DNA from: a virus
DNA: 64,000 bases
Direction: 5' to 3' (one strand)
IMG/VR virus record: IMGVR_UViG_3300012936_000008
Coordinates: 1-64,000 of that record
Shown piece after piece: positions 1 through 64,000 of the stretch. Both the position numbers and the translations under genes were made by a program. Position 1 is the first letter of the stretch. Each line of letters begins with the position of its first letter. The notes below the pieces were generated by a model. The model had not been told where the DNA came from. It saw only the letters and a list, made by a program, of their open reading frames with translations, and ran no database searches.

Positions 1-3000
1 TCCCTGTGCAGCAGTTGCATATGCAGTTGCATCAGTGGTAGCAGCAGTGCCAAGACCCAAAGCGGTGATGGCTGCTGAGGCACGAGCGTCAGCACGAGCA
101 TCTGTGTAATAAAGGTTGGTGCCTTCTGCAAGATCACCAGTATCCTTACTGCTGAGGTCAAGGTTTGCACCGACTTGAAGTCCGATGCGAGAGTCAACAC
201 GACCATCAGTGTAGTAAAGGTTAGTTCCCTCAGACAGATTCGTAGTTGACTTAGCAGTAAATCCTGCATCAACTCTTGCATCTGCGAGAGTATTTACCTC
301 AGCGTCAGTGCGCTCAGTGAAGGAGAAGACGCCAGTAGAAGCGTTGTAACCGAGATCGCCACTAACACTGAATGCACCGCGAGCACGGGCATTAGTAAAG
401 AAGATGTTGGTTGATCCTTCTGTAACGTTATCAGTGTCGATATCTGACTGAGTAACAGAAATAGTCCCGCTGCCGTCATGCTGAATGCCAGTACCATAAG
501 TGAAAGCATTTCTCGTCCTCGCCTGAGTAAAGAATCTATTGGAAGAACCCTCAGTCAGATCGTCAGTGTTGATCTCACCGAAGTCAACAGCAAGAGACAG
601 CAGGTTGTTGGCATCATCATACGTTGCCGAAATACCTGTGCCGCCATCAACCAGTGCAGCAACACGATCATCAACTCTCTCCTCAGTGTAGTAGAGGTTG
701 GTGGTTCCTTCTGTAAGAGCATCCGTGTCGTGGTTCGCGATAGAACCAACCTGAGATTGACCGAAGGTGATAGCACCAGTAATGGTCAAGTTACCCTGAA
801 TCTCAAAGTCCGTAGTAGAACGGAAGTTGGCAACCGTCAGTCTGTTCTCGAAAGGATTGTAGGTGAGGTTGGTAGAGTCAGTACGGATCTCAGTGTAACC
901 ACCGTTAGTAGAAACGAATGTTGGGAAGTATGTAAGGTTTGAATTTGTGGTGTCAGTAACATCTGCAAGATCAGACTTGTCAGCAGTACCAGTCAGGTCA
1001 CCAGTTACATTACCAGTGATCTGTCCTGTGACACCCAGCGTACCACCCATGGTGGAGTTGCCAGTAACATCAAGACTTCCAAGGGTGCTAAGACCAGTGA
1101 TCTCAGCGTTACCAGTAGTAGAGTGTAAGGTAACCTTAGCAGTACCTGAACCGTTTTGCAGGATAAGAGTCTTAGAAGCACCACGAAGAACAACGTCATC
1201 CTTGAACAGTGAAGTGCTGTTCTGAGTCAGGGTATCGTTGAGTGTGGTAGTGCCATCAACATTGAGAGCAGCATCGAAGTCAACGTTCTGAGTTACGTTC
1301 AGAGTATCATCGATGATAGTTCTACCAGCGATGTCAACAGTACCTGCGATGTCAGTGTTACCTGCGGCAGAAGTTACAGTGAACTTGTTACTACCAACGC
1401 TGAACGTACCACCGACTCCCACAGCACCAGTAGTGGTGATGTTAGAACTGTTGACAACCCCAGTGGTTGTAATACCAGTAACACCAAGGGTTCCACCGAT
1501 ACTAACGTTACCACTCACACCGTTCATGGTGATCGTAGTTGCATTGTTAGGACCAAGGAACAGGTCAGTTCCGATGTAGAGATCGTCTGAAATGGTTGCA
1601 CCACCAGCGGTGACCATCAGAGCAGCATCAGCATTAAGACTGTTGGGTTTGGTGTTGTTGGTTGCCTTCAACAGGTCAGTGAAAGTACCTACGCCATCGA
1701 CATTCAGTGTGCTATCGATTTGACCAGTACCAGCAGTGGCGAAGTTACCAGATGCACCTGCAATAGTGAACTTATCAGTAGTGCCAGAGCGGACAGCGAA
1801 GTCAGCATCAACGTCAACAGTGTTGTTGAACTCAGAAGCACCAGCGACGGTGATTTGAGAGTCAAGAGTTACATTACCAGTTACGTTCAGAGTGTCATCG
1901 ATAATAGATGCACCGTTTGCTCTGAATGTACCTTCGGTCAGAGTGTTGCCGTTGTCAGTATCAATGGTGAACTTGTTAACACCACCAGCAGTCTGTACAG
2001 CAACAGTTCTACCATCTGCCTTAACAGTAAGGTTGTGAGTAAGGGTAGTGTCTTGTGTAACATCAAGAGTTCCAGTAACAGACAGATTGTCATCAACAAT
2101 CGTCTCACCAGTAGCAGAGTCAAGAGTCAGGTTACCAGCAGCAGTATCAATTTCACTAGTACCAGAGACACCGATCTGAATGTTGTCAGCAGTGATATCA
2201 CCAGAAGTGATAGCAGCGTTGAATGTAGAAGTTGCGTTGACAGTCAGAGTGTCAGTGTTGTCAGAACCAATGGTTGCATTGTCATTAACTTCCAGGTCGT
2301 TATTAACAGTCAGGTCAGAAGAGCATCTAACTGTGTTGTTGGAAGAGTCAAGGATAAGAGCACCACCGTCTGCTTCGATTCTTCTACCGTTGAAGGAGAT
2401 GTCATCAATCGTAGCAGTGCCGTTCATGTCAACGGCATGGTTGAACGTTACTGTACCGCTGACCACATGTGCATCAGATCCAGCATTACCGATAGTAGCG
2501 TTACCATCGACAGTCAGAGTTCCATCTACCTGAGCATTGCCGTCAACGTTGAGGTTACCATCAACGTCAGCATTGTCAGTGATGTTAACAGTACCGCCTA
2601 CTGAATCCAGAATCAGGTTACCACTAGTGGTATCAATTTCGTTTGCAGCAGAGACACCGATCTGGATGTTATCAGCAGTGATGTCTGTGGAGGTGATTGC
2701 AGCGTTAAATGTAGAAGTAGCATTGACAGTCAGAGTGTCACCAGCAGCATCACCAAGGGTGCTGTTGCCATCAACTTCCAGGTTGACTTTAACTTCCAGT
2801 GAGTCATCAATAATAGTCTGACCAGTGGCAGAGTCAAGAGTCAAGTTACCAGAAGCAGTGTCAATTTCACTGGTGCTGGACTTACCAATCTGAATGTTAT
2901 TAGCAGTAATATCTTCCGATGTAATCGCTGCCGTGAAAGTTGACGTTGCGTTCACAGTTAACGTATCAGCATCACTGTCACCCAGTGTGCTACTACCATC

Positions 3001-6000
3001 TACTTGAAGGTTGCCATCAACCTCAGCGTTATCTGTAATATGGACTTTGCCACCATCAGAGTCAAGGATTAGATTTCCTGCTGTGGTGGAGATTTCGGTA
3101 GCAGCATCAACGCCGATCTTGATGTCGTCCGCCGTGATGTCGGTGGAAGTAATCGGTTGGTTGAATTGGACAGTACCCGTGACACTGTGAGCATCCCCAG
3201 CAGCATTACCGATAGTCGTGTTGCCATCAACCGTGAGTGTGCCATCAATTTGTGTATTGCCATCAACATTGAGGTTACCGTCTACGTCAGCGTTGTCTGT
3301 AATGTTGACAGTGCCACCAGCAGAATCGAGGATCAGGTTACCAGAAAGGGTTCCGATCTCGTTAGCAGCATCCGTAGCAACTTTAATGTTTCTGATGTTT
3401 GCTCTCTCAGCAACAGTCAGTGCTTGGTTGAATTGAACCGTACCAGTAACTGTGTGAGCGTCACCTGCTTGGTTACCCAGAGTGACGTTACCATCAACTT
3501 GAAGTGTACCTTCTGCATAAGTGTTACCACTTGCAGAAGCAACAGTAAACTTACCGTTGTTAATATCGAAACTGTCAGTAACGTCCAGTGTTCCAGTGAT
3601 GTCTACGTTTCCACCGAAGGAACCGTCATCAGTAACAACCAGATCATCACCAACGCGAAGGTCAAGACCAATACCAACACCACCACCAACGATCAGAGCG
3701 CCGCTAGAAGGAGTTGTAGAGTTAGTGGAGTCAAAGATTTTTACACTACCAACATCCAGACCAGATCTGGTTCCACTGAATGCCTCAGCAGCATTAGCAG
3801 CGTTGTGATAGAAAGCGTAACGTGCAGCAGAGTTATCCCAACCAAAGAAACCAACTCGTGCTTGGGAATCATAGTATCTAAACTCAATACCTCTGTCCTT
3901 AGCATCGCCACTTGAAGGAGCAGTGTCACCACCCAGAGTGAAGACGGGATCGTCCAGGGTCTGTGTAGTGGAGTTAATAGTTGTAGTTGTACCATTAACA
4001 GTCAGGTTACCTTCCAGAATGGTGTTGCCATCAACAGTAAGGTTCTGATTAATAGTGACGTTATCAGTAAAGGTACTTACAGAGTTGACTGTAAGAACGT
4101 CAGTATTTGCATCACCGATAGTTACGTCATCGGTAAAACGTGAGTGATCGTTAAAGGTTGCATCACCATGGACTGTCAGTGTACCAGTGCCCTGACCAAC
4201 ACGACCGATGATAGTATCACCATTGTCGAAGTCAACAGAGAACTGAGTCTGTGCAGCACCATTGTTGATGTTCAGAACTTCATCGTTACTCTGTAAGATC
4301 AGAGAGTCATAGATAGTTGTCTGACCATCCACAACCAAAGTGCTATTGAAGTCAACAGTACCGTCAACGTTAAAGTTACTGTCAAAGTCAACACTCTGGT
4401 TGACGGTAAGGTTGTCGGTGAGAGTAGTATCTGAATTGATAGTGAGGGTGTCACTAGCAGCATTACCCAGAGTAATGTTTCCGTCAACTTGGAGAGTAGA
4501 TTCAAAATGTACGCCAGATCCTACGTCAAGTGTACCACGGATGTCAGTTGCACCATTGGTAGAGAGGACGGTAAACTTGTCGTCCGTGCCATTGGTAATC
4601 TTGAAATACTTGCCAGTGGTGTCAAGAGTGATGTCATTATGGAAGACTGAATCGTCATCCACATCCAGAGTGCTATTAAATGTGACAGCAGCATCAACAT
4701 CCAACGTGCTGTTGAACGTTACACCACTATCGATATCAAGGGTGCCATCCGAATGAATGTTACCGTTGTCGGAATCGATAACAAACTTCTCGGCAGTGCC
4801 GTTAGTAATAGAGAAGACAGTGTTAGGACCAACAATCCTCACATCATCTTCAAACGTGGTGTCAGAGTTGACCAGTACAGTATCAGTAGATGCGTTACCC
4901 AGAGTAACGTTGCTATCTACTTGTAGGTCGCCCTGAGTATAGACGTTACCGTTAGAAGCAGTAACAGTGAACTCACCAGAGTTGATATCAAAGTCATTAG
5001 CGATGTCAACCGTACCACCGATATATACGTTCTCGGAGATACCGACACCACCAGTGACTACCAGGGTGCCAGTTGTGGTAGATGTGGATCCTGTGTTTGT
5101 TGTGAGCCTGAGGTTACCAGCAATGATAGGAGCGTCAGTACCAGCATAAACTTCATTCGTGTTAGTCGCGTTGTAGAGGAACCGATACCCGCCAGTGCCA
5201 GTCCAAATGTTAGAGTCTGCATAATCTTCATCCCAACCGAAGAAACCAAATCTTTCCTGGGTATCATAGTATCTAAAATCAATACCACGATCCAGATTGT
5301 CATCTAATGTTAACGTATCTTCACCACCAAGTGTGATGATAGGATCTTGGATAGTCGTGGTTACTGAGTTGACTGTGGTAGTAGTACCATCAACTTGGAG
5401 GTCACCACGAACTCTTACGAGACCAGTAACATCATCGTCATCATTAGGGTCCAGCACCAGTGTAGCGTTGGTGGTAGACAGAACGTTGTCTTGGAAGTGA
5501 TAGTCTTCCACGTTCACTCTATTGCTTACATTAGAAGCAGAGATAGTAATATCATTTTCAGCAGTGATATTAAGGAGTGCATCACCAGAACCAGAGTTCG
5601 TAGCCTGAATCAGGAACGTACGATCAGTAGCAGTGTTCTGAGTGTGCTGGATGGTTAGGTTACCATCTCCATACTTATCGATGATCTGAGCAGTAGCGCC
5701 ATCCAGATCGATATTGGGATCAGAATAATAGGAACGGACGTTGACATCAATTTCCCCAGCGCCAGAGTCCCCTGTATTATTAGCGCCAAACAGTAGATTG
5801 CCGCTCGTATCATTAACTTTGATATAGTTAAGATAATTGAATCCTCTGTATCCAGTGGTTGCAGTAAGTTCTTGATCAAGTTCAAAATTTTCTACGGTGT
5901 TACCGTCAGCGAAACCAATACGATTGTTTTGTAGTTGGAGGTTATCAACACCACGTTGTGCAATCTTTACATAACCACCTTGGATGTTACCAGCAGCATC

Positions 6001-7089
6001 CCACTCAGTTACATCAAAGTCTTCTTGATCGAATGATGCAAGACCCTTCTGAGGAGTCAGAGCAGATCCGAGATATCTCCAAGAGCCTGTATCGGAGGAG
6101 TCTGTGTGTGTCGGTTCACCGCTGCCAGCGTTAATATCAAGGATAGCCTCATACAGGCGATCATTCGTACCTTTAACTTTGTCATAACGAGAGTATGCAG
6201 TAGCATTATCATATACAGGTGCCAGAGTACCTTCTCTTGCAGTAGAGATAGGTGCAGTCTGTGCATAGGTCAGACGACCATATCTGTCAACAGTAAACTC
6301 AGTAGTGTTAACAGTCTGGTGAATAGTACCAGACTCAGCAACTGATGTCTCAGGTTCATCAAGAGATACTGATCCCGTGGGGTTATATGAACCAACAACA
6401 ACAGGAGTATCAGCAAGATCGATCAGTGGGTTACCAGACTGACCGTTAGCATTAGATGTAAGAATACGACCAGGAGCACCAGTTACCTGACGAGTTGCAT
6501 ATGTACCACTACCAGTTCTATGCAGACTACCAACAGTAGTAATACCAACAATAGCAGTAAGGTTAGGGTCTAACGTCTGCGCGTCGGTAATGCCATATCC
6601 AGCAAGAGTATTAGGGCTGTCACCAGTGACGACCCTACCACGAGAGTCAATAGTGAGTCGTGTGTAAGTTGCCTGAGCAGTGAGATCATTCGGGTCGTAA
6701 TGTGGAAGTCCAGGTTGATAGTTCAGTTCAGCAGTGATGTTGATGTTTGCGGAACCATCAAACGAGGCAGAACCTGACATGTCACCCGTCAGGGTGAAGT
6801 TTCTAGCGTTTGCTAGTCTAGTTGCCGTTGCAGCATTACCAATTAAGGAAGCAGTAATTGCACCTGCCTCAAAGTTACCGTCAGCATCCCGTTTAACTAG
6901 GGTGTTGGCGATGTTGGAGTCGGCTTCCAATGGTCGCTCGTATTTAAGCGAGTTCCATTGAGTAACACCATCCCCGATTTTCAGACGGGAGGTGTCTAGT
7001 TCGATCCCCAACTCACCTTGGGCGAGGATGGGGTTGACGTTCGCCCACTGCTGTGCGCCGTCACGTCTTAATTGGATTCTATTTGCCAT
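1..7089 (-). CDS. Long tail fibre protein, N-terminal part (runs off the window)
   Basis: This is the 5' part of a very large tail fibre gene: 2363 codons are present and no stop is reached at the window edge. It was read directly from the ATG at 7087-7089. Residues 1-50 (start MANRIQLRRDGAQQW, then GELGIELDTSRLKIGDG) match the N-terminal module of Mtd-type and hyaluronidase-type phage fibres, which attaches the fibre to the virion. The rest is low in Cys and rich in Thr, Asn, Asp and Gly. It is built from beta-repeat units: NLxLDSxxGxVxIxDN-type units and EGTNLYYTDAR-type units, the latter continuing to the edge. It has its own late promoter and follows a terminator, so it is probably its own transcription unit. 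The expected role is host receptor recognition. The receptor-binding C terminus lies outside the window. Confidence 0.88.
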   Translation of the reverse strand, partial: MANRIQLRRDGAQQWANVNPILAQGELGIELDTSRLKIGDGVTQWNSLKYERPLEADSNIANTLVKRDADGNFEAGAITASLIGNAATATRLANARNFTLTGDMSGSASFDGSANINITAELNYQPGLPHYDPNDLTAQATYTRLTIDSRGRVVTGDSPNTLAGYGITDAQTLDPNLTAIVGITTVGSLHRTGSGTYATRQVTGAPGRILTSNANGQSGNPLIDLADTPVVVGSYNPTGSVSLDEPETSVAESGTIHQTVNTTEFTVDRYGRLTYAQTAPISTAREGTLAPVYDNATAYSRYDKVKGTNDRLYEAILDINAGSGEPTHTDSSDTGSWRYLGSALTPQKGLASFDQEDFDVTEWDAAGNIQGGYVKIAQRGVDNLQLQNNRIGFADGNTVENFELDQELTATTGYRGFNYLNYIKVNDTSGNLLFGANNTGDSGAGEIDVNVRSYYSDPNIDLDGATAQIIDKYGDGNLTIQHTQNTATDRTFLIQATNSGSGDALLNITAENDITISASNVSNRVNVEDYHFQDNVLSTTNATLVLDPNDDDDVTGLVRVRGDLQVDGTTTTVNSVTTTIQDPIITLGGEDTLTLDDNLDRGIDFRYYDTQERFGFFGWDEDYADSNIWTGTGGYRFLYNATNTNEVYAGTDAPIIAGNLRLTTNTGSTSTTTGTLVVTGGVGISENVYIGGTVDIANDFDINSGEFTVTASNGNVYTQGDLQVDSNVTLGNASTDTVLVNSDTTFEDDVRIVGPNTVFSITNGTAEKFVIDSDNGNIHSDGTLDIDSGVTFNSTLDVDAAVTFNSTLDVDDDSVFHNDITLDTTGKYFKITNGTDDKFTVLSTNGATDIRGTLDVGSGVHFESTLQVDGNITLGNAASDTLTINSDTTLTDNLTVNQSVDFDSNFNVDGTVDFNSTLVVDGQTTIYDSLILQSNDEVLNINNGAAQTQFSVDFDNGDTIIGRVGQGTGTLTVHGDATFNDHSRFTDDVTIGDANTDVLTVNSVSTFTDNVTINQNLTVDGNTILEGNLTVNGTTTTINSTTQTLDDPVFTLGGDTAPSSGDAKDRGIEFRYYDSQARVGFFGWDNSAARYAFYHNAANAAEAFSGTRSGLDVGSVKIFDSTNSTTPSSGALIVGGGVGIGLDLRVGDDLVVTDDGSFGGNVDITGTLDVTDSFDINNGKFTVASASGNTYAEGTLQVDGNVTLGNQAGDAHTVTGTVQFNQALTVAERANIRNIKVATDAANEIGTLSGNLILDSAGGTVNITDNADVDGNLNVDGNTQIDGTLTVDGNTTIGNAAGDAHSVTGTVQFNQPITSTDITADDIKIGVDAATEISTTAGNLILDSDGGKVHITDNAEVDGNLQVDGSSTLGDSDADTLTVNATSTFTAAITSEDITANNIQIGKSSTSEIDTASGNLTLDSATGQTIIDDSLEVKVNLEVDGNSTLGDAAGDTLTVNATSTFNAAITSTDITADNIQIGVSAANEIDTTSGNLILDSVGGTVNITDNADVDGNLNVDGNAQVDGTLTVDGNATIGNAGSDAHVVSGTVTFNHAVDMNGTATIDDISFNGRRIEADGGALILDSSNNTVRCSSDLTVNNDLEVNDNATIGSDNTDTLTVNATSTFNAAITSGDITADNIQIGVSGTSEIDTAAGNLTLDSATGETIVDDNLSVTGTLDVTQDTTLTHNLTVKADGRTVAVQTAGGVNKFTIDTDNGNTLTEGTFRANGASIIDDTLNVTGNVTLDSQITVAGASEFNNTVDVDADFAVRSGTTDKFTIAGASGNFATAGTGQIDSTLNVDGVGTFTDLLKATNNTKPNSLNADAALMVTAGGATISDDLYIGTDLFLGPNNATTITMNGVSGNVSIGGTLGVTGITTTGVVNSSNITTTGAVGVGGTFSVGSNKFTVTSAAGNTDIAGTVDIAGRTIIDDTLNVTQNVDFDAALNVDGTTTLNDTLTQNSTSLFKDDVVLRGASKTLILQNGSGTAKVTLHSTTGNAEITGLSTLGSLDVTGNSTMGGTLGVTGQITGNVTGDLTGTADKSDLADVTDTTNSNLTYFPTFVSTNGGYTEIRTDSTNLTYNPFENRLTVANFRSTTDFEIQGNLTITGAITFGQSQVGSIANHDTDALTEGTTNLYYTEERVDDRVAALVDGGTGISATYDDANNLLSLAVDFGEINTDDLTEGSSNRFFTQARTRNAFTYGTGIQHDGSGTISVTQSDIDTDNVTEGSTNIFFTNARARGAFSVSGDLGYNASTGVFSFTERTDAEVNTLADARVDAGFTAKSTTNLSEGTNLYYTDGRVDSRIGLQVGANLDLSSKDTGDLAEGTNLYYTDARADARASAAITALGLGTAATTDATAYATAAQG
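80..790 (-). repeat. EGTNLYYTDAR-type repeats in the tail fibre
   Basis: At least five units are seen, near 730, 555, 430, 240 and 140. Each encodes a core such as LTEGTTNLYYTEERVDDR or VTEGSTNIFFTNARARGAF, separated by variable linkers. The pattern is common in fibre proteins of marine phages. Its structural role is inferred to be part of the fibre shaft. Confidence 0.75.
2040..3340 (-). repeat. Imperfect tandem repeats coding for fibre beta units
   Basis: Six imperfect units of roughly 230-250 bp sit inside the tail fibre gene. Each encodes a stretch like NLILDSxGGTVNITDNADVD followed by GNLxVDG and then TLTVNATSTFNAAITSxDI. The clearest starts are near 3330, 3085, 2855, 2630, 2370 and 2140. 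The period suggests a repeated beta-helical or beta-prism shaft segment. Such repeats allow length change by recombination. Confidence 0.75.
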
Positions 7090-7127
7090 TGCTTACAAAC
7101 GCTAGCAGGGTCAGGTGTCTCTTTGTT

Positions 7128-7135
7128 TATTTATA
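7128..7135 (-). promoter_or_regulatory. Late promoter octamer TATAAATA
   Basis: TATAAATA on the minus strand matches the T4 late-promoter core recognised by gp55-type sigma factors. It lies 38 nt upstream of the tail fibre ATG and just downstream of the terminator that ends the baseplate block. Confidence 0.7.
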
Positions 7136-7144
7136 CCCAAAACA

Positions 7145-7168
7145 AAAGAGGACCCGAAGGTCCTCTTT
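7145..7168 (-). terminator. Rho-independent terminator with UUCG loop
   Basis: On the minus strand a 10-bp stem (AAAGAGGACC with GGTCCTCTTT) closes on a UUCG tetraloop with the stabilising C-G closing pair. It is followed by the T-rich run TTTTGTTTT, counting the end of the stem. It begins 3 nt after the stop of the preceding small gene and so ends the baseplate transcript. Confidence 0.88.
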
Positions 7169-7170
7169 GT

Positions 7171-7383
7171 TCATTCTTCGGTTGTTTCGGTTGCGGGTTC
7201 TTCGTCGGGTGGATTCAGATATTCTAGTGTCTCAATCGCACCGAGTAGTTTGAGTGCAGTCTGTTCGTTCTCACGAATTTTTTGCTGCATCTCCTTGGTC
7301 TCTTGGATAATCCTAGCATAACGATCCTTGAACCCTTTCAGAAGGTCTGCGGGGTCCTGAGTTTCTGTCACATCAGCAGGCAT
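7171..7383 (-). CDS. Small acidic coiled-coil protein, unknown
   Basis: This 70-aa protein has a central helix (residues about 12-52, DLLKGFKDRYARIIQETKEM and on) with heptad-like spacing and an acidic tail rich in Glu and Thr. No enzyme motif is visible. Its start codon overlaps the stop of the 83-aa coiled-coil gene before it, so the two are probably co-translated. A terminator follows directly. As the last gene of the baseplate block it may be a structural accessory or chaperone, but this is inference from position only. Confidence 0.7.
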   Translation of the reverse strand: MPADVTETQDPADLLKGFKDRYARIIQETKEMQQKIRENEQTALKLLGAIETLEYLNPPDEEPATETTEE

Positions 7384-7634
7384 CAGTTCTTCTCCTTGTT
7401 AACTAATTGTAAAAGTAGACTTTTTATGTCTGACACATCAGATTTTAGAGCATTAACCTCACTTTGTAAAGTGGTGAATGACTCCTTCTTCTTTTGCCTC
7501 TCTCGATAAGAGGACATATAGTTGTCGTATACGTCCTTATCTCTGAGGAGGATAGCATTGGAATCTTTATCTCTAAAAAGTCCTCTGTTCTCGTCCCCCT
7601 CCACTGGTATATATTTAGGTACTCCGTTCTTCAT
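7383..7634 (-). CDS. Small coiled-coil protein, unknown
   Basis: This 83-aa protein is basic in its first 50 residues (RDKDSNAILLRDKDVYDNY, then RERQKKK). It ends in a coiled coil (about residues 53-80, LQSEVNALKSDVSDIKSLLL). The ATG overlaps the stop of the 2478-aa DUF4815 gene in an ATGA arrangement, implying translational coupling to it. It shares its stop/start boundary with the 70-aa coiled-coil gene after it. The pair could form a heteromeric coiled coil tied to assembly of the DUF4815 protein. I do not recognise a family. Confidence 0.72.
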   Translation of the reverse strand: MKNGVPKYIPVEGDENRGLFRDKDSNAILLRDKDVYDNYMSSYRERQKKKESFTTLQSEVNALKSDVSDIKSLLLQLVNKEKN

Positions 7635-10600
7635 GATGCAAATGCAATCGCCCTCATATCTTTAATCAATGGTACTTTTGCTTGGTTCTTAGACTTCATC
7701 ACGATCTTGATCTGGAAGGCTTGGAATTCCTCACCTTCGACCACGTACTCGAAGTCTTCCCACTCTTCCTCACCCACGTTGGTTGATCCAATATCAGGTA
7801 CAGGAATCTTGACGAATCCAATGTCGTTCATCTGTTTCTCAGAACCAGGTCTCTGGGTACGATAGTAGATGTCGATGTTGGAATCACCATATCGTTGCAT
7901 GGAGATCATCACTCGGATAGATCTAGACACGTTAGCGAGTCTAGCAACTCTGGTCAAGTATACTGCATCGTTCTGATCACCATATGGGAGTGTAGATACA
8001 TCACCCTGTGGGTTGATTTCAGATTGCAGACCCAGAACCTGAGGACCACCAGACCAGTTGTTGATTCTGTTAGAAGTAGTAATAACAGATACACGGTCGA
8101 GGTCGATCACAGGTGACAGGTTGTCAACATCTGTGTTCAGGTTAATCTTCATAGTCAAGGACTTACTACCTTCAAGTTTATTATCTTCGTTCAACTGCGA
8201 GCAGATAATTCTGGGGTTGTCGTAGTAGTTCTCTTCATTGATCTGTACATCATCATATGCACCGTTGTTAACGAACGACGCTTGGTCGGTGATAGTGCTA
8301 CCACTACCGATAGATGTACCAGACGTTGTGTTCAGGGTAGGAACAACTCCTGTCTCCTTGAACTGCATAATCTGGATGGTAGGTGTAATCAATTCAAACG
8401 GAATGTTCTTAGTTGCCTGCACCTTATATCCACCTGTTCTGATACCAACGTTAGCAACAGATTGTGTTACCAGAGCGTAGGAGTCGAGAGTAGGATCTTG
8501 GATACCACTGTGGACCTTGTTGATCTCTGTCAGAGGAATACCGTCAAGGTTGTAGCATTCAACTTTGGATCCAGTAGTCCATTCCAAGGCAGCAGTACCG
8601 CCAACGCCTCTACCAGAAGGAGCAACAGTGATCGTCTGACCATCATCACTGATGTCAGAGTATGCAATGATTTCGTTAGGAACGAAGTCACTGATGTCAG
8701 TCCATGCTTCCGTACCACCATCTGTGCCAGGTAGAGCACCAACAGGTGCAGGCATTGCAAACACATCACTAGTAATTCTCACATAACCAGGGTTAGTAGT
8801 AGAGATAGGTCTACCATTAACGATCTTGTGGAAAGAACCAGCGTTGCTCACACCAATCTGTGTAGCGGTACTAGACAGAGTTTGTGTGGATGTTGTAGGT
8901 GGCATCTCAGAAATAACACCCGTAATCTTAACGTTGTTAGATCTGTTGTGCATACCGTGGTTAGGATGAATCATCACAACCTTCTTATCCACAGTACGTG
9001 TTGACGGTGTGATAGCAGGATATGCAGTGTAAGAGTCACCGCTGTATGCAACAGCAGAGTAACCAGATACCTGAATACTACCACCAGCGATGTTCAACTG
9101 TTCAGTAGAACCGTCAAACGCTTTGTCAACATAGTTGGCAACAATAGTACCATATGTACCAAGAGCAGGATCATATGATGTGATAGTACCAGTTGCACCA
9201 GAGGTTGCACCAACGAAGGTGTCACCAGCAGCAGGAGTACCATTACTAGGAGTTGCTGACAGAGTGAAAGTAGCAAGAGATTGAGATGACTTCAATGCTT
9301 GGAACGGGTTGCCGTTACCATCAAGGAAACCTTGCTCAAAGGTGCCAACAATACCCTTAACTGTCAGAGTCTGTGGGTTGGATGCAGAATCGAACTCTTC
9401 AATAGTTGCCTCAGCGTTAGAGGGAGACTGAATGATACGAGCACCGATAGTGAAGTTGTAACTATTGCCAGTAGGCAGAGTCAGTGTCTGCTTAGGTTCA
9501 ATAGTCAGGACGGGATTGACAGTCAGTGAACTGATACCATCATTACCAGATCCAAGTTCAGCGTTGACAAAGGTAGCATTACCGATGACACTCTTATTAA
9601 ATACAGCACGATAGAGATTGAACTTCAAGTCTTCATACTGGTCAGCGGTCCACGTAGATGCGTTCTGTGATTTGAAGAGCACACCAGCATAGGGTTGTTC
9701 GGAGATCGTTCTTGTACCAGTGATGTCAATGTCACCCATACGTGAGATCCAGACTTTGTATTCGTTAGAGTCAGAGAACAGCACGAAGCAATGTTCTTCG
9801 GACTCAGGGATATACACAGGTGCAGGGAAGTTAAATCTAGTAGCAATAGATGCGTTGTCAGAAACTTCAACCTCAGTAGGTCTCAGAGTAACGTCAGAGA
9901 AGGGCAGGATGTCCTTAGTCGGATAACCATTTTCCATAGGACGGATCTGCATCGAGATAGGAATCTTAGTATCCTTTGTACCGAAGTAGATGTCCACACC
10001 AGTTACGAATGTACCACCCTGTTCTTCAAGCAGGAAGGATTGTGCCAGAGGGTCCCACCAACCAACCTGTCTGGTGTTGGTACGAACAGAACGAACCGTT
10101 CTTCTCTGAGTAACAGTATCTCTAACAACTCTTGCATTTCTAACAGCAAGGATGTTTTCTTGCAGGGTATTCAGTGTACCTCTTGCTGTGTATTCTGCCT
10201 CAGCAGCAGAGTCAACAGCACCTGGCAGTCTGCTATCTTGCTCAGAAGAAGACAGACGGAACACTCTGGAACCAGTTGCCCAACGTGGGTTGGAGTTGTT
10301 AGCAGGGTTCGGAATGAAGAAGGCACCCTTGATGATACCAACCAGGTCAGATACCAGACGACGGTCCTTAGCAACAGCACGAGCACCAGAGGTTGCACCA
10401 ATCAGAACCTCACCCACAGCAAAGTTGCCATAGAAGTTAGGGTTGACGGTAGCAGAAAGAACCTGGGTATCGATGTTCAGTACACCAGTCTGTGATGCAT
10501 AGGAGTCAGGCAGAAGGTCATTGGTTGCACTGTAAGGGTTGGTTGTCAAACCATCGTTAGGTGCAGCAACTCTGAATCTACAACCAGATTGCACACCATA

Positions 10601-13600
10601 TACAGTCTCACCAATAACGAAAGGAGTCTCGTTAGTGTTGCTATCCTCAGAAGAGTTCTTAACGATCTCAATCAGTTTAGGAATGATATAGTTTTGGATG
10701 TTATCGTTATCGAAGAATGCATACATTCTCGTCTTAGGCTTCACACGCTCAACGTCGAAACCAACGTTACGAGAGCGGATCCATGGGATGAATGTACTAT
10801 CGATGACACTATCACCCAAGGAGCGACGGTCAATTCTAGGAACAACTCTGAGTCGAGTACCAGATCTTACCTGACGACGTGTAGTGGTAGTAGACTGAGA
10901 TGCAAGAATACGTCTAGGTACACCACGGGAGAATGAAGTCTCTCTCCAAGTTCTACCGTTAGATCTTCTAGTACCAGTCCAGGTAGTTCTCCATGCTCTC
11001 CACTGAACAGGGGCGAAACCTCTGTTGTTAGTGCCGAGTCTTTCACGAGTTGCACGGAAGTTACCTTCAATAGTAGTAACACGAGCAGGAACACGACGTG
11101 TGTCAGTCCAGTCATCCGATGCAGGCAGAAGGTCGATACGACCAATGAAGGTGAACACGTTGAATGGGTTCACGTTCTCTAATCTAGAAGCATAGGGCTG
11201 CTTGATGATCGGATCCTCTTCATAAGGAAGAGTCAGAACATTACCACCGATCTTACCACCCAGTGCAGGGTTCTCTCTCCACCAGACCAGGTTGCTAGAC
11301 AGAGCAGTGCTGTATTGCAGAGCAACGTTAGTGGTGTAGTGAGAAGGACGGAGGACACCCTCGGTGAAGTCCATCGAACACTTGAAGTCCTGATTATCAA
11401 CATCAGAGGAAGAGTGATCGGTGAAGTCATCTACCAGGAATCCATTCTTCAATCTGTCGAAACCGTCAGCATCAAATGCTTTGAGGTTTCTAGCATCAGA
11501 TTCAAGCAGTGACAGAGAGGTGTAGTATTCCAGAGACTGCAATCTACGGTCCATGTTACCGATGTCTTCCATCGTGTAACGACGCTGCTGGTGCAGTGTA
11601 ATCAGAATGTCATCTTCAACATCATACACATATGGTTCATACTGGATCTTCGCCAGCAACATAGCGTTGTCGATGTTGTCTGCTTCTGGGGGATCCTCAG
11701 CAGGGACACCCTTAGAAAGTTTGAGGTCACCATCATGTGCCATGAACAGTTTGTCCTGTCTAGGCAGATAGTATTCATAGTCAAGACGGATCTGTTCTTC
11801 TACCTTAGGAATGTTGAAGATGGTAGAACCACCTGCACCACCAGCAGAAGTAAAGACTCTTGAATCGAAGTCGAGGGACTTACAGTTAGTGAAGAAGGGT
11901 TGTTCAACAGTACCAGAACCAGATGCAAGTTCACCAACAGCAGGACGGAAGTCCAGAGTGTCGGTCAAGAACTGAGTGTTACGAGGTCCACGATCTCTGG
12001 GAATCTCAGAGAAAGTAATACCAGTGTAAGACTGGTTAGTGAAGTAATCACCAGATGCTTCATGGATGAAGTAGTCAAACACAACTGCCAACTTACGCTT
12101 GGGTTCAGAGGTGCCTGCTTTTCTTACCAGTTTAGATACACTGTAATAGTAAGAGGTAGTGTTCTTATCAAGATAGAAGTCCTGAGTAATGTTCTTAGAA
12201 CCTTTCTCGATTGCATTCTCACCGTCATCTACAACACCGACCAAAGTATTCAGATCGTCATCGAAACCATCGATGGTTTCACCAGTGTTAAAGAACTCGG
12301 TGGATACAGGAACAACGTACAGTCTATTGTTGGCAGCGTTGAAAGATACAACACGCGCTCTGGCATTGGAAGTTCTACCAATGACAACAGAACCAGGATC
12401 AAAGTATACGTTCTCTGTCAGAGTAATGAAGGGGACCTTGGCGTCCAGGTCATCCTCAGACTCATATACAGCGTGTAGACCATACACATCATTCAGAGCG
12501 AATGAGATCTCTTCGTCTTCGATACGAGTACCATACAGGTTACCGTATGCCAGACCATAATTGATAACGTCGTTCTGATTTCTGGTGCGAATGACCTTCA
12601 TGGTCCTCATCTTCGCAGCAGTCTTAATCTTCTTAGATACTGTGTTCACAGACACAGCAGCAGTCAGTGTTACCTGAGAGATGTTGTTGACTGAACCACC
12701 AGAACCGTCATTCAGACCAGTAACCTGCAAGGACTGTCTGTTAGCACCGAAGGATACACCGATAGTCGGGTTCTGCTTTTCAGATTCCTCTTCGATGTCA
12801 AGATTAGTTCCAACTGCCCAACCATATCCTGTATTGTCGTTAGCACCGACAGTAATAGTTAGGTTGTAGTTCTCACCATCAAGGGTAGTGAACTGCTCGT
12901 TCTCAGGCAGCGTGAAGGTCACGTCACCAGATGACAGAGGCTTGTTAGCAAACGTCTTGATAGTAACAAACGATTCGTCAGCAACCGACTTGATAGCACG
13001 CTTCGGCATATCGATAGCGAGTTCGCCATCTCTATTGATCTTCTCAGTGAAGTAAGGACGGAGACGTGTTACCTGAGTAGCAGGATATTCAGCGTCAGTA
13101 ATACTACCCTTAGTCAGAGAGGTATCAAGTTTTGCTTCTTGTGATCCGAAGTCAAATACAGGGGTCAGACCACTGTTCTTTCTATTGTTAGTAGTGAATG
13201 CAACGTTAGAAGGATCAATACGCTTGATACGCAGTGAAGTGCTACCTTTCTTGTCAGTATTAGTAGGAGAAATAACATCACCAGGTCTGAGATCAGCAGA
13301 GAACTCAGTATCGAAACCAGTAATGTCCTGACCACTTGCCTGATCAACAGTAATAGTCTTACCAATCATGGTAAGTGATTCTGTCAGAGCAAGAGATGCT
13401 GTAAAGATAGGAGTAGCATTGTTGCTAGATTCATAACCAACTAACTGACGAACGTCAGATCTTTCAAATGCATAGAATGCATTCAGTACATCAATAACTC
13501 TTCCGTCACGCTCAATGACTTCACCTTGCTGGAACTGACCAGATACCTGGTGTACCATTGCATAGTCAGCAGCGGCAGAGTGGACATATCCTCTTGCACC

Positions 13601-15067
13601 AGAAGAACGACCCACCAACATTTCACCGTCGATGATGCTCTGAGAAGATGCAAAGTTCAACACAGTGAACATTTGGATGTCAAAGAGGAAGCAATTATAC
13701 TTATTACCATCCTTTTCGAGTTGCAGAACTCTTGCCTTACCAATCAAGTTACCCTTGATGGTGTTAGAAGGACCAGTACCTAACCAGTCATCTCTAAGGT
13801 CAACAGTCTGATAGCACTCAGTTACGTTCTCACCAGAGATACGAGGCCATCCCCAAACGTCATATACCTCTACGGATTGTGACAGGTCAACAGGTACAAT
13901 CTGGTTCTGACGACCAACAAAGGTACGAGGTTTAGGAGTATCAACATAGGTAGGTGCCAGAATCTGTGTTCTGTAACCTTTTACATATGCTTTACCAGGA
14001 CCAATTTCCAGGGCAGCATACATCTCACTAGCAACTTGTCCATCAGGAGAAGTTTGACCAGGAGTATATACACCATTGTTGAAGTTATCGTTCAGGTGCT
14101 CTCTGGCACGTACGTCGAACGTATCGACAACATAGTCACCATGCGTTTCATACGTTCTACGAGCAATCGACTTTTCGATCTCGTTATATTCCGTACGGTC
14201 AACAAAGTTCTCAACCGACGAGTTCCTGATGCGAAGCAGTTCGATGAAGTTTTTGTCGGTCTCATCGTTGATTGGCTTTTTAACAAGTTGAGTCTTGATT
14301 CTGAATCTGTGAGCACCAGGTGCAGAGTAGTTGGACGCACCAATGGCATTGTCTGTAAGTGACGGGTCATCCTCTGGTGTAATAATAGATTCGCTAACTT
14401 CAAATCCGACTCGGTAGGATGGGTTGTTTGTGTACTGGTCAAGGATGATGTATTCAGAAGGAATATCAACGAAGTGTCCACGGATAAAGTAAACACCTTC
14501 ACTGATGTATGCAGTAGAACCGACTTGTGCGGCGTCCACTGGAAGCATCTGAGCAAACGGAGAACCAGTCTCAATCAGGGTGTTACCGAACGTAATCTCT
14601 TGTTCAGCAACCAACTGTTCGTTGTTTTGGAATCTCTTAGTGGTTGTATCAGAAGTAGTATCCCCAGATTCTACATACTTGATATAGAAAGTGATGTAAC
14701 CACGATCACTTTGAGTAGCAGGAATGGTATAAAGAACCTTTGCCTTAATACCTGTGGTCAGACCTTCAATGATCTTACCTTCAAGTTGAGTCCTATATGT
14801 TTCAACGTCTACACCCAGGAATGCCTGCTGGATTAAAATACAGTCAACGTTCAGGTCATAACCCACCTGTCCAGGGATAACCATCGCACCCTCTTTGAAG
14901 AGGTGCTGTCCCATTGCTTCGATCTGATTCTGCAAGATCGATTGCATCGTCGTAAGTTCCCTTGCTTGGATTGGGAATCCAGGTCGGAAGAGAACTCTGT
15001 AAAAGTTTTTATCCTTATCGAAATCGTCGAAGTAAGGAGAAATGTTTAGGTTTGTATTCTGGGGCAT
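7631..15067 (-). CDS. DUF4815 virion/baseplate protein, 2478 aa
   Basis: The N-terminal 430 residues (NLNISPYFDDFDKDKNFYRV, then QARELTTMQSILQNQ) are the DUF4815 domain found in structural proteins of cyanophages and other T4-like phages. An Arg-rich stretch at about 1319-1430 leads into SVIDSTFIPWIRSR and VKPKTRMYAFFDND. A conserved virion module follows (DPLAQSFLLEEQGGTFVTGV, FKSQNASTWTADQYEDLKF). The C terminus is a beta-rich region ending KVPLIKDMRAIAFAS. The gene starts 4 nt after the gp8 stop. In T4 the genes after gp8 are gp9 and gp10, so this protein may take the role of connecting the baseplate to fibres. That role is inferred. Confidence 0.88.
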   Translation of the reverse strand: MPQNTNLNISPYFDDFDKDKNFYRVLFRPGFPIQARELTTMQSILQNQIEAMGQHLFKEGAMVIPGQVGYDLNVDCILIQQAFLGVDVETYRTQLEGKIIEGLTTGIKAKVLYTIPATQSDRGYITFYIKYVESGDTTSDTTTKRFQNNEQLVAEQEITFGNTLIETGSPFAQMLPVDAAQVGSTAYISEGVYFIRGHFVDIPSEYIILDQYTNNPSYRVGFEVSESIITPEDDPSLTDNAIGASNYSAPGAHRFRIKTQLVKKPINDETDKNFIELLRIRNSSVENFVDRTEYNEIEKSIARRTYETHGDYVVDTFDVRAREHLNDNFNNGVYTPGQTSPDGQVASEMYAALEIGPGKAYVKGYRTQILAPTYVDTPKPRTFVGRQNQIVPVDLSQSVEVYDVWGWPRISGENVTECYQTVDLRDDWLGTGPSNTIKGNLIGKARVLQLEKDGNKYNCFLFDIQMFTVLNFASSQSIIDGEMLVGRSSGARGYVHSAAADYAMVHQVSGQFQQGEVIERDGRVIDVLNAFYAFERSDVRQLVGYESSNNATPIFTASLALTESLTMIGKTITVDQASGQDITGFDTEFSADLRPGDVISPTNTDKKGSTSLRIKRIDPSNVAFTTNNRKNSGLTPVFDFGSQEAKLDTSLTKGSITDAEYPATQVTRLRPYFTEKINRDGELAIDMPKRAIKSVADESFVTIKTFANKPLSSGDVTFTLPENEQFTTLDGENYNLTITVGANDNTGYGWAVGTNLDIEEESEKQNPTIGVSFGANRQSLQVTGLNDGSGGSVNNISQVTLTAAVSVNTVSKKIKTAAKMRTMKVIRTRNQNDVINYGLAYGNLYGTRIEDEEISFALNDVYGLHAVYESEDDLDAKVPFITLTENVYFDPGSVVIGRTSNARARVVSFNAANNRLYVVPVSTEFFNTGETIDGFDDDLNTLVGVVDDGENAIEKGSKNITQDFYLDKNTTSYYYSVSKLVRKAGTSEPKRKLAVVFDYFIHEASGDYFTNQSYTGITFSEIPRDRGPRNTQFLTDTLDFRPAVGELASGSGTVEQPFFTNCKSLDFDSRVFTSAGGAGGSTIFNIPKVEEQIRLDYEYYLPRQDKLFMAHDGDLKLSKGVPAEDPPEADNIDNAMLLAKIQYEPYVYDVEDDILITLHQQRRYTMEDIGNMDRRLQSLEYYTSLSLLESDARNLKAFDADGFDRLKNGFLVDDFTDHSSSDVDNQDFKCSMDFTEGVLRPSHYTTNVALQYSTALSSNLVWWRENPALGGKIGGNVLTLPYEEDPIIKQPYASRLENVNPFNVFTFIGRIDLLPASDDWTDTRRVPARVTTIEGNFRATRERLGTNNRGFAPVQWRAWRTTWTGTRRSNGRTWRETSFSRGVPRRILASQSTTTTRRQVRSGTRLRVVPRIDRRSLGDSVIDSTFIPWIRSRNVGFDVERVKPKTRMYAFFDNDNIQNYIIPKLIEIVKNSSEDSNTNETPFVIGETVYGVQSGCRFRVAAPNDGLTTNPYSATNDLLPDSYASQTGVLNIDTQVLSATVNPNFYGNFAVGEVLIGATSGARAVAKDRRLVSDLVGIIKGAFFIPNPANNSNPRWATGSRVFRLSSSEQDSRLPGAVDSAAEAEYTARGTLNTLQENILAVRNARVVRDTVTQRRTVRSVRTNTRQVGWWDPLAQSFLLEEQGGTFVTGVDIYFGTKDTKIPISMQIRPMENGYPTKDILPFSDVTLRPTEVEVSDNASIATRFNFPAPVYIPESEEHCFVLFSDSNEYKVWISRMGDIDITGTRTISEQPYAGVLFKSQNASTWTADQYEDLKFNLYRAVFNKSVIGNATFVNAELGSGNDGISSLTVNPVLTIEPKQTLTLPTGNSYNFTIGARIIQSPSNAEATIEEFDSASNPQTLTVKGIVGTFEQGFLDGNGNPFQALKSSQSLATFTLSATPSNGTPAAGDTFVGATSGATGTITSYDPALGTYGTIVANYVDKAFDGSTEQLNIAGGSIQVSGYSAVAYSGDSYTAYPAITPSTRTVDKKVVMIHPNHGMHNRSNNVKITGVISEMPPTTSTQTLSSTATQIGVSNAGSFHKIVNGRPISTTNPGYVRITSDVFAMPAPVGALPGTDGGTEAWTDISDFVPNEIIAYSDISDDGQTITVAPSGRGVGGTAALEWTTGSKVECYNLDGIPLTEINKVHSGIQDPTLDSYALVTQSVANVGIRTGGYKVQATKNIPFELITPTIQIMQFKETGVVPTLNTTSGTSIGSGSTITDQASFVNNGAYDDVQINEENYYDNPRIICSQLNEDNKLEGSKSLTMKINLNTDVDNLSPVIDLDRVSVITTSNRINNWSGGPQVLGLQSEINPQGDVSTLPYGDQNDAVYLTRVARLANVSRSIRVMISMQRYGDSNIDIYYRTQRPGSEKQMNDIGFVKIPVPDIGSTNVGEEEWEDFEYVVEGEEFQAFQIKIVMKSKNQAKVPLIKDMRAIAFAS

Positions 15068-15071
15068 CTCG

Positions 15072-16607
15072 TTAGAACTCGATTACGATTTTGATATCTT
15101 CAATTTGGTCACCAGCACGAGAAATCGCGCCTCTATTATCTATATAGATGATCTCGCCAGAGTTCGGTTCGATCTCTGACTTAGCATAACCATTGGTGAA
15201 CGACATACCAAGATCGTACTCAGTGTTGTTAATAACACGAGTAGAAATACCCGACACAACAGGGAAGTTGATGTCTGGGTCTGCCGATGTACCTGAGGTA
15301 GAACCTGTGACTGGGTTACCACCTTCAAACTCTGTGAGGTTACCAGTAATCTCAGGGAACACACCATCGATTCTGTTCTGATAGTATTTCAGAACTTTGG
15401 TTACGTTATTCCAAGAGATAACTCGACCACGAGCAGTTACCTGCTGTCCACCCACCGTTCTTGACTGAGTAATGATCTCGTCAGTCTGGAACTGTCCAGT
15501 AAAGGTAGGAGAGAAGATAACAGCTTTGGTAGCAGACAGAGTAACAGCAGATGTAAGTTCTGTCGTACCATACTGATTGGGGTTGATAACCAGACCGATA
15601 CGACGATAATCGTTGTCAGTCGGGAAGTCACCTGATCCTTCATCATAGGTGAACTTCGTGTTGATCATCACACGGTAACCGCCCAGTTCCTTGGCGGGGG
15701 ATGATCCATGACCAGTGTCGGGAGGAATGATAACGTCAATGGCAGCACCAGTACCTGTACCAGCACCAATACCGTTGACCTCATCGATAACAACCTTACC
15801 GAAAGTATATCCAGAACCACCAGAGGTCACTGTGGCATTTACAATTTTACCACCGTCAACCACCAGAGAAACACGACCACCAACGCCATCGCCTTTGATG
15901 GGGACGTTCTCATAAGTACCGTTGTTGTAACCAGTACCCGATGCTTGGATAACAACACTGTCAATCTCACCACCAACGGCATCACCTGTCACAGCAACGT
16001 CGCTGAGCACAGGCATGTAATCGTTGGAGAAGAATTTCAGAACCTGTCCAACAGGAATCGTATAGAGATACTTCCAACGGTAACCATCAGCAGTTGTGAT
16101 AATTGAAGTGGAGGTGCCAGTAGGCTCAACAGTAGAAGGTTTACCGTTAGGATCAGAAGGACTTGTCCCGTTATAGATGCACTTGTAGACTTGATACTGC
16201 GAGTTAACAACGTAGAAATCTGCGTCGTATAGTTTCGTAGCACCCGATGATGCCGTCTTTGTGGAAGAGTAATCATGGCGATACATATCATAAACATAAC
16301 CCAAACCACCAGTGGTTTGTTCTGGGGGAGTCCAGTCAATACGTCTGATAACTTGAATCGTGTCGCTAGCAAGCACACGCTTCAAAGAGATCATGTCAGA
16401 AAACGTATCACTAAACTCTTGGAACGAGTCCACAGGAGTTGGAGGAGCATTTTCATTGTCCCATTCTTGGGGACGACCAATAAACACGTACAGTCGATCT
16501 CTCGATGCACCTGCTACGAGGTCAGACTGCGTGGGATCGGCACCCTCTAACGATTTAATAAATCGCTTCGCAGTAAAAATTCTAAATTGATCTGTTAGAA
16601 GTGCCAT
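15072..16607 (-). CDS. 8: Baseplate wedge subunit gp8
   Basis: This 511-aa protein matches the T4 gp8 plan. The start (residues 1-50) has ALLTDQFRIFTAKRF and RLYVFIGRPQEWDNENAPPTP, like the T4 'ITFGRSEPWSS...APPYPTDS' block. A DRRDW-type segment appears here as VIRRIDWTPPE. The C terminus GEIIYIDNRGAISRAGDQIE aligns with T4 GEMIYMENRPPIIMAMDQTE. It is longer than T4 gp8 (334 aa) because a GxGY/Gly-rich insert of about 120 residues lies near residues 215-330. gp8 is one of the wedge proteins that joins gp7 and gp6 in the baseplate. A late promoter octamer lies just upstream, and a 4-nt gap leads to the DUF4815 gene. Confidence 0.88.
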   Translation of the reverse strand: MALLTDQFRIFTAKRFIKSLEGADPTQSDLVAGASRDRLYVFIGRPQEWDNENAPPTPVDSFQEFSDTFSDMISLKRVLASDTIQVIRRIDWTPPEQTTGGLGYVYDMYRHDYSSTKTASSGATKLYDADFYVVNSQYQVYKCIYNGTSPSDPNGKPSTVEPTGTSTSIITTADGYRWKYLYTIPVGQVLKFFSNDYMPVLSDVAVTGDAVGGEIDSVVIQASGTGYNNGTYENVPIKGDGVGGRVSLVVDGGKIVNATVTSGGSGYTFGKVVIDEVNGIGAGTGTGAAIDVIIPPDTGHGSSPAKELGGYRVMINTKFTYDEGSGDFPTDNDYRRIGLVINPNQYGTTELTSAVTLSATKAVIFSPTFTGQFQTDEIITQSRTVGGQQVTARGRVISWNNVTKVLKYYQNRIDGVFPEITGNLTEFEGGNPVTGSTSGTSADPDINFPVVSGISTRVINNTEYDLGMSFTNGYAKSEIEPNSGEIIYIDNRGAISRAGDQIEDIKIVIEF

Positions 16608-16629
16608 CTTTAAGCAGTTACCTTCCTTT

Positions 16630-16637
16630 TATTTATG
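16630..16637 (-). promoter_or_regulatory. Late promoter octamer CATAAATA
   Basis: CATAAATA on the minus strand lies 22 nt upstream of the gp8 ATG, in the short gap after the 615-aa virion gene. It belongs to the recurrent octamer set in this window. Confidence 0.6.
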
Positions 16638-16641
16638 GGGT

Positions 16642-18489
16642 TTACTCAGGTTCAGTTCTGACGAGGTTAGTGAACTCTTGTCTATTGAACGTAGAGGTAG
16701 CACCAGATGTTTGACCAGCCAAGTTATCTGACGTGGTGAACATGTAGGTATTACCATTATTCACGATGTTAGAGAGATATAACAAACGGTATCCAAAGTC
16801 GTCGGCAGTCTGATCAAACGAAACGACCGTTGCTGAAACTCCTGTCGTGCTACCAGTAACAGTTTCGCCAACCTGATATGGAGTGTCATTCCAGGTCTGA
16901 ACTTTTATAGTAGTTGTAGAAGTATGATCAACACCATCACCCAGAGCACCAGCAGTATTAATCGTGGCAGTCAGAGGTACGAGGTTAGAGTCATAAATTT
17001 GATCACCTGTTTGGAACAGCGTGGTGTTCTGTCCACCAACAGTTTCTTCAATACCATACAGTGAGGATGAAATACCACCATCAAGGTTGATCTCGTTCTC
17101 AAAGTCTGTATCAGTATTTACCAGGTCAATGATACCGTCACCAGCACCATCAACTTCATCGTCATCTTCAAATACAAATCCTTCCAAGGTGCTAATAGGA
17201 TCTGTGAATGTAATGATGCTGCCCTCATCATCCTCTAACAAGGTATGTGGACTTACACCAGTTCCTGATGATGCAGCAGAACCTGCAATGAACTGAATCA
17301 CAGCAGTCTTCTCGTTAGATCTACCACCGTCAATGAATGCCAGTTCGTCAACTTGGAACGTCAGGAACAGTTCCTTAGTCTCAGGACGCCAGTCATAAAC
17401 AATAGCAACCTTGTTACTCTTATCTTCTTCTACTCTTCTAACACGGTCAGCAACAGTGAAAGAGTATCCAGAGATGCCAGTATTAGGATCAGTTGCAAGG
17501 TTATCCAGGATCACACGCTGGTCATAACGGAAATTGATACCTCTATCACATCCAGTGAAAGAGATCGGTGTCTTACCTGTATATCTAACAATCTCTCTAC
17601 CAATCTGGAACTTACCAGAACCAGGGAAAGCGTTAGTAGTTTCTACATACAGAGTTGTGTCAGCAGGTTGAGCATCTCTGATCAACGCTGTCATATTAAA
17701 GAACGAAGACACCAGAGAAGTTCTGTTTCTCTGTGTTCTAATCAGGTTGGTATCACGAGTGAAGATAACATTAGGAGGAGATGTATATCCACCACCAGGG
17801 TTCAACAGTGTGATGTTTGAGATACGACCCAAGTTGATCTCTGCCTTTGCCTCGGCACCAGATCCACCACCACCAATAATTTGCAGAATAGGAGGAGTCT
17901 CAAAGAACTCACCCTCTGATGTAACTCTAATGTCTTCAACAACACCGAACTGATTAACTTCGGCAACACCACTAGCGCCACCTCCACCACCACCAGAGAT
18001 AACAATAGTAATATCTTCTGCGGTATAGTTTCTGCCGTTGTTCTCAACAGACAGACCAGTCACACCACCAGTAACAGGAACCAGTTCTGCACCAGATCCA
18101 CCACCACCTCTGAGGTATGCCTCAGCAGTAAAATAACCATCACCAGGTTGATTAACCTGCAAGAAACTTACAGATCCATCAGGATTCAAAAATATATTTG
18201 CATCTGCATCAGTAATACCATCATCATTACTAACAATATCCAGACGAAGAGGATCATAACCCTCACCAGGATCTACCACATCAACAGAAAGAATCTCACC
18301 GTTGTCTGCAATGTTTGCTCTAAGAACGGCGTCTCTGATAGGAGTACCACAGTTGCCAATAGACAACTTCGGTGGATCGTTAGGGTCATACCCACTACCA
18401 CCATTAGTTACGATAACGTCCTTAACTCCGTAAACAGAGTTAAAGACGGGTTCGATAGATGCACCTGATCCTGGGACTGTTCTTGGCAT
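16642..18489 (-). CDS. Virion structural protein with GxGY repeats, 615 aa
   Basis: The first 250 residues carry at least five GxGY-type beta repeats (VIVTNGGSGYDPNDPPKLSI, LLNPGGGYTSPPNVIF) with Gly-rich GGGGSGA linkers. The middle part has a cyanophage-type module (ALIRDAQPADTTLYVETTNA, FQIGREIVRYTGKTPISFTG). The end is rich in Thr/Gly, with GETVTGSTTGVSATVVSFDQ-type units. The same GxGY unit occurs in gp8, the giant and the 1488-aa protein, so the unit is shared across this baseplate. The start overlaps the upstream stop as TAATG. It is probably a wedge or fibre-attachment component. The exact role is unknown. Confidence 0.82.
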   Translation of the reverse strand: MPRTVPGSGASIEPVFNSVYGVKDVIVTNGGSGYDPNDPPKLSIGNCGTPIRDAVLRANIADNGEILSVDVVDPGEGYDPLRLDIVSNDDGITDADANIFLNPDGSVSFLQVNQPGDGYFTAEAYLRGGGGSGAELVPVTGGVTGLSVENNGRNYTAEDITIVISGGGGGGASGVAEVNQFGVVEDIRVTSEGEFFETPPILQIIGGGGSGAEAKAEINLGRISNITLLNPGGGYTSPPNVIFTRDTNLIRTQRNRTSLVSSFFNMTALIRDAQPADTTLYVETTNAFPGSGKFQIGREIVRYTGKTPISFTGCDRGINFRYDQRVILDNLATDPNTGISGYSFTVADRVRRVEEDKSNKVAIVYDWRPETKELFLTFQVDELAFIDGGRSNEKTAVIQFIAGSAASSGTGVSPHTLLEDDEGSIITFTDPISTLEGFVFEDDDEVDGAGDGIIDLVNTDTDFENEINLDGGISSSLYGIEETVGGQNTTLFQTGDQIYDSNLVPLTATINTAGALGDGVDHTSTTTIKVQTWNDTPYQVGETVTGSTTGVSATVVSFDQTADDFGYRLLYLSNIVNNGNTYMFTTSDNLAGQTSGATSTFNRQEFTNLVRTEPE

Positions 18490-19973
18490 TAGACTACCGT
18501 GATATTACCTTTCATAAGAGAGTGGATATTGCACTGATAAACATAAGTTGTACCAGCAGCAAGATCTTGTGGGACTGTCCAGTATTGGACGCCGTTGATA
18601 GATCCACTAGTTCCACTGATCTGAGAACCACCGTCAGAAACTCTCAGTTCCAAGGGGTGTCCACTGCCAGTGGTGTTATCAAATCTGTATGTAAATCCAC
18701 GATACACATAGATTGTAGGATCCGCCTGATCAGCAATACCAGGACCAGTTACCTGATATGCATTGCTGTTGTTAGCAGAGAATGAATAACTCAAAACAGG
18801 AGATGCTACTGCTTCGTATGCAGATGCTCCGCGAACCAGGGACTGTCCTGCGTTTGCACTGGGTAGTGCGACAGTGTTAGTAATAGTAAGCGTTGACCCA
18901 GATACAGCAGTAGTGATCCCAGTGCCCCCAGCAATCGTGACAGAAGAATCAGAGGCGTTAGCAGTATACGAACCAGTGTCTCCTGCAAGTGCTTGAAGGA
19001 CGTTCTGGACGACGTTGGGTGAGTCATTTGTGATCGTGATTGCGCCTGCATTCAGGTTAGTGCTGATTCCAGAACCACCAGTAAAGGTGATGGAGTCAGT
19101 TACCGTAGTTGCAGTTGTAGTACCGTTATCAGCACCAAGGGTGGTGAATACATTCTGGTTCAGGTCACCCAAGGTGCCTGTCATATCAATAGTAAGAGTA
19201 TCGCCAGAAAGACTAGTAGAGATATTTGTACCACCAACGATATTAAGAGTATCGTTAGGCGCAGATGCAGTGGTTGATCCAGTGTCACCAGTGACACTCT
19301 CAAATAAGTTTTGGGTTGTTCCACCGCTACCACCTGTTCCTTGTTCGTCATTAGCAGGTTCCCATGCACTATTACTATCATTCCATTTCAGAACCTGACC
19401 ATCAGAGGGACCACCGTTAACAGTGGTATCAACGTCAGACAGAACAGTAATACTTTGGTTCTCATCTACCAGAGGAATCCATGCGGCAGAGTGAGCAAAG
19501 TATGCCTTGCCAGTAGCGTGAACGTGAGCAAGCATACCGTGATGGTTAGTCGCATCAGGAAGGTCGCCCAAAGTAGCGTAAGGAGCGTACCATTTGAGGT
19601 ATCCATCGTCACCGTCAATATAAGTGTAAGAAGAACCAGATCCACCTGCCCACAGTTGGATATCACCAGTTCCAGTTTGTTTGATGACAATGTTGTCTGT
19701 GCCATCACAAACAATGTCATTGCCGTTGGTATCCAGGTTACCAGTCAGCAGATTGAAGTCTGCACCACGGAATGCAGGAGTCGGAGAGCTGCTCCATTGC
19801 AGGACTTGACCATCGGTAATCCCTGCACCGACATCGAACAGTACGTCAGTGTTGTTACCCAACTTCTGATACAGTTCCTCAAAGTTGGCATTATATTTAA
19901 TGGCACCATCTCTTAGGGTATCACCAGTACCATCATTTGCCGAAGATCCAATACCAACTAGCTGTTTTGCCAT
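18489..19973 (-). CDS. Tail fibre-like protein with C-terminal cupredoxin-like domain
   Basis: This is a 494-aa fibre-like protein. The N terminus (MAKQLVGIGSSANDGTGDTL, then GAIKYNANFEELYQKLG) is typical of marine phage fibre adaptors. Residues 180-375 are low-complexity Thr/Asn/Gly beta repeats (GGTNISTSLSGDTLTIDMTG and relatives). Residues about 395-494 look like a small blue-copper fold: YVYRGFTYRFDN, GHPLEL, then YQCNIHSLMKG. H439, C481, H484 and M487 are placed as the His-Cys-His-Met set of a type 1 copper site. Whether it binds copper is not shown; the fold may serve only as a stable cap or a glycan-binding tip. A late promoter octamer lies 22 nt upstream. Confidence 0.8.
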   Translation of the reverse strand: MAKQLVGIGSSANDGTGDTLRDGAIKYNANFEELYQKLGNNTDVLFDVGAGITDGQVLQWSSSPTPAFRGADFNLLTGNLDTNGNDIVCDGTDNIVIKQTGTGDIQLWAGGSGSSYTYIDGDDGYLKWYAPYATLGDLPDATNHHGMLAHVHATGKAYFAHSAAWIPLVDENQSITVLSDVDTTVNGGPSDGQVLKWNDSNSAWEPANDEQGTGGSGGTTQNLFESVTGDTGSTTASAPNDTLNIVGGTNISTSLSGDTLTIDMTGTLGDLNQNVFTTLGADNGTTTATTVTDSITFTGGSGISTNLNAGAITITNDSPNVVQNVLQALAGDTGSYTANASDSSVTIAGGTGITTAVSGSTLTITNTVALPSANAGQSLVRGASAYEAVASPVLSYSFSANNSNAYQVTGPGIADQADPTIYVYRGFTYRFDNTTGSGHPLELRVSDGGSQISGTSGSINGVQYWTVPQDLAAGTTYVYQCNIHSLMKGNITVV

Positions 19974-19995
19974 GATCGTTCTTTTTTTACAGTTC

Positions 19996-20003
19996 TATTT
20001 ATG
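19996..20003 (-). promoter_or_regulatory. Late promoter octamer CATAAATA
   Basis: CATAAATA lies 22 nt upstream of the cupredoxin-tipped fibre ATG, the same distance as at gp8. It overlaps the stop codon of the preceding YHYH gene. Confidence 0.6.
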
Positions 20004-21606
20004 TTGCGTCGAATGATGTCTGCGTAGTGTCAAACTTCGCTTCCGTAGAGGAGAAGTCTGTATCGCCCTGACCATCACCGAATCCAGTCACAGTCAATGT
20101 CACCACATCAGATGTGAGAGGTGAGTTCTGTGCAGGAGTAATACCTAATCCAAGAGGACCACGTACCTCACATCTGAACTTATATCCAGACATGTAGTTG
20201 AGTGCTGTAAATGCATATGTTGCATTAGTTGCACCAGTCAACACAGCAAAGGAGAATCCACCGTCAGTAGATCTATACCATTGGTATGCCTTAGGACCAT
20301 CCTCAGGACTGATAAGTGCAGATATACTGAACGTGACAGTCTGACCAACGTTGATCGTTGCGTTCTGAGGTTGATTGGAGATAAGGATAGTTGCAGGAAC
20401 AATAGTTCCACCGCCACCACCTTGATCGGGTGGGGGAGGTGCAGCAGCACCATTGTTCGGTGGTTGGTTCAATGCTTCACGAGAAGTCAGTCCAACTAGG
20501 TATGGGAATACTGCTTCAAGGTTATCTTCGCTATCTAACTCAGTAGATAAGAAGTAAGCATATGTGCCATCCTGAAACTCTGGTGTAATGCAAAAACGTC
20601 CATTATGGTAGTCGAGGTTACCAAGACCCTCAGCATACTCCCAGTCCGCCATCAGAGCGCCTGCTGGGGGGTTCTGCTGACTGTCTCCGTAGGTAGGTCT
20701 ACCGTCCGCTTCTTCTGACTTAACTCTATATGAACTAGTTGCCAGAGCAATCGCAGAGTTATTATCCCAAGCATCATTATATAGATATGGTCCATATACA
20801 GGGAACCCGTCAAAGGCATAACCAAGAATCTTAGAGTGACCATCTGGATGTCTCAGATTGTCTCCATTGTACTGAGATGATCCATAATAATCGTTATATG
20901 ATGCCATGACAGAATTGTCCTTCCAGCATTCCAGGAAGTGTGTGTCATGGTAATGATATTGTCCTGTATTCTCTGGGTGACCACCACAACTGTCGTCACC
21001 GAAGTCTACTGGGGACCCTTCATAATGTGCATTCCATTGGAATCCAGTCGGAGGATTTCCTCCTGCTCCTGCACTGGGATTGAAAAATACAACCCCGTTA
21101 GCAGCAATGCCAATAGCACCCAGAGGCGTTTCAGACCTTCCATTGCGTTGATCATAATAAGTGTACGAACCAGTGTATCCAGATCTCTGGAAATCCATGA
21201 TCAGTTCTAGATACTGATCACTTGCTCTCCAAAACTCCCCAGCAGTGGCAGTTTGTTCAGTTCCTTTGTATACGAATACTTGCTTTCTTTCGTTGATTGT
21301 GTTCTCATCAAACACAAACAAAATTCTGTCACCAACTCTAATAGCACTACCCAACAGGGCATTGTCCGCAACAGACAAAGGGATCTGGATGAAGAAACCC
21401 TCATGAGCAAAGGTATTGGTATCAAACGTTCTAGTTATACCGAACGTTCCACCTCTGTATAAAAAAGTATGCTCAAAATCCTGCTCAGATACCTGATTAG
21501 GATTATTGAGATTGGGAAAAGTACCATACAGTACGGGGTCTGGAAGTCCATCCCCGTCTACTGTAAGGTTCTTAGTACCAGCGTTATATTCAGCGGTTGC
21601 TGTCAT
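19999..21606 (-). CDS. YHYH-domain and Ig-like virion protein, 535 aa
   Basis: Residues about 160-385 form a YHYH domain. GQYHYHDTH is at 215-223, followed by HSKILGYAFDGFPVYGPY and NGRFCITPEFQDGTYAYF. A Pro/Gly linker (AAAPPPPDQGGGGG) leads to an Ig-like domain at about 430-512 (ISNQPQNATINVGQTVTFSI, AYQWYRS, YKFRCEVRG). The N-terminal 150 residues are beta-rich and not assigned. YHYH proteins are widespread in marine phages and bacteria, but their activity is not known to me. Ig-like domains in phage tails commonly bind glycans weakly. The giant protein upstream holds a second, altered copy of the YHYH domain and a C-terminal Ig domain. Confidence 0.85.
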   Translation of the reverse strand: MTATAEYNAGTKNLTVDGDGLPDPVLYGTFPNLNNPNQVSEQDFEHTFLYRGGTFGITRTFDTNTFAHEGFFIQIPLSVADNALLGSAIRVGDRILFVFDENTINERKQVFVYKGTEQTATAGEFWRASDQYLELIMDFQRSGYTGSYTYYDQRNGRSETPLGAIGIAANGVVFFNPSAGAGGNPPTGFQWNAHYEGSPVDFGDDSCGGHPENTGQYHYHDTHFLECWKDNSVMASYNDYYGSSQYNGDNLRHPDGHSKILGYAFDGFPVYGPYLYNDAWDNNSAIALATSSYRVKSEEADGRPTYGDSQQNPPAGALMADWEYAEGLGNLDYHNGRFCITPEFQDGTYAYFLSTELDSEDNLEAVFPYLVGLTSREALNQPPNNGAAAPPPPDQGGGGGTIVPATILISNQPQNATINVGQTVTFSISALISPEDGPKAYQWYRSTDGGFSFAVLTGATNATYAFTALNYMSGYKFRCEVRGPLGLGITPAQNSPLTSDVVTLTVTGFGDGQGDTDFSSTEAKFDTTQTSFDAT

Positions 21607-21619
21607 TGCACTTTTTGAC

Positions 21620-21627
21620 TATTTATT
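21620..21627 (-). promoter_or_regulatory. Late promoter octamer AATAAATA
   Basis: AATAAATA lies 13 nt upstream of the YHYH gene ATG and overlaps the stop codon of the giant gene. The distance is short, so the leader would be very short if this octamer is used. Confidence 0.45.
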
Positions 21628-24600
21628 GGAAAATCTGAGTCGGGTTAAAGTTGTTGATGATAGTAGCACCAGTCTGTACTGTGAGGATCACAGAGTTGGA
21701 GTAGACAGGTGTAGCACCAGCAGCAGTAATCGCAACACGGAACTCATCTCCATCATCTGCCTGTTCAGCAGGGTTGGAGGTGTAGATCGCAAGCGTGGAT
21801 CCAGTAATGTTGTTCCAGTCAGTCTCACCGTACTGCTTACGCTGCCACTGATAGTTGAGAGCAGTTGTACCGACTTGATTATCGGAACTGTTCACGAACT
21901 GACCAACGACGGTAAACTGTGCAGTCTGATCTTGGTTCACGGTCACGTTCACAGGTTGTGAAACGATGTTGATATAACCAGGTGTGATAACAATCGGGTT
22001 GCCCTGAGCGTCAGTACCTTCACCAGCGTAGGTGTCGAAACCTTGGTTCACAGCAGGACCAGAAGGAACAACGAAGTCGTCATCCACGACAGTCTCAACG
22101 GTCACTGCGGGTTGCGCGTAACCAATACCAGGAGTCTTCACATCAATTCTCATCAGACCCATGAGAGCGCGGACACGACCATCGAAACCAGTCGAGGAAA
22201 CCACATCCACGTTCGGGCGCGTGGTGTAACCATCACCAGGTGCGGTAATGATTGCCTTGGTGATCTCACCAGACTTGATGTCAGCAAGTGCCTCAGCGTT
22301 ACGACCCTTAACGGTGCCCGTGTACTCGAAGGTGATCAAGGAGTTGGAAGACTCAATCAGAGCGACCTCACGAGGATCTGCCTCACCTTCGATTTGCAGA
22401 ATGTCACCTGCCTCAATCGGAGGTACGACAGTTGCCGCGATCACGTCAGCGTCAGAACCGATGTAGGAGAAGGCAACGAATGTAGATCCTGCGCGAGGAA
22501 TCTCAGCGAAGATGATTCTAGAACCAACCAGTTCGTAACCAACACCAGGTTCCTGAATAACACCATTGAGCGAGACGATGATGTTGTTCTCAGGCAGAAT
22601 CGTGTTGGACGATACACCCTCGGTCAGAGTCAGTGAGTAGAAACCACCCTGGTATTTGAGGTTGAAGGACGAGCGCAAGGAGTCAAACTCAAAGCTGATG
22701 TCATCCAGTTGTCTCAGTTTACCTACGTAGTAACCAATGAACTCAGAACCGATGGTAGGAGGTTCAGTGAACTGAATCTGATCGGAGAACGCCGTGTAAG
22801 CGAAGTTAGCGCCAGGAGGTTGCAGAACACCGTTGACGAATACGAGCAGGTGTCCAGCAGGATCTGGGAAGTATGCTTCGCCGTTGTTGACGGTGAGTTT
22901 GAAGGAATCAGCAGATCCGTCGAATCCACGGAAGAAGCGGTCGCAACGTCCTAGGAGATTCTTGGATTGTGATACAGCAGCGTACCAACCATAGTCTGAC
23001 TTGACAGTAAGGTTAGATGGGAAGTCACCGTTGACATCTTCCAACCAGAGGCGACCAGTGTTACCGCTGATTGCCTTACCTGCGACCTTACCGTACGAAG
23101 TGTAGTCGGTAACAGTCTGTGAGATGATGTCACAAGAGATAATCGGGAAGTTATTGAGGTTCTCAAACCTACCCAATCCAGTACCACCCGCGAGCAGTTC
23201 AGCAGGATCCGTAGTGGTAACTCCATTAGCATCTGCGCCATAAGGTTGCAGGTTAGCAATCCAGATCTTGTGGATGCCATTGTCAGGATCATACTGGTAA
23301 TCTGTGACCATAGCGGTCCAACCAGGGATCTTAGGCACAGAACCTGAGAGCAGGTAGACGATATCGCCAGCGGCAAAGTCACCAGTGAAACCTTGGTCTC
23401 TCAGGACATTGTTGATGTTGCACTCAATAACTTTCTCTGCATGGAGGAACTGATTGAGTTCGATATCTTTGAAACCAGTCTTGGTGATGTTACCGATGTC
23501 AAGGATCTTGTCAGTGATAGAACCGTAGATGATGTCACCATCGATGAAGTCATCTTGCAGAGTTTCAATGTCAATCGTGACACGACCACCCAGGTTGCTA
23601 GTCAGAGAACCAGCAGAGTTTTCGTAAGATACGATTGTTGCCTCAGCACCATTGCCCTTGTTGAAGATGATCTCGCCGTTAGCGAATGCACCACGGTCGA
23701 TGTTGACCAACATGCGATCAGTTCCTTGTCCAACGATGGTAGCAGTGATGCCACTATCAACGCCTTCCAGAACCTGAGTTTCACTGATGCTACCAGTGAC
23801 GTTCTCGATATAGATCCAACCTTCATCCTCATTATCGCCCGTGAGGGTTGATGTTTGGAGCACGATAGCGTTGTTAGCACCAGCACCTTGAACCTGAACT
23901 TGTTCACCCACAGTGAATCTGCCAGTGGCACCGCTGATGTTATATCTGCGATACAGTTTGACAATCTCTGCTTCGTTGTTTCTAGTTCTGACAATCTCAG
24001 AAGAAGCGTCAGATGTAGTACCAACAACCACGTCAGCAAGGTTGAAACCACCACTGACAGGATTATCAACGTCTCTGGTGCCGAAGGTAGTAGGCTTACG
24101 GTGGATGCCAGAGCGTACAGGTGCTTGGAGTTGCTGAGCACCAGTCAGTCTGGTGTCAACTGCGAATCTTCTGAATCGTGCGTCATGTCTGATCTCTTTT
24201 GTGATCTCAAACTGTGTCGGAGTTGCATTCAGAACGTAGTAGTAATCTTGACCAGTGAGGGCAGGCTCAACGTCACCAGATGCGATTGAGTAGGAAAGTA
24301 TGTCACCGCGTGAGTAGAAGTTAGGACGCTGAATGATAAGTCTGTGCTCTCTGTTCTCATATCCAACTTCAACAGACGGAGTGTTGATAACCAGATCAGG
24401 ATCAGTGTTCCAGTCAGTTCCCTCGTTATAGAGGTTACGCAGGTTAGTAGCATGAACGTTGTTAGTCCACTGAACACTGTTCTGTGAAGGAGGTGTACCT
24501 CTGCTGATAGCAAAGTATGCAGCGTTAAGGGAACTGTCAATCTTGAACTGAGAAGACTCCTTCTCATATTCAAAACGGTTGTCAATAGCACCCGTACCAA

Positions 24601-27600
24601 AGTGAGTCTCATCTTGGAATACATCGTACTGATAGAACTCACCACCCACGAGAACGTCGTTATAGTCATCACAAATACGCTTGGCATACTCACTGACACG
24701 AGTTACATACCAGAGCAGGTGCTGCTTAGTGATATTCGGGAAGGCAATGAAGTTGCCCTCACCATCGAACCAAGTGTTGACAAGTCTCAGAACACCAACG
24801 TTACCACCAGTATTCAAGTCATACAGTAGACCGTTAATAAGGTTCTCACCGAAGGAAAGGTCAGCATTCGTCGTAGGATATGCAGTTTGTACCTCAGCAA
24901 ATGCCTTGCCAGCGACCACATGCTTGTTGAACAAGATACGCTTAGCAACTCTCTGATCAGACTTAGATCCACCACCCAGAGACTCGATCATGAGATCGAA
25001 TAGTGACTCAGATGCGGACGTTACGTTGTAGCAAGTGTAATACTGATAGGCAGTATTGCTGTTGTAACCAGTGTTGCGAGTAACTGTGGACAGGTGAGTT
25101 GGGGAAGGTGATCCCGAAGAAGCAACTGTGACAGTATCAATAACAAGGTCAAACAGAGATTCAATGGTGGTTGCTTGTGTGGCACAAGTAGTATTCCACT
25201 CAGCACCCATCTCATATGTGATAGTTACATCACGCTCACAATACTCAGGAGAGTATTTGATAGGCCAGATGTACGGCATCGTCTTAGTGATAGTACCGTC
25301 ACCAATACTTGCAGGCGTGGTGATTGTATCAGTTACGATTGTCATCAGAGTAGTGATGGCAGAAGCAACGTCAGCACACTTAGGATTAGCAGTATCAGCA
25401 GTGATTGAGTAACCACCCACGTTGTATGGGAAGTAATCAAGATCTGCGTAGAACTTCTGAGTCTGACCATGTGCAGCAGTAATAGTGATGGTCTCATTTC
25501 TCATTGATTGCAATGCAAGATCTCTTGCCTTATTAACAATCCAGATGGACTCAGTAGAAACACCTACGATATGTTGCAGGTTAGATCCAGAAGCATACAG
25601 TTCCGCTGCCATGAAGACTTTGTTGTTACCACCGTGACGGAGGTTCCATACAGCAGCCTCAACAATGTCAGCAACGTCATGAACACAATCGATATAACCG
25701 TTAGTGGTAATAGCGTCTTGCTCGGCACTTACAAAGGTGTGAGCATACTGGAATTCAGTAGCAGCAACGCCAACGTTAACAGTCATGGTGTTTGCATCGA
25801 CAACTGTTACTGCCAAAGAAGAACCCCATGCAGGATCACTAGAACGAGGATAGACGTGCTCAGTAGCATTAGAATCCTGTGTACAAGTGAATACCAAAGA
25901 ACCAGGTCTGATGGTAATTCTATTGCCAGTAGACAGGTTATGGTTTTCAGTAGTATCAATAGTCAGCAGACCACTAGTGTGGTTGTAAGTGACATTACTA
26001 GGAGTCAACTCAACACCGCCAGAACCACTCTGACCATTGATGTTCAGTGAGGGGAACTGTGCTCTGCCTTGTGCGACTGCTTCCTCAGCAATCAGACGGA
26101 TGTTTCTTTCAATGACGTTTGCAGCATCGATGAATCTGTCATCAACAGCGTTACGCTCGTAAGTAGAAGCATCAACGTTGTTAAGTGAAGAACCACCAGA
26201 CAGAGGATCGCCAGTTACAGGATCAACACCACCACCTTCGGGATCATAGATGTAAAGGTTCTCACGACCGAAACCATTTCTCATGGTCAAGATGCAGATC
26301 TCAGCAGCGATCTTCATTACGTCACGAGCAGCGTCGAGTTCAGACTCAACGTGCTTCAAACTACCATCCTCATCATTCAGATAGAGTTTTGCAGCATCCC
26401 ATGTTCTGCTGTTACCACCGAATCTCAGGTCATGAATGATAGAGTCGATGATATCGATAACGTCATCAATACAGTTCTGAGCACCACCAGGGATTGCCAA
26501 GTCAAGATACTTGGACATTCCGTTCATTGTATAGACTGCTTCGGAAGCAATTACGTGCTTGTTAGCAGAAAGGAGATTAGCAGTATCAAGGTTCTTATCA
26601 ACGTCGCTGCTATTACCACCCTCATAACCCTTAGGATCAATAGTGATAGTGTCATCTCTGTATACTGCGATATCCGTATACTGAGCAACATAGTAATCAT
26701 CTTGGAACTCTTGGGAGACGCCAATGTTAGATGCGGTAGTACCCTGAGTCAGCAGAGTGTTGTTGATAGCATGATGTACTAGTTTCTTGGTGTACTTGAA
26801 TGCATCAAGCATCGGTGCCAATTCATTCTCAATGTGGATGATCTGAGAGTTAGGATCAATGTATTGATCGATAACATACTGAGTAGCAGAGTTACCACCA
26901 GTGATCAGATCAGTAACCACAGCAGGCAGGATGTGCTGTTTGAGGTCACGGAGGCAATATGGTTCTCCATAACCAGGCATGGTTAGGAAGTCATAGGTAG
27001 TGTCATTGATATCTCTGATGTATTCTGCTTGCAACCAACCGACAACTTCATTAGCGATGTAATCGCGGTTTTTCCAGATAGCATCACCAGCATCACGGAA
27101 TCTGTCACCAGTAGGTCCGATGATGTCAGCAATAGTATTACAGAGACTAGTAATCTCATTTGTTACGGTTGCTGATGCAGGAGAAGTAAACCTGTTAGGT
27201 ACACGAAGCAGATCAGTGTACTTAGTACCGTTAAAGTTTTCGAGATCACCACTAGTAGTAGTGATAACGAAGTTGATGACCGTAGCAAGTTCTGTCCAGG
27301 TGTAGATGGATTGGAGCAGTTCGTTGCCCACGTAGTTCAGTCCACCTTCCTTAGTCAGGTAACCTCTACCAGCGATAACGCTGTTGTAGTTGCCACCATA
27401 ACGAATGTCTTCGACAACTGCTTTCAGGATATACTCTTTGGTGTCACGGAGACACTTGTTAGTACCAACCTGAACACCAACGCCATCAGCACTGTCGCCA
27501 GGGATGAGGAAGTCAGAATACTTCTCCTTCATCAGACCAACAGCAACCTCAGCGATCCAATCGTAGTTCAGTTCAATAAGATCAGCACACTTACGATGCT

Positions 27601-30600
27601 CATCACGAGAAAGGTTGATGTCCTCAATGATGAATTGCTTGTTATCGTAGTCAACACTCTTAGCGGTAGCAGTGGAGTTGGTTTGACCAGTGTAAGTACC
27701 AAAACGCTCACGATCACTCAGGATGAACGGCAGTTCCATGCTCATACCGAACGAGATATTGTTCGTAGAGGTAGGATAGGTAAATCCAGGTGTGAAGGTA
27801 GCAGTGTAGTCAGATACACCCTTCTTGAAGATGATATTATCAATCCAACCAACGAAACCATTAGCACCAGTCAGGTCAGCACCAAGTTTGAAGGCACGTT
27901 CCAGATAGTTGTTGTTGTCGGTGTAGTCACCACCAACTTGTGTGCCATTGACCCACACCTTAGTGATGTTAGTAGTTCTGCTAACAGCAACGTGATGCCA
28001 GGCATTAGTGGAAAGGTTGTGAGCAGCAGAGATCTGGTCAGAACCGTTATACCACCAGTTGATAGTAGAACCATTCAGATACAAGACAGGAGATCCTGTT
28101 TCAGCAGCACCACTAGTACGAGTATCCCAAAGGAACTGAACACCACTCAGAGTGGTAGGACGGATCCACATTTCAATGGTAAAGTCATTAGTCTCAAACT
28201 TAGCAACGTCACTAAGTGAATGAGAGAGATAACCACCAGCATCAAGTCTCAGTGACTTAGTGCCAGATTTCTTTTGAAGAGTGGTTAGAGATACCTTAGT
28301 ATGTGAGACAGAGTTAGCATCAGCACTAACAAAGGTGTGTGTATACTGTTCGCCATCAGGAGAAGCACCAACATTTACCGTAATGGTAGTTCCAGTCGTT
28401 GCCGTGATGGGGAGTTTTTTGTTGTTAGCAGGGTCAGTTGATCTAGGATAGGTGTGGTTTGTAGCATTGCTATCCTTAGTACAAGTGAAGGTCAAACTAT
28501 CTTGTGCGATAGTAATGCTGTCAGTAGTTGTAAGGGAATGGGAACCAATAGTCAGTTCCATTACACCAGTTGAAGCATCGTATGTAGCAGCACTAGGTGT
28601 GAACTGTATTAGTGGAACAGTTATCTTACTGTTAGTGATAAACTCTCTGTCTTGGAAACTTCCAGTAATGGAATCAGTGAACAACCATTTCAGACCAGAG
28701 TTAGTACCCTTAGCAGAGAAAGTAGCACCAGAATTTACACCCTTGATAGTGTCACCAGGGGTGAAGAATCCAGATGCACCAGGATCTTTGTAGGATACTT
28801 TGAATACACGCAGGTTCTCGTTCTCTTGATAAGAACCATCAGATACAACTGACAGTGCATTGATAGTGGCAAGACTACCAGAAGCGATAGTAGTTGCTGC
28901 CAGTTCGACGAGGGTGTGAATACCTGCCTGAACATCAGCACAGTTACCAATGCTTTCGTTTCTACCAGAGTAGTAATTAGGATCGTAGTATGCTGCCTCA
29001 GTACCACCACCACGGAATACAGCGTTAGATTCTGCATCAATGAAGGTGTGTGCATAACCACCACCAGAAGAGATGGAGTTATTGGTAGAACTTACGAAGG
29101 TGTGAGGATACTGCTCAGCAGTCGGAGAAGCACCAACGTTTACAGTGATAGTGGTTGCAGTTGTTGCAGAGATGGAAAGATAAGATCCATTTGCAGGGTC
29201 ACTAGCACGAGGATAGGTATGAGTTGTAGCGTTCGCATCCTTGGTGCAAGTGAAAGTCAGACTGTCTTGTGCAATAGTGATGCTGTCACCGATGCTCAAC
29301 GAGTGAGAACCGATAGTCAGTTCCATTACGCCAGTTGCAGGATCATATGCAGCGGCAGTAGGAGTGAACTGGACCAGCAGAGAGGCACCAACGTTAACCT
29401 CAATGGTGGTAGCAGTTACTGCGGAAATAGGTAGGTCGCTGTTGAAACCAGGATCGCCAGTACGAGGATAAGAATGGAAAGATGCATCGCCATCAGAAGC
29501 GCAGGTGAAGCGTAAAGAATAGGGCCTAATGCGTACGCTGTCACTAGTTGTGAGGGAATGAGAACCGATAGTCAGTGTCATGATGCCACTGTTCGGGACA
29601 TATGCAGCAGCAGATACGTCGAACTCTTCTACGCTAGTGCCAGAGGAACCAAGATACGGACCAGCATAAGTGGTCGGATCGTTGAGCATGTAACCAGTCT
29701 CAGAAGTTCTGGTGTTGACCTGAACATAGAGAAGGTTGTTGATTGCCTTACGGCACATCTCACCTGCCTTTCTGAAAGCAGTAATAGACTCTGCAAGTTC
29801 ACCCACCAGACCATTGCTGATAGGAGATCCAGCATTATCAAAGTATTTCTTAGCAAACTCTACAATCTGATAGTTACCATCGCCTGCAATATCCAGAGCG
29901 AGAGCATCAATCATCAAACCGATGTCACGACGACACTTCGCTTCATTAGCACTGTATGCACTAGGTTCTGCAAGATCGATCAGATCATTCAGAGAACCTG
30001 CAAGCAGTACCTCAGATACGTTATCAAACAGAGTTTGCAGCGCAGATTGTACGTCAGAGCAGTTATTGGTTCCATAGTTCTGACTGTTAGAACCAGGGGT
30101 GCCATAGTTATTACCAGGTGAAGGATCAGCAGTGATGCCAGTTCCAGTAGAACCACCAGTGCTTCTCTCGTTATACTTGACAAAAGTGATACCGCTAACA
30201 ACTTCTGAACCAGTCAGATCGTTAGTCAGGGCATTCTTCATGTAACCGAGTGCCTGTTCAAAGGCATACTCAGTTGCTTGCTCTTCACCGTTGATGTAGA
30301 GGAAGGTAGTTTCATCAGTGCTGAAATATTTTTTCAGCAACTTACGAGTGTAAACTGTGCCACCTTGGAACATGTCCATCGAAAGTGCTTCGATAAACTT
30401 ACCAATATCTCTTCTACATGCTGTTCCAGAAGGAATAGTCAGAGAAGGATACTGAGCAACCATGTCCACATAGGACTTCTCAATGATATATTCCTTGTTC
30501 TTAGTGATCAAACGATATGCATCTGCAAATCTGCTCCACTGATCGGTAGCGTTGTCGCCAGGATAGTAGAACCCAGGATGATGGACAGAGATCTCAGCGT

Positions 30601-33600
30601 TAGAGAAGTCAATGATCTCTTGACGGTTGAACTCGATCATACGACCAGCATCCTTCCATCTGTTGAGAGAATCGGTTACTGGGTTACCATATGTGACCTG
30701 AATAGAACGCAGGTCATCGCCCTGAGCAAGTGTGCCGCCTGTCAGACCGTCATACTCGATTTCAGTAGAACGTACTTCTTCAAAGTCGAGGAAGTCAGAG
30801 TTGATACGGTTGGCAGAGTCAAGAATCTCAACGGGTGTGATAGTAGTCTTAGAAACGTCATCCAGAATAACGTTAGCGTTAGTCAAGGAGATCAGACGTT
30901 CAAAGATCATACCGAAGAAGGTAGAACCTTTGTTAATGACCAGAGTGTCAACCACGTCACCAACTCTTGCATCACCAACAGTAGTTTCAGTCAGAGAGTC
31001 AAGGACTTCGTTGCCATTAGCATCATTGAAGTAACGTTGGATGGTCTCGTTAACAGAAGTAGGTTCGCCATCATCAGGATCAAGGTTGGCATAGTCGAGG
31101 TTGAGATTCTTCTCACTCTTTCTCAAATAGTAGAGAACAGGGGGAGATGCTTCAAAGTCAATTCTGACAACTTCGCCACTTGCACCAGAAGTAAGACCTC
31201 TGAACTGATCACCCTCAACAAAAGTAGTCCACTCACCAGTAACATTAGAAGGACGCTCTAAGTTGATGCTAGTGATTGGATCTCTATAAGGAGAGATGTT
31301 AGTGATACGTGCAGCAATGTTAGATGCAGCAGAATAGATGATGTCATTCAGGAAGATCTTATATTGTCCAGTCTCATACTCAGCAGTACCAGAAGTCTTG
31401 GACAAGACGATCTTGTCAGAGACATTACCATCAAGGTCAAGGTTAGTTTCTTCAATAACAGCAGTGTCATTGTCAAGACTGGTTACAGTCTCACCAAACT
31501 CGAAGATAGTCTTGTAGTTGACACTATCAACATTGAGAATGTTTGCACCATAACCTGCATTGAAGAAGGTCACATCCTCACCACGATCAAAGTATCCGTT
31601 TGACATATCTGTCACTTGGATGCTCTGTTCAGTCAGATCGATAGAAGAGATAGTTGCTCTTGCACCAGTAGTTTGACCAATTACAATGTCGCCAATCAGA
31701 GGAGTATTGAAAGTACCACCGATGTTCTGCAAGAACAGTTTAGTGAAGGACTTATCAATAGAACCAATCAGTGCGCTGAATGCAGTTCTACCAACGTCAA
31801 CACGTTCGTTCAGATCAAACTGACCACCAGAGATGTCAACAACATCGATACTAGTAGCACCAGTTGCAACAACTCTTGCAGTTGCCTGAGAACTGAAACC
31901 GTTGATGGTGTCACCGATGGACGGGAAGATACCAGCAATAGTGTTGAGGTTCAGTCTGGTGATCGGCATGATGTCGAAACCGATGTTTCTGTAAACAACC
32001 TTAGAGTCGGGTCTAGGAGGTTCAGAGAATACAATCTGATTACCGACAACCTGATAGGAAGCACCAGGTGCCTGAATCACACCATTAAGAGTAATAAGGA
32101 GTTGATTATCCTTAACAATTACTTGTTCGCCTTCTACTTGGAGAGGGAACGCTTTCTTAACACCGTCAAACTGATTGGAGATACTATCAATCTTCTTAAC
32201 GATAGAAGTTAGAATTTCCTCAGAGTTGGTCAGTCTCTTCTTACGGAAGAGAACTTCGGAGTTGTTAAAGGTCGAGTAGATCGGTTGTGCAGCACCGAAG
32301 GAGGTAATCTCGTTGACGTTGGTGTACTCGTTGATGTTCACCTGCTTGGTGAAGTCAGCAGCAACCTTACGACCAGAGATATCCTTACCACCAGTCAGTT
32401 CTAACTGACCGAACATGTTGAAACCAACAGGGTGGTTGTTCTGCAAGATCTGATTCTTCCATCTGTTGATGGGAATCTGAGACTTAATAACGTATGAGAA
32501 GTTCTGATAGAAGAAAGAGTCTTGGATCTTCTGAACAATCTCGGAAGGTTTACCAACGTCATCGGTGAATCTACCAGCAGTTCTGGTGATAGCGTCGATG
32601 TTCAACACGCCCTTAGCAATGTTGATGTTGTCGATAATACCAGATGCACGAGAAACAACACCTTGTACCTTACCACCAACAACAAAGTCGCCGTCAGGGT
32701 TAGTAACTTTCAGGATCTTAGGTTGAATCTGCCAACCATCGTTCTCAGAAACGATACCGAAAGCAGTTGCATTTTCGTATACTTCACCTTGGAATACTTC
32801 CTCACCTTCCAGGAATCTAGAAGTTTCGACCACAGCAGTTGCTTGACCACCGAACACCTCGGTAAGCAGCACCTGACGACCATCACCCTGAGTCAAGAAG
32901 GTAATAAAGTTACCAGACTCAGCGTCAACTGGGGTCAGTGCAAAACGCAGTTGGTCAGATTCAAGACCATTGATATCACCTGCAATAGCGTAGTAAGTAG
33001 TCGTAGAAGACAGACTAGTCAAACCAACGCTACTGGGTTTCGGCAGGATACCAACTTGTGAACCAATAGCATCAGCACGGAACTGAACCTCAGCACCAGT
33101 GGTAATACCATGAGGGAAGTTGAACTGCAAGTAGTTCAAGTCAAGGTTCACAACATAGGTGAACTCAGATTTCAGAGTAACAACAGGTTGTGAAGAGTAA
33201 CCAGCACCAGGATTCTTGATCAGAATCTCAGACAGTCTGTTGTTCTTAACAACTGCTTCTGCCTCAGCACCAGATCCACCACCACCAGAGATAAGAACAG
33301 CAGGTGCAGAGGTGTAACCAGCACCAGGATTGGTGATAGTAATCTGTGAAAGGATAGAGGTATTAAAGAGTTGCAGGTTGATCGGGAATGCAATCTCAGG
33401 ACGCAGGGTGTAGTCATGGGAGTAACCATAACCAAACTCGTTGTTTTTCAGAGTCTTGATCTTACCGATCTGTCTACCAGTGAGGAACACAGCAGCGCCA
33501 GTACCCTCAGCAGGGATCACAACCTCAATAGCACCACCAGAACCAGACAGTGTAGGTCCAAGGATGCCAGGAATACCATCAATGTCGATAGTACCGAAAG

Positions 33601-36600
33601 TATATCCCTTACCAGGATCAGTCAGGGCAACATCACTGATAGCACCAGATCCAGTCTCGGCGTCAAGTTCAATAGTGATATTACAGAGACCACCTTCACC
33701 ATCGCCATCGATAGGAATCTGAGTGTATACACCAGGTGCATATTCAGTACCTTCGGCAGTAACACGAAGTTTTTCGATCTTACGGTCAGAAGAGATGTCT
33801 TGGATGACAGGCAGTTTCTTATAGAATCCACCAGGAGAAATCAACTTAATAGAGTTGATAGGACCGATTGCCTTGGTAGAAGTCGTTGAATAGATCGTAT
33901 TCGGGACATCTTGGTCATCTAGACCGATTTCAGCGTTAGTGAACTCAGGTTCAGTCAGAAGTGGGAATCTAAACTCGGTATCGCTAAGAACTTCGGTAAT
34001 AGTGAATCTACCGTCGAATGGAGTCTTAATAACGTCAATGAAGGAGTTTGTGCCGACAGGAGACGTTTCACCAGTTCTAGACGGGTCAAAGTAGTAAGTA
34101 ATGTTAGTAACTTCTCCACCAATCGTAAATTTGACCACAGGGGTCTCAGTGGCAGAAGAAAGTCCAGGAGTACCTTCACGTTCGATAACGTTGAAGGAAT
34201 ATTCTAGTTTGAACTGATTATCTTGTGCAAACGACAGATAGTAACCGAAGTTAGAAACATCACTCAAATCAAAGATATAAGAGTGGTTTCTGACTAGCAG
34301 AAGCGTCGGGTGCTTCGATGCAATCTTCACACGAGAAATAGCGCCCTGCAAGAAGAGAGGATCGGCATCTGCCGTTGAACGCATTCTGTAAATGAAATCT
34401 CTGGAAGAGAATACCTCTTTTACGAAGAATGAACCGTTGAACTGATCAGTAGTAAATCCTTCGACAAACAGGATGTCATTAACATTAAAGTTGTGTGGAG
34501 ACAGTGCAGAACAGTAAATAAGGTCAGTTCTGTTCTCAGCAGTTCTGATAATGTCCTTATTAAGATTAACAGTCAGTCTGATAGAACTAACAGTGTTCAG
34601 ACCAGCAACTTCTGCAATCTTGTCGTCAGTGTCCTCTTTGATGCCAGCAGTGATGCTATTACCCAAAGAAACCACGTCACCAATAATAAAGTCAGATCCA
34701 GGATAAGTATTCAGGATTGTGACTCTATAATCCGACAAACTGAACGGACGGAAGGATGCATAGTTTTGGAGTGGATCATATGTACTAGTGTATGTCCATG
34801 TAACGGAATTATCAGTGGCAGTTCCCGTTGTATGTGTAGGAGCGACTGTACCACTAGTACCAGCAACTGTACAGGTATACTTGTTTCTTCCGAAGTATAC
34901 AGTGTCGTTCAGTGAATAAGATCTAGTTTCTGCCCAAGGATCTGCATCAGTAGGAGTAGGCCAAGGATAATCAAGCAGATTAACTTCGATGTTAGGTGCA
35001 GCACTAATATACTGCCAGATAACACTACCATCAGTTACAGCACCGATCTCATGAGTTGGAGCAGTAGATCCAGAGGTTGCAGTGTTAGTTGCATAGTAGA
35101 TCTTACCGTCAGACCAAACTTGCTCGTTTGTAGTGTATGCTTTGCTTGCTTCCCATGCTGGTTGACTACGAGTTACATCGAATGAAATTTCATCGATTCT
35201 ATTCTCTTCACCGAGTTCATTTTGGAACTTATTAGTATTATTGAAGTTTCCATAGATCTTACCAACCTTATAGGTGGTTCCAAGACCAGGATTGTCAATA
35301 CTACCAACAGGAACCTCAACAATAGTACCGTATGCTTGTACAACACCGATATTGTTTACCTGCTGGATAATCGATCCTTTTTCAAACTTAATATCCTGGT
35401 TGAAGACGAATTCCTTAACAGCATCGATCTTCTGATAACCAGCATCTCTGAGATAGTATTTTGGCAGTACAACAGGTTCGATGATCAACTTTCTACCCAG
35501 AGGAGTAGGAATTGTTGATGTCTTAGTAGAATAGGTGTATCTGTCCTGAACAAAGGTATAAGTACCAGGTGCAAGAGTCGAGATTACATCAGAGTAGTCA
35601 AGAATCTGTAAACCAGAGGAACCGACCGACCAGACAGTAATAACAGGGTTGGAGAGGTTATTAACGTTAATACCACCACTACCAGAGTCAATATCTTCTA
35701 GACGCAGGTTCTCGCCGCTTCTAGCACTGCTAGACGGGGTATATGTACCTCTCTTAGAGTGCAGACGGTCAAACTTGATCAGTTCGATGTCACTATCAGT
35801 TGTAGTGATTCTGTACTGCTCAGTAGGCACTTGGAGGGATGCACCAGTGTAAACTGCCTTAGGATCAACAACCAGATCGTCGATATTGCCTAAGAAGGTG
35901 TTACCAATCAGAGGACCACTCTGAGAAGCACCAACAGTAAGGTCATTCATCACAACATCGTTGACAGTGATCGCAGTAGCGACTTGAACACCATCAAAGT
36001 AGCAAGAGTAGACATATGAACCCAAAGTGGGTTCTTCCTTCACCAGAGCAATGTGATGCCACTGACTATCGGACATAGCAGTCCAATAGGTAGAACCAAC
36101 AGACCAAACAGTCGTAGAACCGCCACTGACGGGGTTAATCTCCAAAGCAACCTTACCAAAGTTGCCATCATTGGAATCACCTTGGATAACGAACTGAACA
36201 TCAGCACCAGCATCGTCAACCGCCGTAATCATGTTGATACGGGGGTTATTAGCGGTATGAGTCGATTCCATACGGACCCACATGACAACAGTCCAGTCAT
36301 CATTGAGATTTAAGTCCTGCCAGACAAGACTATTGGTATCTTGGAATTTAAGGGACCTAGAACCGAACTTATATTGAGTATTATCGGATGCAATCTGTCC
36401 AGCGTTGAATACAGTGATAGAAGCAGCAAGATCTTGCTTCGTAGCATCAGCAGTAAGGTTTACTTCGTCCTCAAAGCGATGTACGACGGTCTGATCAGGA
36501 TTCTGGACCAAAGTTGGGATAAGGATGTCACCAGAGTTGTCAACAGCGTGAGTATTGGTAAAGAAACCAACATCAGTAGCAGTTTTCCAAATATCGGTCT

Positions 36601-39600
36601 GATTCAGCAGTGTTCCATCATATTTGAAGCTGGCAATGTTACCAGTCAGTTCATTGTCACTATATTTGATCTCAGTAACGACATTTACGTTACCAAACAC
36701 ATCGGTAGTGATACCAGAGTGTTTGATGCTCTCAAAAGTGACAGTAGGTGCCATGATCTTGGCAAATTGCCATTCAGGAGCAGCAGCAGTCAGTTTAATC
36801 TGATCCATTGCAATCTTGAAGAATGCAACACCATAGTTCTTGGTGCCATTCCACATATCACACACAAAGAACAGATCATTGTACTCATCGAGCACAAACT
36901 GTGGTCTTTGTACACTACCACCACTGACAGCAAGACGTTTTACATAAGTGAGTTCGATATTAGCGCCATCGTACTCCATCTCACCAAAGATGAGGTCTTC
37001 GTTGTCTCCATCGATGCCACAGAAGATAACTTTGTTGTCTCCGATGTAATGCAGTTGATGCATCTGCTCACCTTCGGAGTTAGAAGCGAACTTACGCTTC
37101 TCAATTACATCACCGAAGTTATTGAGTTGCATAACCCAGATATCATCGGGGTCAGGGGAGTTAGTGTCCGTCCAACCACAAATATAGATCCTTTGCTCGT
37201 CGTCAAGGTGGATATCGCCAGCATAGTCACGGCGAGTTGAACCAGACACACCAGCAATCTCTTTCTGCCATCTCAGGATGCCCTCAGGGTTGTTAGCGTT
37301 GTCTAAACCAGACTCATACTTAGCAACTAGGATGTCAGGGTTATATCCAGAGGTTCCTTGGGATTCAGTCTCACCGATCAGGTAGATAAGAGTGTTCTCT
37401 TCGCTAGTCTCGTCGAGATACATCTTCTTCCAACGTGCTTGCTTGATAGAAGCACTAGGAAGCAAAGATCTGTCCCAAATAACACTACCGAGATCATTGA
37501 ACTTAGCAACGAATGCAGAACTGTCACCATTACTCTGTACCAGTTCACCACAGATGTATAGTTCACGTTCAGCAGTTACTGCTGAGTCATGAATCTTAAA
37601 TTTACCACCTTGTGCCGTCTCTTTGAACAAAGTGGACCAATAGTATGTCTTCTTAAATCTTTGAGGATGTGAAACTCTGATCTGAGGGGGTTCATCAACA
37701 GAATAGTTGAAACCAGAGTTAATAATGTTAACAGCACCGATCTTACCAGTGGTTACATCAAGGTCGATATCAAGTTCAACGTCCTGACCCTGAGGAGAGA
37801 TAATCTCATAAGAGGGAGGGATTGCTTCGTTGTAACCGATACCAGACTGAACGATATTAATCGAATCAATGCCTGTAACAACAGACATGTAGAATCTCTT
37901 ATTGGTATTCTCAGTAATAACCCTAGAATTAACGATCACTTCATCCTGAGCGATCAGTTCATGGTCTACTGTTGTAGTGATTCTACCGTAAGGAATATCA
38001 TTGATAACTTCTTTTCTGTACTGAGCAATACCTGCACCTTGTACAGACTCAACTTGTGCAGAAGCACCAAAACCATCGGTTCCAGTATTATCGAAGAATA
38101 GAGTATCGTTGACCTGATAGGATACACCAGGGTTCTCAATAACAAATCCATCGATCTGAGCATTCTCAAACTTCGTGGTTGTTTCAACTTCGATGTCCAC
38201 TCTGGACTCAGTTGAGACTCTTGGGAAGTAATCATAAATCTGCAATGCCGCTTCTTCGGTCATTACTTGGTTCGTTGCAATCTCATTAGGAGAGATGATA
38301 CCGTCACCATCAATATCCTCAGTTTCAAAGAGGATCAGGTCGCCTTCTCGCTCAGTAACGAGTTGGTCGGACTGTTGGTTAGGTTGACGATCAATATCAA
38401 TGTCAACTTCATCATAGGGATCTCTGAAACGAGAAACATCAGCAGGAATGTTTTCCTGGGTTGCTTGCTGACTCAGGTTCCAGGTATCAACCACAGAGTT
38501 GAACTGAGGTCCAATGATATAAGGGAATACAGGCAGACCTGCTTCCGATGCATCAATAGTAATAAAGTAGGCATAGATGCCATCAGGGAACTCAGGAGTC
38601 TTACAGAAACGACCATTGTAAGGATCCAGGTCGCCCTGTTGGAATGCATACTCATAGTCATCCACAAACTCACCAGGTGGATATGTGGTCAGAGAAGGAC
38701 CATCAATACGAGCAGGAGTAGGATTAGTGTCGATATCATATACAACGTTTGCTTTCAGTCTGTAAGAAGAACGCATTCTTCTGATACCACCACTCTGGTC
38801 GGTAGGATCGATGTAACCATAAGGTCCATAGATCGGACTTCCATCAAATGCCCAACCAAGAATAGGAGAGTGGGTGATAGCAGCACCAGTCTCGGTGCCT
38901 TCTTCCTTAAAGGTATTAGTCTCGGGGTCGAGGATTACGTTATCACCAACCACATAGCGCAGTTCTTTGGGGTCGGAAACGTGAGCATACTCACCACCAT
39001 ACTGGTTATTGAAACCAGTGAAGACATAACCACGAGCAATATCATACTTGCTGTTCAGTCCATATTCTAGGTTCTTGTTCCACTCGAACACAGATGCTTC
39101 AAATTTAGCATTCATACCAACTGCTTCAAGTCTAACAGTGGTATTACCTTGGGTATATCCAACACCTCTGTTAGTAATCTGCACAGAGATGACCTTACCC
39201 TTATCTTCACCGAGGGTGCCGATAACAGCAGTTGCCTGAGCACCGAAACCATCACCATTAATGTAAATCGTGGGGGCAGTTGTATACCCCTCACCGCTAT
39301 TAATAATAGCGATAGAAACCAAACGACCATTAATAACGATAGGTTGTGCCAGAGCACCTTCACCAGAGTTCAGTTTGATAGTAGGAGTTGATGTATAACC
39401 ACTACCTCTGTTAGAAAGAACAACACCAGAGATAGGACCACGTACTTGTGCAGTAGCAAGAGCACCAGCACCGCCACCACCAGTGATAGAGATAGTAGGT
39501 TGAGAAGTATAACCAGTACCAGGGTTACCAACCAGAACACGAGTTACACGACCGTTGGTAACAACTGCCTGTGCAGTTGCACCAGATCCACCACCACCAA

Positions 39601-42600
39601 CGATAGAGATCAGAGGTTGATCAGTATATCCACTACCTTCGTTAGTAACATCAACACTAGAAAGTGAACCGTTAACGATTACAGATGCAGCAGCACCGCT
39701 ACCGCCGCCACCAGAAATTTCAAGTGCAGGTTTGCTACCAGCATCATAGTCCTCACCAGATTCCAGAATCTCAATGCCAGTGATAGGTCCAAAGGTAACA
39801 AACTCCTGATCTTTATATCCCCATGCAGATACACCGTTAACCCATGCACCAATAGGAGTATTGGGTGCAACTGTGGTTCTTGTAGATACAGTCTCAACTC
39901 TCCTAGGGAATCTCAGCAGTTTACGCTGGTTACCTGGGATAAGTGCAGATCCAACGAAAGGACCAACCTTATAGTTGGGCAGACCAGAAGCAGCAACGTA
40001 AACGTAGTCGTTATTGAAGAAAGAGTTCTGAATGTTAGAAGTAAACAGTGAGATTACTTCATCAATAGTAGTCTGAGTAGACTTACCTCTGTTCAGGTCC
40101 ACAGACAACAGGATATTACCCTGAGGTTCAATATCAGTAGGAACAGGAATCAGATATGAGAAGGTAAACTCATCCAAACGTGCAGTTACCTCAAAGGTGC
40201 CGTTATACACAGCAGGGTTTGCACCATAGATGGTAACAGTGTCCTCAACCAGCAAACCATGAGGGTTTTCGCAAGTTACAGTAGCAGTTCTGTTAAGACC
40301 ACCAGGAATGATGCCTGAAACCTTAATAAGTTTCTTAACGTTGTACAACCAGGACTGCAAACGCTCATCTTCGTCAGTAGAACCCAATGCAGCAACATTT
40401 AACTTGTCACCAGGCAGATAATAGGAACCACTGTCTTCCAGAACGGTAGTACCTGCTTCTGCAATACCTAAAATACGAAGTTTGACTTCTGTGCTCTGTC
40501 CACGGTTGGCATATACGAAAATATCGGAATGAATGGTCGTACCAGGATCCCAATCCTCTACAACACCGTTCTTAGAACGAGTACACTCAATAAACTGGTT
40601 CAGAGACTTCTCTTTATACTGAACAGTCTCAATATCGTCAATAATGATCGTACCGTTCTTCTCAGGCCATCCAATAGTCGAGTCAACAGTAATAATACCT
40701 TCTGTTGTGCTCAGAGGTTCAACCAGAACGGTTTTATAAGGAATCTTGAACTCTCCGTTCAGAGTTTCTTCGGAAATAGCAAGTTCGTAGATAACATCAG
40801 TACCTTCGATGATCGAAATTACGTTTTCGATCAAAACTGATGCATCTTTGATATTTTGGTCAACAACATCAGCAGGTTGGATCAACTGAGCGTCAACCAA
40901 GTCCTGAGGATTACCAGAAATCAATTCTGCACGCAAAATGGTGTCAACAACCCAAGATGCAGCAGAAGGGGTGATCATCTCATCCCTAGGATAGTAAACA
41001 TCGATCTGTTCACCGAACAGAATCTTAAATAGGTATTGCGTCGCCTTCTTAGTACCCTTAGATACATAGAAGTCCTTGATTTTCTTGATAACCTTAACAG
41101 GGTTGACCTGAGAGTAGTCGATATCAATCGTAGGCATGTATTGACGACGGAACTTGTCAAATACCTGCGTGATGATCATACTATCAAGGTTATGAACCAC
41201 AGCATTCTCGCTATGACTCGATTGTGCCAGTTGTGTCTCGGCAGCAAAGATCTGGTTATGATAATCGTCGAATGCAGCAACGTCAGAGACGCCACGAGCA
41301 CAACCTTTCAGTGCAGAAGGTTCATATTTACGTCCAGAGGACAAAATAGTGAAACCAGTGACCTCACCGAAACCTACATCACAAGATGCTTGGGAAGCAG
41401 CGGGTTCAGCAATGTAAACTTTGGGTGGTTCGGTATCAGAGTACCCAGTACCAAAGTTAATGATGTTAATATCGGTAATCTCACCGTTAAAGATGGTAGC
41501 AACTGCCTCAGCACCAGTACCACCGATTGATTCACCCAAAGGACCCTTACGGTCGTCAACAATATAGACAGAAGGAGCATCGGTGTAACCAGAACCACCT
41601 GTCAACAGGTTGATGTTAGTTACATTGCCGTTTGCAACGCTTACGTCCAGCACCTGTGCGCCCACAGGTTGAATAATACGAGCACGGGGTGCAGAAGTAT
41701 ACCCTCTACCTCTATTATTGATGGTTACACTAACAACTTGTCCATCAGGTGACACAGAGCAGGATGCTGCTGCATCAATACCATCTTCGGGAGCAGGATC
41801 AATGTAAATTGCAGGAGGATTGCTATAACCAACACCAGTAGCAGTGACTTGGATAGATCCAACAACCAAACGACCCTCAGAGTCGATTACAGGATCGCTA
41901 ATGTCTGCACCATTCGGGTTGATGAAGGTGATAGCAGGAATAAAGTCGTAACCAGAACCAGAGTTAGTGATTTCGATACCAGAGACCATGCCAGTCTCAT
42001 CATCTACCTGAATTGTGGCAGATGCTTGTGATCCATTGATCAAATCAGACGGAGGAGTGATCTGAACAACAGGTGGGTTGTATGAAGTGTAACCCTGACC
42101 ACCTCTGATCAACTGTGCATTCTTAATACCATTGACAAGAGTCCTACCAGCGGCAGCTTCACCGATACCAGTAGAAGAGAAGATAGAAAGTTTAGGTGCA
42201 AAGTTAAGTTCGTAACCTTTACCACCTTCCTTGACAATAATTCTATCAATCTCGCCGTTAGAACCAACTCTGGTAACTGCTTCCGCACCTTGACCAACAG
42301 TAGGTGACACATACTCGATAGAACGAATATGGAAGGTGTCTTGGTTGGAGATATTAACGAAGAATTTAATTCTAGTGTTGTTGTCCGTCAGAACATAGTC
42401 AATATATGGACGTTGAAGGACAGCATTCCTATTGATGATCAAACCGATCTCAGCAATAGGAGAATATGGCAGTGAGTCGTACTCCATAGTCATGGAGTCG
42501 CCACCAGAGAGATCTTCTACTGGTGGGATAACGAGTTCCTTAATAACAGAGTCGGCAAAACCAACATAGTAAAGGATTTGAGTCAGTTCAACTTGATCAT

Positions 42601-43192
42601 TACCCGTTCTAGCACGAGGGGGATTGATAAAGGTGATCTCACTTCCAGAAATGGTGTAGTCAGTCTGAGGAATCAGCAGGTCACCGTAGATTGTAACTGC
42701 AAGGTGCTCAGCAGACACTGGGGACACAGGAGTGCCCAAGAATTTAAGATCAAACGTAGTACGAGTTCCATCAAAGAACTCCCATGGAGATTCAAGCGCC
42801 TGTCTCTTCTTGTTGAACTCTTCCAGGGAGATGCCAGGTGTCAGGATGGCATCAGGACCACGAACAATCTCATCATAATAGATAATCTCATTATCGATCA
42901 TCACTGAACCTTCACGGTCCAGGAAACCATCAATCTGTTCTACTTCGATTAAGTCATCATATACCCCAACGTCCTTAATAAGAGATGTAGAAGATGTTAA
43001 AGTCTTCTGATCATACTCATCGATGTCGAGATACTTAATTAAGTTATTAAGTACATTATAAGGACGACCTGTTTTCTCCTGTGATCGATAATACTCGATT
43101 AGGAAATTTACAAGTTGCTCATCCTCATAGCGAATAAACTCTGGGAGTTGATTAGCAACTCTGTCAGAAATGTTGATCGTTTTTCCAAACAT
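21623..43192 (-). CDS. Giant baseplate/tail virion protein, 7189 aa
   Basis: One uninterrupted frame of 21.6 kb, directly after gp6. The start MFGKTINISDRVANQLPEFI is the N terminus typical of cyanophage virion proteins next to gp6, the position T4 uses for gp7 (1032 aa). Order by residue: wedge-like N domain (1-300); GxGY repeats (300-630, 1134-1357, 3277-3340); an altered YHYH domain (about 1375-1560); a propeller-like region with YICGWTD and AKF strands (1844-2230); LamG-like domains (2235-2445, 4964-5134); two CBM5/12-like units with paired Trp/Tyr (2675-2800); four 95-aa beta repeats; helical CxxD...GGN repeats (4257-6130); FDG..NGV repeats; and a C-terminal Ig domain (7069-7178). Many of these are carbohydrate-binding types, so a multi-domain host-contact fibre anchored in the wedge is likely. 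Cleavage after synthesis is possible. Confidence 0.9.
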   Translation of the reverse strand: MFGKTINISDRVANQLPEFIRYEDEQLVNFLIEYYRSQEKTGRPYNVLNNLIKYLDIDEYDQKTLTSSTSLIKDVGVYDDLIEVEQIDGFLDREGSVMIDNEIIYYDEIVRGPDAILTPGISLEEFNKKRQALESPWEFFDGTRTTFDLKFLGTPVSPVSAEHLAVTIYGDLLIPQTDYTISGSEITFINPPRARTGNDQVELTQILYYVGFADSVIKELVIPPVEDLSGGDSMTMEYDSLPYSPIAEIGLIINRNAVLQRPYIDYVLTDNNTRIKFFVNISNQDTFHIRSIEYVSPTVGQGAEAVTRVGSNGEIDRIIVKEGGKGYELNFAPKLSIFSSTGIGEAAAGRTLVNGIKNAQLIRGGQGYTSYNPPVVQITPPSDLINGSQASATIQVDDETGMVSGIEITNSGSGYDFIPAITFINPNGADISDPVIDSEGRLVVGSIQVTATGVGYSNPPAIYIDPAPEDGIDAAASCSVSPDGQVVSVTINNRGRGYTSAPRARIIQPVGAQVLDVSVANGNVTNINLLTGGSGYTDAPSVYIVDDRKGPLGESIGGTGAEAVATIFNGEITDINIINFGTGYSDTEPPKVYIAEPAASQASCDVGFGEVTGFTILSSGRKYEPSALKGCARGVSDVAAFDDYHNQIFAAETQLAQSSHSENAVVHNLDSMIITQVFDKFRRQYMPTIDIDYSQVNPVKVIKKIKDFYVSKGTKKATQYLFKILFGEQIDVYYPRDEMITPSAASWVVDTILRAELISGNPQDLVDAQLIQPADVVDQNIKDASVLIENVISIIEGTDVIYELAISEETLNGEFKIPYKTVLVEPLSTTEGIITVDSTIGWPEKNGTIIIDDIETVQYKEKSLNQFIECTRSKNGVVEDWDPGTTIHSDIFVYANRGQSTEVKLRILGIAEAGTTVLEDSGSYYLPGDKLNVAALGSTDEDERLQSWLYNVKKLIKVSGIIPGGLNRTATVTCENPHGLLVEDTVTIYGANPAVYNGTFEVTARLDEFTFSYLIPVPTDIEPQGNILLSVDLNRGKSTQTTIDEVISLFTSNIQNSFFNNDYVYVAASGLPNYKVGPFVGSALIPGNQRKLLRFPRRVETVSTRTTVAPNTPIGAWVNGVSAWGYKDQEFVTFGPITGIEILESGEDYDAGSKPALEISGGGGSGAAASVIVNGSLSSVDVTNEGSGYTDQPLISIVGGGGSGATAQAVVTNGRVTRVLVGNPGTGYTSQPTISITGGGGAGALATAQVRGPISGVVLSNRGSGYTSTPTIKLNSGEGALAQPIVINGRLVSIAIINSGEGYTTAPTIYINGDGFGAQATAVIGTLGEDKGKVISVQITNRGVGYTQGNTTVRLEAVGMNAKFEASVFEWNKNLEYGLNSKYDIARGYVFTGFNNQYGGEYAHVSDPKELRYVVGDNVILDPETNTFKEEGTETGAAITHSPILGWAFDGSPIYGPYGYIDPTDQSGGIRRMRSSYRLKANVVYDIDTNPTPARIDGPSLTTYPPGEFVDDYEYAFQQGDLDPYNGRFCKTPEFPDGIYAYFITIDASEAGLPVFPYIIGPQFNSVVDTWNLSQQATQENIPADVSRFRDPYDEVDIDIDRQPNQQSDQLVTEREGDLILFETEDIDGDGIISPNEIATNQVMTEEAALQIYDYFPRVSTESRVDIEVETTTKFENAQIDGFVIENPGVSYQVNDTLFFDNTGTDGFGASAQVESVQGAGIAQYRKEVINDIPYGRITTTVDHELIAQDEVIVNSRVITENTNKRFYMSVVTGIDSINIVQSGIGYNEAIPPSYEIISPQGQDVELDIDLDVTTGKIGAVNIINSGFNYSVDEPPQIRVSHPQRFKKTYYWSTLFKETAQGGKFKIHDSAVTAERELYICGELVQSNGDSSAFVAKFNDLGSVIWDRSLLPSASIKQARWKKMYLDETSEENTLIYLIGETESQGTSGYNPDILVAKYESGLDNANNPEGILRWQKEIAGVSGSTRRDYAGDIHLDDEQRIYICGWTDTNSPDPDDIWVMQLNNFGDVIEKRKFASNSEGEQMHQLHYIGDNKVIFCGIDGDNEDLIFGEMEYDGANIELTYVKRLAVSGGSVQRPQFVLDEYNDLFFVCDMWNGTKNYGVAFFKIAMDQIKLTAAAPEWQFAKIMAPTVTFESIKHSGITTDVFGNVNVVTEIKYSDNELTGNIASFKYDGTLLNQTDIWKTATDVGFFTNTHAVDNSGDILIPTLVQNPDQTVVHRFEDEVNLTADATKQDLAASITVFNAGQIASDNTQYKFGSRSLKFQDTNSLVWQDLNLNDDWTVVMWVRMESTHTANNPRINMITAVDDAGADVQFVIQGDSNDGNFGKVALEINPVSGGSTTVWSVGSTYWTAMSDSQWHHIALVKEEPTLGSYVYSCYFDGVQVATAITVNDVVMNDLTVGASQSGPLIGNTFLGNIDDLVVDPKAVYTGASLQVPTEQYRITTTDSDIELIKFDRLHSKRGTYTPSSSARSGENLRLEDIDSGSGGINVNNLSNPVITVWSVGSSGLQILDYSDVISTLAPGTYTFVQDRYTYSTKTSTIPTPLGRKLIIEPVVLPKYYLRDAGYQKIDAVKEFVFNQDIKFEKGSIIQQVNNIGVVQAYGTIVEVPVGSIDNPGLGTTYKVGKIYGNFNNTNKFQNELGEENRIDEISFDVTRSQPAWEASKAYTTNEQVWSDGKIYYATNTATSGSTAPTHEIGAVTDGSVIWQYISAAPNIEVNLLDYPWPTPTDADPWAETRSYSLNDTVYFGRNKYTCTVAGTSGTVAPTHTTGTATDNSVTWTYTSTYDPLQNYASFRPFSLSDYRVTILNTYPGSDFIIGDVVSLGNSITAGIKEDTDDKIAEVAGLNTVSSIRLTVNLNKDIIRTAENRTDLIYCSALSPHNFNVNDILFVEGFTTDQFNGSFFVKEVFSSRDFIYRMRSTADADPLFLQGAISRVKIASKHPTLLLVRNHSYIFDLSDVSNFGYYLSFAQDNQFKLEYSFNVIEREGTPGLSSATETPVVKFTIGGEVTNITYYFDPSRTGETSPVGTNSFIDVIKTPFDGRFTITEVLSDTEFRFPLLTEPEFTNAEIGLDDQDVPNTIYSTTSTKAIGPINSIKLISPGGFYKKLPVIQDISSDRKIEKLRVTAEGTEYAPGVYTQIPIDGDGEGGLCNITIELDAETGSGAISDVALTDPGKGYTFGTIDIDGIPGILGPTLSGSGGAIEVVIPAEGTGAAVFLTGRQIGKIKTLKNNEFGYGYSHDYTLRPEIAFPINLQLFNTSILSQITITNPGAGYTSAPAVLISGGGGSGAEAEAVVKNNRLSEILIKNPGAGYSSQPVVTLKSEFTYVVNLDLNYLQFNFPHGITTGAEVQFRADAIGSQVGILPKPSSVGLTSLSSTTTYYAIAGDINGLESDQLRFALTPVDAESGNFITFLTQGDGRQVLLTEVFGGQATAVVETSRFLEGEEVFQGEVYENATAFGIVSENDGWQIQPKILKVTNPDGDFVVGGKVQGVVSRASGIIDNINIAKGVLNIDAITRTAGRFTDDVGKPSEIVQKIQDSFFYQNFSYVIKSQIPINRWKNQILQNNHPVGFNMFGQLELTGGKDISGRKVAADFTKQVNINEYTNVNEITSFGAAQPIYSTFNNSEVLFRKKRLTNSEEILTSIVKKIDSISNQFDGVKKAFPLQVEGEQVIVKDNQLLITLNGVIQAPGASYQVVGNQIVFSEPPRPDSKVVYRNIGFDIMPITRLNLNTIAGIFPSIGDTINGFSSQATARVVATGATSIDVVDISGGQFDLNERVDVGRTAFSALIGSIDKSFTKLFLQNIGGTFNTPLIGDIVIGQTTGARATISSIDLTEQSIQVTDMSNGYFDRGEDVTFFNAGYGANILNVDSVNYKTIFEFGETVTSLDNDTAVIEETNLDLDGNVSDKIVLSKTSGTAEYETGQYKIFLNDIIYSAASNIAARITNISPYRDPITSINLERPSNVTGEWTTFVEGDQFRGLTSGASGEVVRIDFEASPPVLYYLRKSEKNLNLDYANLDPDDGEPTSVNETIQRYFNDANGNEVLDSLTETTVGDARVGDVVDTLVINKGSTFFGMIFERLISLTNANVILDDVSKTTITPVEILDSANRINSDFLDFEEVRSTEIEYDGLTGGTLAQGDDLRSIQVTYGNPVTDSLNRWKDAGRMIEFNRQEIIDFSNAEISVHHPGFYYPGDNATDQWSRFADAYRLITKNKEYIIEKSYVDMVAQYPSLTIPSGTACRRDIGKFIEALSMDMFQGGTVYTRKLLKKYFSTDETTFLYINGEEQATEYAFEQALGYMKNALTNDLTGSEVVSGITFVKYNERSTGGSTGTGITADPSPGNNYGTPGSNSQNYGTNNCSDVQSALQTLFDNVSEVLLAGSLNDLIDLAEPSAYSANEAKCRRDIGLMIDALALDIAGDGNYQIVEFAKKYFDNAGSPISNGLVGELAESITAFRKAGEMCRKAINNLLYVQVNTRTSETGYMLNDPTTYAGPYLGSSGTSVEEFDVSAAAYVPNSGIMTLTIGSHSLTTSDSVRIRPYSLRFTCASDGDASFHSYPRTGDPGFNSDLPISAVTATTIEVNVGASLLVQFTPTAAAYDPATGVMELTIGSHSLSIGDSITIAQDSLTFTCTKDANATTHTYPRASDPANGSYLSISATTATTITVNVGASPTAEQYPHTFVSSTNNSISSGGGYAHTFIDAESNAVFRGGGTEAAYYDPNYYSGRNESIGNCADVQAGIHTLVELAATTIASGSLATINALSVVSDGSYQENENLRVFKVSYKDPGASGFFTPGDTIKGVNSGATFSAKGTNSGLKWLFTDSITGSFQDREFITNSKITVPLIQFTPSAATYDASTGVMELTIGSHSLTTTDSITIAQDSLTFTCTKDSNATNHTYPRSTDPANNKKLPITATTGTTITVNVGASPDGEQYTHTFVSADANSVSHTKVSLTTLQKKSGTKSLRLDAGGYLSHSLSDVAKFETNDFTIEMWIRPTTLSGVQFLWDTRTSGAAETGSPVLYLNGSTINWWYNGSDQISAAHNLSTNAWHHVAVSRTTNITKVWVNGTQVGGDYTDNNNYLERAFKLGADLTGANGFVGWIDNIIFKKGVSDYTATFTPGFTYPTSTNNISFGMSMELPFILSDRERFGTYTGQTNSTATAKSVDYDNKQFIIEDINLSRDEHRKCADLIELNYDWIAEVAVGLMKEKYSDFLIPGDSADGVGVQVGTNKCLRDTKEYILKAVVEDIRYGGNYNSVIAGRGYLTKEGGLNYVGNELLQSIYTWTELATVINFVITTTSGDLENFNGTKYTDLLRVPNRFTSPASATVTNEITSLCNTIADIIGPTGDRFRDAGDAIWKNRDYIANEVVGWLQAEYIRDINDTTYDFLTMPGYGEPYCLRDLKQHILPAVVTDLITGGNSATQYVIDQYIDPNSQIIHIENELAPMLDAFKYTKKLVHHAINNTLLTQGTTASNIGVSQEFQDDYYVAQYTDIAVYRDDTITIDPKGYEGGNSSDVDKNLDTANLLSANKHVIASEAVYTMNGMSKYLDLAIPGGAQNCIDDVIDIIDSIIHDLRFGGNSRTWDAAKLYLNDEDGSLKHVESELDAARDVMKIAAEICILTMRNGFGRENLYIYDPEGGGVDPVTGDPLSGGSSLNNVDASTYERNAVDDRFIDAANVIERNIRLIAEEAVAQGRAQFPSLNINGQSGSGGVELTPSNVTYNHTSGLLTIDTTENHNLSTGNRITIRPGSLVFTCTQDSNATEHVYPRSSDPAWGSSLAVTVVDANTMTVNVGVAATEFQYAHTFVSAEQDAITTNGYIDCVHDVADIVEAAVWNLRHGGNNKVFMAAELYASGSNLQHIVGVSTESIWIVNKARDLALQSMRNETITITAAHGQTQKFYADLDYFPYNVGGYSITADTANPKCADVASAITTLMTIVTDTITTPASIGDGTITKTMPYIWPIKYSPEYCERDVTITYEMGAEWNTTCATQATTIESLFDLVIDTVTVASSGSPSPTHLSTVTRNTGYNSNTAYQYYTCYNVTSASESLFDLMIESLGGGSKSDQRVAKRILFNKHVVAGKAFAEVQTAYPTTNADLSFGENLINGLLYDLNTGGNVGVLRLVNTWFDGEGNFIAFPNITKQHLLWYVTRVSEYAKRICDDYNDVLVGGEFYQYDVFQDETHFGTGAIDNRFEYEKESSQFKIDSSLNAAYFAISRGTPPSQNSVQWTNNVHATNLRNLYNEGTDWNTDPDLVINTPSVEVGYENREHRLIIQRPNFYSRGDILSYSIASGDVEPALTGQDYYYVLNATPTQFEITKEIRHDARFRRFAVDTRLTGAQQLQAPVRSGIHRKPTTFGTRDVDNPVSGGFNLADVVVGTTSDASSEIVRTRNNEAEIVKLYRRYNISGATGRFTVGEQVQVQGAGANNAIVLQTSTLTGDNEDEGWIYIENVTGSISETQVLEGVDSGITATIVGQGTDRMLVNIDRGAFANGEIIFNKGNGAEATIVSYENSAGSLTSNLGGRVTIDIETLQDDFIDGDIIYGSITDKILDIGNITKTGFKDIELNQFLHAEKVIECNINNVLRDQGFTGDFAAGDIVYLLSGSVPKIPGWTAMVTDYQYDPDNGIHKIWIANLQPYGADANGVTTTDPAELLAGGTGLGRFENLNNFPIISCDIISQTVTDYTSYGKVAGKAISGNTGRLWLEDVNGDFPSNLTVKSDYGWYAAVSQSKNLLGRCDRFFRGFDGSADSFKLTVNNGEAYFPDPAGHLLVFVNGVLQPPGANFAYTAFSDQIQFTEPPTIGSEFIGYYVGKLRQLDDISFEFDSLRSSFNLKYQGGFYSLTLTEGVSSNTILPENNIIVSLNGVIQEPGVGYELVGSRIIFAEIPRAGSTFVAFSYIGSDADVIAATVVPPIEAGDILQIEGEADPREVALIESSNSLITFEYTGTVKGRNAEALADIKSGEITKAIITAPGDGYTTRPNVDVVSSTGFDGRVRALMGLMRIDVKTPGIGYAQPAVTVETVVDDDFVVPSGPAVNQGFDTYAGEGTDAQGNPIVITPGYINIVSQPVNVTVNQDQTAQFTVVGQFVNSSDNQVGTTALNYQWQRKQYGETDWNNITGSTLAIYTSNPAEQADDGDEFRVAITAAGATPVYSNSVILTVQTGATIINNFNPTQIFQ
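24790..30420 (-). repeat. Helical CxxD...GGN repeats in the giant protein
   Basis: At least six units share the plan Cys-x-x-Asp, about 12 residues, Asp/Asn, then Gly-Gly-Asn/Asp. Examples are CRRDIGLMIDALALDI, CLRDTKEYILKAVVEDIRYG, CLRDLKQHILPAVVTDL, CIDDVIDIIDSIIHDLRFGG and CVHDVADIVEAAVWNLRHGG. Their starts are near 30420, 29940, 27455, 26955, 26475 and 25690, with weaker ones near 25240 and 24860. They are interleaved with NCADVQ-type units. They look helical, unlike the beta-rich remainder of the protein. Confidence 0.7.
25715..29625 (-). repeat. Four copies of a 95-residue beta unit in the giant protein
   Basis: Copies lie at about 29380-29625, 29085-29380, 28310-28615 and 25715-26010. 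Each encodes a unit with YDPATGVMELTIGSHSL, SLTFTCTKDANATTHTYPR, and ITVNVGASP ending EQYxHTFVS. The second and third copies are most alike and also similar in DNA, which points to recent duplication. The other two have diverged. Confidence 0.8.
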
Positions 43193-43199
43193 TTATCTC

Positions 43200-45458
43200 T
43201 TAGAAACAGGAGTCGAGTTCTGGATACGTGAAGGATCCAGTAGGGTAGTTGATTGTATTTATGTTGCTGCCACCATAGTTCCATCCGTTGAAATTGAATG
43301 GGTCAAAGGCGTCAACAGCACCAGGCTGAGTGTTAATATCTCTTGGGAAGATCCTCGGGTTGAACAACGTCGGGTCTACACCAGGTGGAATAGTGATTGA
43401 TCCAGTTGAGGGAAGAACCACCACAGGAATACGAGTTGTACCATCAGGAGTATCAGCCACATCGAGAGGACCAACACAAACTTCGCCAGTTTCATAATCA
43501 ACAGATCCAACAACGTCGTTCAGAACGACTTCCTTTTCATTTCTATTTGTTACCATGATGATATTACCAATACCGTCATCACGAAGGTTCACAGGAACCA
43601 AGGTTTGAGTTGAGGCAGTCTGACTATTGACAAGAACGTCTTCTAGGTCGGTACTACCACCAGCAATAGTATTTGAAGTAGTAGGATTCAGAAGAGAACC
43701 TGCTGCTTCACCAGCAGCGATCAGATCAGCAACATCTTCGGTATAACCAGTTGCATAGAAGGTGCCAGACTTAACAGAGGAGAACTTAGGTTTGCAACTT
43801 CCGCTACCACCATTGCCACCACCATTAGGATCGCCATCACCACCGCCGTTTCCGCCGTTACCGCCGCCTCCGTTAGGATCGCCGTCACCATCACCATCGC
43901 CAGTGCCGCCTCCACCGCCGCCAGAACCGCCTGGGTCGCCGTCTCCACTACCACCATACCTATTGGGGTCAGTGATTGGGTTATTAAAGTTCAGACACTG
44001 TGAGAACTGGTTACCAAAGGTAAATTTGTCAAGATTCTGACCGATACTCATTTGAGTAGTAGTACCACTGATAGCAGAATCAGCAGAGTCGATCATTGAG
44101 TTGAACTTAGACGGTTCAAGACGACCACCAAAGCGGTTATCTCTGTTTTGACCGTTATACTTATCAACAGACTTCAACACGGCCGCGGCAAGTTCATTTG
44201 CAGAGCGACTTGTGTTGTTTCCGTTGAATGCAAGATGAACTGTTGGGGAAATATAGAAAATAGTCGGGTCAACGATCACAGGTTGGATCGATGCCATGGA
44301 GTAATCAAGAAGTTGGTTCTTGATTCTCTGTTTTGTAGTAGTGTTCAGATTCACACCACTCTTTGTACGAACGGCAACATACACTTTGCCATATTCGGGC
44401 GGAGACAGCTTCTCCCCGCCGTACGCCGTCACTGATGCAGCAGAAGGATACAGTTTGCTGACCAGATAGGCATAGTCGTTCTCGGTAACTGCTCTATTTT
44501 GCACAGAGAACCCTTTGGGTGCCCTATACTTGATGCTCAGAGCGGATTCACGGTCCTCACCGTCTGCTGCTGTCTCAACAGTCTTCAATGTAATGGCATT
44601 AGGCAGCACAGGACGACCAATAGAGTCGATTGAACGTCCAATGAACCCAAATTTCTTGGCACCATTCGCTTCGGGACCATCTGTATCAAGATATTCGACA
44701 GTAATGAACTCATTGTCGATCAATTTGCGTCCCAAAACGCCATCACCGAAGGTAACCTTGTATCTAAGGTCCTCAGTTTCCTCTAAGAAGTAAGTTCTGG
44801 ACGTAGATTCCAGTGCAGTGACGTTATCTGAGATAGAATACTCGTCAACTTCGACAGATTGCTCGTTAGGACGAACCAAAACCTTCATTCTGTCGGTATC
44901 TACGTTCTCAGCAGGGATTATATACTCAGGTTTCTTCGTATCATCAACAGTAAAACTGTATGTGAGCAGATTTCCTTGATAAATCAACATTTTGTTGAAT
45001 GTTGCCAGTCCAGTTGACTGATCAACAGTCGCTTCAATGTCAGAAAGGTTCGCAAAGATGAAAGCATCGCCTCCAACAGTCGCTACGAACACATCACCCT
45101 TCATGATTGTGATCGAATCAGGGTAAGATTGTCCACCTGGCAGTAAAGTTGCCTTGGCGGTCATGGTTATACATGCTCTGGACGCTTTTCTAGACCTTGG
45201 AGTGTATCCAATCTGCTTAGCGATCCTAACAATGTTGTCTCTAACAGTAGCAGACTCCAAAAATGACTCATTCATCGACATGTTAGCCGTGAACGAAGCA
45301 TAATATGTGTTGTATGCTAAGATATCAATCAAATATGAGGCAGCAGATCCCTCAAAATCATAATCAGAGAACTCTCTTCTGGTTCTCAGGTACGATTTTA
45401 TAGATTCCTTAATTTCAAAGAAGTCTAGGGAGGTTAATTCTGATGGTAGTGCTGCCAT
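43200..45458 (-). CDS. 6: Baseplate wedge subunit gp6
   Basis: This 752-aa protein starts with the gp6 pattern (LDFFEIKESIKSYLRTRREF, then GSAASYLIDILAYNTYYASF and ESATVRDNIVRIAKQIGYTP). gp6 forms the ring that ties the six wedges together in the T4-type baseplate. Residues about 498-554 are a Gly/Asp/Asn linker with DGDGDGDPNGGG-type stretches. The linker splits the core from a C-terminal part starting SCKPKFSSVKSGTFYATGY and ending at the only other cysteines near the C terminus. T4 gp6 is 660 aa, so the length excess roughly equals the linker plus a short tail. The gene starts 1 nt after the gp25 stop. Confidence 0.94.
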   Translation of the reverse strand: MAALPSELTSLDFFEIKESIKSYLRTRREFSDYDFEGSAASYLIDILAYNTYYASFTANMSMNESFLESATVRDNIVRIAKQIGYTPRSRKASRACITMTAKATLLPGGQSYPDSITIMKGDVFVATVGGDAFIFANLSDIEATVDQSTGLATFNKMLIYQGNLLTYSFTVDDTKKPEYIIPAENVDTDRMKVLVRPNEQSVEVDEYSISDNVTALESTSRTYFLEETEDLRYKVTFGDGVLGRKLIDNEFITVEYLDTDGPEANGAKKFGFIGRSIDSIGRPVLPNAITLKTVETAADGEDRESALSIKYRAPKGFSVQNRAVTENDYAYLVSKLYPSAASVTAYGGEKLSPPEYGKVYVAVRTKSGVNLNTTTKQRIKNQLLDYSMASIQPVIVDPTIFYISPTVHLAFNGNNTSRSANELAAAVLKSVDKYNGQNRDNRFGGRLEPSKFNSMIDSADSAISGTTTQMSIGQNLDKFTFGNQFSQCLNFNNPITDPNRYGGSGDGDPGGSGGGGGGTGDGDGDGDPNGGGGNGGNGGGDGDPNGGGNGGSGSCKPKFSSVKSGTFYATGYTEDVADLIAAGEAAGSLLNPTTSNTIAGGSTDLEDVLVNSQTASTQTLVPVNLRDDGIGNIIMVTNRNEKEVVLNDVVGSVDYETGEVCVGPLDVADTPDGTTRIPVVVLPSTGSITIPPGVDPTLFNPRIFPRDINTQPGAVDAFDPFNFNGWNYGGSNINTINYPTGSFTYPELDSCF
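43256..43263 (-). promoter_or_regulatory. Late promoter octamer CATAAATA inside the gp6 end
   Basis: CATAAATA lies 63 nt upstream of the giant gene ATG, within the last codons of gp6. It could give the giant gene its own late transcript. A match inside coding sequence can occur by chance. Confidence 0.4.
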
Positions 45459-45459
45459 T

Positions 45460-45873
45460 TTAGGTGCGTTCTAAAAGGAATTCGATTTCTTGGACGAGTT
45501 CTTCACCAACAATTCTATATTGGATCGATACATCGACCTCTTCCTCATTATCAGAGAGAATCACATCCACATTAACGACTTCTACACGCGGTTCTAGTCG
45601 AGTAATAGTGTTTTCAATCTCATCACGCAGATCTTCCGCTGTAAATACATCGAAAGGTTCAAATAAAAGTCCTCTGACACGAGAGCCTATGTCCATTTGG
45701 AAAGGTCTCTCTCCGAATTGTGTCATAACTAGGTTCCTAACTGCTTGCTTGATGGCATTTTCATTCGTTACCGAACTAAAATCCTCAGTATTAGGGTTCA
45801 TCGAGAAGGAGATTGCGAAATCTTTATACCCTCTCGACAAAAATTGCTCAGATCGGAACCTGTATCTCGCCAC
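45460..45873 (-). CDS. 25: Baseplate wedge subunit gp25
   Basis: This 137-aa protein has the gp25/GPW fold features. These include a core with TNENAIKQAVRNLVMTQFGE, a KPFQMDIGSRVRGLLFEPFD-type segment (here RPFQMDIGSRVRGLLFEP), and the signature RLEPRV near residue 93. gp25 starts sheath assembly and contacts gp6 and gp53 in T4. The frame opens with GTG; no in-frame ATG lies between it and the preceding stop, and family proteins begin at this point (MARYRF). A TATAAATA octamer lies 29 nt upstream. It is followed by gp6 after 1 nt. Confidence 0.95.
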   Translation of the reverse strand: MARYRFRSEQFLSRGYKDFAISFSMNPNTEDFSSVTNENAIKQAVRNLVMTQFGERPFQMDIGSRVRGLLFEPFDVFTAEDLRDEIENTITRLEPRVEVVNVDVILSDNEEEVDVSIQYRIVGEELVQEIEFLLERT

Positions 45874-45888
45874 TTTGTCTGATTTATA

Positions 45889-46104
45889 TCAGTGTTCTTG
45901 TTTATTTATAGGTTCAGCGGCAGGATTATATTTTAGGAACTCCCTAAAAGTCATTTTCATCTCTCTTTGAGACATTCCGCAGTGCATTGCGGCGTGAGGA
46001 AGGTTCATTGTGGCATGAAAAAGTGCCTCATTCGACTCCCTCACTAGTTCAGGTGTCGTTTTCACCTTATCTACCTTGACCTCTATACTTTTTTTGTTTA
46101 ACAT
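45889..46104 (-). CDS. Small unknown protein before gp25
   Basis: The protein is 71 aa from the ATG giving MLNKKSIEVKVDKVK; an ATG 18 nt earlier would add six residues. It is helical in character, with ESNEALFHATMNLPHAAMHC and GMSQREMKMTFREFLKYNP, resembling a small helix-turn-helix or winged fragment. No catalytic motif is seen. It overlaps the end of the 49-aa basic gene by about 38 bp. A small gene of this type just before gp25 is common in cyanophages as far as I recall. The role is unknown. Confidence 0.65.
   Translation of the reverse strand: MLNKKSIEVKVDKVKTTPELVRESNEALFHATMNLPHAAMHCGMSQREMKMTFREFLKYNPAAEPINKQEH
45903..45910 (-). promoter_or_regulatory. Late promoter octamer TATAAATA
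   Basis: This is a perfect T4 late core on the minus strand, 29 nt upstream of the gp25 GTG. It sits inside the last codons of the small gene before it. It would drive the gp25-gp6-giant block. Confidence 0.68.
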
Positions 46105-46216
46105 TCCGAGATGTAGCTGCATATTTTGTGTTTTTAGATGATCCTTGACGGGTTACCTTGGGTTTTCCAGGCATCCAACTGGTTCCAGAGATCCCAACCT
46201 TTGCTCTTGTTGCCAT
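46067..46216 (-). CDS. Small basic protein, unknown
   Basis: This 49-aa protein was read directly from the ATG at 46214-46216, preceded by a clear AGGAG ribosome site with good spacing. The sequence (MATRAKVGISGTSWMPGKPK, later NVKQKKYRGQGR) is strongly basic with no acidic residues. Similar short basic proteins sit in the tail regions of cyanophages, though I cannot name a family. It could bind nucleic acid or an acidic virion surface. It overlaps the next small gene. Confidence 0.72.
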   Translation of the reverse strand: MATRAKVGISGTSWMPGKPKVTRQGSSKNTKYAATSRNVKQKKYRGQGR

Positions 46217-46234
46217 AATACTCCTTTAAGGACA

Positions 46235-46777
46235 TCAAGATGATAGCACATTAGGGCTGCCATACGCAACCATGCTATTACAAGGGTAAGACCACCCCAT
46301 CCAACCAGGAGTTCCGACTCCAAGAGGGTCCAAAACGCGACCAACAGGAAGTTTGCAAGCAAAAACAGTCAGAGTCGAAGAGAAAAGGAAACGAATATGA
46401 CCTAATCCTGCATTATCTTCGATAGTCAACCATGAACATGGCTCAGGAGTGGGCACTGGACACACACCTTTACCGCATGGGCACATGTAAATGATGATAT
46501 TTGTGCATGTAGAGGCATGTGGAGTGAACACATCACCAAAAGTCATGGTCGGTAGACCATTTGTGAGCACCAAAGCCTTGACAGCAGTCAGTGGTGAGGC
46601 AGGAACTAGTGGTGTAGGGGGCCACCAGCATGTCCATTCCTTAATAACGATGCTGTAAGGGATCGGTGGAGTCTTACAGAACTGTACAGAGTGGACAGTA
46701 GGGGGTATACAGATGCCATGACCGCTACATGGGAGTCCTGTGATAGGTGCTACTGGTAATAAAAGTCCGTATGCCAT
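46235..46777 (-). CDS. PAAR-like tail-spike tip protein, Cys-rich
   Basis: This 180-aa protein has PAAR-like features. LPCSGHGICIPP near the start is like the 'TGHGC..P' opening. TNGLPTMTFGDVFTPHAST is like the 'NGxPaxxxGD...H' turn. FACKLPVGRVLDPLGVGTPG is like 'vNGkPvaRvGDp'. It ends SMVAYGSPNVLSS. It contains about 11 cysteines and several His residues, more than typical PAAR tips, which bind one metal. PAAR proteins sharpen the tip of the gp5-type spike that pierces the host membrane. It lies between a large tail protein and gp25, which fits a baseplate-hub role. A more distant Cys-rich family is possible. Confidence 0.75.
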   Translation of the reverse strand: MAYGLLLPVAPITGLPCSGHGICIPPTVHSVQFCKTPPIPYSIVIKEWTCWWPPTPLVPASPLTAVKALVLTNGLPTMTFGDVFTPHASTCTNIIIYMCPCGKGVCPVPTPEPCSWLTIEDNAGLGHIRFLFSSTLTVFACKLPVGRVLDPLGVGTPGWMGWSYPCNSMVAYGSPNVLSS

Positions 46778-46787
46778 GATTAATTAG

Positions 46788-49700
46788 TTAAAAGTCCTCG
46801 GGATTCTTTGCGCCATTGAACAAATTGTCTACATCAGTAGAGAAATCTGAGATTTTTGAGTCAAGTGTCTCTTCATAATCGAAATCTTCGTCATAAAATT
46901 TCTTCCAGGTATCATCTTCAAACTGAATGTCACTAATTTTATCAAATTTACCCTTCTTGTACTGCTTCTGCAACAGTTTTTTGTCGCCAGGGTCGTAAGA
47001 AGAGTTGTGAACCTTGCGATCTGGTATCGGTGGGTTGGGTTGAACCACCTCATTACGCTCATCGAAGATGCCACCACCACATTCATCGAAGAATGGGTTG
47101 CCCATATTACGTGCAGTCTGTCCAAATGCAATAGTAGCACCCGTACTCCAATTCTTAATACCCATAGTTCCTGAGTATGGACCCATCATGATACCAAGTT
47201 GGTTCATTAACTGAGGGTCAATAGCGATAGACAAGTCATTGACATACTCTAACGCGAACTCATTAGCGGGAGATGCGGATCCACTACCACCACCATAGAT
47301 GATTCTGTATACGTACGACAGAGTATACCAGCAGGCACCACCACCGAAGTAACCTTGCATCGATGTACCGAACCCATTGTAGACTCCCTGCCTGTTCTCA
47401 CCAGGATCTTCCCAGAAAGTATATCCAGGAGATCTGCCCTGAGTCTGGGCATTACCGCTTCCCTGAGGATAATACGCTGAATAGACATCAAGTACCCCAT
47501 CGGGGTTTCCATCGCCCTGTGAGCGCCTTACATAGGTGTCCCAGCACTCTTCTGCTGGCATACCGTTAGACAGTCGTTTGATCGATGCTGTATAGAACGG
47601 AGGAGTTGTATAGGTAGCACCAGCACCACCAGACGGACCAATGTATTCAGGGTCGGTAGGTGGCAGACCATTACCAGGATCAGTGGTCGTAGGAGTTGTA
47701 TAGTTCGTTGCAGTTCTTTCTCTGTATGATGCAATGTTCTCACCTAACCAAACTTTCAACTGTTCCATTTCATTATCACCGATGACATTACCATCATCAT
47801 CTTTGATAGTGTTCTCCCAGTCGAAAGTGTTCTCGTCCAAACCAACAGGAACGAAGACAACATCATTACCACCAGAGGGATCCCAGTAGCAGCGACCTTC
47901 GATCTCACCACCTGCTGCTGCAAGGTTACGAGTACATTTCCAACAGTTCTTTGGATCATTGTCAACAACAACTTCTCTTGGTTGTGTCAGTGTAGGTTGT
48001 GGGAGGTTATGTAAGAACTCCATAAACTCTTCACCGACCTTACCCTTAGTTCTACCACGAACAGAGAGGTTGACTTTGAAGTGACCGTTGTCTGACTTAG
48101 AACCACAATACTTATAGACGATCCATCCGAATGCCCTACCAGTCTCTCTATCAATATACGGACAGGGGAGATCTTTGAATCGTGTGACGTTATAGAACTT
48201 AGGTTGTGGGATAGAAATACATTCGTTGCCTGAGTTCCAACCATACAGGTCAGACAATCTCTCATGAACTCTGTCTGCCTCAGCACCAGCATTCAGTGCC
48301 TGATTGTATTCCACATTGTACATATCTCTAAACGGTTCAACGTTTGAGATCAATGCTTTCAAATCCTTGAAGTCAGGGATTGCCTTACCAACTAGTTGTG
48401 GCATTCTGATCTTGACACAAGATGCAGGGATAGGACTACACAACTGAGTCTGTTCGATTTCATCAACCTGACCCACTTTGATATATCCTGTGGGGTACTT
48501 GGCATTGAAACCATTCATCATGGTTTGCATAGAACCAATAGTACCGTCGTCTAGAACACTAAGTTGTGACTTCTTCAAATCAGACTGCTGCCTGACTACA
48601 TCTTTCAGAGTCTTGCGCTTTGCCTTTGCTGATTCTACTCTACCCTTATCATTAATGTCACCACCTGAGATACTAAAATCATTAGACTTAGGTGACACAG
48701 TATCTTTATAGACTTCCTGCGCTTTCTTGGTATTAGGACCGCGCATCCGATACTCTTCCTCTTCTAGTTCTACAACAAAGATTCTAGGAGGGTTGTTGGG
48801 ATCAGGATCATAACCACGACCTCTATTCTTAATAGTGATTTCTAGGATAGAACCATTACCGTCTATCTTAGAAATTTCCAACTCAGCAGCTTTCATGTTC
48901 TGCTTACGACGGTCTTCACTACTAGAAGTTTTCAGTTCCTTCTCAGATGCTTTAATAACTGCCAGGACGGTTTTCTCCTCATCCTGGTCCATACCTTCGA
49001 TTTTAATTTTTGAGTTCTTTGCGTAAGGATAGTCTTCCTGACGCTCCTGCATATTTTTCTTGAAGTCCTTCTTCAAGGTAGACTTTGTATTCTTCTTGAT
49101 TCTCTTGAAGTTGAAGTTATAGTCTTCACCGTCATAGTTTTCTAGTTTGTTCGTTGGTGATCTGAATCTAGGAACTTCGTACTCCATCTGACTCACGACT
49201 TCCCTAGTCATATCCATAGCAGCATACTCATTCAAGATAACAGGATCTTGAATCACAATTTGCGGGTTCCTATATCCGAATCCCGCATTGTCAATCCTGA
49301 CACTTTGAATCCTGCCGCGCTCATTGACAGTACAAGATACCTCTGCCTGGTCAAGAGTCTTACTGTGTACCAGTGCAGTCTTATCAATCTCTACTTTGTA
49401 GTAACTAAGTTGTTTGGGGAACTCATATACACCAAAGAATCCCGCACGATCCTTTACACCGAACCCAGCAATGATCTCAATCTGTGCAGCGTCCTTACCT
49501 TTTGGTGTAAAGATCTGTCCAGCAGTGAACTTACGCCCTCTGCCAGTCAACTCCATGTAACCACAGCGGAGTTTATTACCAAAGTATCCGTGCTCACCGA
49601 TCTCCCATCCGTTAATAGTGTCACCTTGCTGGTATCTGTCCAGTCCACCAGTGATATAGCGGAACAGAATCGTAGTAGATTCCGTATCCACAGTCTTAAA

Positions 49701-51254
49701 ACAGTTCTCTACATCACCATCTGCGAAGTTGGTCAGTGTAAGTGAGGTATTAGTTGTCTTCCAGGAGTCAGGTCTGATCTCATAGAAGTGTGAGTGATAC
49801 TCTTTTGTGACATATTGCTCGTCACACACGCACTGGTCATCGTATTCATCACCAGTACCGATACTTCTGTTCGGACATTGGTTCCTATCACTGATAGAAT
49901 ACTGTACTGAGAAGATAGGACCCTTCCATGGGTACGTAGTATTGTACACATAGTATACAAACTGCGAGTCAAATGCCGTATGGAATTCCAAATACTTCGG
50001 TACAGCACCTTTGACTCCGCCGTTCTTACCGTAGATCCACTCAAAGTACGCATCACGATTCAGTAGTGGACAGTAGTCAGGGTGTCCCCAGCGGAAATCT
50101 GGTTTACCATTGCTACCTTTGTAACTTGCTGCGTAGGATCCGCTATACCTATTCTGTCGGAAAGTAGTAGGTGACCAGATTGCCTGACCATATGCATCAT
50201 ATAATTTCAGTCCACCGTTACCTGCATCAAACTGTGCCTCATAATTCTCATGCACATAGACAGCAGCAGTCGTTCCTCCGTTAGAGTAGTGTCCAGCAAG
50301 GTCAGGTTCTTCCCAGTCATACCATCCAGAGCGGGTGGCATAGTCAACTGGTGAGGAATATCCAATAGGACCGATCAGTCCTTTGTCTTCGTATACTCTT
50401 CTATTACCAGATCCTGAGTCTTGTGTGAACACATACCCAACAATACCCACATAGTCATACTCTTCATCGCGGGGATCCTTACAATCAGGTACACCAGACA
50501 CACCACGTTCTAGGTTGACTTCCCCAGCAGGGTTAGCAGTATAGAAGTGATCCCTCTGTGATGTACTACTACTCTTGTAATACTCATACAAAGGTACTGC
50601 TGTCTCATTAGTGTCCGCATACTCTTGTGCATCTGCTAGTGTATTAAACACATAACCGATGATCTCAATATACACATACCCACTACCAGGACCCCCAGAG
50701 GAGGACGCAGGGTTGTACTCGTTATTGTTTGCTACTAACCATGTATCATTCTTATCATTCTCGTACCAATGGTGCAGTGCCTTGGTCTTACCAGGTTTAG
50801 CAGTTCGCGCACAAAAGAATACAGGAGAACCATTGCGGGGTTCTGCATTATATGATTTCTTTACACCACCACTTGTAGGTCCAGTCTGCTCACCTGTGAA
50901 GTCAGTAGGCCAACGTAATGTCTGTCTAGGGGTATACTTATGATCCTTACCGCCCCTATACCAACGGTAGATAGGTTGTCTTGTATAGTCGCACTCGTCT
51001 AGTTCAATCCCTGTCCCATCAGGATCAAAACATTGTTCGTCATTGTCTCCGATATAATATACACGATCACTTGCAAACACAGCAGTTCCAGGACCATCAT
51101 CGTTAAAGGTGATCCTGTAATTAGTGCCTGGTCCTGAATGATGAGCATGACTTTCATAGTCTCCGTTAGAGGGACGTTGCCATGTCTTCTTGTATTCCCC
51201 TCCATCATCGACGTTAGGGAAACTCCGACCAGTTTCATTAATAAAAATTGCCAT
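46788..51254 (-). CDS. Large tail virion protein with DUF5648-like repeats, 1488 aa
   Basis: The first 300 residues carry DUF5648-like units: QPIYRWYRGGKDHKYTP near 92-108, then ALHHWYE...IIGYVFN near 160-205, then VPLYEYYKSSSTSQRDHFYT with YVGIVGYVFTQ near 224-275. A Lys/Glu-rich helical part at about 700-850 is flanked by GxGY units (RIDNAGFGYRNPQIVIQ, IKNRGRGYDPDPNNPPRIF). Later parts are Cys-containing (NCWKCTRN) and Pro/Gly-rich, and the acidic C terminus ends LFNGAKNPEDF. The start overlaps the preceding stop as TAATG. Cyanophages have large virion proteins here. The repeats suggest carbohydrate contact, but this is inferred. Confidence 0.82.
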   Translation of the reverse strand: MAIFINETGRSFPNVDDGGEYKKTWQRPSNGDYESHAHHSGPGTNYRITFNDDGPGTAVFASDRVYYIGDNDEQCFDPDGTGIELDECDYTRQPIYRWYRGGKDHKYTPRQTLRWPTDFTGEQTGPTSGGVKKSYNAEPRNGSPVFFCARTAKPGKTKALHHWYENDKNDTWLVANNNEYNPASSSGGPGSGYVYIEIIGYVFNTLADAQEYADTNETAVPLYEYYKSSSTSQRDHFYTANPAGEVNLERGVSGVPDCKDPRDEEYDYVGIVGYVFTQDSGSGNRRVYEDKGLIGPIGYSSPVDYATRSGWYDWEEPDLAGHYSNGGTTAAVYVHENYEAQFDAGNGGLKLYDAYGQAIWSPTTFRQNRYSGSYAASYKGSNGKPDFRWGHPDYCPLLNRDAYFEWIYGKNGGVKGAVPKYLEFHTAFDSQFVYYVYNTTYPWKGPIFSVQYSISDRNQCPNRSIGTGDEYDDQCVCDEQYVTKEYHSHFYEIRPDSWKTTNTSLTLTNFADGDVENCFKTVDTESTTILFRYITGGLDRYQQGDTINGWEIGEHGYFGNKLRCGYMELTGRGRKFTAGQIFTPKGKDAAQIEIIAGFGVKDRAGFFGVYEFPKQLSYYKVEIDKTALVHSKTLDQAEVSCTVNERGRIQSVRIDNAGFGYRNPQIVIQDPVILNEYAAMDMTREVVSQMEYEVPRFRSPTNKLENYDGEDYNFNFKRIKKNTKSTLKKDFKKNMQERQEDYPYAKNSKIKIEGMDQDEEKTVLAVIKASEKELKTSSSEDRRKQNMKAAELEISKIDGNGSILEITIKNRGRGYDPDPNNPPRIFVVELEEEEYRMRGPNTKKAQEVYKDTVSPKSNDFSISGGDINDKGRVESAKAKRKTLKDVVRQQSDLKKSQLSVLDDGTIGSMQTMMNGFNAKYPTGYIKVGQVDEIEQTQLCSPIPASCVKIRMPQLVGKAIPDFKDLKALISNVEPFRDMYNVEYNQALNAGAEADRVHERLSDLYGWNSGNECISIPQPKFYNVTRFKDLPCPYIDRETGRAFGWIVYKYCGSKSDNGHFKVNLSVRGRTKGKVGEEFMEFLHNLPQPTLTQPREVVVDNDPKNCWKCTRNLAAAGGEIEGRCYWDPSGGNDVVFVPVGLDENTFDWENTIKDDDGNVIGDNEMEQLKVWLGENIASYRERTATNYTTPTTTDPGNGLPPTDPEYIGPSGGAGATYTTPPFYTASIKRLSNGMPAEECWDTYVRRSQGDGNPDGVLDVYSAYYPQGSGNAQTQGRSPGYTFWEDPGENRQGVYNGFGTSMQGYFGGGACWYTLSYVYRIIYGGGSGSASPANEFALEYVNDLSIAIDPQLMNQLGIMMGPYSGTMGIKNWSTGATIAFGQTARNMGNPFFDECGGGIFDERNEVVQPNPPIPDRKVHNSSYDPGDKKLLQKQYKKGKFDKISDIQFEDDTWKKFYDEDFDYEETLDSKISDFSTDVDNLFNGAKNPEDF

Positions 51255-51502
51255 TAAGGTTCTAGGACTTTTATGCGCTCTTCCAACATATTTAGACGCA
51301 CATACAGATCATCAAAGAGTTGTTTGATGTTCAGATAGTCCTGATACCCCTCAGGTTTGTACTTAATCATATCCGCCCCTGGTTGAGGCATCCGCCCTAT
51401 CGCTTTCTCTACGGTACTTAGACGACCACTCAGGTTCTCCATGCCCTTTGCAATCATCTCCATGTGCTCCTTGTATACATCAAGGAATTCAGTGTCGTTC
51501 AT
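51254..51502 (-). CDS. Small coiled-coil protein, unknown
   Basis: This 82-aa protein consists of two helical stretches (residues 3-38, EFLDVYKEHMEMIAKGMENL; residues 55-82, LNIKQLFDDLYVRLNMLEER) around a Pro-rich turn with KPEGYQDY. The heptad-like Leu pattern predicts a coiled coil. A purine-rich GAGAGA site precedes the ATG. It is translationally joined to the 1488-aa virion gene by TAATG, so it may be its partner or chaperone. Confidence 0.75.
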   Translation of the reverse strand: MNDTEFLDVYKEHMEMIAKGMENLSGRLSTVEKAIGRMPQPGADMIKYKPEGYQDYLNIKQLFDDLYVRLNMLEERIKVLEP

Positions 51503-51534
51503 AGTTTAATCTCTCAGGGTTCGACGCGGTTTTT

Positions 51535-51702
51535 TCAAGCGTCTTCGGATTTTTTTAGAATAATAGATCCATCTATATCCTCACTCCATTCTAACATGGT
51601 GCCCTCATGCCATCCTAACTCATCTATTAGTTCCTCAGGCAGGGTGATGAAACAGTTATCTTCATCGTCTACCTCTACTGGTAGTGTGAATCTCTTCGAC
51701 AT
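51535..51702 (-). CDS. AbrB/MazE-type swapped-hairpin protein
   Basis: This 55-aa protein was read from the ATG at 51700-51702. The pattern MSKRFTLPVEVDDEDNCFIT, LPEELIDELGWHEGTMLEW, then GSIILKK is the AbrB/SpoVT/MazE DNA-binding fold: a beta strand, an LPxEL helix, LGWxxGTxLEW, and a final beta strand. Such proteins usually dimerise and bind operators, often as antitoxins or transition regulators. No toxin-like partner gene adjoins it. Its neighbours are tail genes (an NlpC-type peptidase and a coiled-coil protein), so it could regulate the late block or be a lone host-derived regulator. Confidence 0.78.
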   Translation of the reverse strand: MSKRFTLPVEVDDEDNCFITLPEELIDELGWHEGTMLEWSEDIDGSIILKKSEDA

Positions 51703-51715
51703 ACGCTTTGTGCTA

Positions 51716-52261
51716 CTATGATTCTATATAGGGTCTGATATTTTTACGATGTTTCAACCGTAACACTACCTCTGTATTATCACACCAATACTGTTGTCGG
51801 ATGATATCGGTTACCTGGGATAATTCATGTGCAGGGTGGTGTAACATAAATCCATCTCCGAGGTATATACCACAGTGATTGCATGTTTTCCCCTCCTTCC
51901 AAGAATAACCGCCTTCTAGGCGGTCCAGGAACAGTCTCATGATCATTACGTCCCCTACCTCAAAGTTATCGATGGGGGTGGTTTCCCATAGAGATCCTTT
52001 GTAGACTGTGATAGCGCCCCCCTGCCTCTGCACCTCCTCTTCGATTAACTGAGGTTGAAACAAATACTTTCTTTGTGCTGGGTAGTCAAACAGATCCCTA
52101 CCATAGTAATGATTGTAAAACTCTCGGACGATCTGGTAACACCCTCCCAGACTCTTGCCCTTGAAGGCACGAGGCCAGGGGCGACCTACCCACTCCTTCC
52201 AGACCTCTGCAACCTCATAGTTATATGGGCGGCGATCATCTGGAAGGTTGCTGTGAGACAT
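51716..52261 (-). CDS. NlpC/P60-like cysteine peptidase, tail-associated
   Basis: This 181-aa protein has the layout of phage NlpC/P60 tail peptidases. A catalytic-Cys segment GGCYQIVREFYNHYYG has Cys41. It is followed by VGDVMIMRLF, then NHCGIYLGDGFMLHHP with His129 and HH at 141-142. The order Cys, then His in 'H-x-GIYLGDG', then a third polar residue is the family pattern. Such enzymes cut peptide cross-links in cell-wall peptidoglycan and often sit in the tail, like lambda gpK. It opens the tail block here. Confidence 0.82.
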   Translation of the reverse strand: MSHSNLPDDRRPYNYEVAEVWKEWVGRPWPRAFKGKSLGGCYQIVREFYNHYYGRDLFDYPAQRKYLFQPQLIEEEVQRQGGAITVYKGSLWETTPIDNFEVGDVMIMRLFLDRLEGGYSWKEGKTCNHCGIYLGDGFMLHHPAHELSQVTDIIRQQYWCDNTEVVLRLKHRKNIRPYIES

Positions 52262-52430
52262 AGTGAAATGTATGTGAGTTCATCCCTGAGGGAGATGTTT
52301 TTACCTGGGAAATTTTTTGTGGGTGGGGGAAACGGAAACATGAATAATATCTCGACCGCTCTGGGATACTGTTATAGCTTAGACAATAGGTACTTTTTAA
52401 TATACGGTTACTGTCATTTAGTGGGACAGA

Positions 52431-52625
52431 TTAACTGTCCCCAGTAACAACATCATAACAGTATCCTTCCATGATTAGGTAGTCACACCACTGTGTATAT
52501 TGTGTGAGTTGTTCATTCAAACCAGTGTCAATCAGGAACTGTGCTAGATCAATTTGTTCATCAGGTGGTAGACTACCAGCATCATAAAGATCTAGCAGAG
52601 TTTCATACTTAGCGGGGATACTCAT
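52431..52625 (-). CDS. Small conserved protein, unknown
   Basis: This 64-aa protein (MSIPAKYETLLDLYDAGSLP, then DEQIDLAQFLIDTGLNEQL) is helical and acidic. I recall cyanophage proteins of this form but know no function. The ATG overlaps the upstream stop as ATGA. It is the last of four overlapping small genes transcribed from the promoter at 53119-53147. About 170 bp without a gene follow before the NlpC gene; I see no terminator on the minus strand there. Confidence 0.75.
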   Translation of the reverse strand: MSIPAKYETLLDLYDAGSLPPDEQIDLAQFLIDTGLNEQLTQYTQWCDYLIMEGYCYDVVTGDS

Positions 52626-52789
52626 TGTGATGAATAGCGGAGTGAGTCTGTGAGTGCTTGTTGATAGTTAGTGAAGGGACCATACTTAGGACAACCGTCG
52701 TAATCGTATCGCCAAAAGTGTTTACGACGGTCCTCCCAGATCTGTACACTAACAGGGGGATTAGTATCGAGTTTAATACTTTTACTCAT
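52622..52789 (-). CDS. Small protein, unknown
   Basis: This 55-aa protein was read directly. It has an aromatic and basic centre (VQIWEDRRKHFWRYDYDG) and ends LRYSSQ. No family is recognised. Both ends share ATGA overlaps with neighbours, which is strong support that it is a real gene in the small operon. Confidence 0.72.
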   Translation of the reverse strand: MSKSIKLDTNPPVSVQIWEDRRKHFWRYDYDGCPKYGPFTNYQQALTDSLRYSSQ

Positions 52790-52911
52790 TGTACATCACT
52801 GGGGTGGGTGTTGTCAATCGTCTCGTAATACATGTCCTCATAATCTAACCCGTCATCATCATCACTGTCTAGGATGTCATCGATCCAGTCAGTCTGTGGA
52901 ATTTCATTCAT
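52786..52911 (-). CDS. Small acidic protein, unknown
   Basis: This 41-aa protein (MNEIPQTDWIDDILDSDDDD, then GLDYEDMYYETIDN) is very acidic. The start at 52911 is chosen because it overlaps the previous basic gene by 8 bp (ATGAATGA) and fits the ATGA coupling of the operon. Longer frames upstream have no better start. The strong acidity next to a strongly basic partner suggests an interacting pair or a DNA-mimic role. This is inference. Confidence 0.65.
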   Translation of the reverse strand: MNEIPQTDWIDDILDSDDDDGLDYEDMYYETIDNTHPSDVQ

Positions 52912-53080
52912 AGTCTTCTGGGTTGAATCGTTGGTTTGATTGGTGTTTCCTTGTGGAAAAGTCTGTGGAATTGTCATCAGTGTAGCGGCGAGAATCGTTG
53001 CCTCCATACTGTCGTTTTTCCCTAATAGATTTGGGGCGACGAGAGTTATGCAGGTCGTTTCGTTTGTAAGTCCTACCCAT
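52904..53080 (-). CDS. Small basic protein, unknown
   Basis: This 58-aa protein was read from the ATG at 53078-53080. It starts MGRTYKRNDLHNSRRPKSIR and stays Arg/Lys-rich, then becomes polar (STDFSTRKHQSNQRFNPEDY). Proteins starting MGRTYKRND occur in cyanophages, but I know no function. It is the first gene after the sigma70-type promoter at 53119-53147. Its end overlaps the acidic 41-aa gene by 8 bp. Confidence 0.75.
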   Translation of the reverse strand: MGRTYKRNDLHNSRRPKSIREKRQYGGNDSRRYTDDNSTDFSTRKHQSNQRFNPEDYE

Positions 53081-53118
53081 GAGATTGGTCGATTAGTAGT
53101 CGATCAGAGAACAATGTA

Positions 53119-53147
53119 ATTATGTAGCAAACGGGCAGTTATGTCAA
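53119..53147 (-). promoter_or_regulatory. Sigma70-type promoter, TTGACA-N17-CATAAT
   Basis: On the minus strand a perfect -35 (TTGACA, 53142-53147) is followed by a 17-bp spacer and CATAAT (53119-53124). It lies about 40 nt upstream of the 58-aa gene. Such promoters in T4-like phages serve early genes through host polymerase. Confidence 0.82.
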
Positions 53148-53297
53148 GGGGTTTGTGACAGTAACTGTGCCGTCCTGTGAGTGTTGACAAGGAGCGCGTG
53201 ATCGTATACACTCCAAGGTGACATACTTATGAGACATTAATGAGATGAATTGAACAGACAAGTAGATTTATTTGTATATTTAATTAATTCACAGTAT

Positions 53298-53327
53298 TGT
53301 GGAAAACGTTCCGCAAACTGTGGAAAA
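53298..53327 (-). other. Two TTTTCCACA boxes (DnaA-box-like)
   Basis: TTTTCCACA occurs on the minus strand at 53298-53306 and 53319-53327, 21 bp apart start to start. A third copy lies at 52952-52960 inside a gene. This is the box described for cyanobacterial DnaA. A nearby AT-rich stretch (53263-53290) could melt. Function is not shown. Confidence 0.45.
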
Positions 53328-53332
53328 CTGTA

Positions 53333-53959
53333 TCAAACTGGGATAACATTAAAGGTGAGGGCAACTCTATTATCTGAGGGATTTGATTCATATCCATGGG
53401 TAAGATTTGATGGATAGATGAGAACATCACCCTGAGAGTAAGGAACTGTTGCCTCTTGTAAGTTGAATGCGGTCATTGTTTCAAATGGGAGCATCATGAC
53501 AGGGAACATTTGAGACATGACATTTCTTTTGAATTTAAGAAATGCATGTTGTTCTGGGTCGTAGTTAATGAAGAACGTAGCAGAGAATAAACAATTAGAG
53601 TGCTCGTGTGGGGCATAGATAGCACCCTTAGATGCTAGTTCAACATAACAGTCAGAGATAGCAAAGTTTGATGCATAAGAGAGACCTGATTCGTTGTGCT
53701 TTCGTGCTATGTCTAAGAAGGCAGATTTAAGATCTGGCATATCTTCTAAGATCTTATTTGTTGGTCCTATCTGTTGGACATTATGGCAGATTGCATGGCG
53801 GTCGTGGTCAACGAAATCTTCATTCTTCATCCAGTTAAGAACAGGTTGAACGAAATCTGTGAGATCGTATTTTGTAACGGGCGTCATGAATAACCCGTAA
53901 GTTTCAAACTGAACTACCTCATCGAGAGTATCAGAGAGGTTGACTGTTTTATCTGCCAT
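53333..53959 (-). CDS. 2OG-Fe(II) oxygenase family protein (HxH type)
   Basis: This 208-aa protein shows the double-stranded beta-helix pattern: APHEHSNCLFSATFFINYD with H118-x-H120, then LIYPSNLTHGY with H188, then R198 in NRVALTFNV. The HxH pair followed five residues later by a small residue is the layout of TIGR02466/2OG-FeII_Oxy_5 proteins, where the second metal ligand position is His rather than Asp. The substrate is unknown. The ATG is clean. The gene stands apart from the other six oxygenases, about 3 kb downstream of them. Confidence 0.8.
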   Translation of the reverse strand: MADKTVNLSDTLDEVVQFETYGLFMTPVTKYDLTDFVQPVLNWMKNEDFVDHDRHAICHNVQQIGPTNKILEDMPDLKSAFLDIARKHNESGLSYASNFAISDCYVELASKGAIYAPHEHSNCLFSATFFINYDPEQHAFLKFKRNVMSQMFPVMMLPFETMTAFNLQEATVPYSQGDVLIYPSNLTHGYESNPSDNRVALTFNVIPV

Positions 53960-53987
53960 GATGTGAAGAATTGAAAGTGGTTGACGT

Positions 53988-53993
53988 ATTATA
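53988..53993 (-). promoter_or_regulatory. Possible -10 box TATAAT before the 208-aa oxygenase
   Basis: TATAAT lies about 28 nt upstream of the ATG. No good -35 is seen at 15-19 bp, so it may be a weak or activator-dependent promoter. Confidence 0.35.
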
Positions 53994-54028
53994 TAGTGAT
54001 GTTGATTTAAGGGGCGTTGTAGACGCTC

Positions 54029-54187
54029 TCAGCGCACTCGTAGAGCGTTGTTGATCTTCCTTTGGATGTCAGATGTGGGGCGGATAGCATCAGCGGTTGC
54101 CTCTAATCCATCTGCAATCGTGTGACGTACTTCTGGGGAGTTGTAGCAAAGGACGCCGATGATTGCAACGAGGATGAGTTTAGTCAT
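54029..54187 (-). CDS. Small membrane-type protein, unknown
   Basis: This 52-aa protein was read directly from the ATG at 54185-54187. The start MTKLILVAIIGVLCYNS is a hydrophobic segment with one Lys, like a signal anchor. The rest is polar and basic at the end (RPTSDIQRKINNALRVR). It may be an inner-membrane or secreted small protein. No family is recognised. A second small hydrophobic-start protein (58684-58845) has a similar layout. Confidence 0.65.
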   Translation of the reverse strand: MTKLILVAIIGVLCYNSPEVRHTIADGLEATADAIRPTSDIQRKINNALRVR

Positions 54188-54229
54188 TTGAGTGAGTGAA
54201 GATGTAGAGGAGAGAATAAAATAAAATTG

Positions 54230-54412
54230 TCATTGTAAGAGAGATGTAAATTTTATCTGTGCTGCTTCACTAATAGCAGGAAGATAACCGAGTTCTGATT
54301 GTTGATCTAGTGCGTCGAGTTGATCACTAGTTAAGTTGTGGGAGATTCTATATTCTTCCCATGCCTCATCATAACATGTTTCGTAGAGAGATTCATGATG
54401 TAAAATACTCAT
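54230..54412 (-). CDS. Small acidic protein, unknown
   Basis: This 60-aa protein has the start taken at MSILHHESLYETCYDEAWEE because its ATG overlaps the upstream stop as TGATG. It is acidic and helical (LTSDQLDALDQQSELGYLPA). It follows the widespread 110-aa phage protein in the same unit. Function is unknown. Confidence 0.68.
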   Translation of the reverse strand: MSILHHESLYETCYDEAWEEYRISHNLTSDQLDALDQQSELGYLPAISEAAQIKFTSLLQ

Positions 54413-54744
54413 CAACCCAACCTCATTGAAGAAAAGAAAGGAACGATTGAGACACCTTGTGCAGTGTTCATTGAGACATACCAATCAAAGTTCTTTGCAA
54501 AAACTCTATCGTTAGGTTCGCCATTCTCTTGAAGAATAGCATTAAGGCGAGACTTAGTGGTGTTGGACTGCCAACCGCCATCAAATAAGCGGATGAAACC
54601 TTCACCGATTTCTGCAATTTTGTTGCCGTGAAGTCTCACGATTGAGATCTGCTCTTCTTCGTTGAAGTGAACAGTGGTGTTGCCTGATGTCCAGTTGGTT
54701 GAATTAGCGATGGCGGTGTTCATTGCCTGCTCGATTTTACGCAT
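54412..54744 (-). CDS. Conserved phage protein (RKIEQ / LFDGGW type), unknown
   Basis: This 110-aa protein starts MRKIEQAMNTAIANSTNW. The pattern SGNTTVHFN, then RLHGNKIAEI, then IRLFDGGWQSNTTKSRLNAI, then KNFDWYV, is one I know from many tailed phages of different hosts. No function has been assigned to it that I can state. The start is chosen from this pattern; a longer frame upstream lacks family features. It lies about 60 nt after a sigma70-type promoter. Confidence 0.8.
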   Translation of the reverse strand: MRKIEQAMNTAIANSTNWTSGNTTVHFNEEEQISIVRLHGNKIAEIGEGFIRLFDGGWQSNTTKSRLNAILQENGEPNDRVFAKNFDWYVSMNTAQGVSIVPFFSSMRLG

Positions 54745-54804
54745 GATGTGAGGTTGAAAGGTTTGCGGCGGTGGTGGGTTTGTTTCCCCCCCTCGCTTGT
54801 TCTT

Positions 54805-54833
54805 ATTGTAGTCTATTTGGGTGCCCCTGTGAA
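54805..54833 (-). promoter_or_regulatory. Sigma70-type promoter, TTCACA-N17-TACAAT
   Basis: TTCACA (54828-54833) with a 17-bp spacer and TACAAT (54805-54810) on the minus strand. The -35 is inside a CCCCTTCACAGGGG dyad that could also act as an operator or weak terminator for the gene before it. Confidence 0.62.
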
Positions 54834-54874
54834 GGGGTTTCTTGAAAATTGGGTACAGTTCGCTGACTGGCACA

Positions 54875-55177
54875 TCAGCGGTCGAATTCTCTATATTCTG
54901 CGATGTATTGTGTGACTGCTTCGTTTACATATGCTTCAATCAATTCCTTTGCTTCACATACAGTATCAGCACCGAAGATCTTTTGATAAATTGTCACGCC
55001 GTTGTTCAATTCTTGGCGCTGGTTCACACGATACTTAGGAGGATTCACGTTCCCGATGTGCTCACCGTCGAGATCTTCGGTGATAGTGAAAGAGGGATAA
55101 TCCTCGCCAGTGATCCACACTTCCTCAAAATAGTTAATTTTGTCGAGGTCGCGTTGTGATTTCTGAATGATGAGCAT
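54875..55177 (-). CDS. Hypothetical protein, 100 aa
   Basis: This protein has mixed helix and strand (IQKSQRDLDKINYFEEVWIT, GEDYPSFTITEDLDGEHIGN) and a helical end (AKELIEAYVNEAVTQYIAEY). One Cys is at residue 74. I recognise no family. It lies 35 bp downstream of the 78-aa gene and ends before the intergenic stretch with the promoter at 54805-54833. Confidence 0.68.
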   Translation of the reverse strand: MLIIQKSQRDLDKINYFEEVWITGEDYPSFTITEDLDGEHIGNVNPPKYRVNQRQELNNGVTIYQKIFGADTVCEAKELIEAYVNEAVTQYIAEYREFDR

Positions 55178-55212
55178 TTTAATGCGGGAGAGTTGTTGTA
55201 TATATGCGGAGA

Positions 55213-55449
55213 TTATTGACCGTTCAGGAACTCATGCAGCGCCTCATCATAGTCTTGCTTTGTTTCATATGTGCGACCATGGATTGTGCGCGGATAAGTT
55301 GCATCAAGTCCCGCAGATGCTACCATCATGCAGTCTGCACGATCATAACCCATTTCAACTAGATTTTCGACGTAAGGATTGTTCATGTTTGGTTTGTAGA
55401 TAGTGAGAGAGTTTAGTGAGTCGTTGATGTTATCGAATAGATCAAACAT
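55213..55449 (-). CDS. Hypothetical protein, 78 aa
   Basis: The start at MFDLFDNINDSLNSLTIYKP is preferred: it overlaps the upstream stop by 8 bp and avoids a long, non-family leader. The centre reads PYVENLVEMGYDRADCMMVA, like a small UBA-type helical motif with a Met-Gly-Tyr turn. The end is YETKQDYDEALHEFLNGQ. Function is unknown. Confidence 0.68.
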   Translation of the reverse strand: MFDLFDNINDSLNSLTIYKPNMNNPYVENLVEMGYDRADCMMVASAGLDATYPRTIHGRTYETKQDYDEALHEFLNGQ

Positions 55450-55645
55450 TTGCGCTCTCCCATGCATCGTAGAACAGATCCCATGCCTCTTGTTGATGCA
55501 CAAAGGATGCAATCCCTGACTGGTCAGATACCCAATCATATGCCATATCGATGTCTGCGTTGGTATCAAGGACGAAGGATTGCAGACCTTCGATTGCATC
55601 GATGAATGCTTCGTTCTTGTGGATCATGTTGTTTTCGTTTTTCAT
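55442..55645 (-). CDS. Hypothetical acidic protein, 67 aa
   Basis: The start at MKNENNMIHKNEAFIDAIEG is chosen over a longer frame because the upstream part overlaps the preceding gene and has no family sense. It is helical and acidic, with aromatic residues (FVHQQEAWDLFYDAWESANV). A TATAAT lies 6 nt upstream of the ATG (55652-55657), but no matching -35 was found. Function is unknown. Confidence 0.62.
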   Translation of the reverse strand: MKNENNMIHKNEAFIDAIEGLQSFVLDTNADIDMAYDWVSDQSGIASFVHQQEAWDLFYDAWESANV

Positions 55646-55710
55646 ACATCCATTATAGGCACAGGATCCAGGATTTCGCTGGTGATCTTGTGCCACCTTG
55701 CCAACTGGTT

Positions 55711-55971
55711 TTATTTGCCGACTCCACACGGATCAGAGGCGCTAGATTCGAGGTCGGAGATGTTTACATCTTCTTGATCCAATAATTCAGGATAATACTC
55801 ATTAACCTCTTCAATCAATTCTTCTACACTATATGAGTCAAGATTGTGATCTAATTGATCATAAACCAGTGCAATGAGATCTTTAATATCAAGACCATCA
55901 ATCACGCGGTTGATGTAGTCGTCTTGCAGTTGATCGCGGTCGATGATGTTGTCCTGAGTGTTGCTGGTCAT
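55711..55971 (-). CDS. Hypothetical acidic protein, 86 aa
   Basis: The ATG at 55969-55971 gives MTSNTQDNIIDRDQLQDDYI. It is strongly acidic, with two helices (INRVIDGLDIKDLIALVYDQ, YSVEELIEEVNEYYPELLDQ) and a short end with one Cys (DPCGVGK). It starts 2 nt after the stop of the 63-aa gene. A helical scaffold or inhibitor role is possible, but nothing in the sequence decides this. Confidence 0.7.
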   Translation of the reverse strand: MTSNTQDNIIDRDQLQDDYINRVIDGLDIKDLIALVYDQLDHNLDSYSVEELIEEVNEYYPELLDQEDVNISDLESSASDPCGVGK

Positions 55972-55973
55972 GA

Positions 55974-56165
55974 TCAATTAGCGGGTGTGATTTCGATCTT
56001 AGAGTAGTAAGGTAATTCTCTCATTACCCACTGTTCTAGTTTGTTGTTCTGTGACTTAATGCCCTTTTGTGTTGTTGGTTTTGTGGGCATTGTACGTTGA
56101 AACTCGATCACTTTGTTGTCACAAGTTTCAACGCGAATGTTGTACGTTTGCGTGGTAGTTTGCAT
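55974..56165 (-). CDS. Hypothetical protein, 63 aa
   Basis: The protein MQTTTQTYNIRVETCDNKVI, then basic (QKGIKSQNNKLEQWVMRELP), may fold as a small beta-alpha unit. Its ATG overlaps the upstream stop as TGATG. It is part of a chain of small coupled genes. No family is recognised. Confidence 0.66.
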   Translation of the reverse strand: MQTTTQTYNIRVETCDNKVIEFQRTMPTKPTTQKGIKSQNNKLEQWVMRELPYYSKIEITPAN

Positions 56166-56413
56166 CAACAGGCGCAGGGAGTGTAGGAATCAGGGCATTT
56201 TGTGAAATTAAAATCGGTGACGGTTGCATCACCTGCGAGGCGCTCATTCACCTCATTTCTGAATGTTTGTGCAGTAATTACAGACCATGAGTAAATGTTC
56301 TTACCATAATCGTTCGGGAAAGTAACACGCTTGATGAAACGTTTGACACCTTCATCAGCGATGAATGCTTCTGGAAAAAAGTCAACGATGCAGACTGAAT
56401 TAGTGATTTGCAT
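56165..56413 (-). CDS. Hypothetical protein, 82 aa
   Basis: The ATG gives MQITNSVCIVDFFPEAFIAD; nine extra codons upstream start from TTG and look non-coding. It contains GVKRFIKRVTFPNDYGKNIY and ends with a Cys pair (CPDSYTPCAC). The end overlaps the next start. Function is unknown. Confidence 0.65.
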   Translation of the reverse strand: MQITNSVCIVDFFPEAFIADEGVKRFIKRVTFPNDYGKNIYSWSVITAQTFRNEVNERLAGDATVTDFNFTKCPDSYTPCAC

Positions 56414-56496
56414 GTGTGAAACTCTTGAACTTTTATACAATACACGATCTGAGGTGCTGTGCCGTTATCGTGTGCAACTTAGGCGATTGGCACACC

Positions 56497-57093
56497 TCAC
56501 CAGATCGGTGGGCATGGTGTAAGGTTGCTCACGTTGATTGTTTGATAGTCTGTCTTGCTATTCTGCTGCTTGACGTTATCAATATCAAAATATAGATCAA
56601 TAGTGTCAACAGTGCCATGGTATTGACGAGAGAGGACATCATCGAGTTTAGTGCGATTCTTTGCACTGATAACATCATCGAAACCAGTCACTTCGCCTGC
56701 TGTGTTGAAACGAGGTGCAATGCGAGGGAGAACACTAACGAAGAGAATCTTCTCGATGGTATTACACTTGGGAGCGTAATACAAACGTGCCGCTTCACCG
56801 ACTGTGGTATTTGCATAGTTCTTGATATTCTTGTTTACGTTGCTGTTAATTGCTTTGGCAAGAATAGCAACAACAAGATCACCATCAGAATTAAATCCTG
56901 CGATGTCGATGTCAAATGTGCCACCGAATGCATCCTCTTGAAGTTTATATTCAAACTTCCAATCATACTCAGCGAGGTCAGGATTAGCATTCAAGACCTC
57001 ATCAAGCAGCACAGAATGCAGAGCGTCAGTACGCTTGGAGGAGCGAACATTCTGGAAAGATGTTGAGAGGAAATCTTCTAAAATCATGGTCAT
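56497..57093 (-). CDS. Possible PD-(D/E)xK-fold nuclease-like protein, 198 aa
   Basis: The start is at the ATG giving MTMILEDFLSTSFQNVRSSK. The core EYKLQEDAFGGTFDIDIAGF, then NSDGDLVVAILAKAI, then NVNKNIKNYANTTVGEAARL resembles a restriction-nuclease fold: an acidic residue in a beta hairpin, a strand ending x-K, then an 'NxNKN.KNYANT' helix. The usual Glu before Lys is missing (AKA), so it may be inactive or a divergent enzyme. The C terminus is rich in Thr/Asp. It could instead be an unrelated phage protein. Confidence 0.5.
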   Translation of the reverse strand: MTMILEDFLSTSFQNVRSSKRTDALHSVLLDEVLNANPDLAEYDWKFEYKLQEDAFGGTFDIDIAGFNSDGDLVVAILAKAINSNVNKNIKNYANTTVGEAARLYYAPKCNTIEKILFVSVLPRIAPRFNTAGEVTGFDDVISAKNRTKLDDVLSRQYHGTVDTIDLYFDIDNVKQQNSKTDYQTINVSNLTPCPPIW

Positions 57094-57134
57094 TTGTTTC
57101 AATAAACATACAATACAGGACCACGAGGAAAAAT

Positions 57135-57722
57135 CTACCAATCGTGGTCCAGTTCGCGAGGTGTCACATTCATGTTAAAACTTAGCGTTAATCGATTAGT
57201 GTCATGTTTCTGCAATCTTACGCCATGACGTACAAACGAAGGGAACACAATTAGATCACCCTCATTAATATCAGGGTGCAACACTGGTGACTGTCTGAAA
57301 ATGTGTGTGTAACCTAGAATGGTATGATCTAGATTCATGTTCTCAAAATAGAATTGTCCATCCTTTTCTTTATCGAACTGAATGAAGATCACACCAGAGA
57401 AGTTAATGAAATCAGGATAGTTTACATGGTTGTGTGGTTCTTGTGCATGACCACTGTTATATAAATTCAACCATGAATTAACTATCTCGATGTCACAATT
57501 ACTAGGGAAATACTGATACAGATAGGGTGCTAGGAGTTGTCCGAGTTCTTCGGGAGCGACAACATCTTTCTCCTCAAAATAAGTCGTGTGAACACTACAA
57601 TTCCAACGACCCTCAGCATCAGTAAGGAGATGCCTAGCAGACTCCAAAAGGGATCCGAAGATCTCCTTGTGTTTGTGAATGTGTGCTTGGTGGTACTTTA
57701 TCGGAAACAGTGTTCGGGTCAT
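57135..57722 (-). CDS. 2OG-Fe(II) oxygenase family protein (HxH type)
   Basis: The protein is 195 aa from the ATG giving MTRTLFPIKYHQAHIHKHKE, the N-terminal 'LFPI' start of the TIGR02466 type. An earlier TTG in frame would add three residues. Motifs: WLNLYNSGHAQEPHNHVNYP with H97-x-H99, FSGVIFIQF, then LIVFPSFVRHGV with H166, and R177 in NRLTLSFNM. It overlaps the lysozyme gene upstream by 89 bp in another frame. It is a likely oxygenase of unknown substrate. Confidence 0.82.
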   Translation of the reverse strand: MTRTLFPIKYHQAHIHKHKEIFGSLLESARHLLTDAEGRWNCSVHTTYFEEKDVVAPEELGQLLAPYLYQYFPSNCDIEIVNSWLNLYNSGHAQEPHNHVNYPDFINFSGVIFIQFDKEKDGQFYFENMNLDHTILGYTHIFRQSPVLHPDINEGDLIVFPSFVRHGVRLQKHDTNRLTLSFNMNVTPRELDHDW

Positions 57723-58212
57723 CAGGGACAACTAAGATCAATTTTTTAGTGTAGTCATATGCATATGTGGTACGATTGCCATGGATACCCCATCCCAACC
57801 AGTACCATGCATGATGCATGTAATGCTGGACAGTTTGTCCTCTACCTTTCAACACAAGTTGAAACTCTTGCCACTGATTCTCATTCACCATGTAGCGAAG
57901 TTGTGTATCAAAGTCACTCGGACTCCCCCCGTATGCGCGGGCAAATTGGGCAAGTCCGTCATATCTGTTCTGCGAAGTCCATTGAATCAGACCATATCCT
58001 CCACGCAAACATGCATCGTAAGGAACGATTGCACCTCCCTCACATATTTGATGTTGGAAGTTGCTCTCTTGTTTGATGTTACCGAGTACAGTTGCGATGG
58101 CATTCTTATCATGAATGCCACGCTCTTGCAGGAAATCAGTAACCCTTACCTCAGCAGGTGTGCATCCAACACATTCAATTCTCGGTGCTGGTGGCAGATC
58201 GTACATAATCAT
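57634..58212 (-). CDS. Tail lysozyme-type muramidase
   Basis: This 192-aa protein matches the phage tail-lysozyme (Phage_lysozyme2) layout: IATVLGNIKQESNFQHQICE with Glu49 as the candidate catalytic residue, then GGYGLIQWTSQNRYDGLAQF, and DFDTQLRYMVNE. A Cys-containing head (IECVGCTPAEVR) precedes it. The C terminus (from about residue 160) is Pro/Thr-rich and overlaps the oxygenase start. It would cleave peptidoglycan in entry or release. No holin is seen beside it. A good sigma70-type promoter lies just upstream. Confidence 0.84.
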   Translation of the reverse strand: MIMYDLPPAPRIECVGCTPAEVRVTDFLQERGIHDKNAIATVLGNIKQESNFQHQICEGGAIVPYDACLRGGYGLIQWTSQNRYDGLAQFARAYGGSPSDFDTQLRYMVNENQWQEFQLVLKGRGQTVQHYMHHAWYWLGWGIHGNRTTYAYDYTKKLILVVPDDPNTVSDKVPPSTHSQTQGDLRIPFGVC

Positions 58213-58240
58213 CTTGGTCAGTTTCGTAGTTCAAAATCTG

Positions 58241-58269
58241 AGTATAATCGTCCAGATTGGATATGTCAA
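58241..58269 (-). promoter_or_regulatory. Sigma70-type promoter, TTGACA-N17-TATACT
   Basis: A perfect -35 TTGACA (58264-58269) with a 17-bp spacer and TATACT (58241-58246) on the minus strand, about 30 nt before the lysozyme ATG. It overlaps the end of the preceding 74-aa gene. Confidence 0.8.
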
Positions 58270-58490
58270 TAGTACCTAGGATCGCTAGGTTGGACTCTAT
58301 CCAACTCGGACAGTTGTGGGGATTTGAGCAACTCATGTCTGTAATCCAGTTCTGAATACAACTGGGTTAGAAGGTTTTGTAAGTAGTCTGACTTAATGTC
58401 CTTACATGTAGTCATTAAGTCTAGTGTCTTGTTCTTTGCATCTTCCAGAACGAAACAGTCCCGAGTGCGAACATCGATCCCCGTGGTCAT
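58266..58490 (-). CDS. Hypothetical protein, 74 aa
   Basis: This 74-aa protein (MTTGIDVRTRDCFVLEDAKN) is helical, with LMTTCKDIKSDYLQNLLTQL, and ends RVQPSDPRYY. Its ATG overlaps the upstream stop as ATGA. No family is recognised. Confidence 0.68.
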   Translation of the reverse strand: MTTGIDVRTRDCFVLEDAKNKTLDLMTTCKDIKSDYLQNLLTQLYSELDYRHELLKSPQLSELDRVQPSDPRYY

Positions 58491-58687
58491 GCGAATCCTC
58501 CTCCTTTGTGTTTAGCGTCAATTACTTCAACATGGTCACAATAGTCAGCATAGTTCCACCACGCTTCAATTACTTGCATGTAGTCATCAACAATCTTGAC
58601 AGATCCATCGACACAAAATATCTTATATCTGTGTCGATTGTATGGATCAGCAGATGTATTAGTGAAGAATTCAGGCAATCCAGTCAT
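58487..58687 (-). CDS. Hypothetical protein, 66 aa
   Basis: Starts MTGLPEFFTNTSADPYNRHR. The ATG is chosen over an in-frame GTG 15 nt earlier because it overlaps the upstream stop as ATGA. It has a strand pair YKIFCVDGSVKIVDDYMQVI followed by aromatic residues (EAWWNYADYCDHVEVID). Function is unknown. Confidence 0.68.
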   Translation of the reverse strand: MTGLPEFFTNTSADPYNRHRYKIFCVDGSVKIVDDYMQVIEAWWNYADYCDHVEVIDAKHKGGGFA

Positions 58688-58845
58688 CGGAATTCTCGGC
58701 ACATTTCATCATAACCTGCACCCACGGGCACAGATTTACAGAGTCGTGTCATCTTCCTATCTTGGATGTCTGACACTGTACCGATAGCATTGACACCAAT
58801 GATAGTGCCAACAACTAAAACAATACCGAGGAGAGCGAAACGCAT
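58684..58845 (-). CDS. Small membrane-anchored protein, unknown
   Basis: This 53-aa protein was read directly from the ATG at 58843-58845. It starts MRFALLGIVLVVGTIIGVNA, a typical signal-anchor segment, then becomes polar with two Cys (LCKSVPVGAGYDEMCREFR). It is translationally coupled to the 66-aa gene by ATGA. The two Cys could form a disulfide outside the membrane. No family is recognised. Confidence 0.68.
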   Translation of the reverse strand: MRFALLGIVLVVGTIIGVNAIGTVSDIQDRKMTRLCKSVPVGAGYDEMCREFR

Positions 58846-58908
58846 GATCAATAATCTGGTGTGTACTATGCTAGGTCTTACGCTTAATACTGTGCTGCCT
58901 AGTGTTAA

Positions 58909-59097
58909 TTACTTCTGGAACTTACCGTGCTTAAATGTAGCGTACTCAGGGTTGTTGACCCAACGACCCTCAGCGCAGGACCATACGATAGGCAGCGGTG
59001 TGGGTTGTGGAGCGTTGTGAGCAGTCTTGCGGAGCAGTTCACGAGACTCAGCGAACAGTTCGTCGAGAGTGAGGCGAGCAGGGCGAACACCGTACAT
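58909..59097 (-). CDS. Hypothetical protein, 62 aa
   Basis: Starts MYGVRPARLTLDELFAESRE and ends AEGRWVNNPEYATFKHGKFQ. The start is chosen over a competing frame one base away because its residue make-up is balanced and the rival is Ser/Leu-rich with no structure. A promoter-like TATAAT precedes it. Confidence 0.58.
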   Translation of the reverse strand: MYGVRPARLTLDELFAESRELLRKTAHNAPQPTPLPIVWSCAEGRWVNNPEYATFKHGKFQK

Positions 59098-59122
59098 GGT
59101 TGGTTCCGTTGATTACTTTGTA

Positions 59123-59150
59123 ATTATAGGGTCTGAGGCGACCCTGACAG
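59123..59150 (-). promoter_or_regulatory. Promoter-like CTGTCA-N16-TATAAT with dyad
   Basis: TATAAT (59123-59128) and CTGTCA (59145-59150) on the minus strand are spaced 16 bp. The spacer holds the perfect stem AGGGTC/GACCCT (59128-59145). The dyad may be an operator or a terminator of the oxygenase gene before it. Confidence 0.5.
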
Positions 59151-59164
59151 TATTTAGTATGCCA

Positions 59165-59683
59165 CTAAGATATGTGGACACCCTTGTGTGGACAGATCGC
59201 GCCAAGACTGATACGAATGTCATTCGTGGGCGGTTCGCCGTCGTGCTCTAATAGTGAACTAAACACAATGATTCTACCCTTCTTAAATGCTACTCGTTGC
59301 CCATTTGCAAAGGTAGTATCACCGTCCTCACCATATGCATGGTATATGACACTAGTAGCAGGACGATTGAAGTCTGTATGTGTCTGTGAGGTGTGTCCAG
59401 GGTTCTGTGCATTTACTAGCAGTCTATGCACATGTGTGAGTGGTAGATCCTTACAAATATCCTTCATGATACATTCATTGAAGTATGCAAAGAACCAATA
59501 CCATGGTGTCTCATTCGTGAACTCATTATCTCTGATGACAGTGTTACCCCAGAATCTTGCTTTCTTATAGTCACCGTATGGTGTGTTGTTATAGAAGAAT
59601 GGGAAATCTGTTGAGAGATAGTTACCCACATCATCTATAATCCAGTCTGGAAAGTATCCATCAATAATTCTAATATCACTCAT
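59165..59683 (-). CDS. 2OG-Fe(II) oxygenase family protein (HxD type)
   Basis: This 172-aa protein has QTHTDFNRPATSVIYHAYG with H102-x-D104, then SSLLEHDGEPP with H147, then R157 in NDIRISLGAICP. This is the classical HxD...H...R set. The N terminus MSDIRIIDGYFPDWIIDDV resembles that of the other HxD members in the block. It overlaps the neighbouring HxH oxygenase by ATGA, so two types of this superfamily are co-translated. Confidence 0.83.
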   Translation of the reverse strand: MSDIRIIDGYFPDWIIDDVGNYLSTDFPFFYNNTPYGDYKKARFWGNTVIRDNEFTNETPWYWFFAYFNECIMKDICKDLPLTHVHRLLVNAQNPGHTSQTHTDFNRPATSVIYHAYGEDGDTTFANGQRVAFKKGRIIVFSSLLEHDGEPPTNDIRISLGAICPHKGVHIS

Positions 59684-60270
59684 GATAGTATAAAGTTCGC
59701 TGAAACGGTTATTCTTGCTTGTGTGGTGTCTGCCTGTGGTGTCACCTGATGATGAGTGTAGGATGGAAATATAATTATATCACCTTCCTTCACATCTGGG
59801 AACCATGTGTTCGTTGCAGGATAATGTTTAGTAAAGTATCCATGATGCACATCCTGATTAGGATTGTAGAATACAAAACTACCATCAGTTTCAGGATTAT
59901 ATTGTAGGAAGTAAGCACAACTAAATGCTGTGTTATCTCCTCCACAATGTGTGTGTACCTCTTGTGATTGCCCTTGCTTATATACATTTATCCACGCATC
60001 GCTCATTTTGATGGTGGTCTTGTCCTTTCCACCCAGTTGGACGTGCATGTCCATGAGATTATCGGAAATATAGTTGTTGAACATCTGCCATGAAAAATCG
60101 TCCCGATTCGTGTCACTTTCAAAGGACGACGAAACAGAACAATTCCATTCGGCAGGTTGTGTGAGTGTTGCTGTACCTAATTCATACAGCAACATTGCTT
60201 TCAGTGACTCATGATTTCTCACTTCCCCATGGTAATACCATTTAGGAAATAGATTTTGTACTTTACCCAT
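59680..60270 (-). CDS. 2OG-Fe(II) oxygenase family protein (HxH type)
   Basis: This 196-aa protein starts MGKVQNLFPKWYYHGEVRNH. Motifs: WINVYKQGQSQEVHTHCGGD with H106-x-H108, CAYFLQYN, then IIIFPSYTHHQV with H173/H174, then R186 in ARITVSANF. It begins within the helicase stop (TAATG). It is probably an oxygenase of unknown substrate. Confidence 0.83.
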   Translation of the reverse strand: MGKVQNLFPKWYYHGEVRNHESLKAMLLYELGTATLTQPAEWNCSVSSSFESDTNRDDFSWQMFNNYISDNLMDMHVQLGGKDKTTIKMSDAWINVYKQGQSQEVHTHCGGDNTAFSCAYFLQYNPETDGSFVFYNPNQDVHHGYFTKHYPATNTWFPDVKEGDIIIFPSYTHHQVTPQADTTQARITVSANFILS

Positions 60271-61526
60271 TATGCAACAAGAGAGAGGGGAGGAATGCCT
60301 TTGACGAAGATAGCATCAACGACATTTTGCAGACGCTTGACAACATGCTTGCCATAAGTCTTGTGGACAGGGACAGTAACGAAACCAGTGGGTTTGTTGT
60401 AGAAACCCCACTGACATGCTGTAAGTTCACCAGACTTCAAACGTGCAGCGTCATTCTTATCTAGGCGGATAACACGACCGATAGTCTGTGCCATCTCAAC
60501 CACGTTAAGGTTACGCAACAAAATGCAGTGAGTGAGACCAGGGACGTTGATACCTTCGCTGAGGATACTGTAATGGAAAACAATGAACTTGCGACCATCT
60601 TCTTTACCCCATGTTGTAAGAGTATCGAAGAATACTTCACGAGATACTTTCTTACCGTTGATGATAGCACCGAACTTAGATGTAACGTGCATGACATCAT
60701 AACCACGCTCTTTGAGGTCAAGGAGCAGAGTTGTGCGAGATACCATGTTACCCAACACACGAGAAGAGGGAACAGCAACCAGAACTTTACTGGCGTGTGT
60801 CTCATCAAGGTTGTCAAGAATGTCACGCACAGTGTCAGCATCTACATCGTGGATGTTGTGCTTGGTACGCTCGTTGTCTGTCTCGAAAGGAACAATCGTG
60901 GGACGGAGAATGTGACCCTGCTCAATGAGTTCAGGAGCAGGAACGTTGCAGATAACACTACCATAGATGTCAGTATTACCCATCGAACGAGAGTGACGAC
61001 GAGAAATACGAGGGGTGGCAGTAAAGAAGTAGCAACGATCAGCGACCATGGATGTTGCAGCAGTGCCAATGAAGAAGGACTTGCCAACACTGTTGTGTGC
61101 CTCATCAAAGTATGCACAGTCGATAGAAATACCGCTGTCAATGATCTTAGGGAGAGAATGATAGGTGGTGAAGATGATGCGATGTGTCACCATAGATGCA
61201 CACATCTTGTCGAACATTTGAATGCGATCGATCTTAGTTGTGCTGAAATGCTTGGTCTCGCCACTGTGAACGTGAGCAGGAACAAGGTCAGGACGAACAA
61301 CACCAGGGAACGACAGGAACTCATCGCAGAGTTGATTAGCGAGGAGAATGCGAGGAGCAACCACAACGAAGGTCAGAGGGCGCTCAGCAGCGTCCATGAG
61401 GCGCTTGGCGTGTTCGATCATGATGATGGTCTTGCCACCACCAGTAGGCACGATAACCTGACCTTTGTCAGCGTCCTGCATTGCAGCGAGTGCTCGTGCT
61501 TGGTGGGGACGGAGAGTGATGGTCAA
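60270..61526 (-). CDS. SF2 DEAH-type DNA/RNA helicase
   Basis: This 418-aa helicase has its motifs in order: Q-motif LRPHQARAL (5-13), Walker A PTGGGKT (27-33), VVVAPRILLANQ (54-65), DEAH (141-144), TATP (169-172), SEGINVPG (323-330) and QTIGRVIR (347-354). It lacks the UvsW DECH box and is a different helicase of the restriction-type R-subunit / SSL2-like group. The frame opens with TTG; an in-frame TAA lies just upstream and there is no ATG before the Q-motif. It follows a strong terminator and sits among the oxygenases. Confidence 0.88.
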   Translation of the reverse strand: MTITLRPHQARALAAMQDADKGQVIVPTGGGKTIIMIEHAKRLMDAAERPLTFVVVAPRILLANQLCDEFLSFPGVVRPDLVPAHVHSGETKHFSTTKIDRIQMFDKMCASMVTHRIIFTTYHSLPKIIDSGISIDCAYFDEAHNSVGKSFFIGTAATSMVADRCYFFTATPRISRRHSRSMGNTDIYGSVICNVPAPELIEQGHILRPTIVPFETDNERTKHNIHDVDADTVRDILDNLDETHASKVLVAVPSSRVLGNMVSRTTLLLDLKERGYDVMHVTSKFGAIINGKKVSREVFFDTLTTWGKEDGRKFIVFHYSILSEGINVPGLTHCILLRNLNVVEMAQTIGRVIRLDKNDAARLKSGELTACQWGFYNKPTGFVTVPVHKTYGKHVVKRLQNVVDAIFVKGIPPLSLVA

Positions 61527-61550
61527 GGCGTGTCTGTGTCGTTACTATAA

Positions 61551-61556
61551 ATTATA
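61551..61556 (-). promoter_or_regulatory. Possible -10 box TATAAT before the helicase
   Basis: TATAAT lies 24 nt upstream of the TTG start and directly follows the terminator. No good -35 is seen (the upstream bases belong to the terminator stem), so the promoter may need another factor. Confidence 0.38.
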
Positions 61557-61560
61557 CAGC

Positions 61561-61588
61561 AAAAAGGGGTGCTTAGCACCCCCTTGTG
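61561..61588 (-). terminator. Rho-independent terminator
   Basis: On the minus strand GGGGTGC-TAA-GCACCCC forms a 7-bp GC-rich stem (TTA loop on the plus strand), then TTTTT. It sits 9 nt after the stop of the 46-aa gene and separates the oxygenase group from the helicase unit. Confidence 0.9.
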
Positions 61589-61596
61589 ACAGTTAT

Positions 61597-61737
61597 TCAA
61601 TCGGACAGCGGACTCTCGCGCTTCAAGAGATGATACTCTTTCTTTAACACACTCTCCACATAGTTACTGATTCGTGTGTCTTCTTCTGTCTCGTAATACT
61701 CTTCGATTACGGTTTGTTTGTAGTCATAATAAGTCAT
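61597..61737 (-). CDS. Small helical protein, unknown
   Basis: This 46-aa protein was read directly: MTYYDYKQTVIEEYYETEED, then TRISNYVESVLKKEYHLLKR. It is acidic then basic, with a likely helix. The start overlaps the 109-aa gene stop as ATGA. It is followed by a strong terminator, which supports it as the last gene of this unit. Confidence 0.72.
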   Translation of the reverse strand: MTYYDYKQTVIEEYYETEEDTRISNYVESVLKKEYHLLKRESPLSD

Positions 61738-62063
61738 CGTTCTGTGATTGATGGTAACATTTCATTGCCTGGGTGATCATTAGTCTTGCCCCTATATGCT
61801 TTGCTATATGCAAAGTGATCACTATCTAACTCTAACTCCTCCCAGTCCCATTCTTGAACAACTAAACAACATTTGTTCATTGGTCGTTTAGATCCTGGTG
61901 GATTAGGTTTCTCGCTAACACACAGCAGCAAATGTGTGTCATCGATGTAATTAATATACCCTTCATGTCCTCTCCACCTACATCGTGCCCCAACAGATAG
62001 GGACTTAACGATATTTCTGATCTCTAATGCTGGTGCTTCTGAGATGAATAAGGGTGTAGTCAT
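61734..62063 (-). CDS. Hypothetical protein, 109 aa
   Basis: This 109-aa protein has VGARCRWRGHEGYINYIDDT, then LLLCVSEKPNPPGSKRPMNK and CCLVVQEWDWEELELD, like a small SH3-type beta barrel with a basic patch. Its ends share ATGA overlaps with both neighbours. I recall similar cyanophage proteins but no function. Confidence 0.72.
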   Translation of the reverse strand: MTTPLFISEAPALEIRNIVKSLSVGARCRWRGHEGYINYIDDTHLLLCVSEKPNPPGSKRPMNKCCLVVQEWDWEELELDSDHFAYSKAYRGKTNDHPGNEMLPSITER

Positions 62064-62659
62064 AGTGTTAGGTGTGAAGTTGCTTGACCGTATTCTCCTC
62101 TAATCATGAGATTAAAGGCGAGAGAGTACCTCCTATTTGTATCTTGGTTTGGTTGTACTGAGTGTACCAGATCTGAGGGGAAGATCACGACCATACCGTC
62201 CACTGGTTGAAGTGTCCACCGTGGACTGTTATACACATTAAATGAAACTCTATCAGGATCCAGTGTGTGATACTTATGATTTGTGAACACTAGACCACCA
62301 CACTTAGGATTTGTCTTCAAGTACACAATGCCACTAAACATGCTGTTTCTATGTGCATGTTCATGTGCAGATTCTAAATGATCATGACAATTAATCCATG
62401 AACATGGTATATCAATTATATATTTCTCATCGATACCCATCGTGCCATAGATATACTCTTTGACATGTGGTTCGATGAAGTCCATGATCTCAGGTAGGTC
62501 AGCAATCACATTTTGATTGACTGATTGACTACCTCTCCACTGTTCTTTCTGTTGATACTCTAAATTCTCAACGTCATCAATGACGTAGGGCAGATTATCA
62601 CCAACTGCACAATATACAGGTGATGAGAACAAGGGGATAATCTCAGATGAAATTTGCAT
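62060..62659 (-). CDS. 2OG-Fe(II) oxygenase family protein (HxH type)
   Basis: This 199-aa protein has WINCHDHLESAHEHAHRNSM with H101-x-H103 and FSGIVYLKTNP, then VVIFPSDLVHSV with H166, and Arg in RRYSLAFNLM. The start MQISSEIIPLFSSPVYCAVG fits the 'LF..P.Y' entry of the TIGR02466 group. It is coupled to the 109-aa gene by ATGA. Confidence 0.84.
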   Translation of the reverse strand: MQISSEIIPLFSSPVYCAVGDNLPYVIDDVENLEYQQKEQWRGSQSVNQNVIADLPEIMDFIEPHVKEYIYGTMGIDEKYIIDIPCSWINCHDHLESAHEHAHRNSMFSGIVYLKTNPKCGGLVFTNHKYHTLDPDRVSFNVYNSPRWTLQPVDGMVVIFPSDLVHSVQPNQDTNRRYSLAFNLMIRGEYGQATSHLTL

Positions 62660-63164
62660 TAATTAGGATCCTATTCTTGTGCTCACTAGGACTGTATCCT
62701 GTGTGCATGTGTCGTCCGTTGAATGTTAGGAGTCTGTTCTTCTTTGGTTGCACACGAACGATGTCGTGATCGTTCTTGTCTCCCAGAATAATAGTGTCGC
62801 CATCAGTATCGTTGACATAATAGATACACACCTTATGTGGTTTTTTGGAGTCTACATGAAAATCATGACGAAATACATTAGGGTTATACAGTGTCATATC
62901 TGCGCGTACACGTAGACATTCTTTGCACTGTATTTCCTCTTGCATCTTTGCTACTAAGTCAGCAAAATCAGGGTCTCCATCAACTGTCAACCAGTGATTG
63001 AAACCATGTGCTTCTAACTTATCAGATCCATTCGTCAACGTATGTTGATAGAACCAAGGAAACTCCCACCCCATGAGTATATCGTGGAGGTGAGAGTGAT
63101 AGTCAGAATCGAGGAAATCATCGATGATCCTCATGTCTGAGATGCAGGGCGGTCGCAATTTCAT
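62643..63164 (-). CDS. 2OG-Fe(II) oxygenase family protein (HxD type)
   Basis: This 173-aa protein has DFHVDSKKPHKVCIYYVND with H103-x-D105, then GDTIILGDKN, RHMHTGYSPSEHKNRILINA with H154 and R165. The true start may be M11 (MRIIDDFLDS), where related proteins begin. It overlaps the preceding small gene and the next oxygenase, so it is tightly packed in the cluster. Confidence 0.84.
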   Translation of the reverse strand: MKLRPPCISDMRIIDDFLDSDYHSHLHDILMGWEFPWFYQHTLTNGSDKLEAHGFNHWLTVDGDPDFADLVAKMQEEIQCKECLRVRADMTLYNPNVFRHDFHVDSKKPHKVCIYYVNDTDGDTIILGDKNDHDIVRVQPKKNRLLTFNGRHMHTGYSPSEHKNRILINANFI

Positions 63165-63297
63165 TAATCAGATTTTTCTTTTCAATGGGTACTTCGCCTA
63201 TCTTATGATAGTATTCCTTTTGTAAGGAAAACAGTGCATGACGCAGAAGAGTTTTCTGCTCTTCGTTAAGCATTTGAGATTTAAGGAACATGGTCAT
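63118..63297 (-). CDS. Small helical protein, unknown
   Basis: The protein is 59 aa from the ATG at 63297 (MTMFLKSQMLNEEQKTLLRH); a GTG further up is possible. It is helical and basic in the middle (LQKEYYHKIGEVPIEKKNLI). It overlaps the start of the HxD oxygenase. No family is recognised. Confidence 0.6.
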   Translation of the reverse strand: MTMFLKSQMLNEEQKTLLRHALFSLQKEYYHKIGEVPIEKKNLINEIATALHLRHEDHR

Positions 63298-63334
63298 GGG
63301 TGCGGAGACCACTACTATTTAACTGTTTACCCTC

Positions 63335-63357
63335 AGATGATAGCAACTGTATCATCT
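63335..63357. promoter_or_regulatory. Perfect 8-bp inverted repeat, operator-like
   Basis: AGATGATA and TATCATCT are perfect inverted repeats around a 7-bp loop, in the gap between the first oxygenase and the 59-aa gene. No T-run follows, so an operator is more likely than a terminator. Confidence 0.4.
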
Positions 63358-63373
63358 ACTGCAATACCCCTTG

Positions 63374-63958
63374 TCAGGATTCGGTGACTCGTGGTTTGAA
63401 GTTGATATTCAGTGCAAGGCGGTATCCCTCACTTGGTGATGATGAAGCATGTAATTGCTTACCATCGAACACAACCATTTTACCACGTTCAGGTGCAACA
63501 CGCAACTGACATGCATGTTGAAATATACTCATCTCATCAGTGAAGAAGAATGTATCTCCATCACTGTTGTTAATATAATATAGTGCAGTAGTATGATCCT
63601 CCTCAAAGTCTACATGTGGGCAATGATGTTTTAATCGGTCAGGAAGAAGGCAACCAAGGCGCACCCGATACACATCATTAAAATCTTGATTAGCACCATC
63701 AGCAATAATCCTCAAAGCAGACTCTAATAAGTCATAGTATTGTGATACAGGTTGATAGTCCATCATCACAACATGTGAGAATGAACTATTATTGAATTTA
63801 CCCTCGTAGGGTGAGTATCCATCAGCAAATGTGGTCTCTTTAACTAGATACCATGGGAACTGTTGTTGTGTCACCAGTTCCTCAATCTGATCCTGAATAA
63901 TCTCAGGCAGAGGATAACTAGAACTCAATAACATATTGTTTTCTGTCGCTGGGTACAT
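63374..63958 (-). CDS. 2OG-Fe(II) oxygenase family protein (HxD type)
   Basis: This 194-aa protein has HHCPHVDFEEDHTTALYYIN with H115-x-D117, then GDTFFFTDEM, MVVFDGKQLHASSSPSEGYR with H170 and R180, and LALNINF. The start MYPATENNMLLSSSYPLPEI is clean. It is the closest relative of the 173-aa gene by motif layout and suggests duplication. The window ends about 40 nt upstream of its ATG, so I cannot see its promoter. Confidence 0.84.
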   Translation of the reverse strand: MYPATENNMLLSSSYPLPEIIQDQIEELVTQQQFPWYLVKETTFADGYSPYEGKFNNSSFSHVVMMDYQPVSQYYDLLESALRIIADGANQDFNDVYRVRLGCLLPDRLKHHCPHVDFEEDHTTALYYINNSDGDTFFFTDEMSIFQHACQLRVAPERGKMVVFDGKQLHASSSPSEGYRLALNINFKPRVTES

Positions 63959-64000
63959 CTCGTGGATACATGCAAGGGATAGACATTGACAATCGTTTAC

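Follow-up and report, generated by a model that had tools for sequence, protein, structure and literature searches.

The locus described here raises the question of what a virus does with several 2OG-Fe(II) oxygenase-type genes carried close together. For more than 15 years, the 2OG oxygenases and halogenases of cyanophages have figured in lists of auxiliary metabolic genes, and the roles guessed at range over nitrogen metabolism, DNA repair and antibiotics. The window, meaning the whole stretch analysed (positions 1 to 64,000 of IMG/VR virus record IMGVR_UViG_3300012936_000008), contains seven intact ORFs of this type, all on the minus strand within 53333-63958, four with an HxH…H…R motif and three with HxD…H…R; no further 2OG ORF was found in positions 1-53332. 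A preliminary description had reported the same seven genes and taken their number in one block as the sign of a dedicated modification system. The count is borne out by the ORFs, by matches to PF13759, PHROG 81 and PHROG 274, and by invariant motif residues. The number itself is rejected as a signal, because 2OG genes per genome are ordinary for T4-like cyanophages, and cyanophages lacking the block have just as many. Several of the seven belong to a larger block behind tail-fibre-tip adhesin genes, which is conserved across many marine cyanophages.

Two oxygenase families in the window

The HxH genes lie at 53333-53959 (208 aa; PF13759 37.9 bits; PHROG 81 1e-29), 57135-57731 (198 aa; 49.4 bits; 4e-37), 59680-60270 (196 aa; 53.6 bits; 2e-43) and 62060-62659 (199 aa; 68.4 bits). 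All four products exceed the gathering cut-off of 27 for PF13759 (2OG-FeII_Oxy_5) and match PHROG 81 at 1e-29 to 2e-43. Their TIGR02466 scores (32.6-58.8) stay below the curated cut-off of 62.5, which the product of an HxH gene beyond the window, 65226, passes with 95.5. In an alignment of 393 relatives, H106 is conserved in 100%, H108 in 99%, H174 in 99% and R186 in 93%. The family thus has His at the second motif residue, where the usual 2OG metal triad has Asp or Glu. Sequence matches to the solved structures 3BVC and 2RG4 suggest that the HxH proteins share the double-stranded beta-helix fold.

The HxD genes occupy 59165-59683 (172 aa; PHROG 274 3e-28), 62643-63164 (173 aa; 2e-46) and 63374-63958 (194 aa; 3e-37), so that PHROG 274 matches span 3e-28 to 2e-46. 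Against PF13640 (cut-off 27), 63374 scores above (28.1), 62643 just below (25.6), and 59165 has no match. Across 68 relatives with 27% mean identity, the sole invariant columns are H102, D104, H147 and R157. Chance motifs are very unlikely, because the residues of the metal and 2OG sites are conserved throughout each family. An AlphaFold2 model of 59165 (pLDDT 93.6) also shows the double-stranded beta-helix that the preliminary description had named as a check, with PHD2, P. putida P4H and the PBCV-1 collagen prolyl hydroxylase as the closest solved folds (Z 15.7-17.0); AlkB is among the matches too, and falls below the prolyl hydroxylases once structurally realigned. Motif and fold together place these proteins in the 2OG/Fe(II) oxygenase superfamily, with 2OG-dependent oxidation as their putative activity.

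HxD genes related to 62643 are common beyond the cassette, and 62643 itself belongs to a family labelled denV in cyanophages. The label 'DNA endonuclease V' for PHROG 274 does not hold: the window HxD proteins and the P-SSM2 'denV' match 2OG profiles, and none of them matches the Pyr_excise domain (PF03013) of T4 DenV endonuclease V. PF03013 genes sit elsewhere in the same genomes. On these profile matches, the cyanophage genes called "denV" in PHROG 274 are 2OG oxygenases.

The seven genes differ in their surroundings. Only 63374, 62643 and 62060 are members of the cassette: 63374 directly follows a JmjC gene and has orthologues in S-WAM1, S-SZBM1 and P-RSM6 in the tree, which also places an orthologue of 62060 within the P-RSM6 cassette. 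A UvsW-like DNA helicase gene (60270-61526, minus strand; PHROG 16, PF04851, PF00271) lies inside the block and is abutted by 59680, the pair 59680/59165 following downstream. Close orthologues of 59680 (53-83%) occur in IMG/VR contigs, many of which were also retrieved with adhesin or JmjC queries. Both remaining genes are peripheral: 57135 adjoins a phage-lysozyme-like gene and has tree-based orthologues in S-WAM1 and P-RSM6, and 53333, separated from the cassette, has them in S-WAM1 and S-SZBM1. Translational coupling, earlier described with one mixed-type pair, is borne out and had been slightly understated, as two such pairs overlap, 62643 HxD with 62060 HxH by 17 nt and 59680 HxH with 59165 HxD by 4 nt.

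The block beyond the window

The record is 72,573 nt long, and the block runs on past 63958. A JmjC_2 (ROX-type) oxygenase gene lies on the minus strand at 63918-64631, with its 3' end (63918-64000) in the window. Its 237-aa product scores 60.7 bits against PF08007 (cut-off 22), and H139, D141 and H205 are invariant in nine sequences. Its nearest solved relatives are NO66, MINA53 and YcfD. The PF08007 match with an HxD…H motif assigns it to the ROX/JmjC_2 domain family, making protein hydroxylation its putative activity.

In record coordinates outside the window, two HxH genes follow at 64622-65281 and 65226-65939, and then a VirX1-type flavin halogenase gene at 66382-67974 (PF04820 316.6 bits). 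The halogenase matches VirX1 at E 2e-108 and carries the motifs GGGTAG (GxGxxG) and WVWDVP (WxWxIP-like, with I changed to V). Two genes for glycine-rich tail-fibre-tip adhesins stand at 68451-69251 and 69284-70087 (PF21722 33.5 and 40.6 bits against 24.3). The natural gene unit begins at the adhesins, at about 70087, and contiguously takes in three of the seven ORFs.

Compared by sequence with solved chains, the adhesin gave no match, so a structure model was needed. The model, made from a 95% identical relative, aligns with the Pam3 fibre protein gp24 (7YPX) at Z 21.4, indicating the glycine-rich lattice domain of gp38 / Pam3 gp24-type adhesins; virion presence and receptor binding are putative. 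The glycine-rich domain of Pam3 gp24 is assigned to receptor recognition (PMC9608196). A late-promoter-like TATAAATA lies just 5' of both adhesins and occurs nowhere else in 22.5 kb, although its count in this record alone is not significant (2 against 1.1 in shuffles). Support for a late promoter comes from position and from relatives rather than from the raw motif count, as NATAAATA precedes 113 of 206 adhesins and 10 of 799 enzyme or UvsW genes.

Linkage, exchange and divergence across phages

Adhesin-anchored comparison covered 58 metagenomic contigs that extend 7 kb or more downstream, with genes counted within 8 kb. Downstream of the adhesin, halogenase and HxH genes are each present in 58/58 contigs, HxD genes in 57/58 and JmjC in 49/58, and upstream there are almost none; these locus counts are not independent, because many loci come from related phages. 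Between -10 and -4 kb the density of 2OG genes is 0, and between +3 and +9 kb it reaches 0.4-1.0 per kb. From the opposite anchor, all 56 JmjC contigs have adhesin and halogenase upstream. Among isolates, the halogenase adjoins the adhesin in the adhesin-bearing records (n = 18, Syn9 being counted twice through DQ149023); in S-H35 the adhesin is of this family and neither halogenase nor JmjC lies next to it, and Sf-FR1 is without JmjC.

The preliminary description had also pointed to near relatives as a test, and there the genes are kept together with their linkage. Slots 1 and 2 have cassette-restricted clades, and gene order is kept across two divergent architectures. Among 50,697 phage records, just 15 contain the slot-1 HxH enzyme (65226); 14 belong to cassette phages, and the other is an unannotated fragment from a single cell. 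Two S-RIM44 isolates, NC_047734 and KX349297, have flanks that are 95-98% identical and differ in the adhesin-enzyme block: adhesins, tandem halogenases, an HxH pair, HxD and JmjC are either all there or all missing, with one HxH gene remaining at the fibre tip in the cassette-less allele. The idea of a dedicated system thus stands for the contiguous part, through its order and its linkage with adhesins, halogenase and JmjC, and fails for the seven as a unit.

Divergence points the same way. Over 29 loci, adhesin distances correlate with those of halogenase (r 0.89) and JmjC (0.89), and less with those of UvsW (0.45). Within type-1 loci only, the partial correlation between adhesin and JmjC is weaker, at 0.53, a value reached by 94 of 2000 permutations; in these loci the adhesin stays conserved, at a mean distance of 0.12, against 0.28-0.35 for the diverging enzymes.

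Proposed function and alternatives

On balance, these observations slightly favour a late cassette that would hydroxylate and halogenate the tail-fibre-tip adhesin, the oxygenase genes forming its downstream part. One late transcript running from the glycine-rich adhesin genes would yield, besides the adhesins, the halogenase, several 2OG/Fe(II) hydroxylases belonging to two subfamilies, and the JmjC hydroxylase. These enzymes may then modify freshly synthesised adhesin, or the fibre end bearing it, so that side chains of the poly-glycine receptor-recognition domain would be hydroxylated and halogenated before or during assembly. Such modification could tune adhesin stability or receptor binding, and through it adsorption. 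The enzymes are of protein-directed types, which favours this adhesin-directed cassette: the JmjC protein is nearest to NO66, MINA53 and YcfD, and the HxD model is nearest to prolyl hydroxylases. Host protein, virion protein, nucleobase and metabolite had all been offered as targets; a virion protein fits best, and the nucleobase is without support.

Linkage alone does not name the substrate, as another fibre protein or a fibre-type-dependent host target would give the same pattern. Shared host specificity might be what keeps enzymes and adhesin together, with the enzymes acting on the fibre shaft, on an assembly chaperone, or on a ribosomal or surface protein of the host. This option is unlikely but carries some weight: linkage and exchange fit it equally well, and ROX relatives hydroxylate ribosomal proteins. 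Against it, the genes directly upstream are those of the adhesins, which co-diverge with the enzymes; this argument is weak, as the adhesin was the one fibre gene compared in this way. It is improbable that the region is simply a hot spot where unrelated accessory genes gather at the fibre tip. Although 2OG genes are common everywhere in cyanophages, and 57135 and 53333 stand apart, the conserved slots already disfavour it: order is shared by two divergent architectures, slot 1 and 2 clades are restricted to the cassette, and divergence is correlated.

Little probability attaches to an auxiliary metabolic role, in which the genes would turn over 2OG or reprogram the nitrogen metabolism of the host (proposals in PMC3037559, PMC9602691 and PMC9964418); such a role leaves the fixed order behind adhesins, the halogenase and the all-or-none presence unexplained. 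DNA repair or nucleobase modification (PMC9146016) draws on 59680 abutting UvsW and on AlkB among the fold matches. It is very improbable, given that most cassette 2OG genes lie between adhesin, halogenase and JmjC, not at UvsW, that AlkB ranks below the prolyl hydroxylases after realignment, and that UvsW divergence follows the cassette less well. Equally remote is a small-molecule pathway in which halogenase and oxygenases produce a halogenated metabolite. Free tryptophan is the substrate of PrnA-like halogenases, and antibiotic protection has been suggested (PMC2984593, PMC9964418), but none of the cassette genes was recognised as encoding a scaffold-building enzyme, and the tie to the adhesin would be unexplained.

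Returning to adhesin modification, a fuller version is tentative and rather doubtful: a multi-enzyme maturation cassette may hydroxylate and halogenate (possibly iodinate or brominate) the tip, with specificity or stability partly set by chemistry, as suggested by adhesins staying conserved while enzymes diverge in type-1 loci. Y149, N174 and H179 of the adhesin are candidate modification sites, chosen post hoc from one case, as all three are replaced in S-H35, whose adhesin has no halogenase or JmjC beside it. Conserved His233 and His236 were also considered as the reason for JmjC presence and were rejected, because both vary in S-RIM44, which has JmjC.

If adhesin modification is correct, a large and abundant gene set would be assigned to virion maturation instead of host metabolism, what VirX1 acts on in nature would become directly testable, and phage receptor-binding proteins would gain a post-translational chemistry unreported in the literature searched. 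That literature, which did not include Weigele 2007 (Syn9) or Gkotsi 2019 (VirX1), held no prior link of tail fibres to hydroxylation, prolyl hydroxylase or halogenase. Nor did it yield a description of a virus that finishes its own receptor-binding protein through an enzyme cassette.

Comparison with known systems

Several known proteins resemble parts of the cassette. The TIGR02466/PF13759 family shares the HxH…H…R motif and, judged by sequence, the fold, yet the window proteins fall below the TIGR02466 cut-off and the solved members 3BVC and 2RG4 are uncharacterised proteins. Prolyl hydroxylases (PHD2, P. putida P4H, PBCV-1 vCPH) are closest to the HxD model over 147-165 residues, at just about 12-16% identity. 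The ROX hydroxylases NO66, MINA53 and YcfD share PF08007 and HxD…H with the cassette JmjC as its nearest solved sequences, although this protein is shorter (237 aa) and the alignment is limited to the JmjC core. Pam3 gp24 and T4-type gp38 adhesins share the glycine-rich domain; unlike the adhesins here, they come with no enzyme cassette in the available parts of their descriptions. VirX1, the flavin-dependent halogenase of Syn10 (PDB 6QGM), was studied on non-natural aromatic substrates, and its natural substrate and genomic context are absent from the available part of the review account (PMC8407142). The same source describes a large, accessible active site and a broad substrate range (PMC8407142). 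The cassette halogenase belongs to the same family, and that of the Syn10 cassette is VirX1 itself.

Oxygenase families and fold

The record, of which the window is bases 1-64000 of 72,573, comes from a T4-like cyanomyovirus; Synechococcus phage S-WAM1 is the closest isolate found. All seven 2OG-Fe(II) oxygenase-type ORFs claimed in the preliminary description are present as described, and families and conserved residues agree with its motif split. Profile matches place four ORFs (53333, 57135, 59680 and 62060, named by start) in PF13759/PHROG 81 with HxH…H…R, and three (59165, 62643 and 63374) in PHROG 274 with HxD…H…R. Only H, D, H and R are invariant columns across 68 HxD proteins, while in 393 aligned HxH proteins the three histidines are each conserved at 99-100%; the sequences suggest a three-histidine metal site for the latter, which share an HxH-type motif with the solved, uncharacterised relatives 3BVC and 2RG4. 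Because pairwise identity among the record's nine 2OG proteins is only 15-29%, these are old paralogues, not recent duplicates.

Structure prediction, proposed earlier as a check, favors the assignment for one HxD protein, 59165, the ORF with the weakest Pfam support. Its AlphaFold2 model (pLDDT 93.6) aligns best with prolyl hydroxylases, namely PHD2 (Z 17.0, with 162 residues aligned at rmsd 2.4), P. putida P4H (Z 16.9) and the PBCV-1 collagen prolyl hydroxylase (Z 15.7).

The label "DNA endonuclease V" (denV), given to PHROG 274 in many cyanophage records, was rejected: this is a 2OG/Fe(II) oxygenase family, and true Pyr_excise (PF03013) genes lie elsewhere in the same genomes. Window 62643-63164 is a member of this family, as is the P-SSM2 gene at L018:17225-17773, which carries the denV label. 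The S-WAM1 orthologue of 62643 (L004:6247-6771) is annotated short (record 36468-36770), the match beginning at about record 36249. The 3' end of a phage-lysozyme-like gene at window 57634-58212 (PF18013, PHROG 512) overlaps 57135-57731 by 98 nt, suggesting a possible oxygenase start downstream of the assumed TTG.

Gene order and transcription

Beyond the window, the minus-strand genes run, in whole-record coordinates, from two glycine-rich adhesins (69284-70087 and 68451-69251) through a 154-aa protein, a flavin halogenase (66382-67974), a 167-aa protein and two HxH genes (65226-65939 and 64622-65281) to a JmjC_2 protein (63918-64631). Neighboring genes overlap or lie at most 7 nt apart over the stretch running from the second adhesin to 63374. 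ORFs 63374, 62643 and 62060 are inside this cassette; UvsW is followed by 59680 and 59165, a pair that type-1 phages conserve, and the peripheral 57135 and 53333 may have a different role. Among phage records, 187 contain HxD relatives of 62643, and many of these records are from phages lacking the cassette, so this subfamily is not cassette-specific. Elsewhere, a single 7189-aa ORF (window 21623-43192) sits where the related phages S-SZBM1 and P-RSM6 have a very large virion structural protein.

TATAAATA, the late-promoter element of T4, has only two sites in the record's last 22.5 kb, one in the short gap before each adhesin start. In relatives, NATAAATA precedes 113 of 206 adhesins, whereas among genes for the enzymes or UvsW it precedes 10 of 799. 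Given the T4 element, the sites in the gaps fit late transcription that would start at the adhesins and run into the enzymes.

Linkage to the adhesin

The preliminary description read seven genes in one block as a dedicated modification system. Linkage to the adhesin block supports this claim for the contiguous genes; gene number does not, since cyanomyoviruses in general hold many 2OG genes. Among 21 phage genomes compared, all cyanomyoviruses carry many, T4 has one weak match at most, and Campylobacter phage CP21 has no 2OG match. The PHROG 863 adhesin exceeds 200 bits in this record and eight phages, and JmjC exceeds 60 bits in this record and seven of those eight, each time inside the block. 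The adhesin, not the 2OG count, sets this group apart. Pelagiphage HTVC008M has 16 PHROG 81 matches and its own 2OG group beside neck genes, without the adhesin.

An IMG/VR survey covered 77 adhesin-anchored contigs from the best 80 of 331 adhesin matches. Within 8 kb downstream of the adhesin lay halogenase (58/58 contigs), HxH (58/58), HxD (57/58) and JmjC (49/58); the upstream interval from -10 to -4 kb held zero 2OG genes, and 318/318 2OG genes shared the adhesin's strand. JmjC-anchored contigs had adhesin and halogenase upstream in 56/56, and halogenase adjoins the adhesin in 18/18 isolate records. Related phages are among those counted, and the adhesin search retained the best 80 of 331 matches, so the numbers show linkage, not independent events.

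Two architectures recur (A, adhesin; X, halogenase; h, HxH; d, HxD; J, JmjC): type 1, that of this record, A-A-X-h-h-J-d-d-h-UvsW-h-d, and type 2, A-A-A-X(X)-h-d-J-h-d. In the tree, HxH slots 1 and 2 form clades holding only cassette phages; of 50,697 phage records, 15 contain slot 1, 14 of them from cassette phages and the other a single-cell fragment that carries no annotation.

Co-inheritance and proposed target

Across 29 non-redundant loci, adhesin protein distances correlate with those of halogenase (0.89) and JmjC (0.89), and less with neighboring UvsW (0.45). Partial correlations given UvsW remain 0.88 and 0.86, respectively (0/2000 permutations as high). Within types, adhesin-halogenase holds at 0.73, and adhesin-JmjC reaches 0.53 in type 1 (94/2000 permutations) and 0.61 in type 2 (2/2000).

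Two S-RIM44 isolates, NC_047734 and KX349297, are filed as one species with flanks 95-98% identical (baseplate side 95.9%, neck side 94.8-98.1%), yet their whole tip-plus-enzyme block differs. Fibre identity between the flanks falls to 68-70%, and the NC_047734 block (three adhesins, two halogenases, an HxH pair, HxD and JmjC) is missing there from KX349297, where a different HxH gene and two other small genes lie instead. Such a natural pair lends itself to comparing adsorption behavior and virion mass spectra.

The adhesin family (PHROG 863, PF21722) has a model resembling cyanophage Pam3 fibre gp24 (Z 21.4 over 180 residues, 29% identity), whose glycine-rich domain PMC9608196 assigns to receptor recognition. 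The S-CREM1 member (L011:10639-11442) is annotated as a collagen-like protein; its real family is glycine-rich tail-tip. At type-1 loci (e.g., L029, L032 and the S-WAM1 locus L004), the adhesin is more conserved than the adjoining enzymes (mean distance 0.12 versus 0.28-0.35), even though both Synechococcus and Prochlorococcus are among the hosts.

Most simply, the adhesin would be the enzymes' target: the halogenase, HxD enzymes and JmjC protein would act on it, because they are placed behind the adhesins and move with them. The HxD fold neighbors hydroxylate proline in proteins, and the nearest solved relatives of the JmjC protein hydroxylate histidine or arginine in ribosomal proteins. The Syn10 cassette halogenase is VirX1, described in PMC8407142 as having an active site that is large and open and as accepting a broad range of substrates. 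Cassette adhesins conserve Y149, N174 and H179, whereas the S-H35 adhesin, which has no halogenase or JmjC beside it, carries other residues at these positions; from this single case, found after the fact, the three residues might be guessed as candidate modification sites.

Comparison with known systems

A non-exhaustive literature search found no paper tying these genes to tail fibres. Published accounts assign cyanophage 2OG genes to metabolism or repair (PMC3037559, PMC9602691, PMC9964418, PMC9146016) and regard the cyanophage halogenase as a metabolite enzyme (PMC9964418, PMC2984593). The individual enzymes are of known kinds; the conserved adhesin-halogenase-oxygenase unit appears to be hitherto undescribed.
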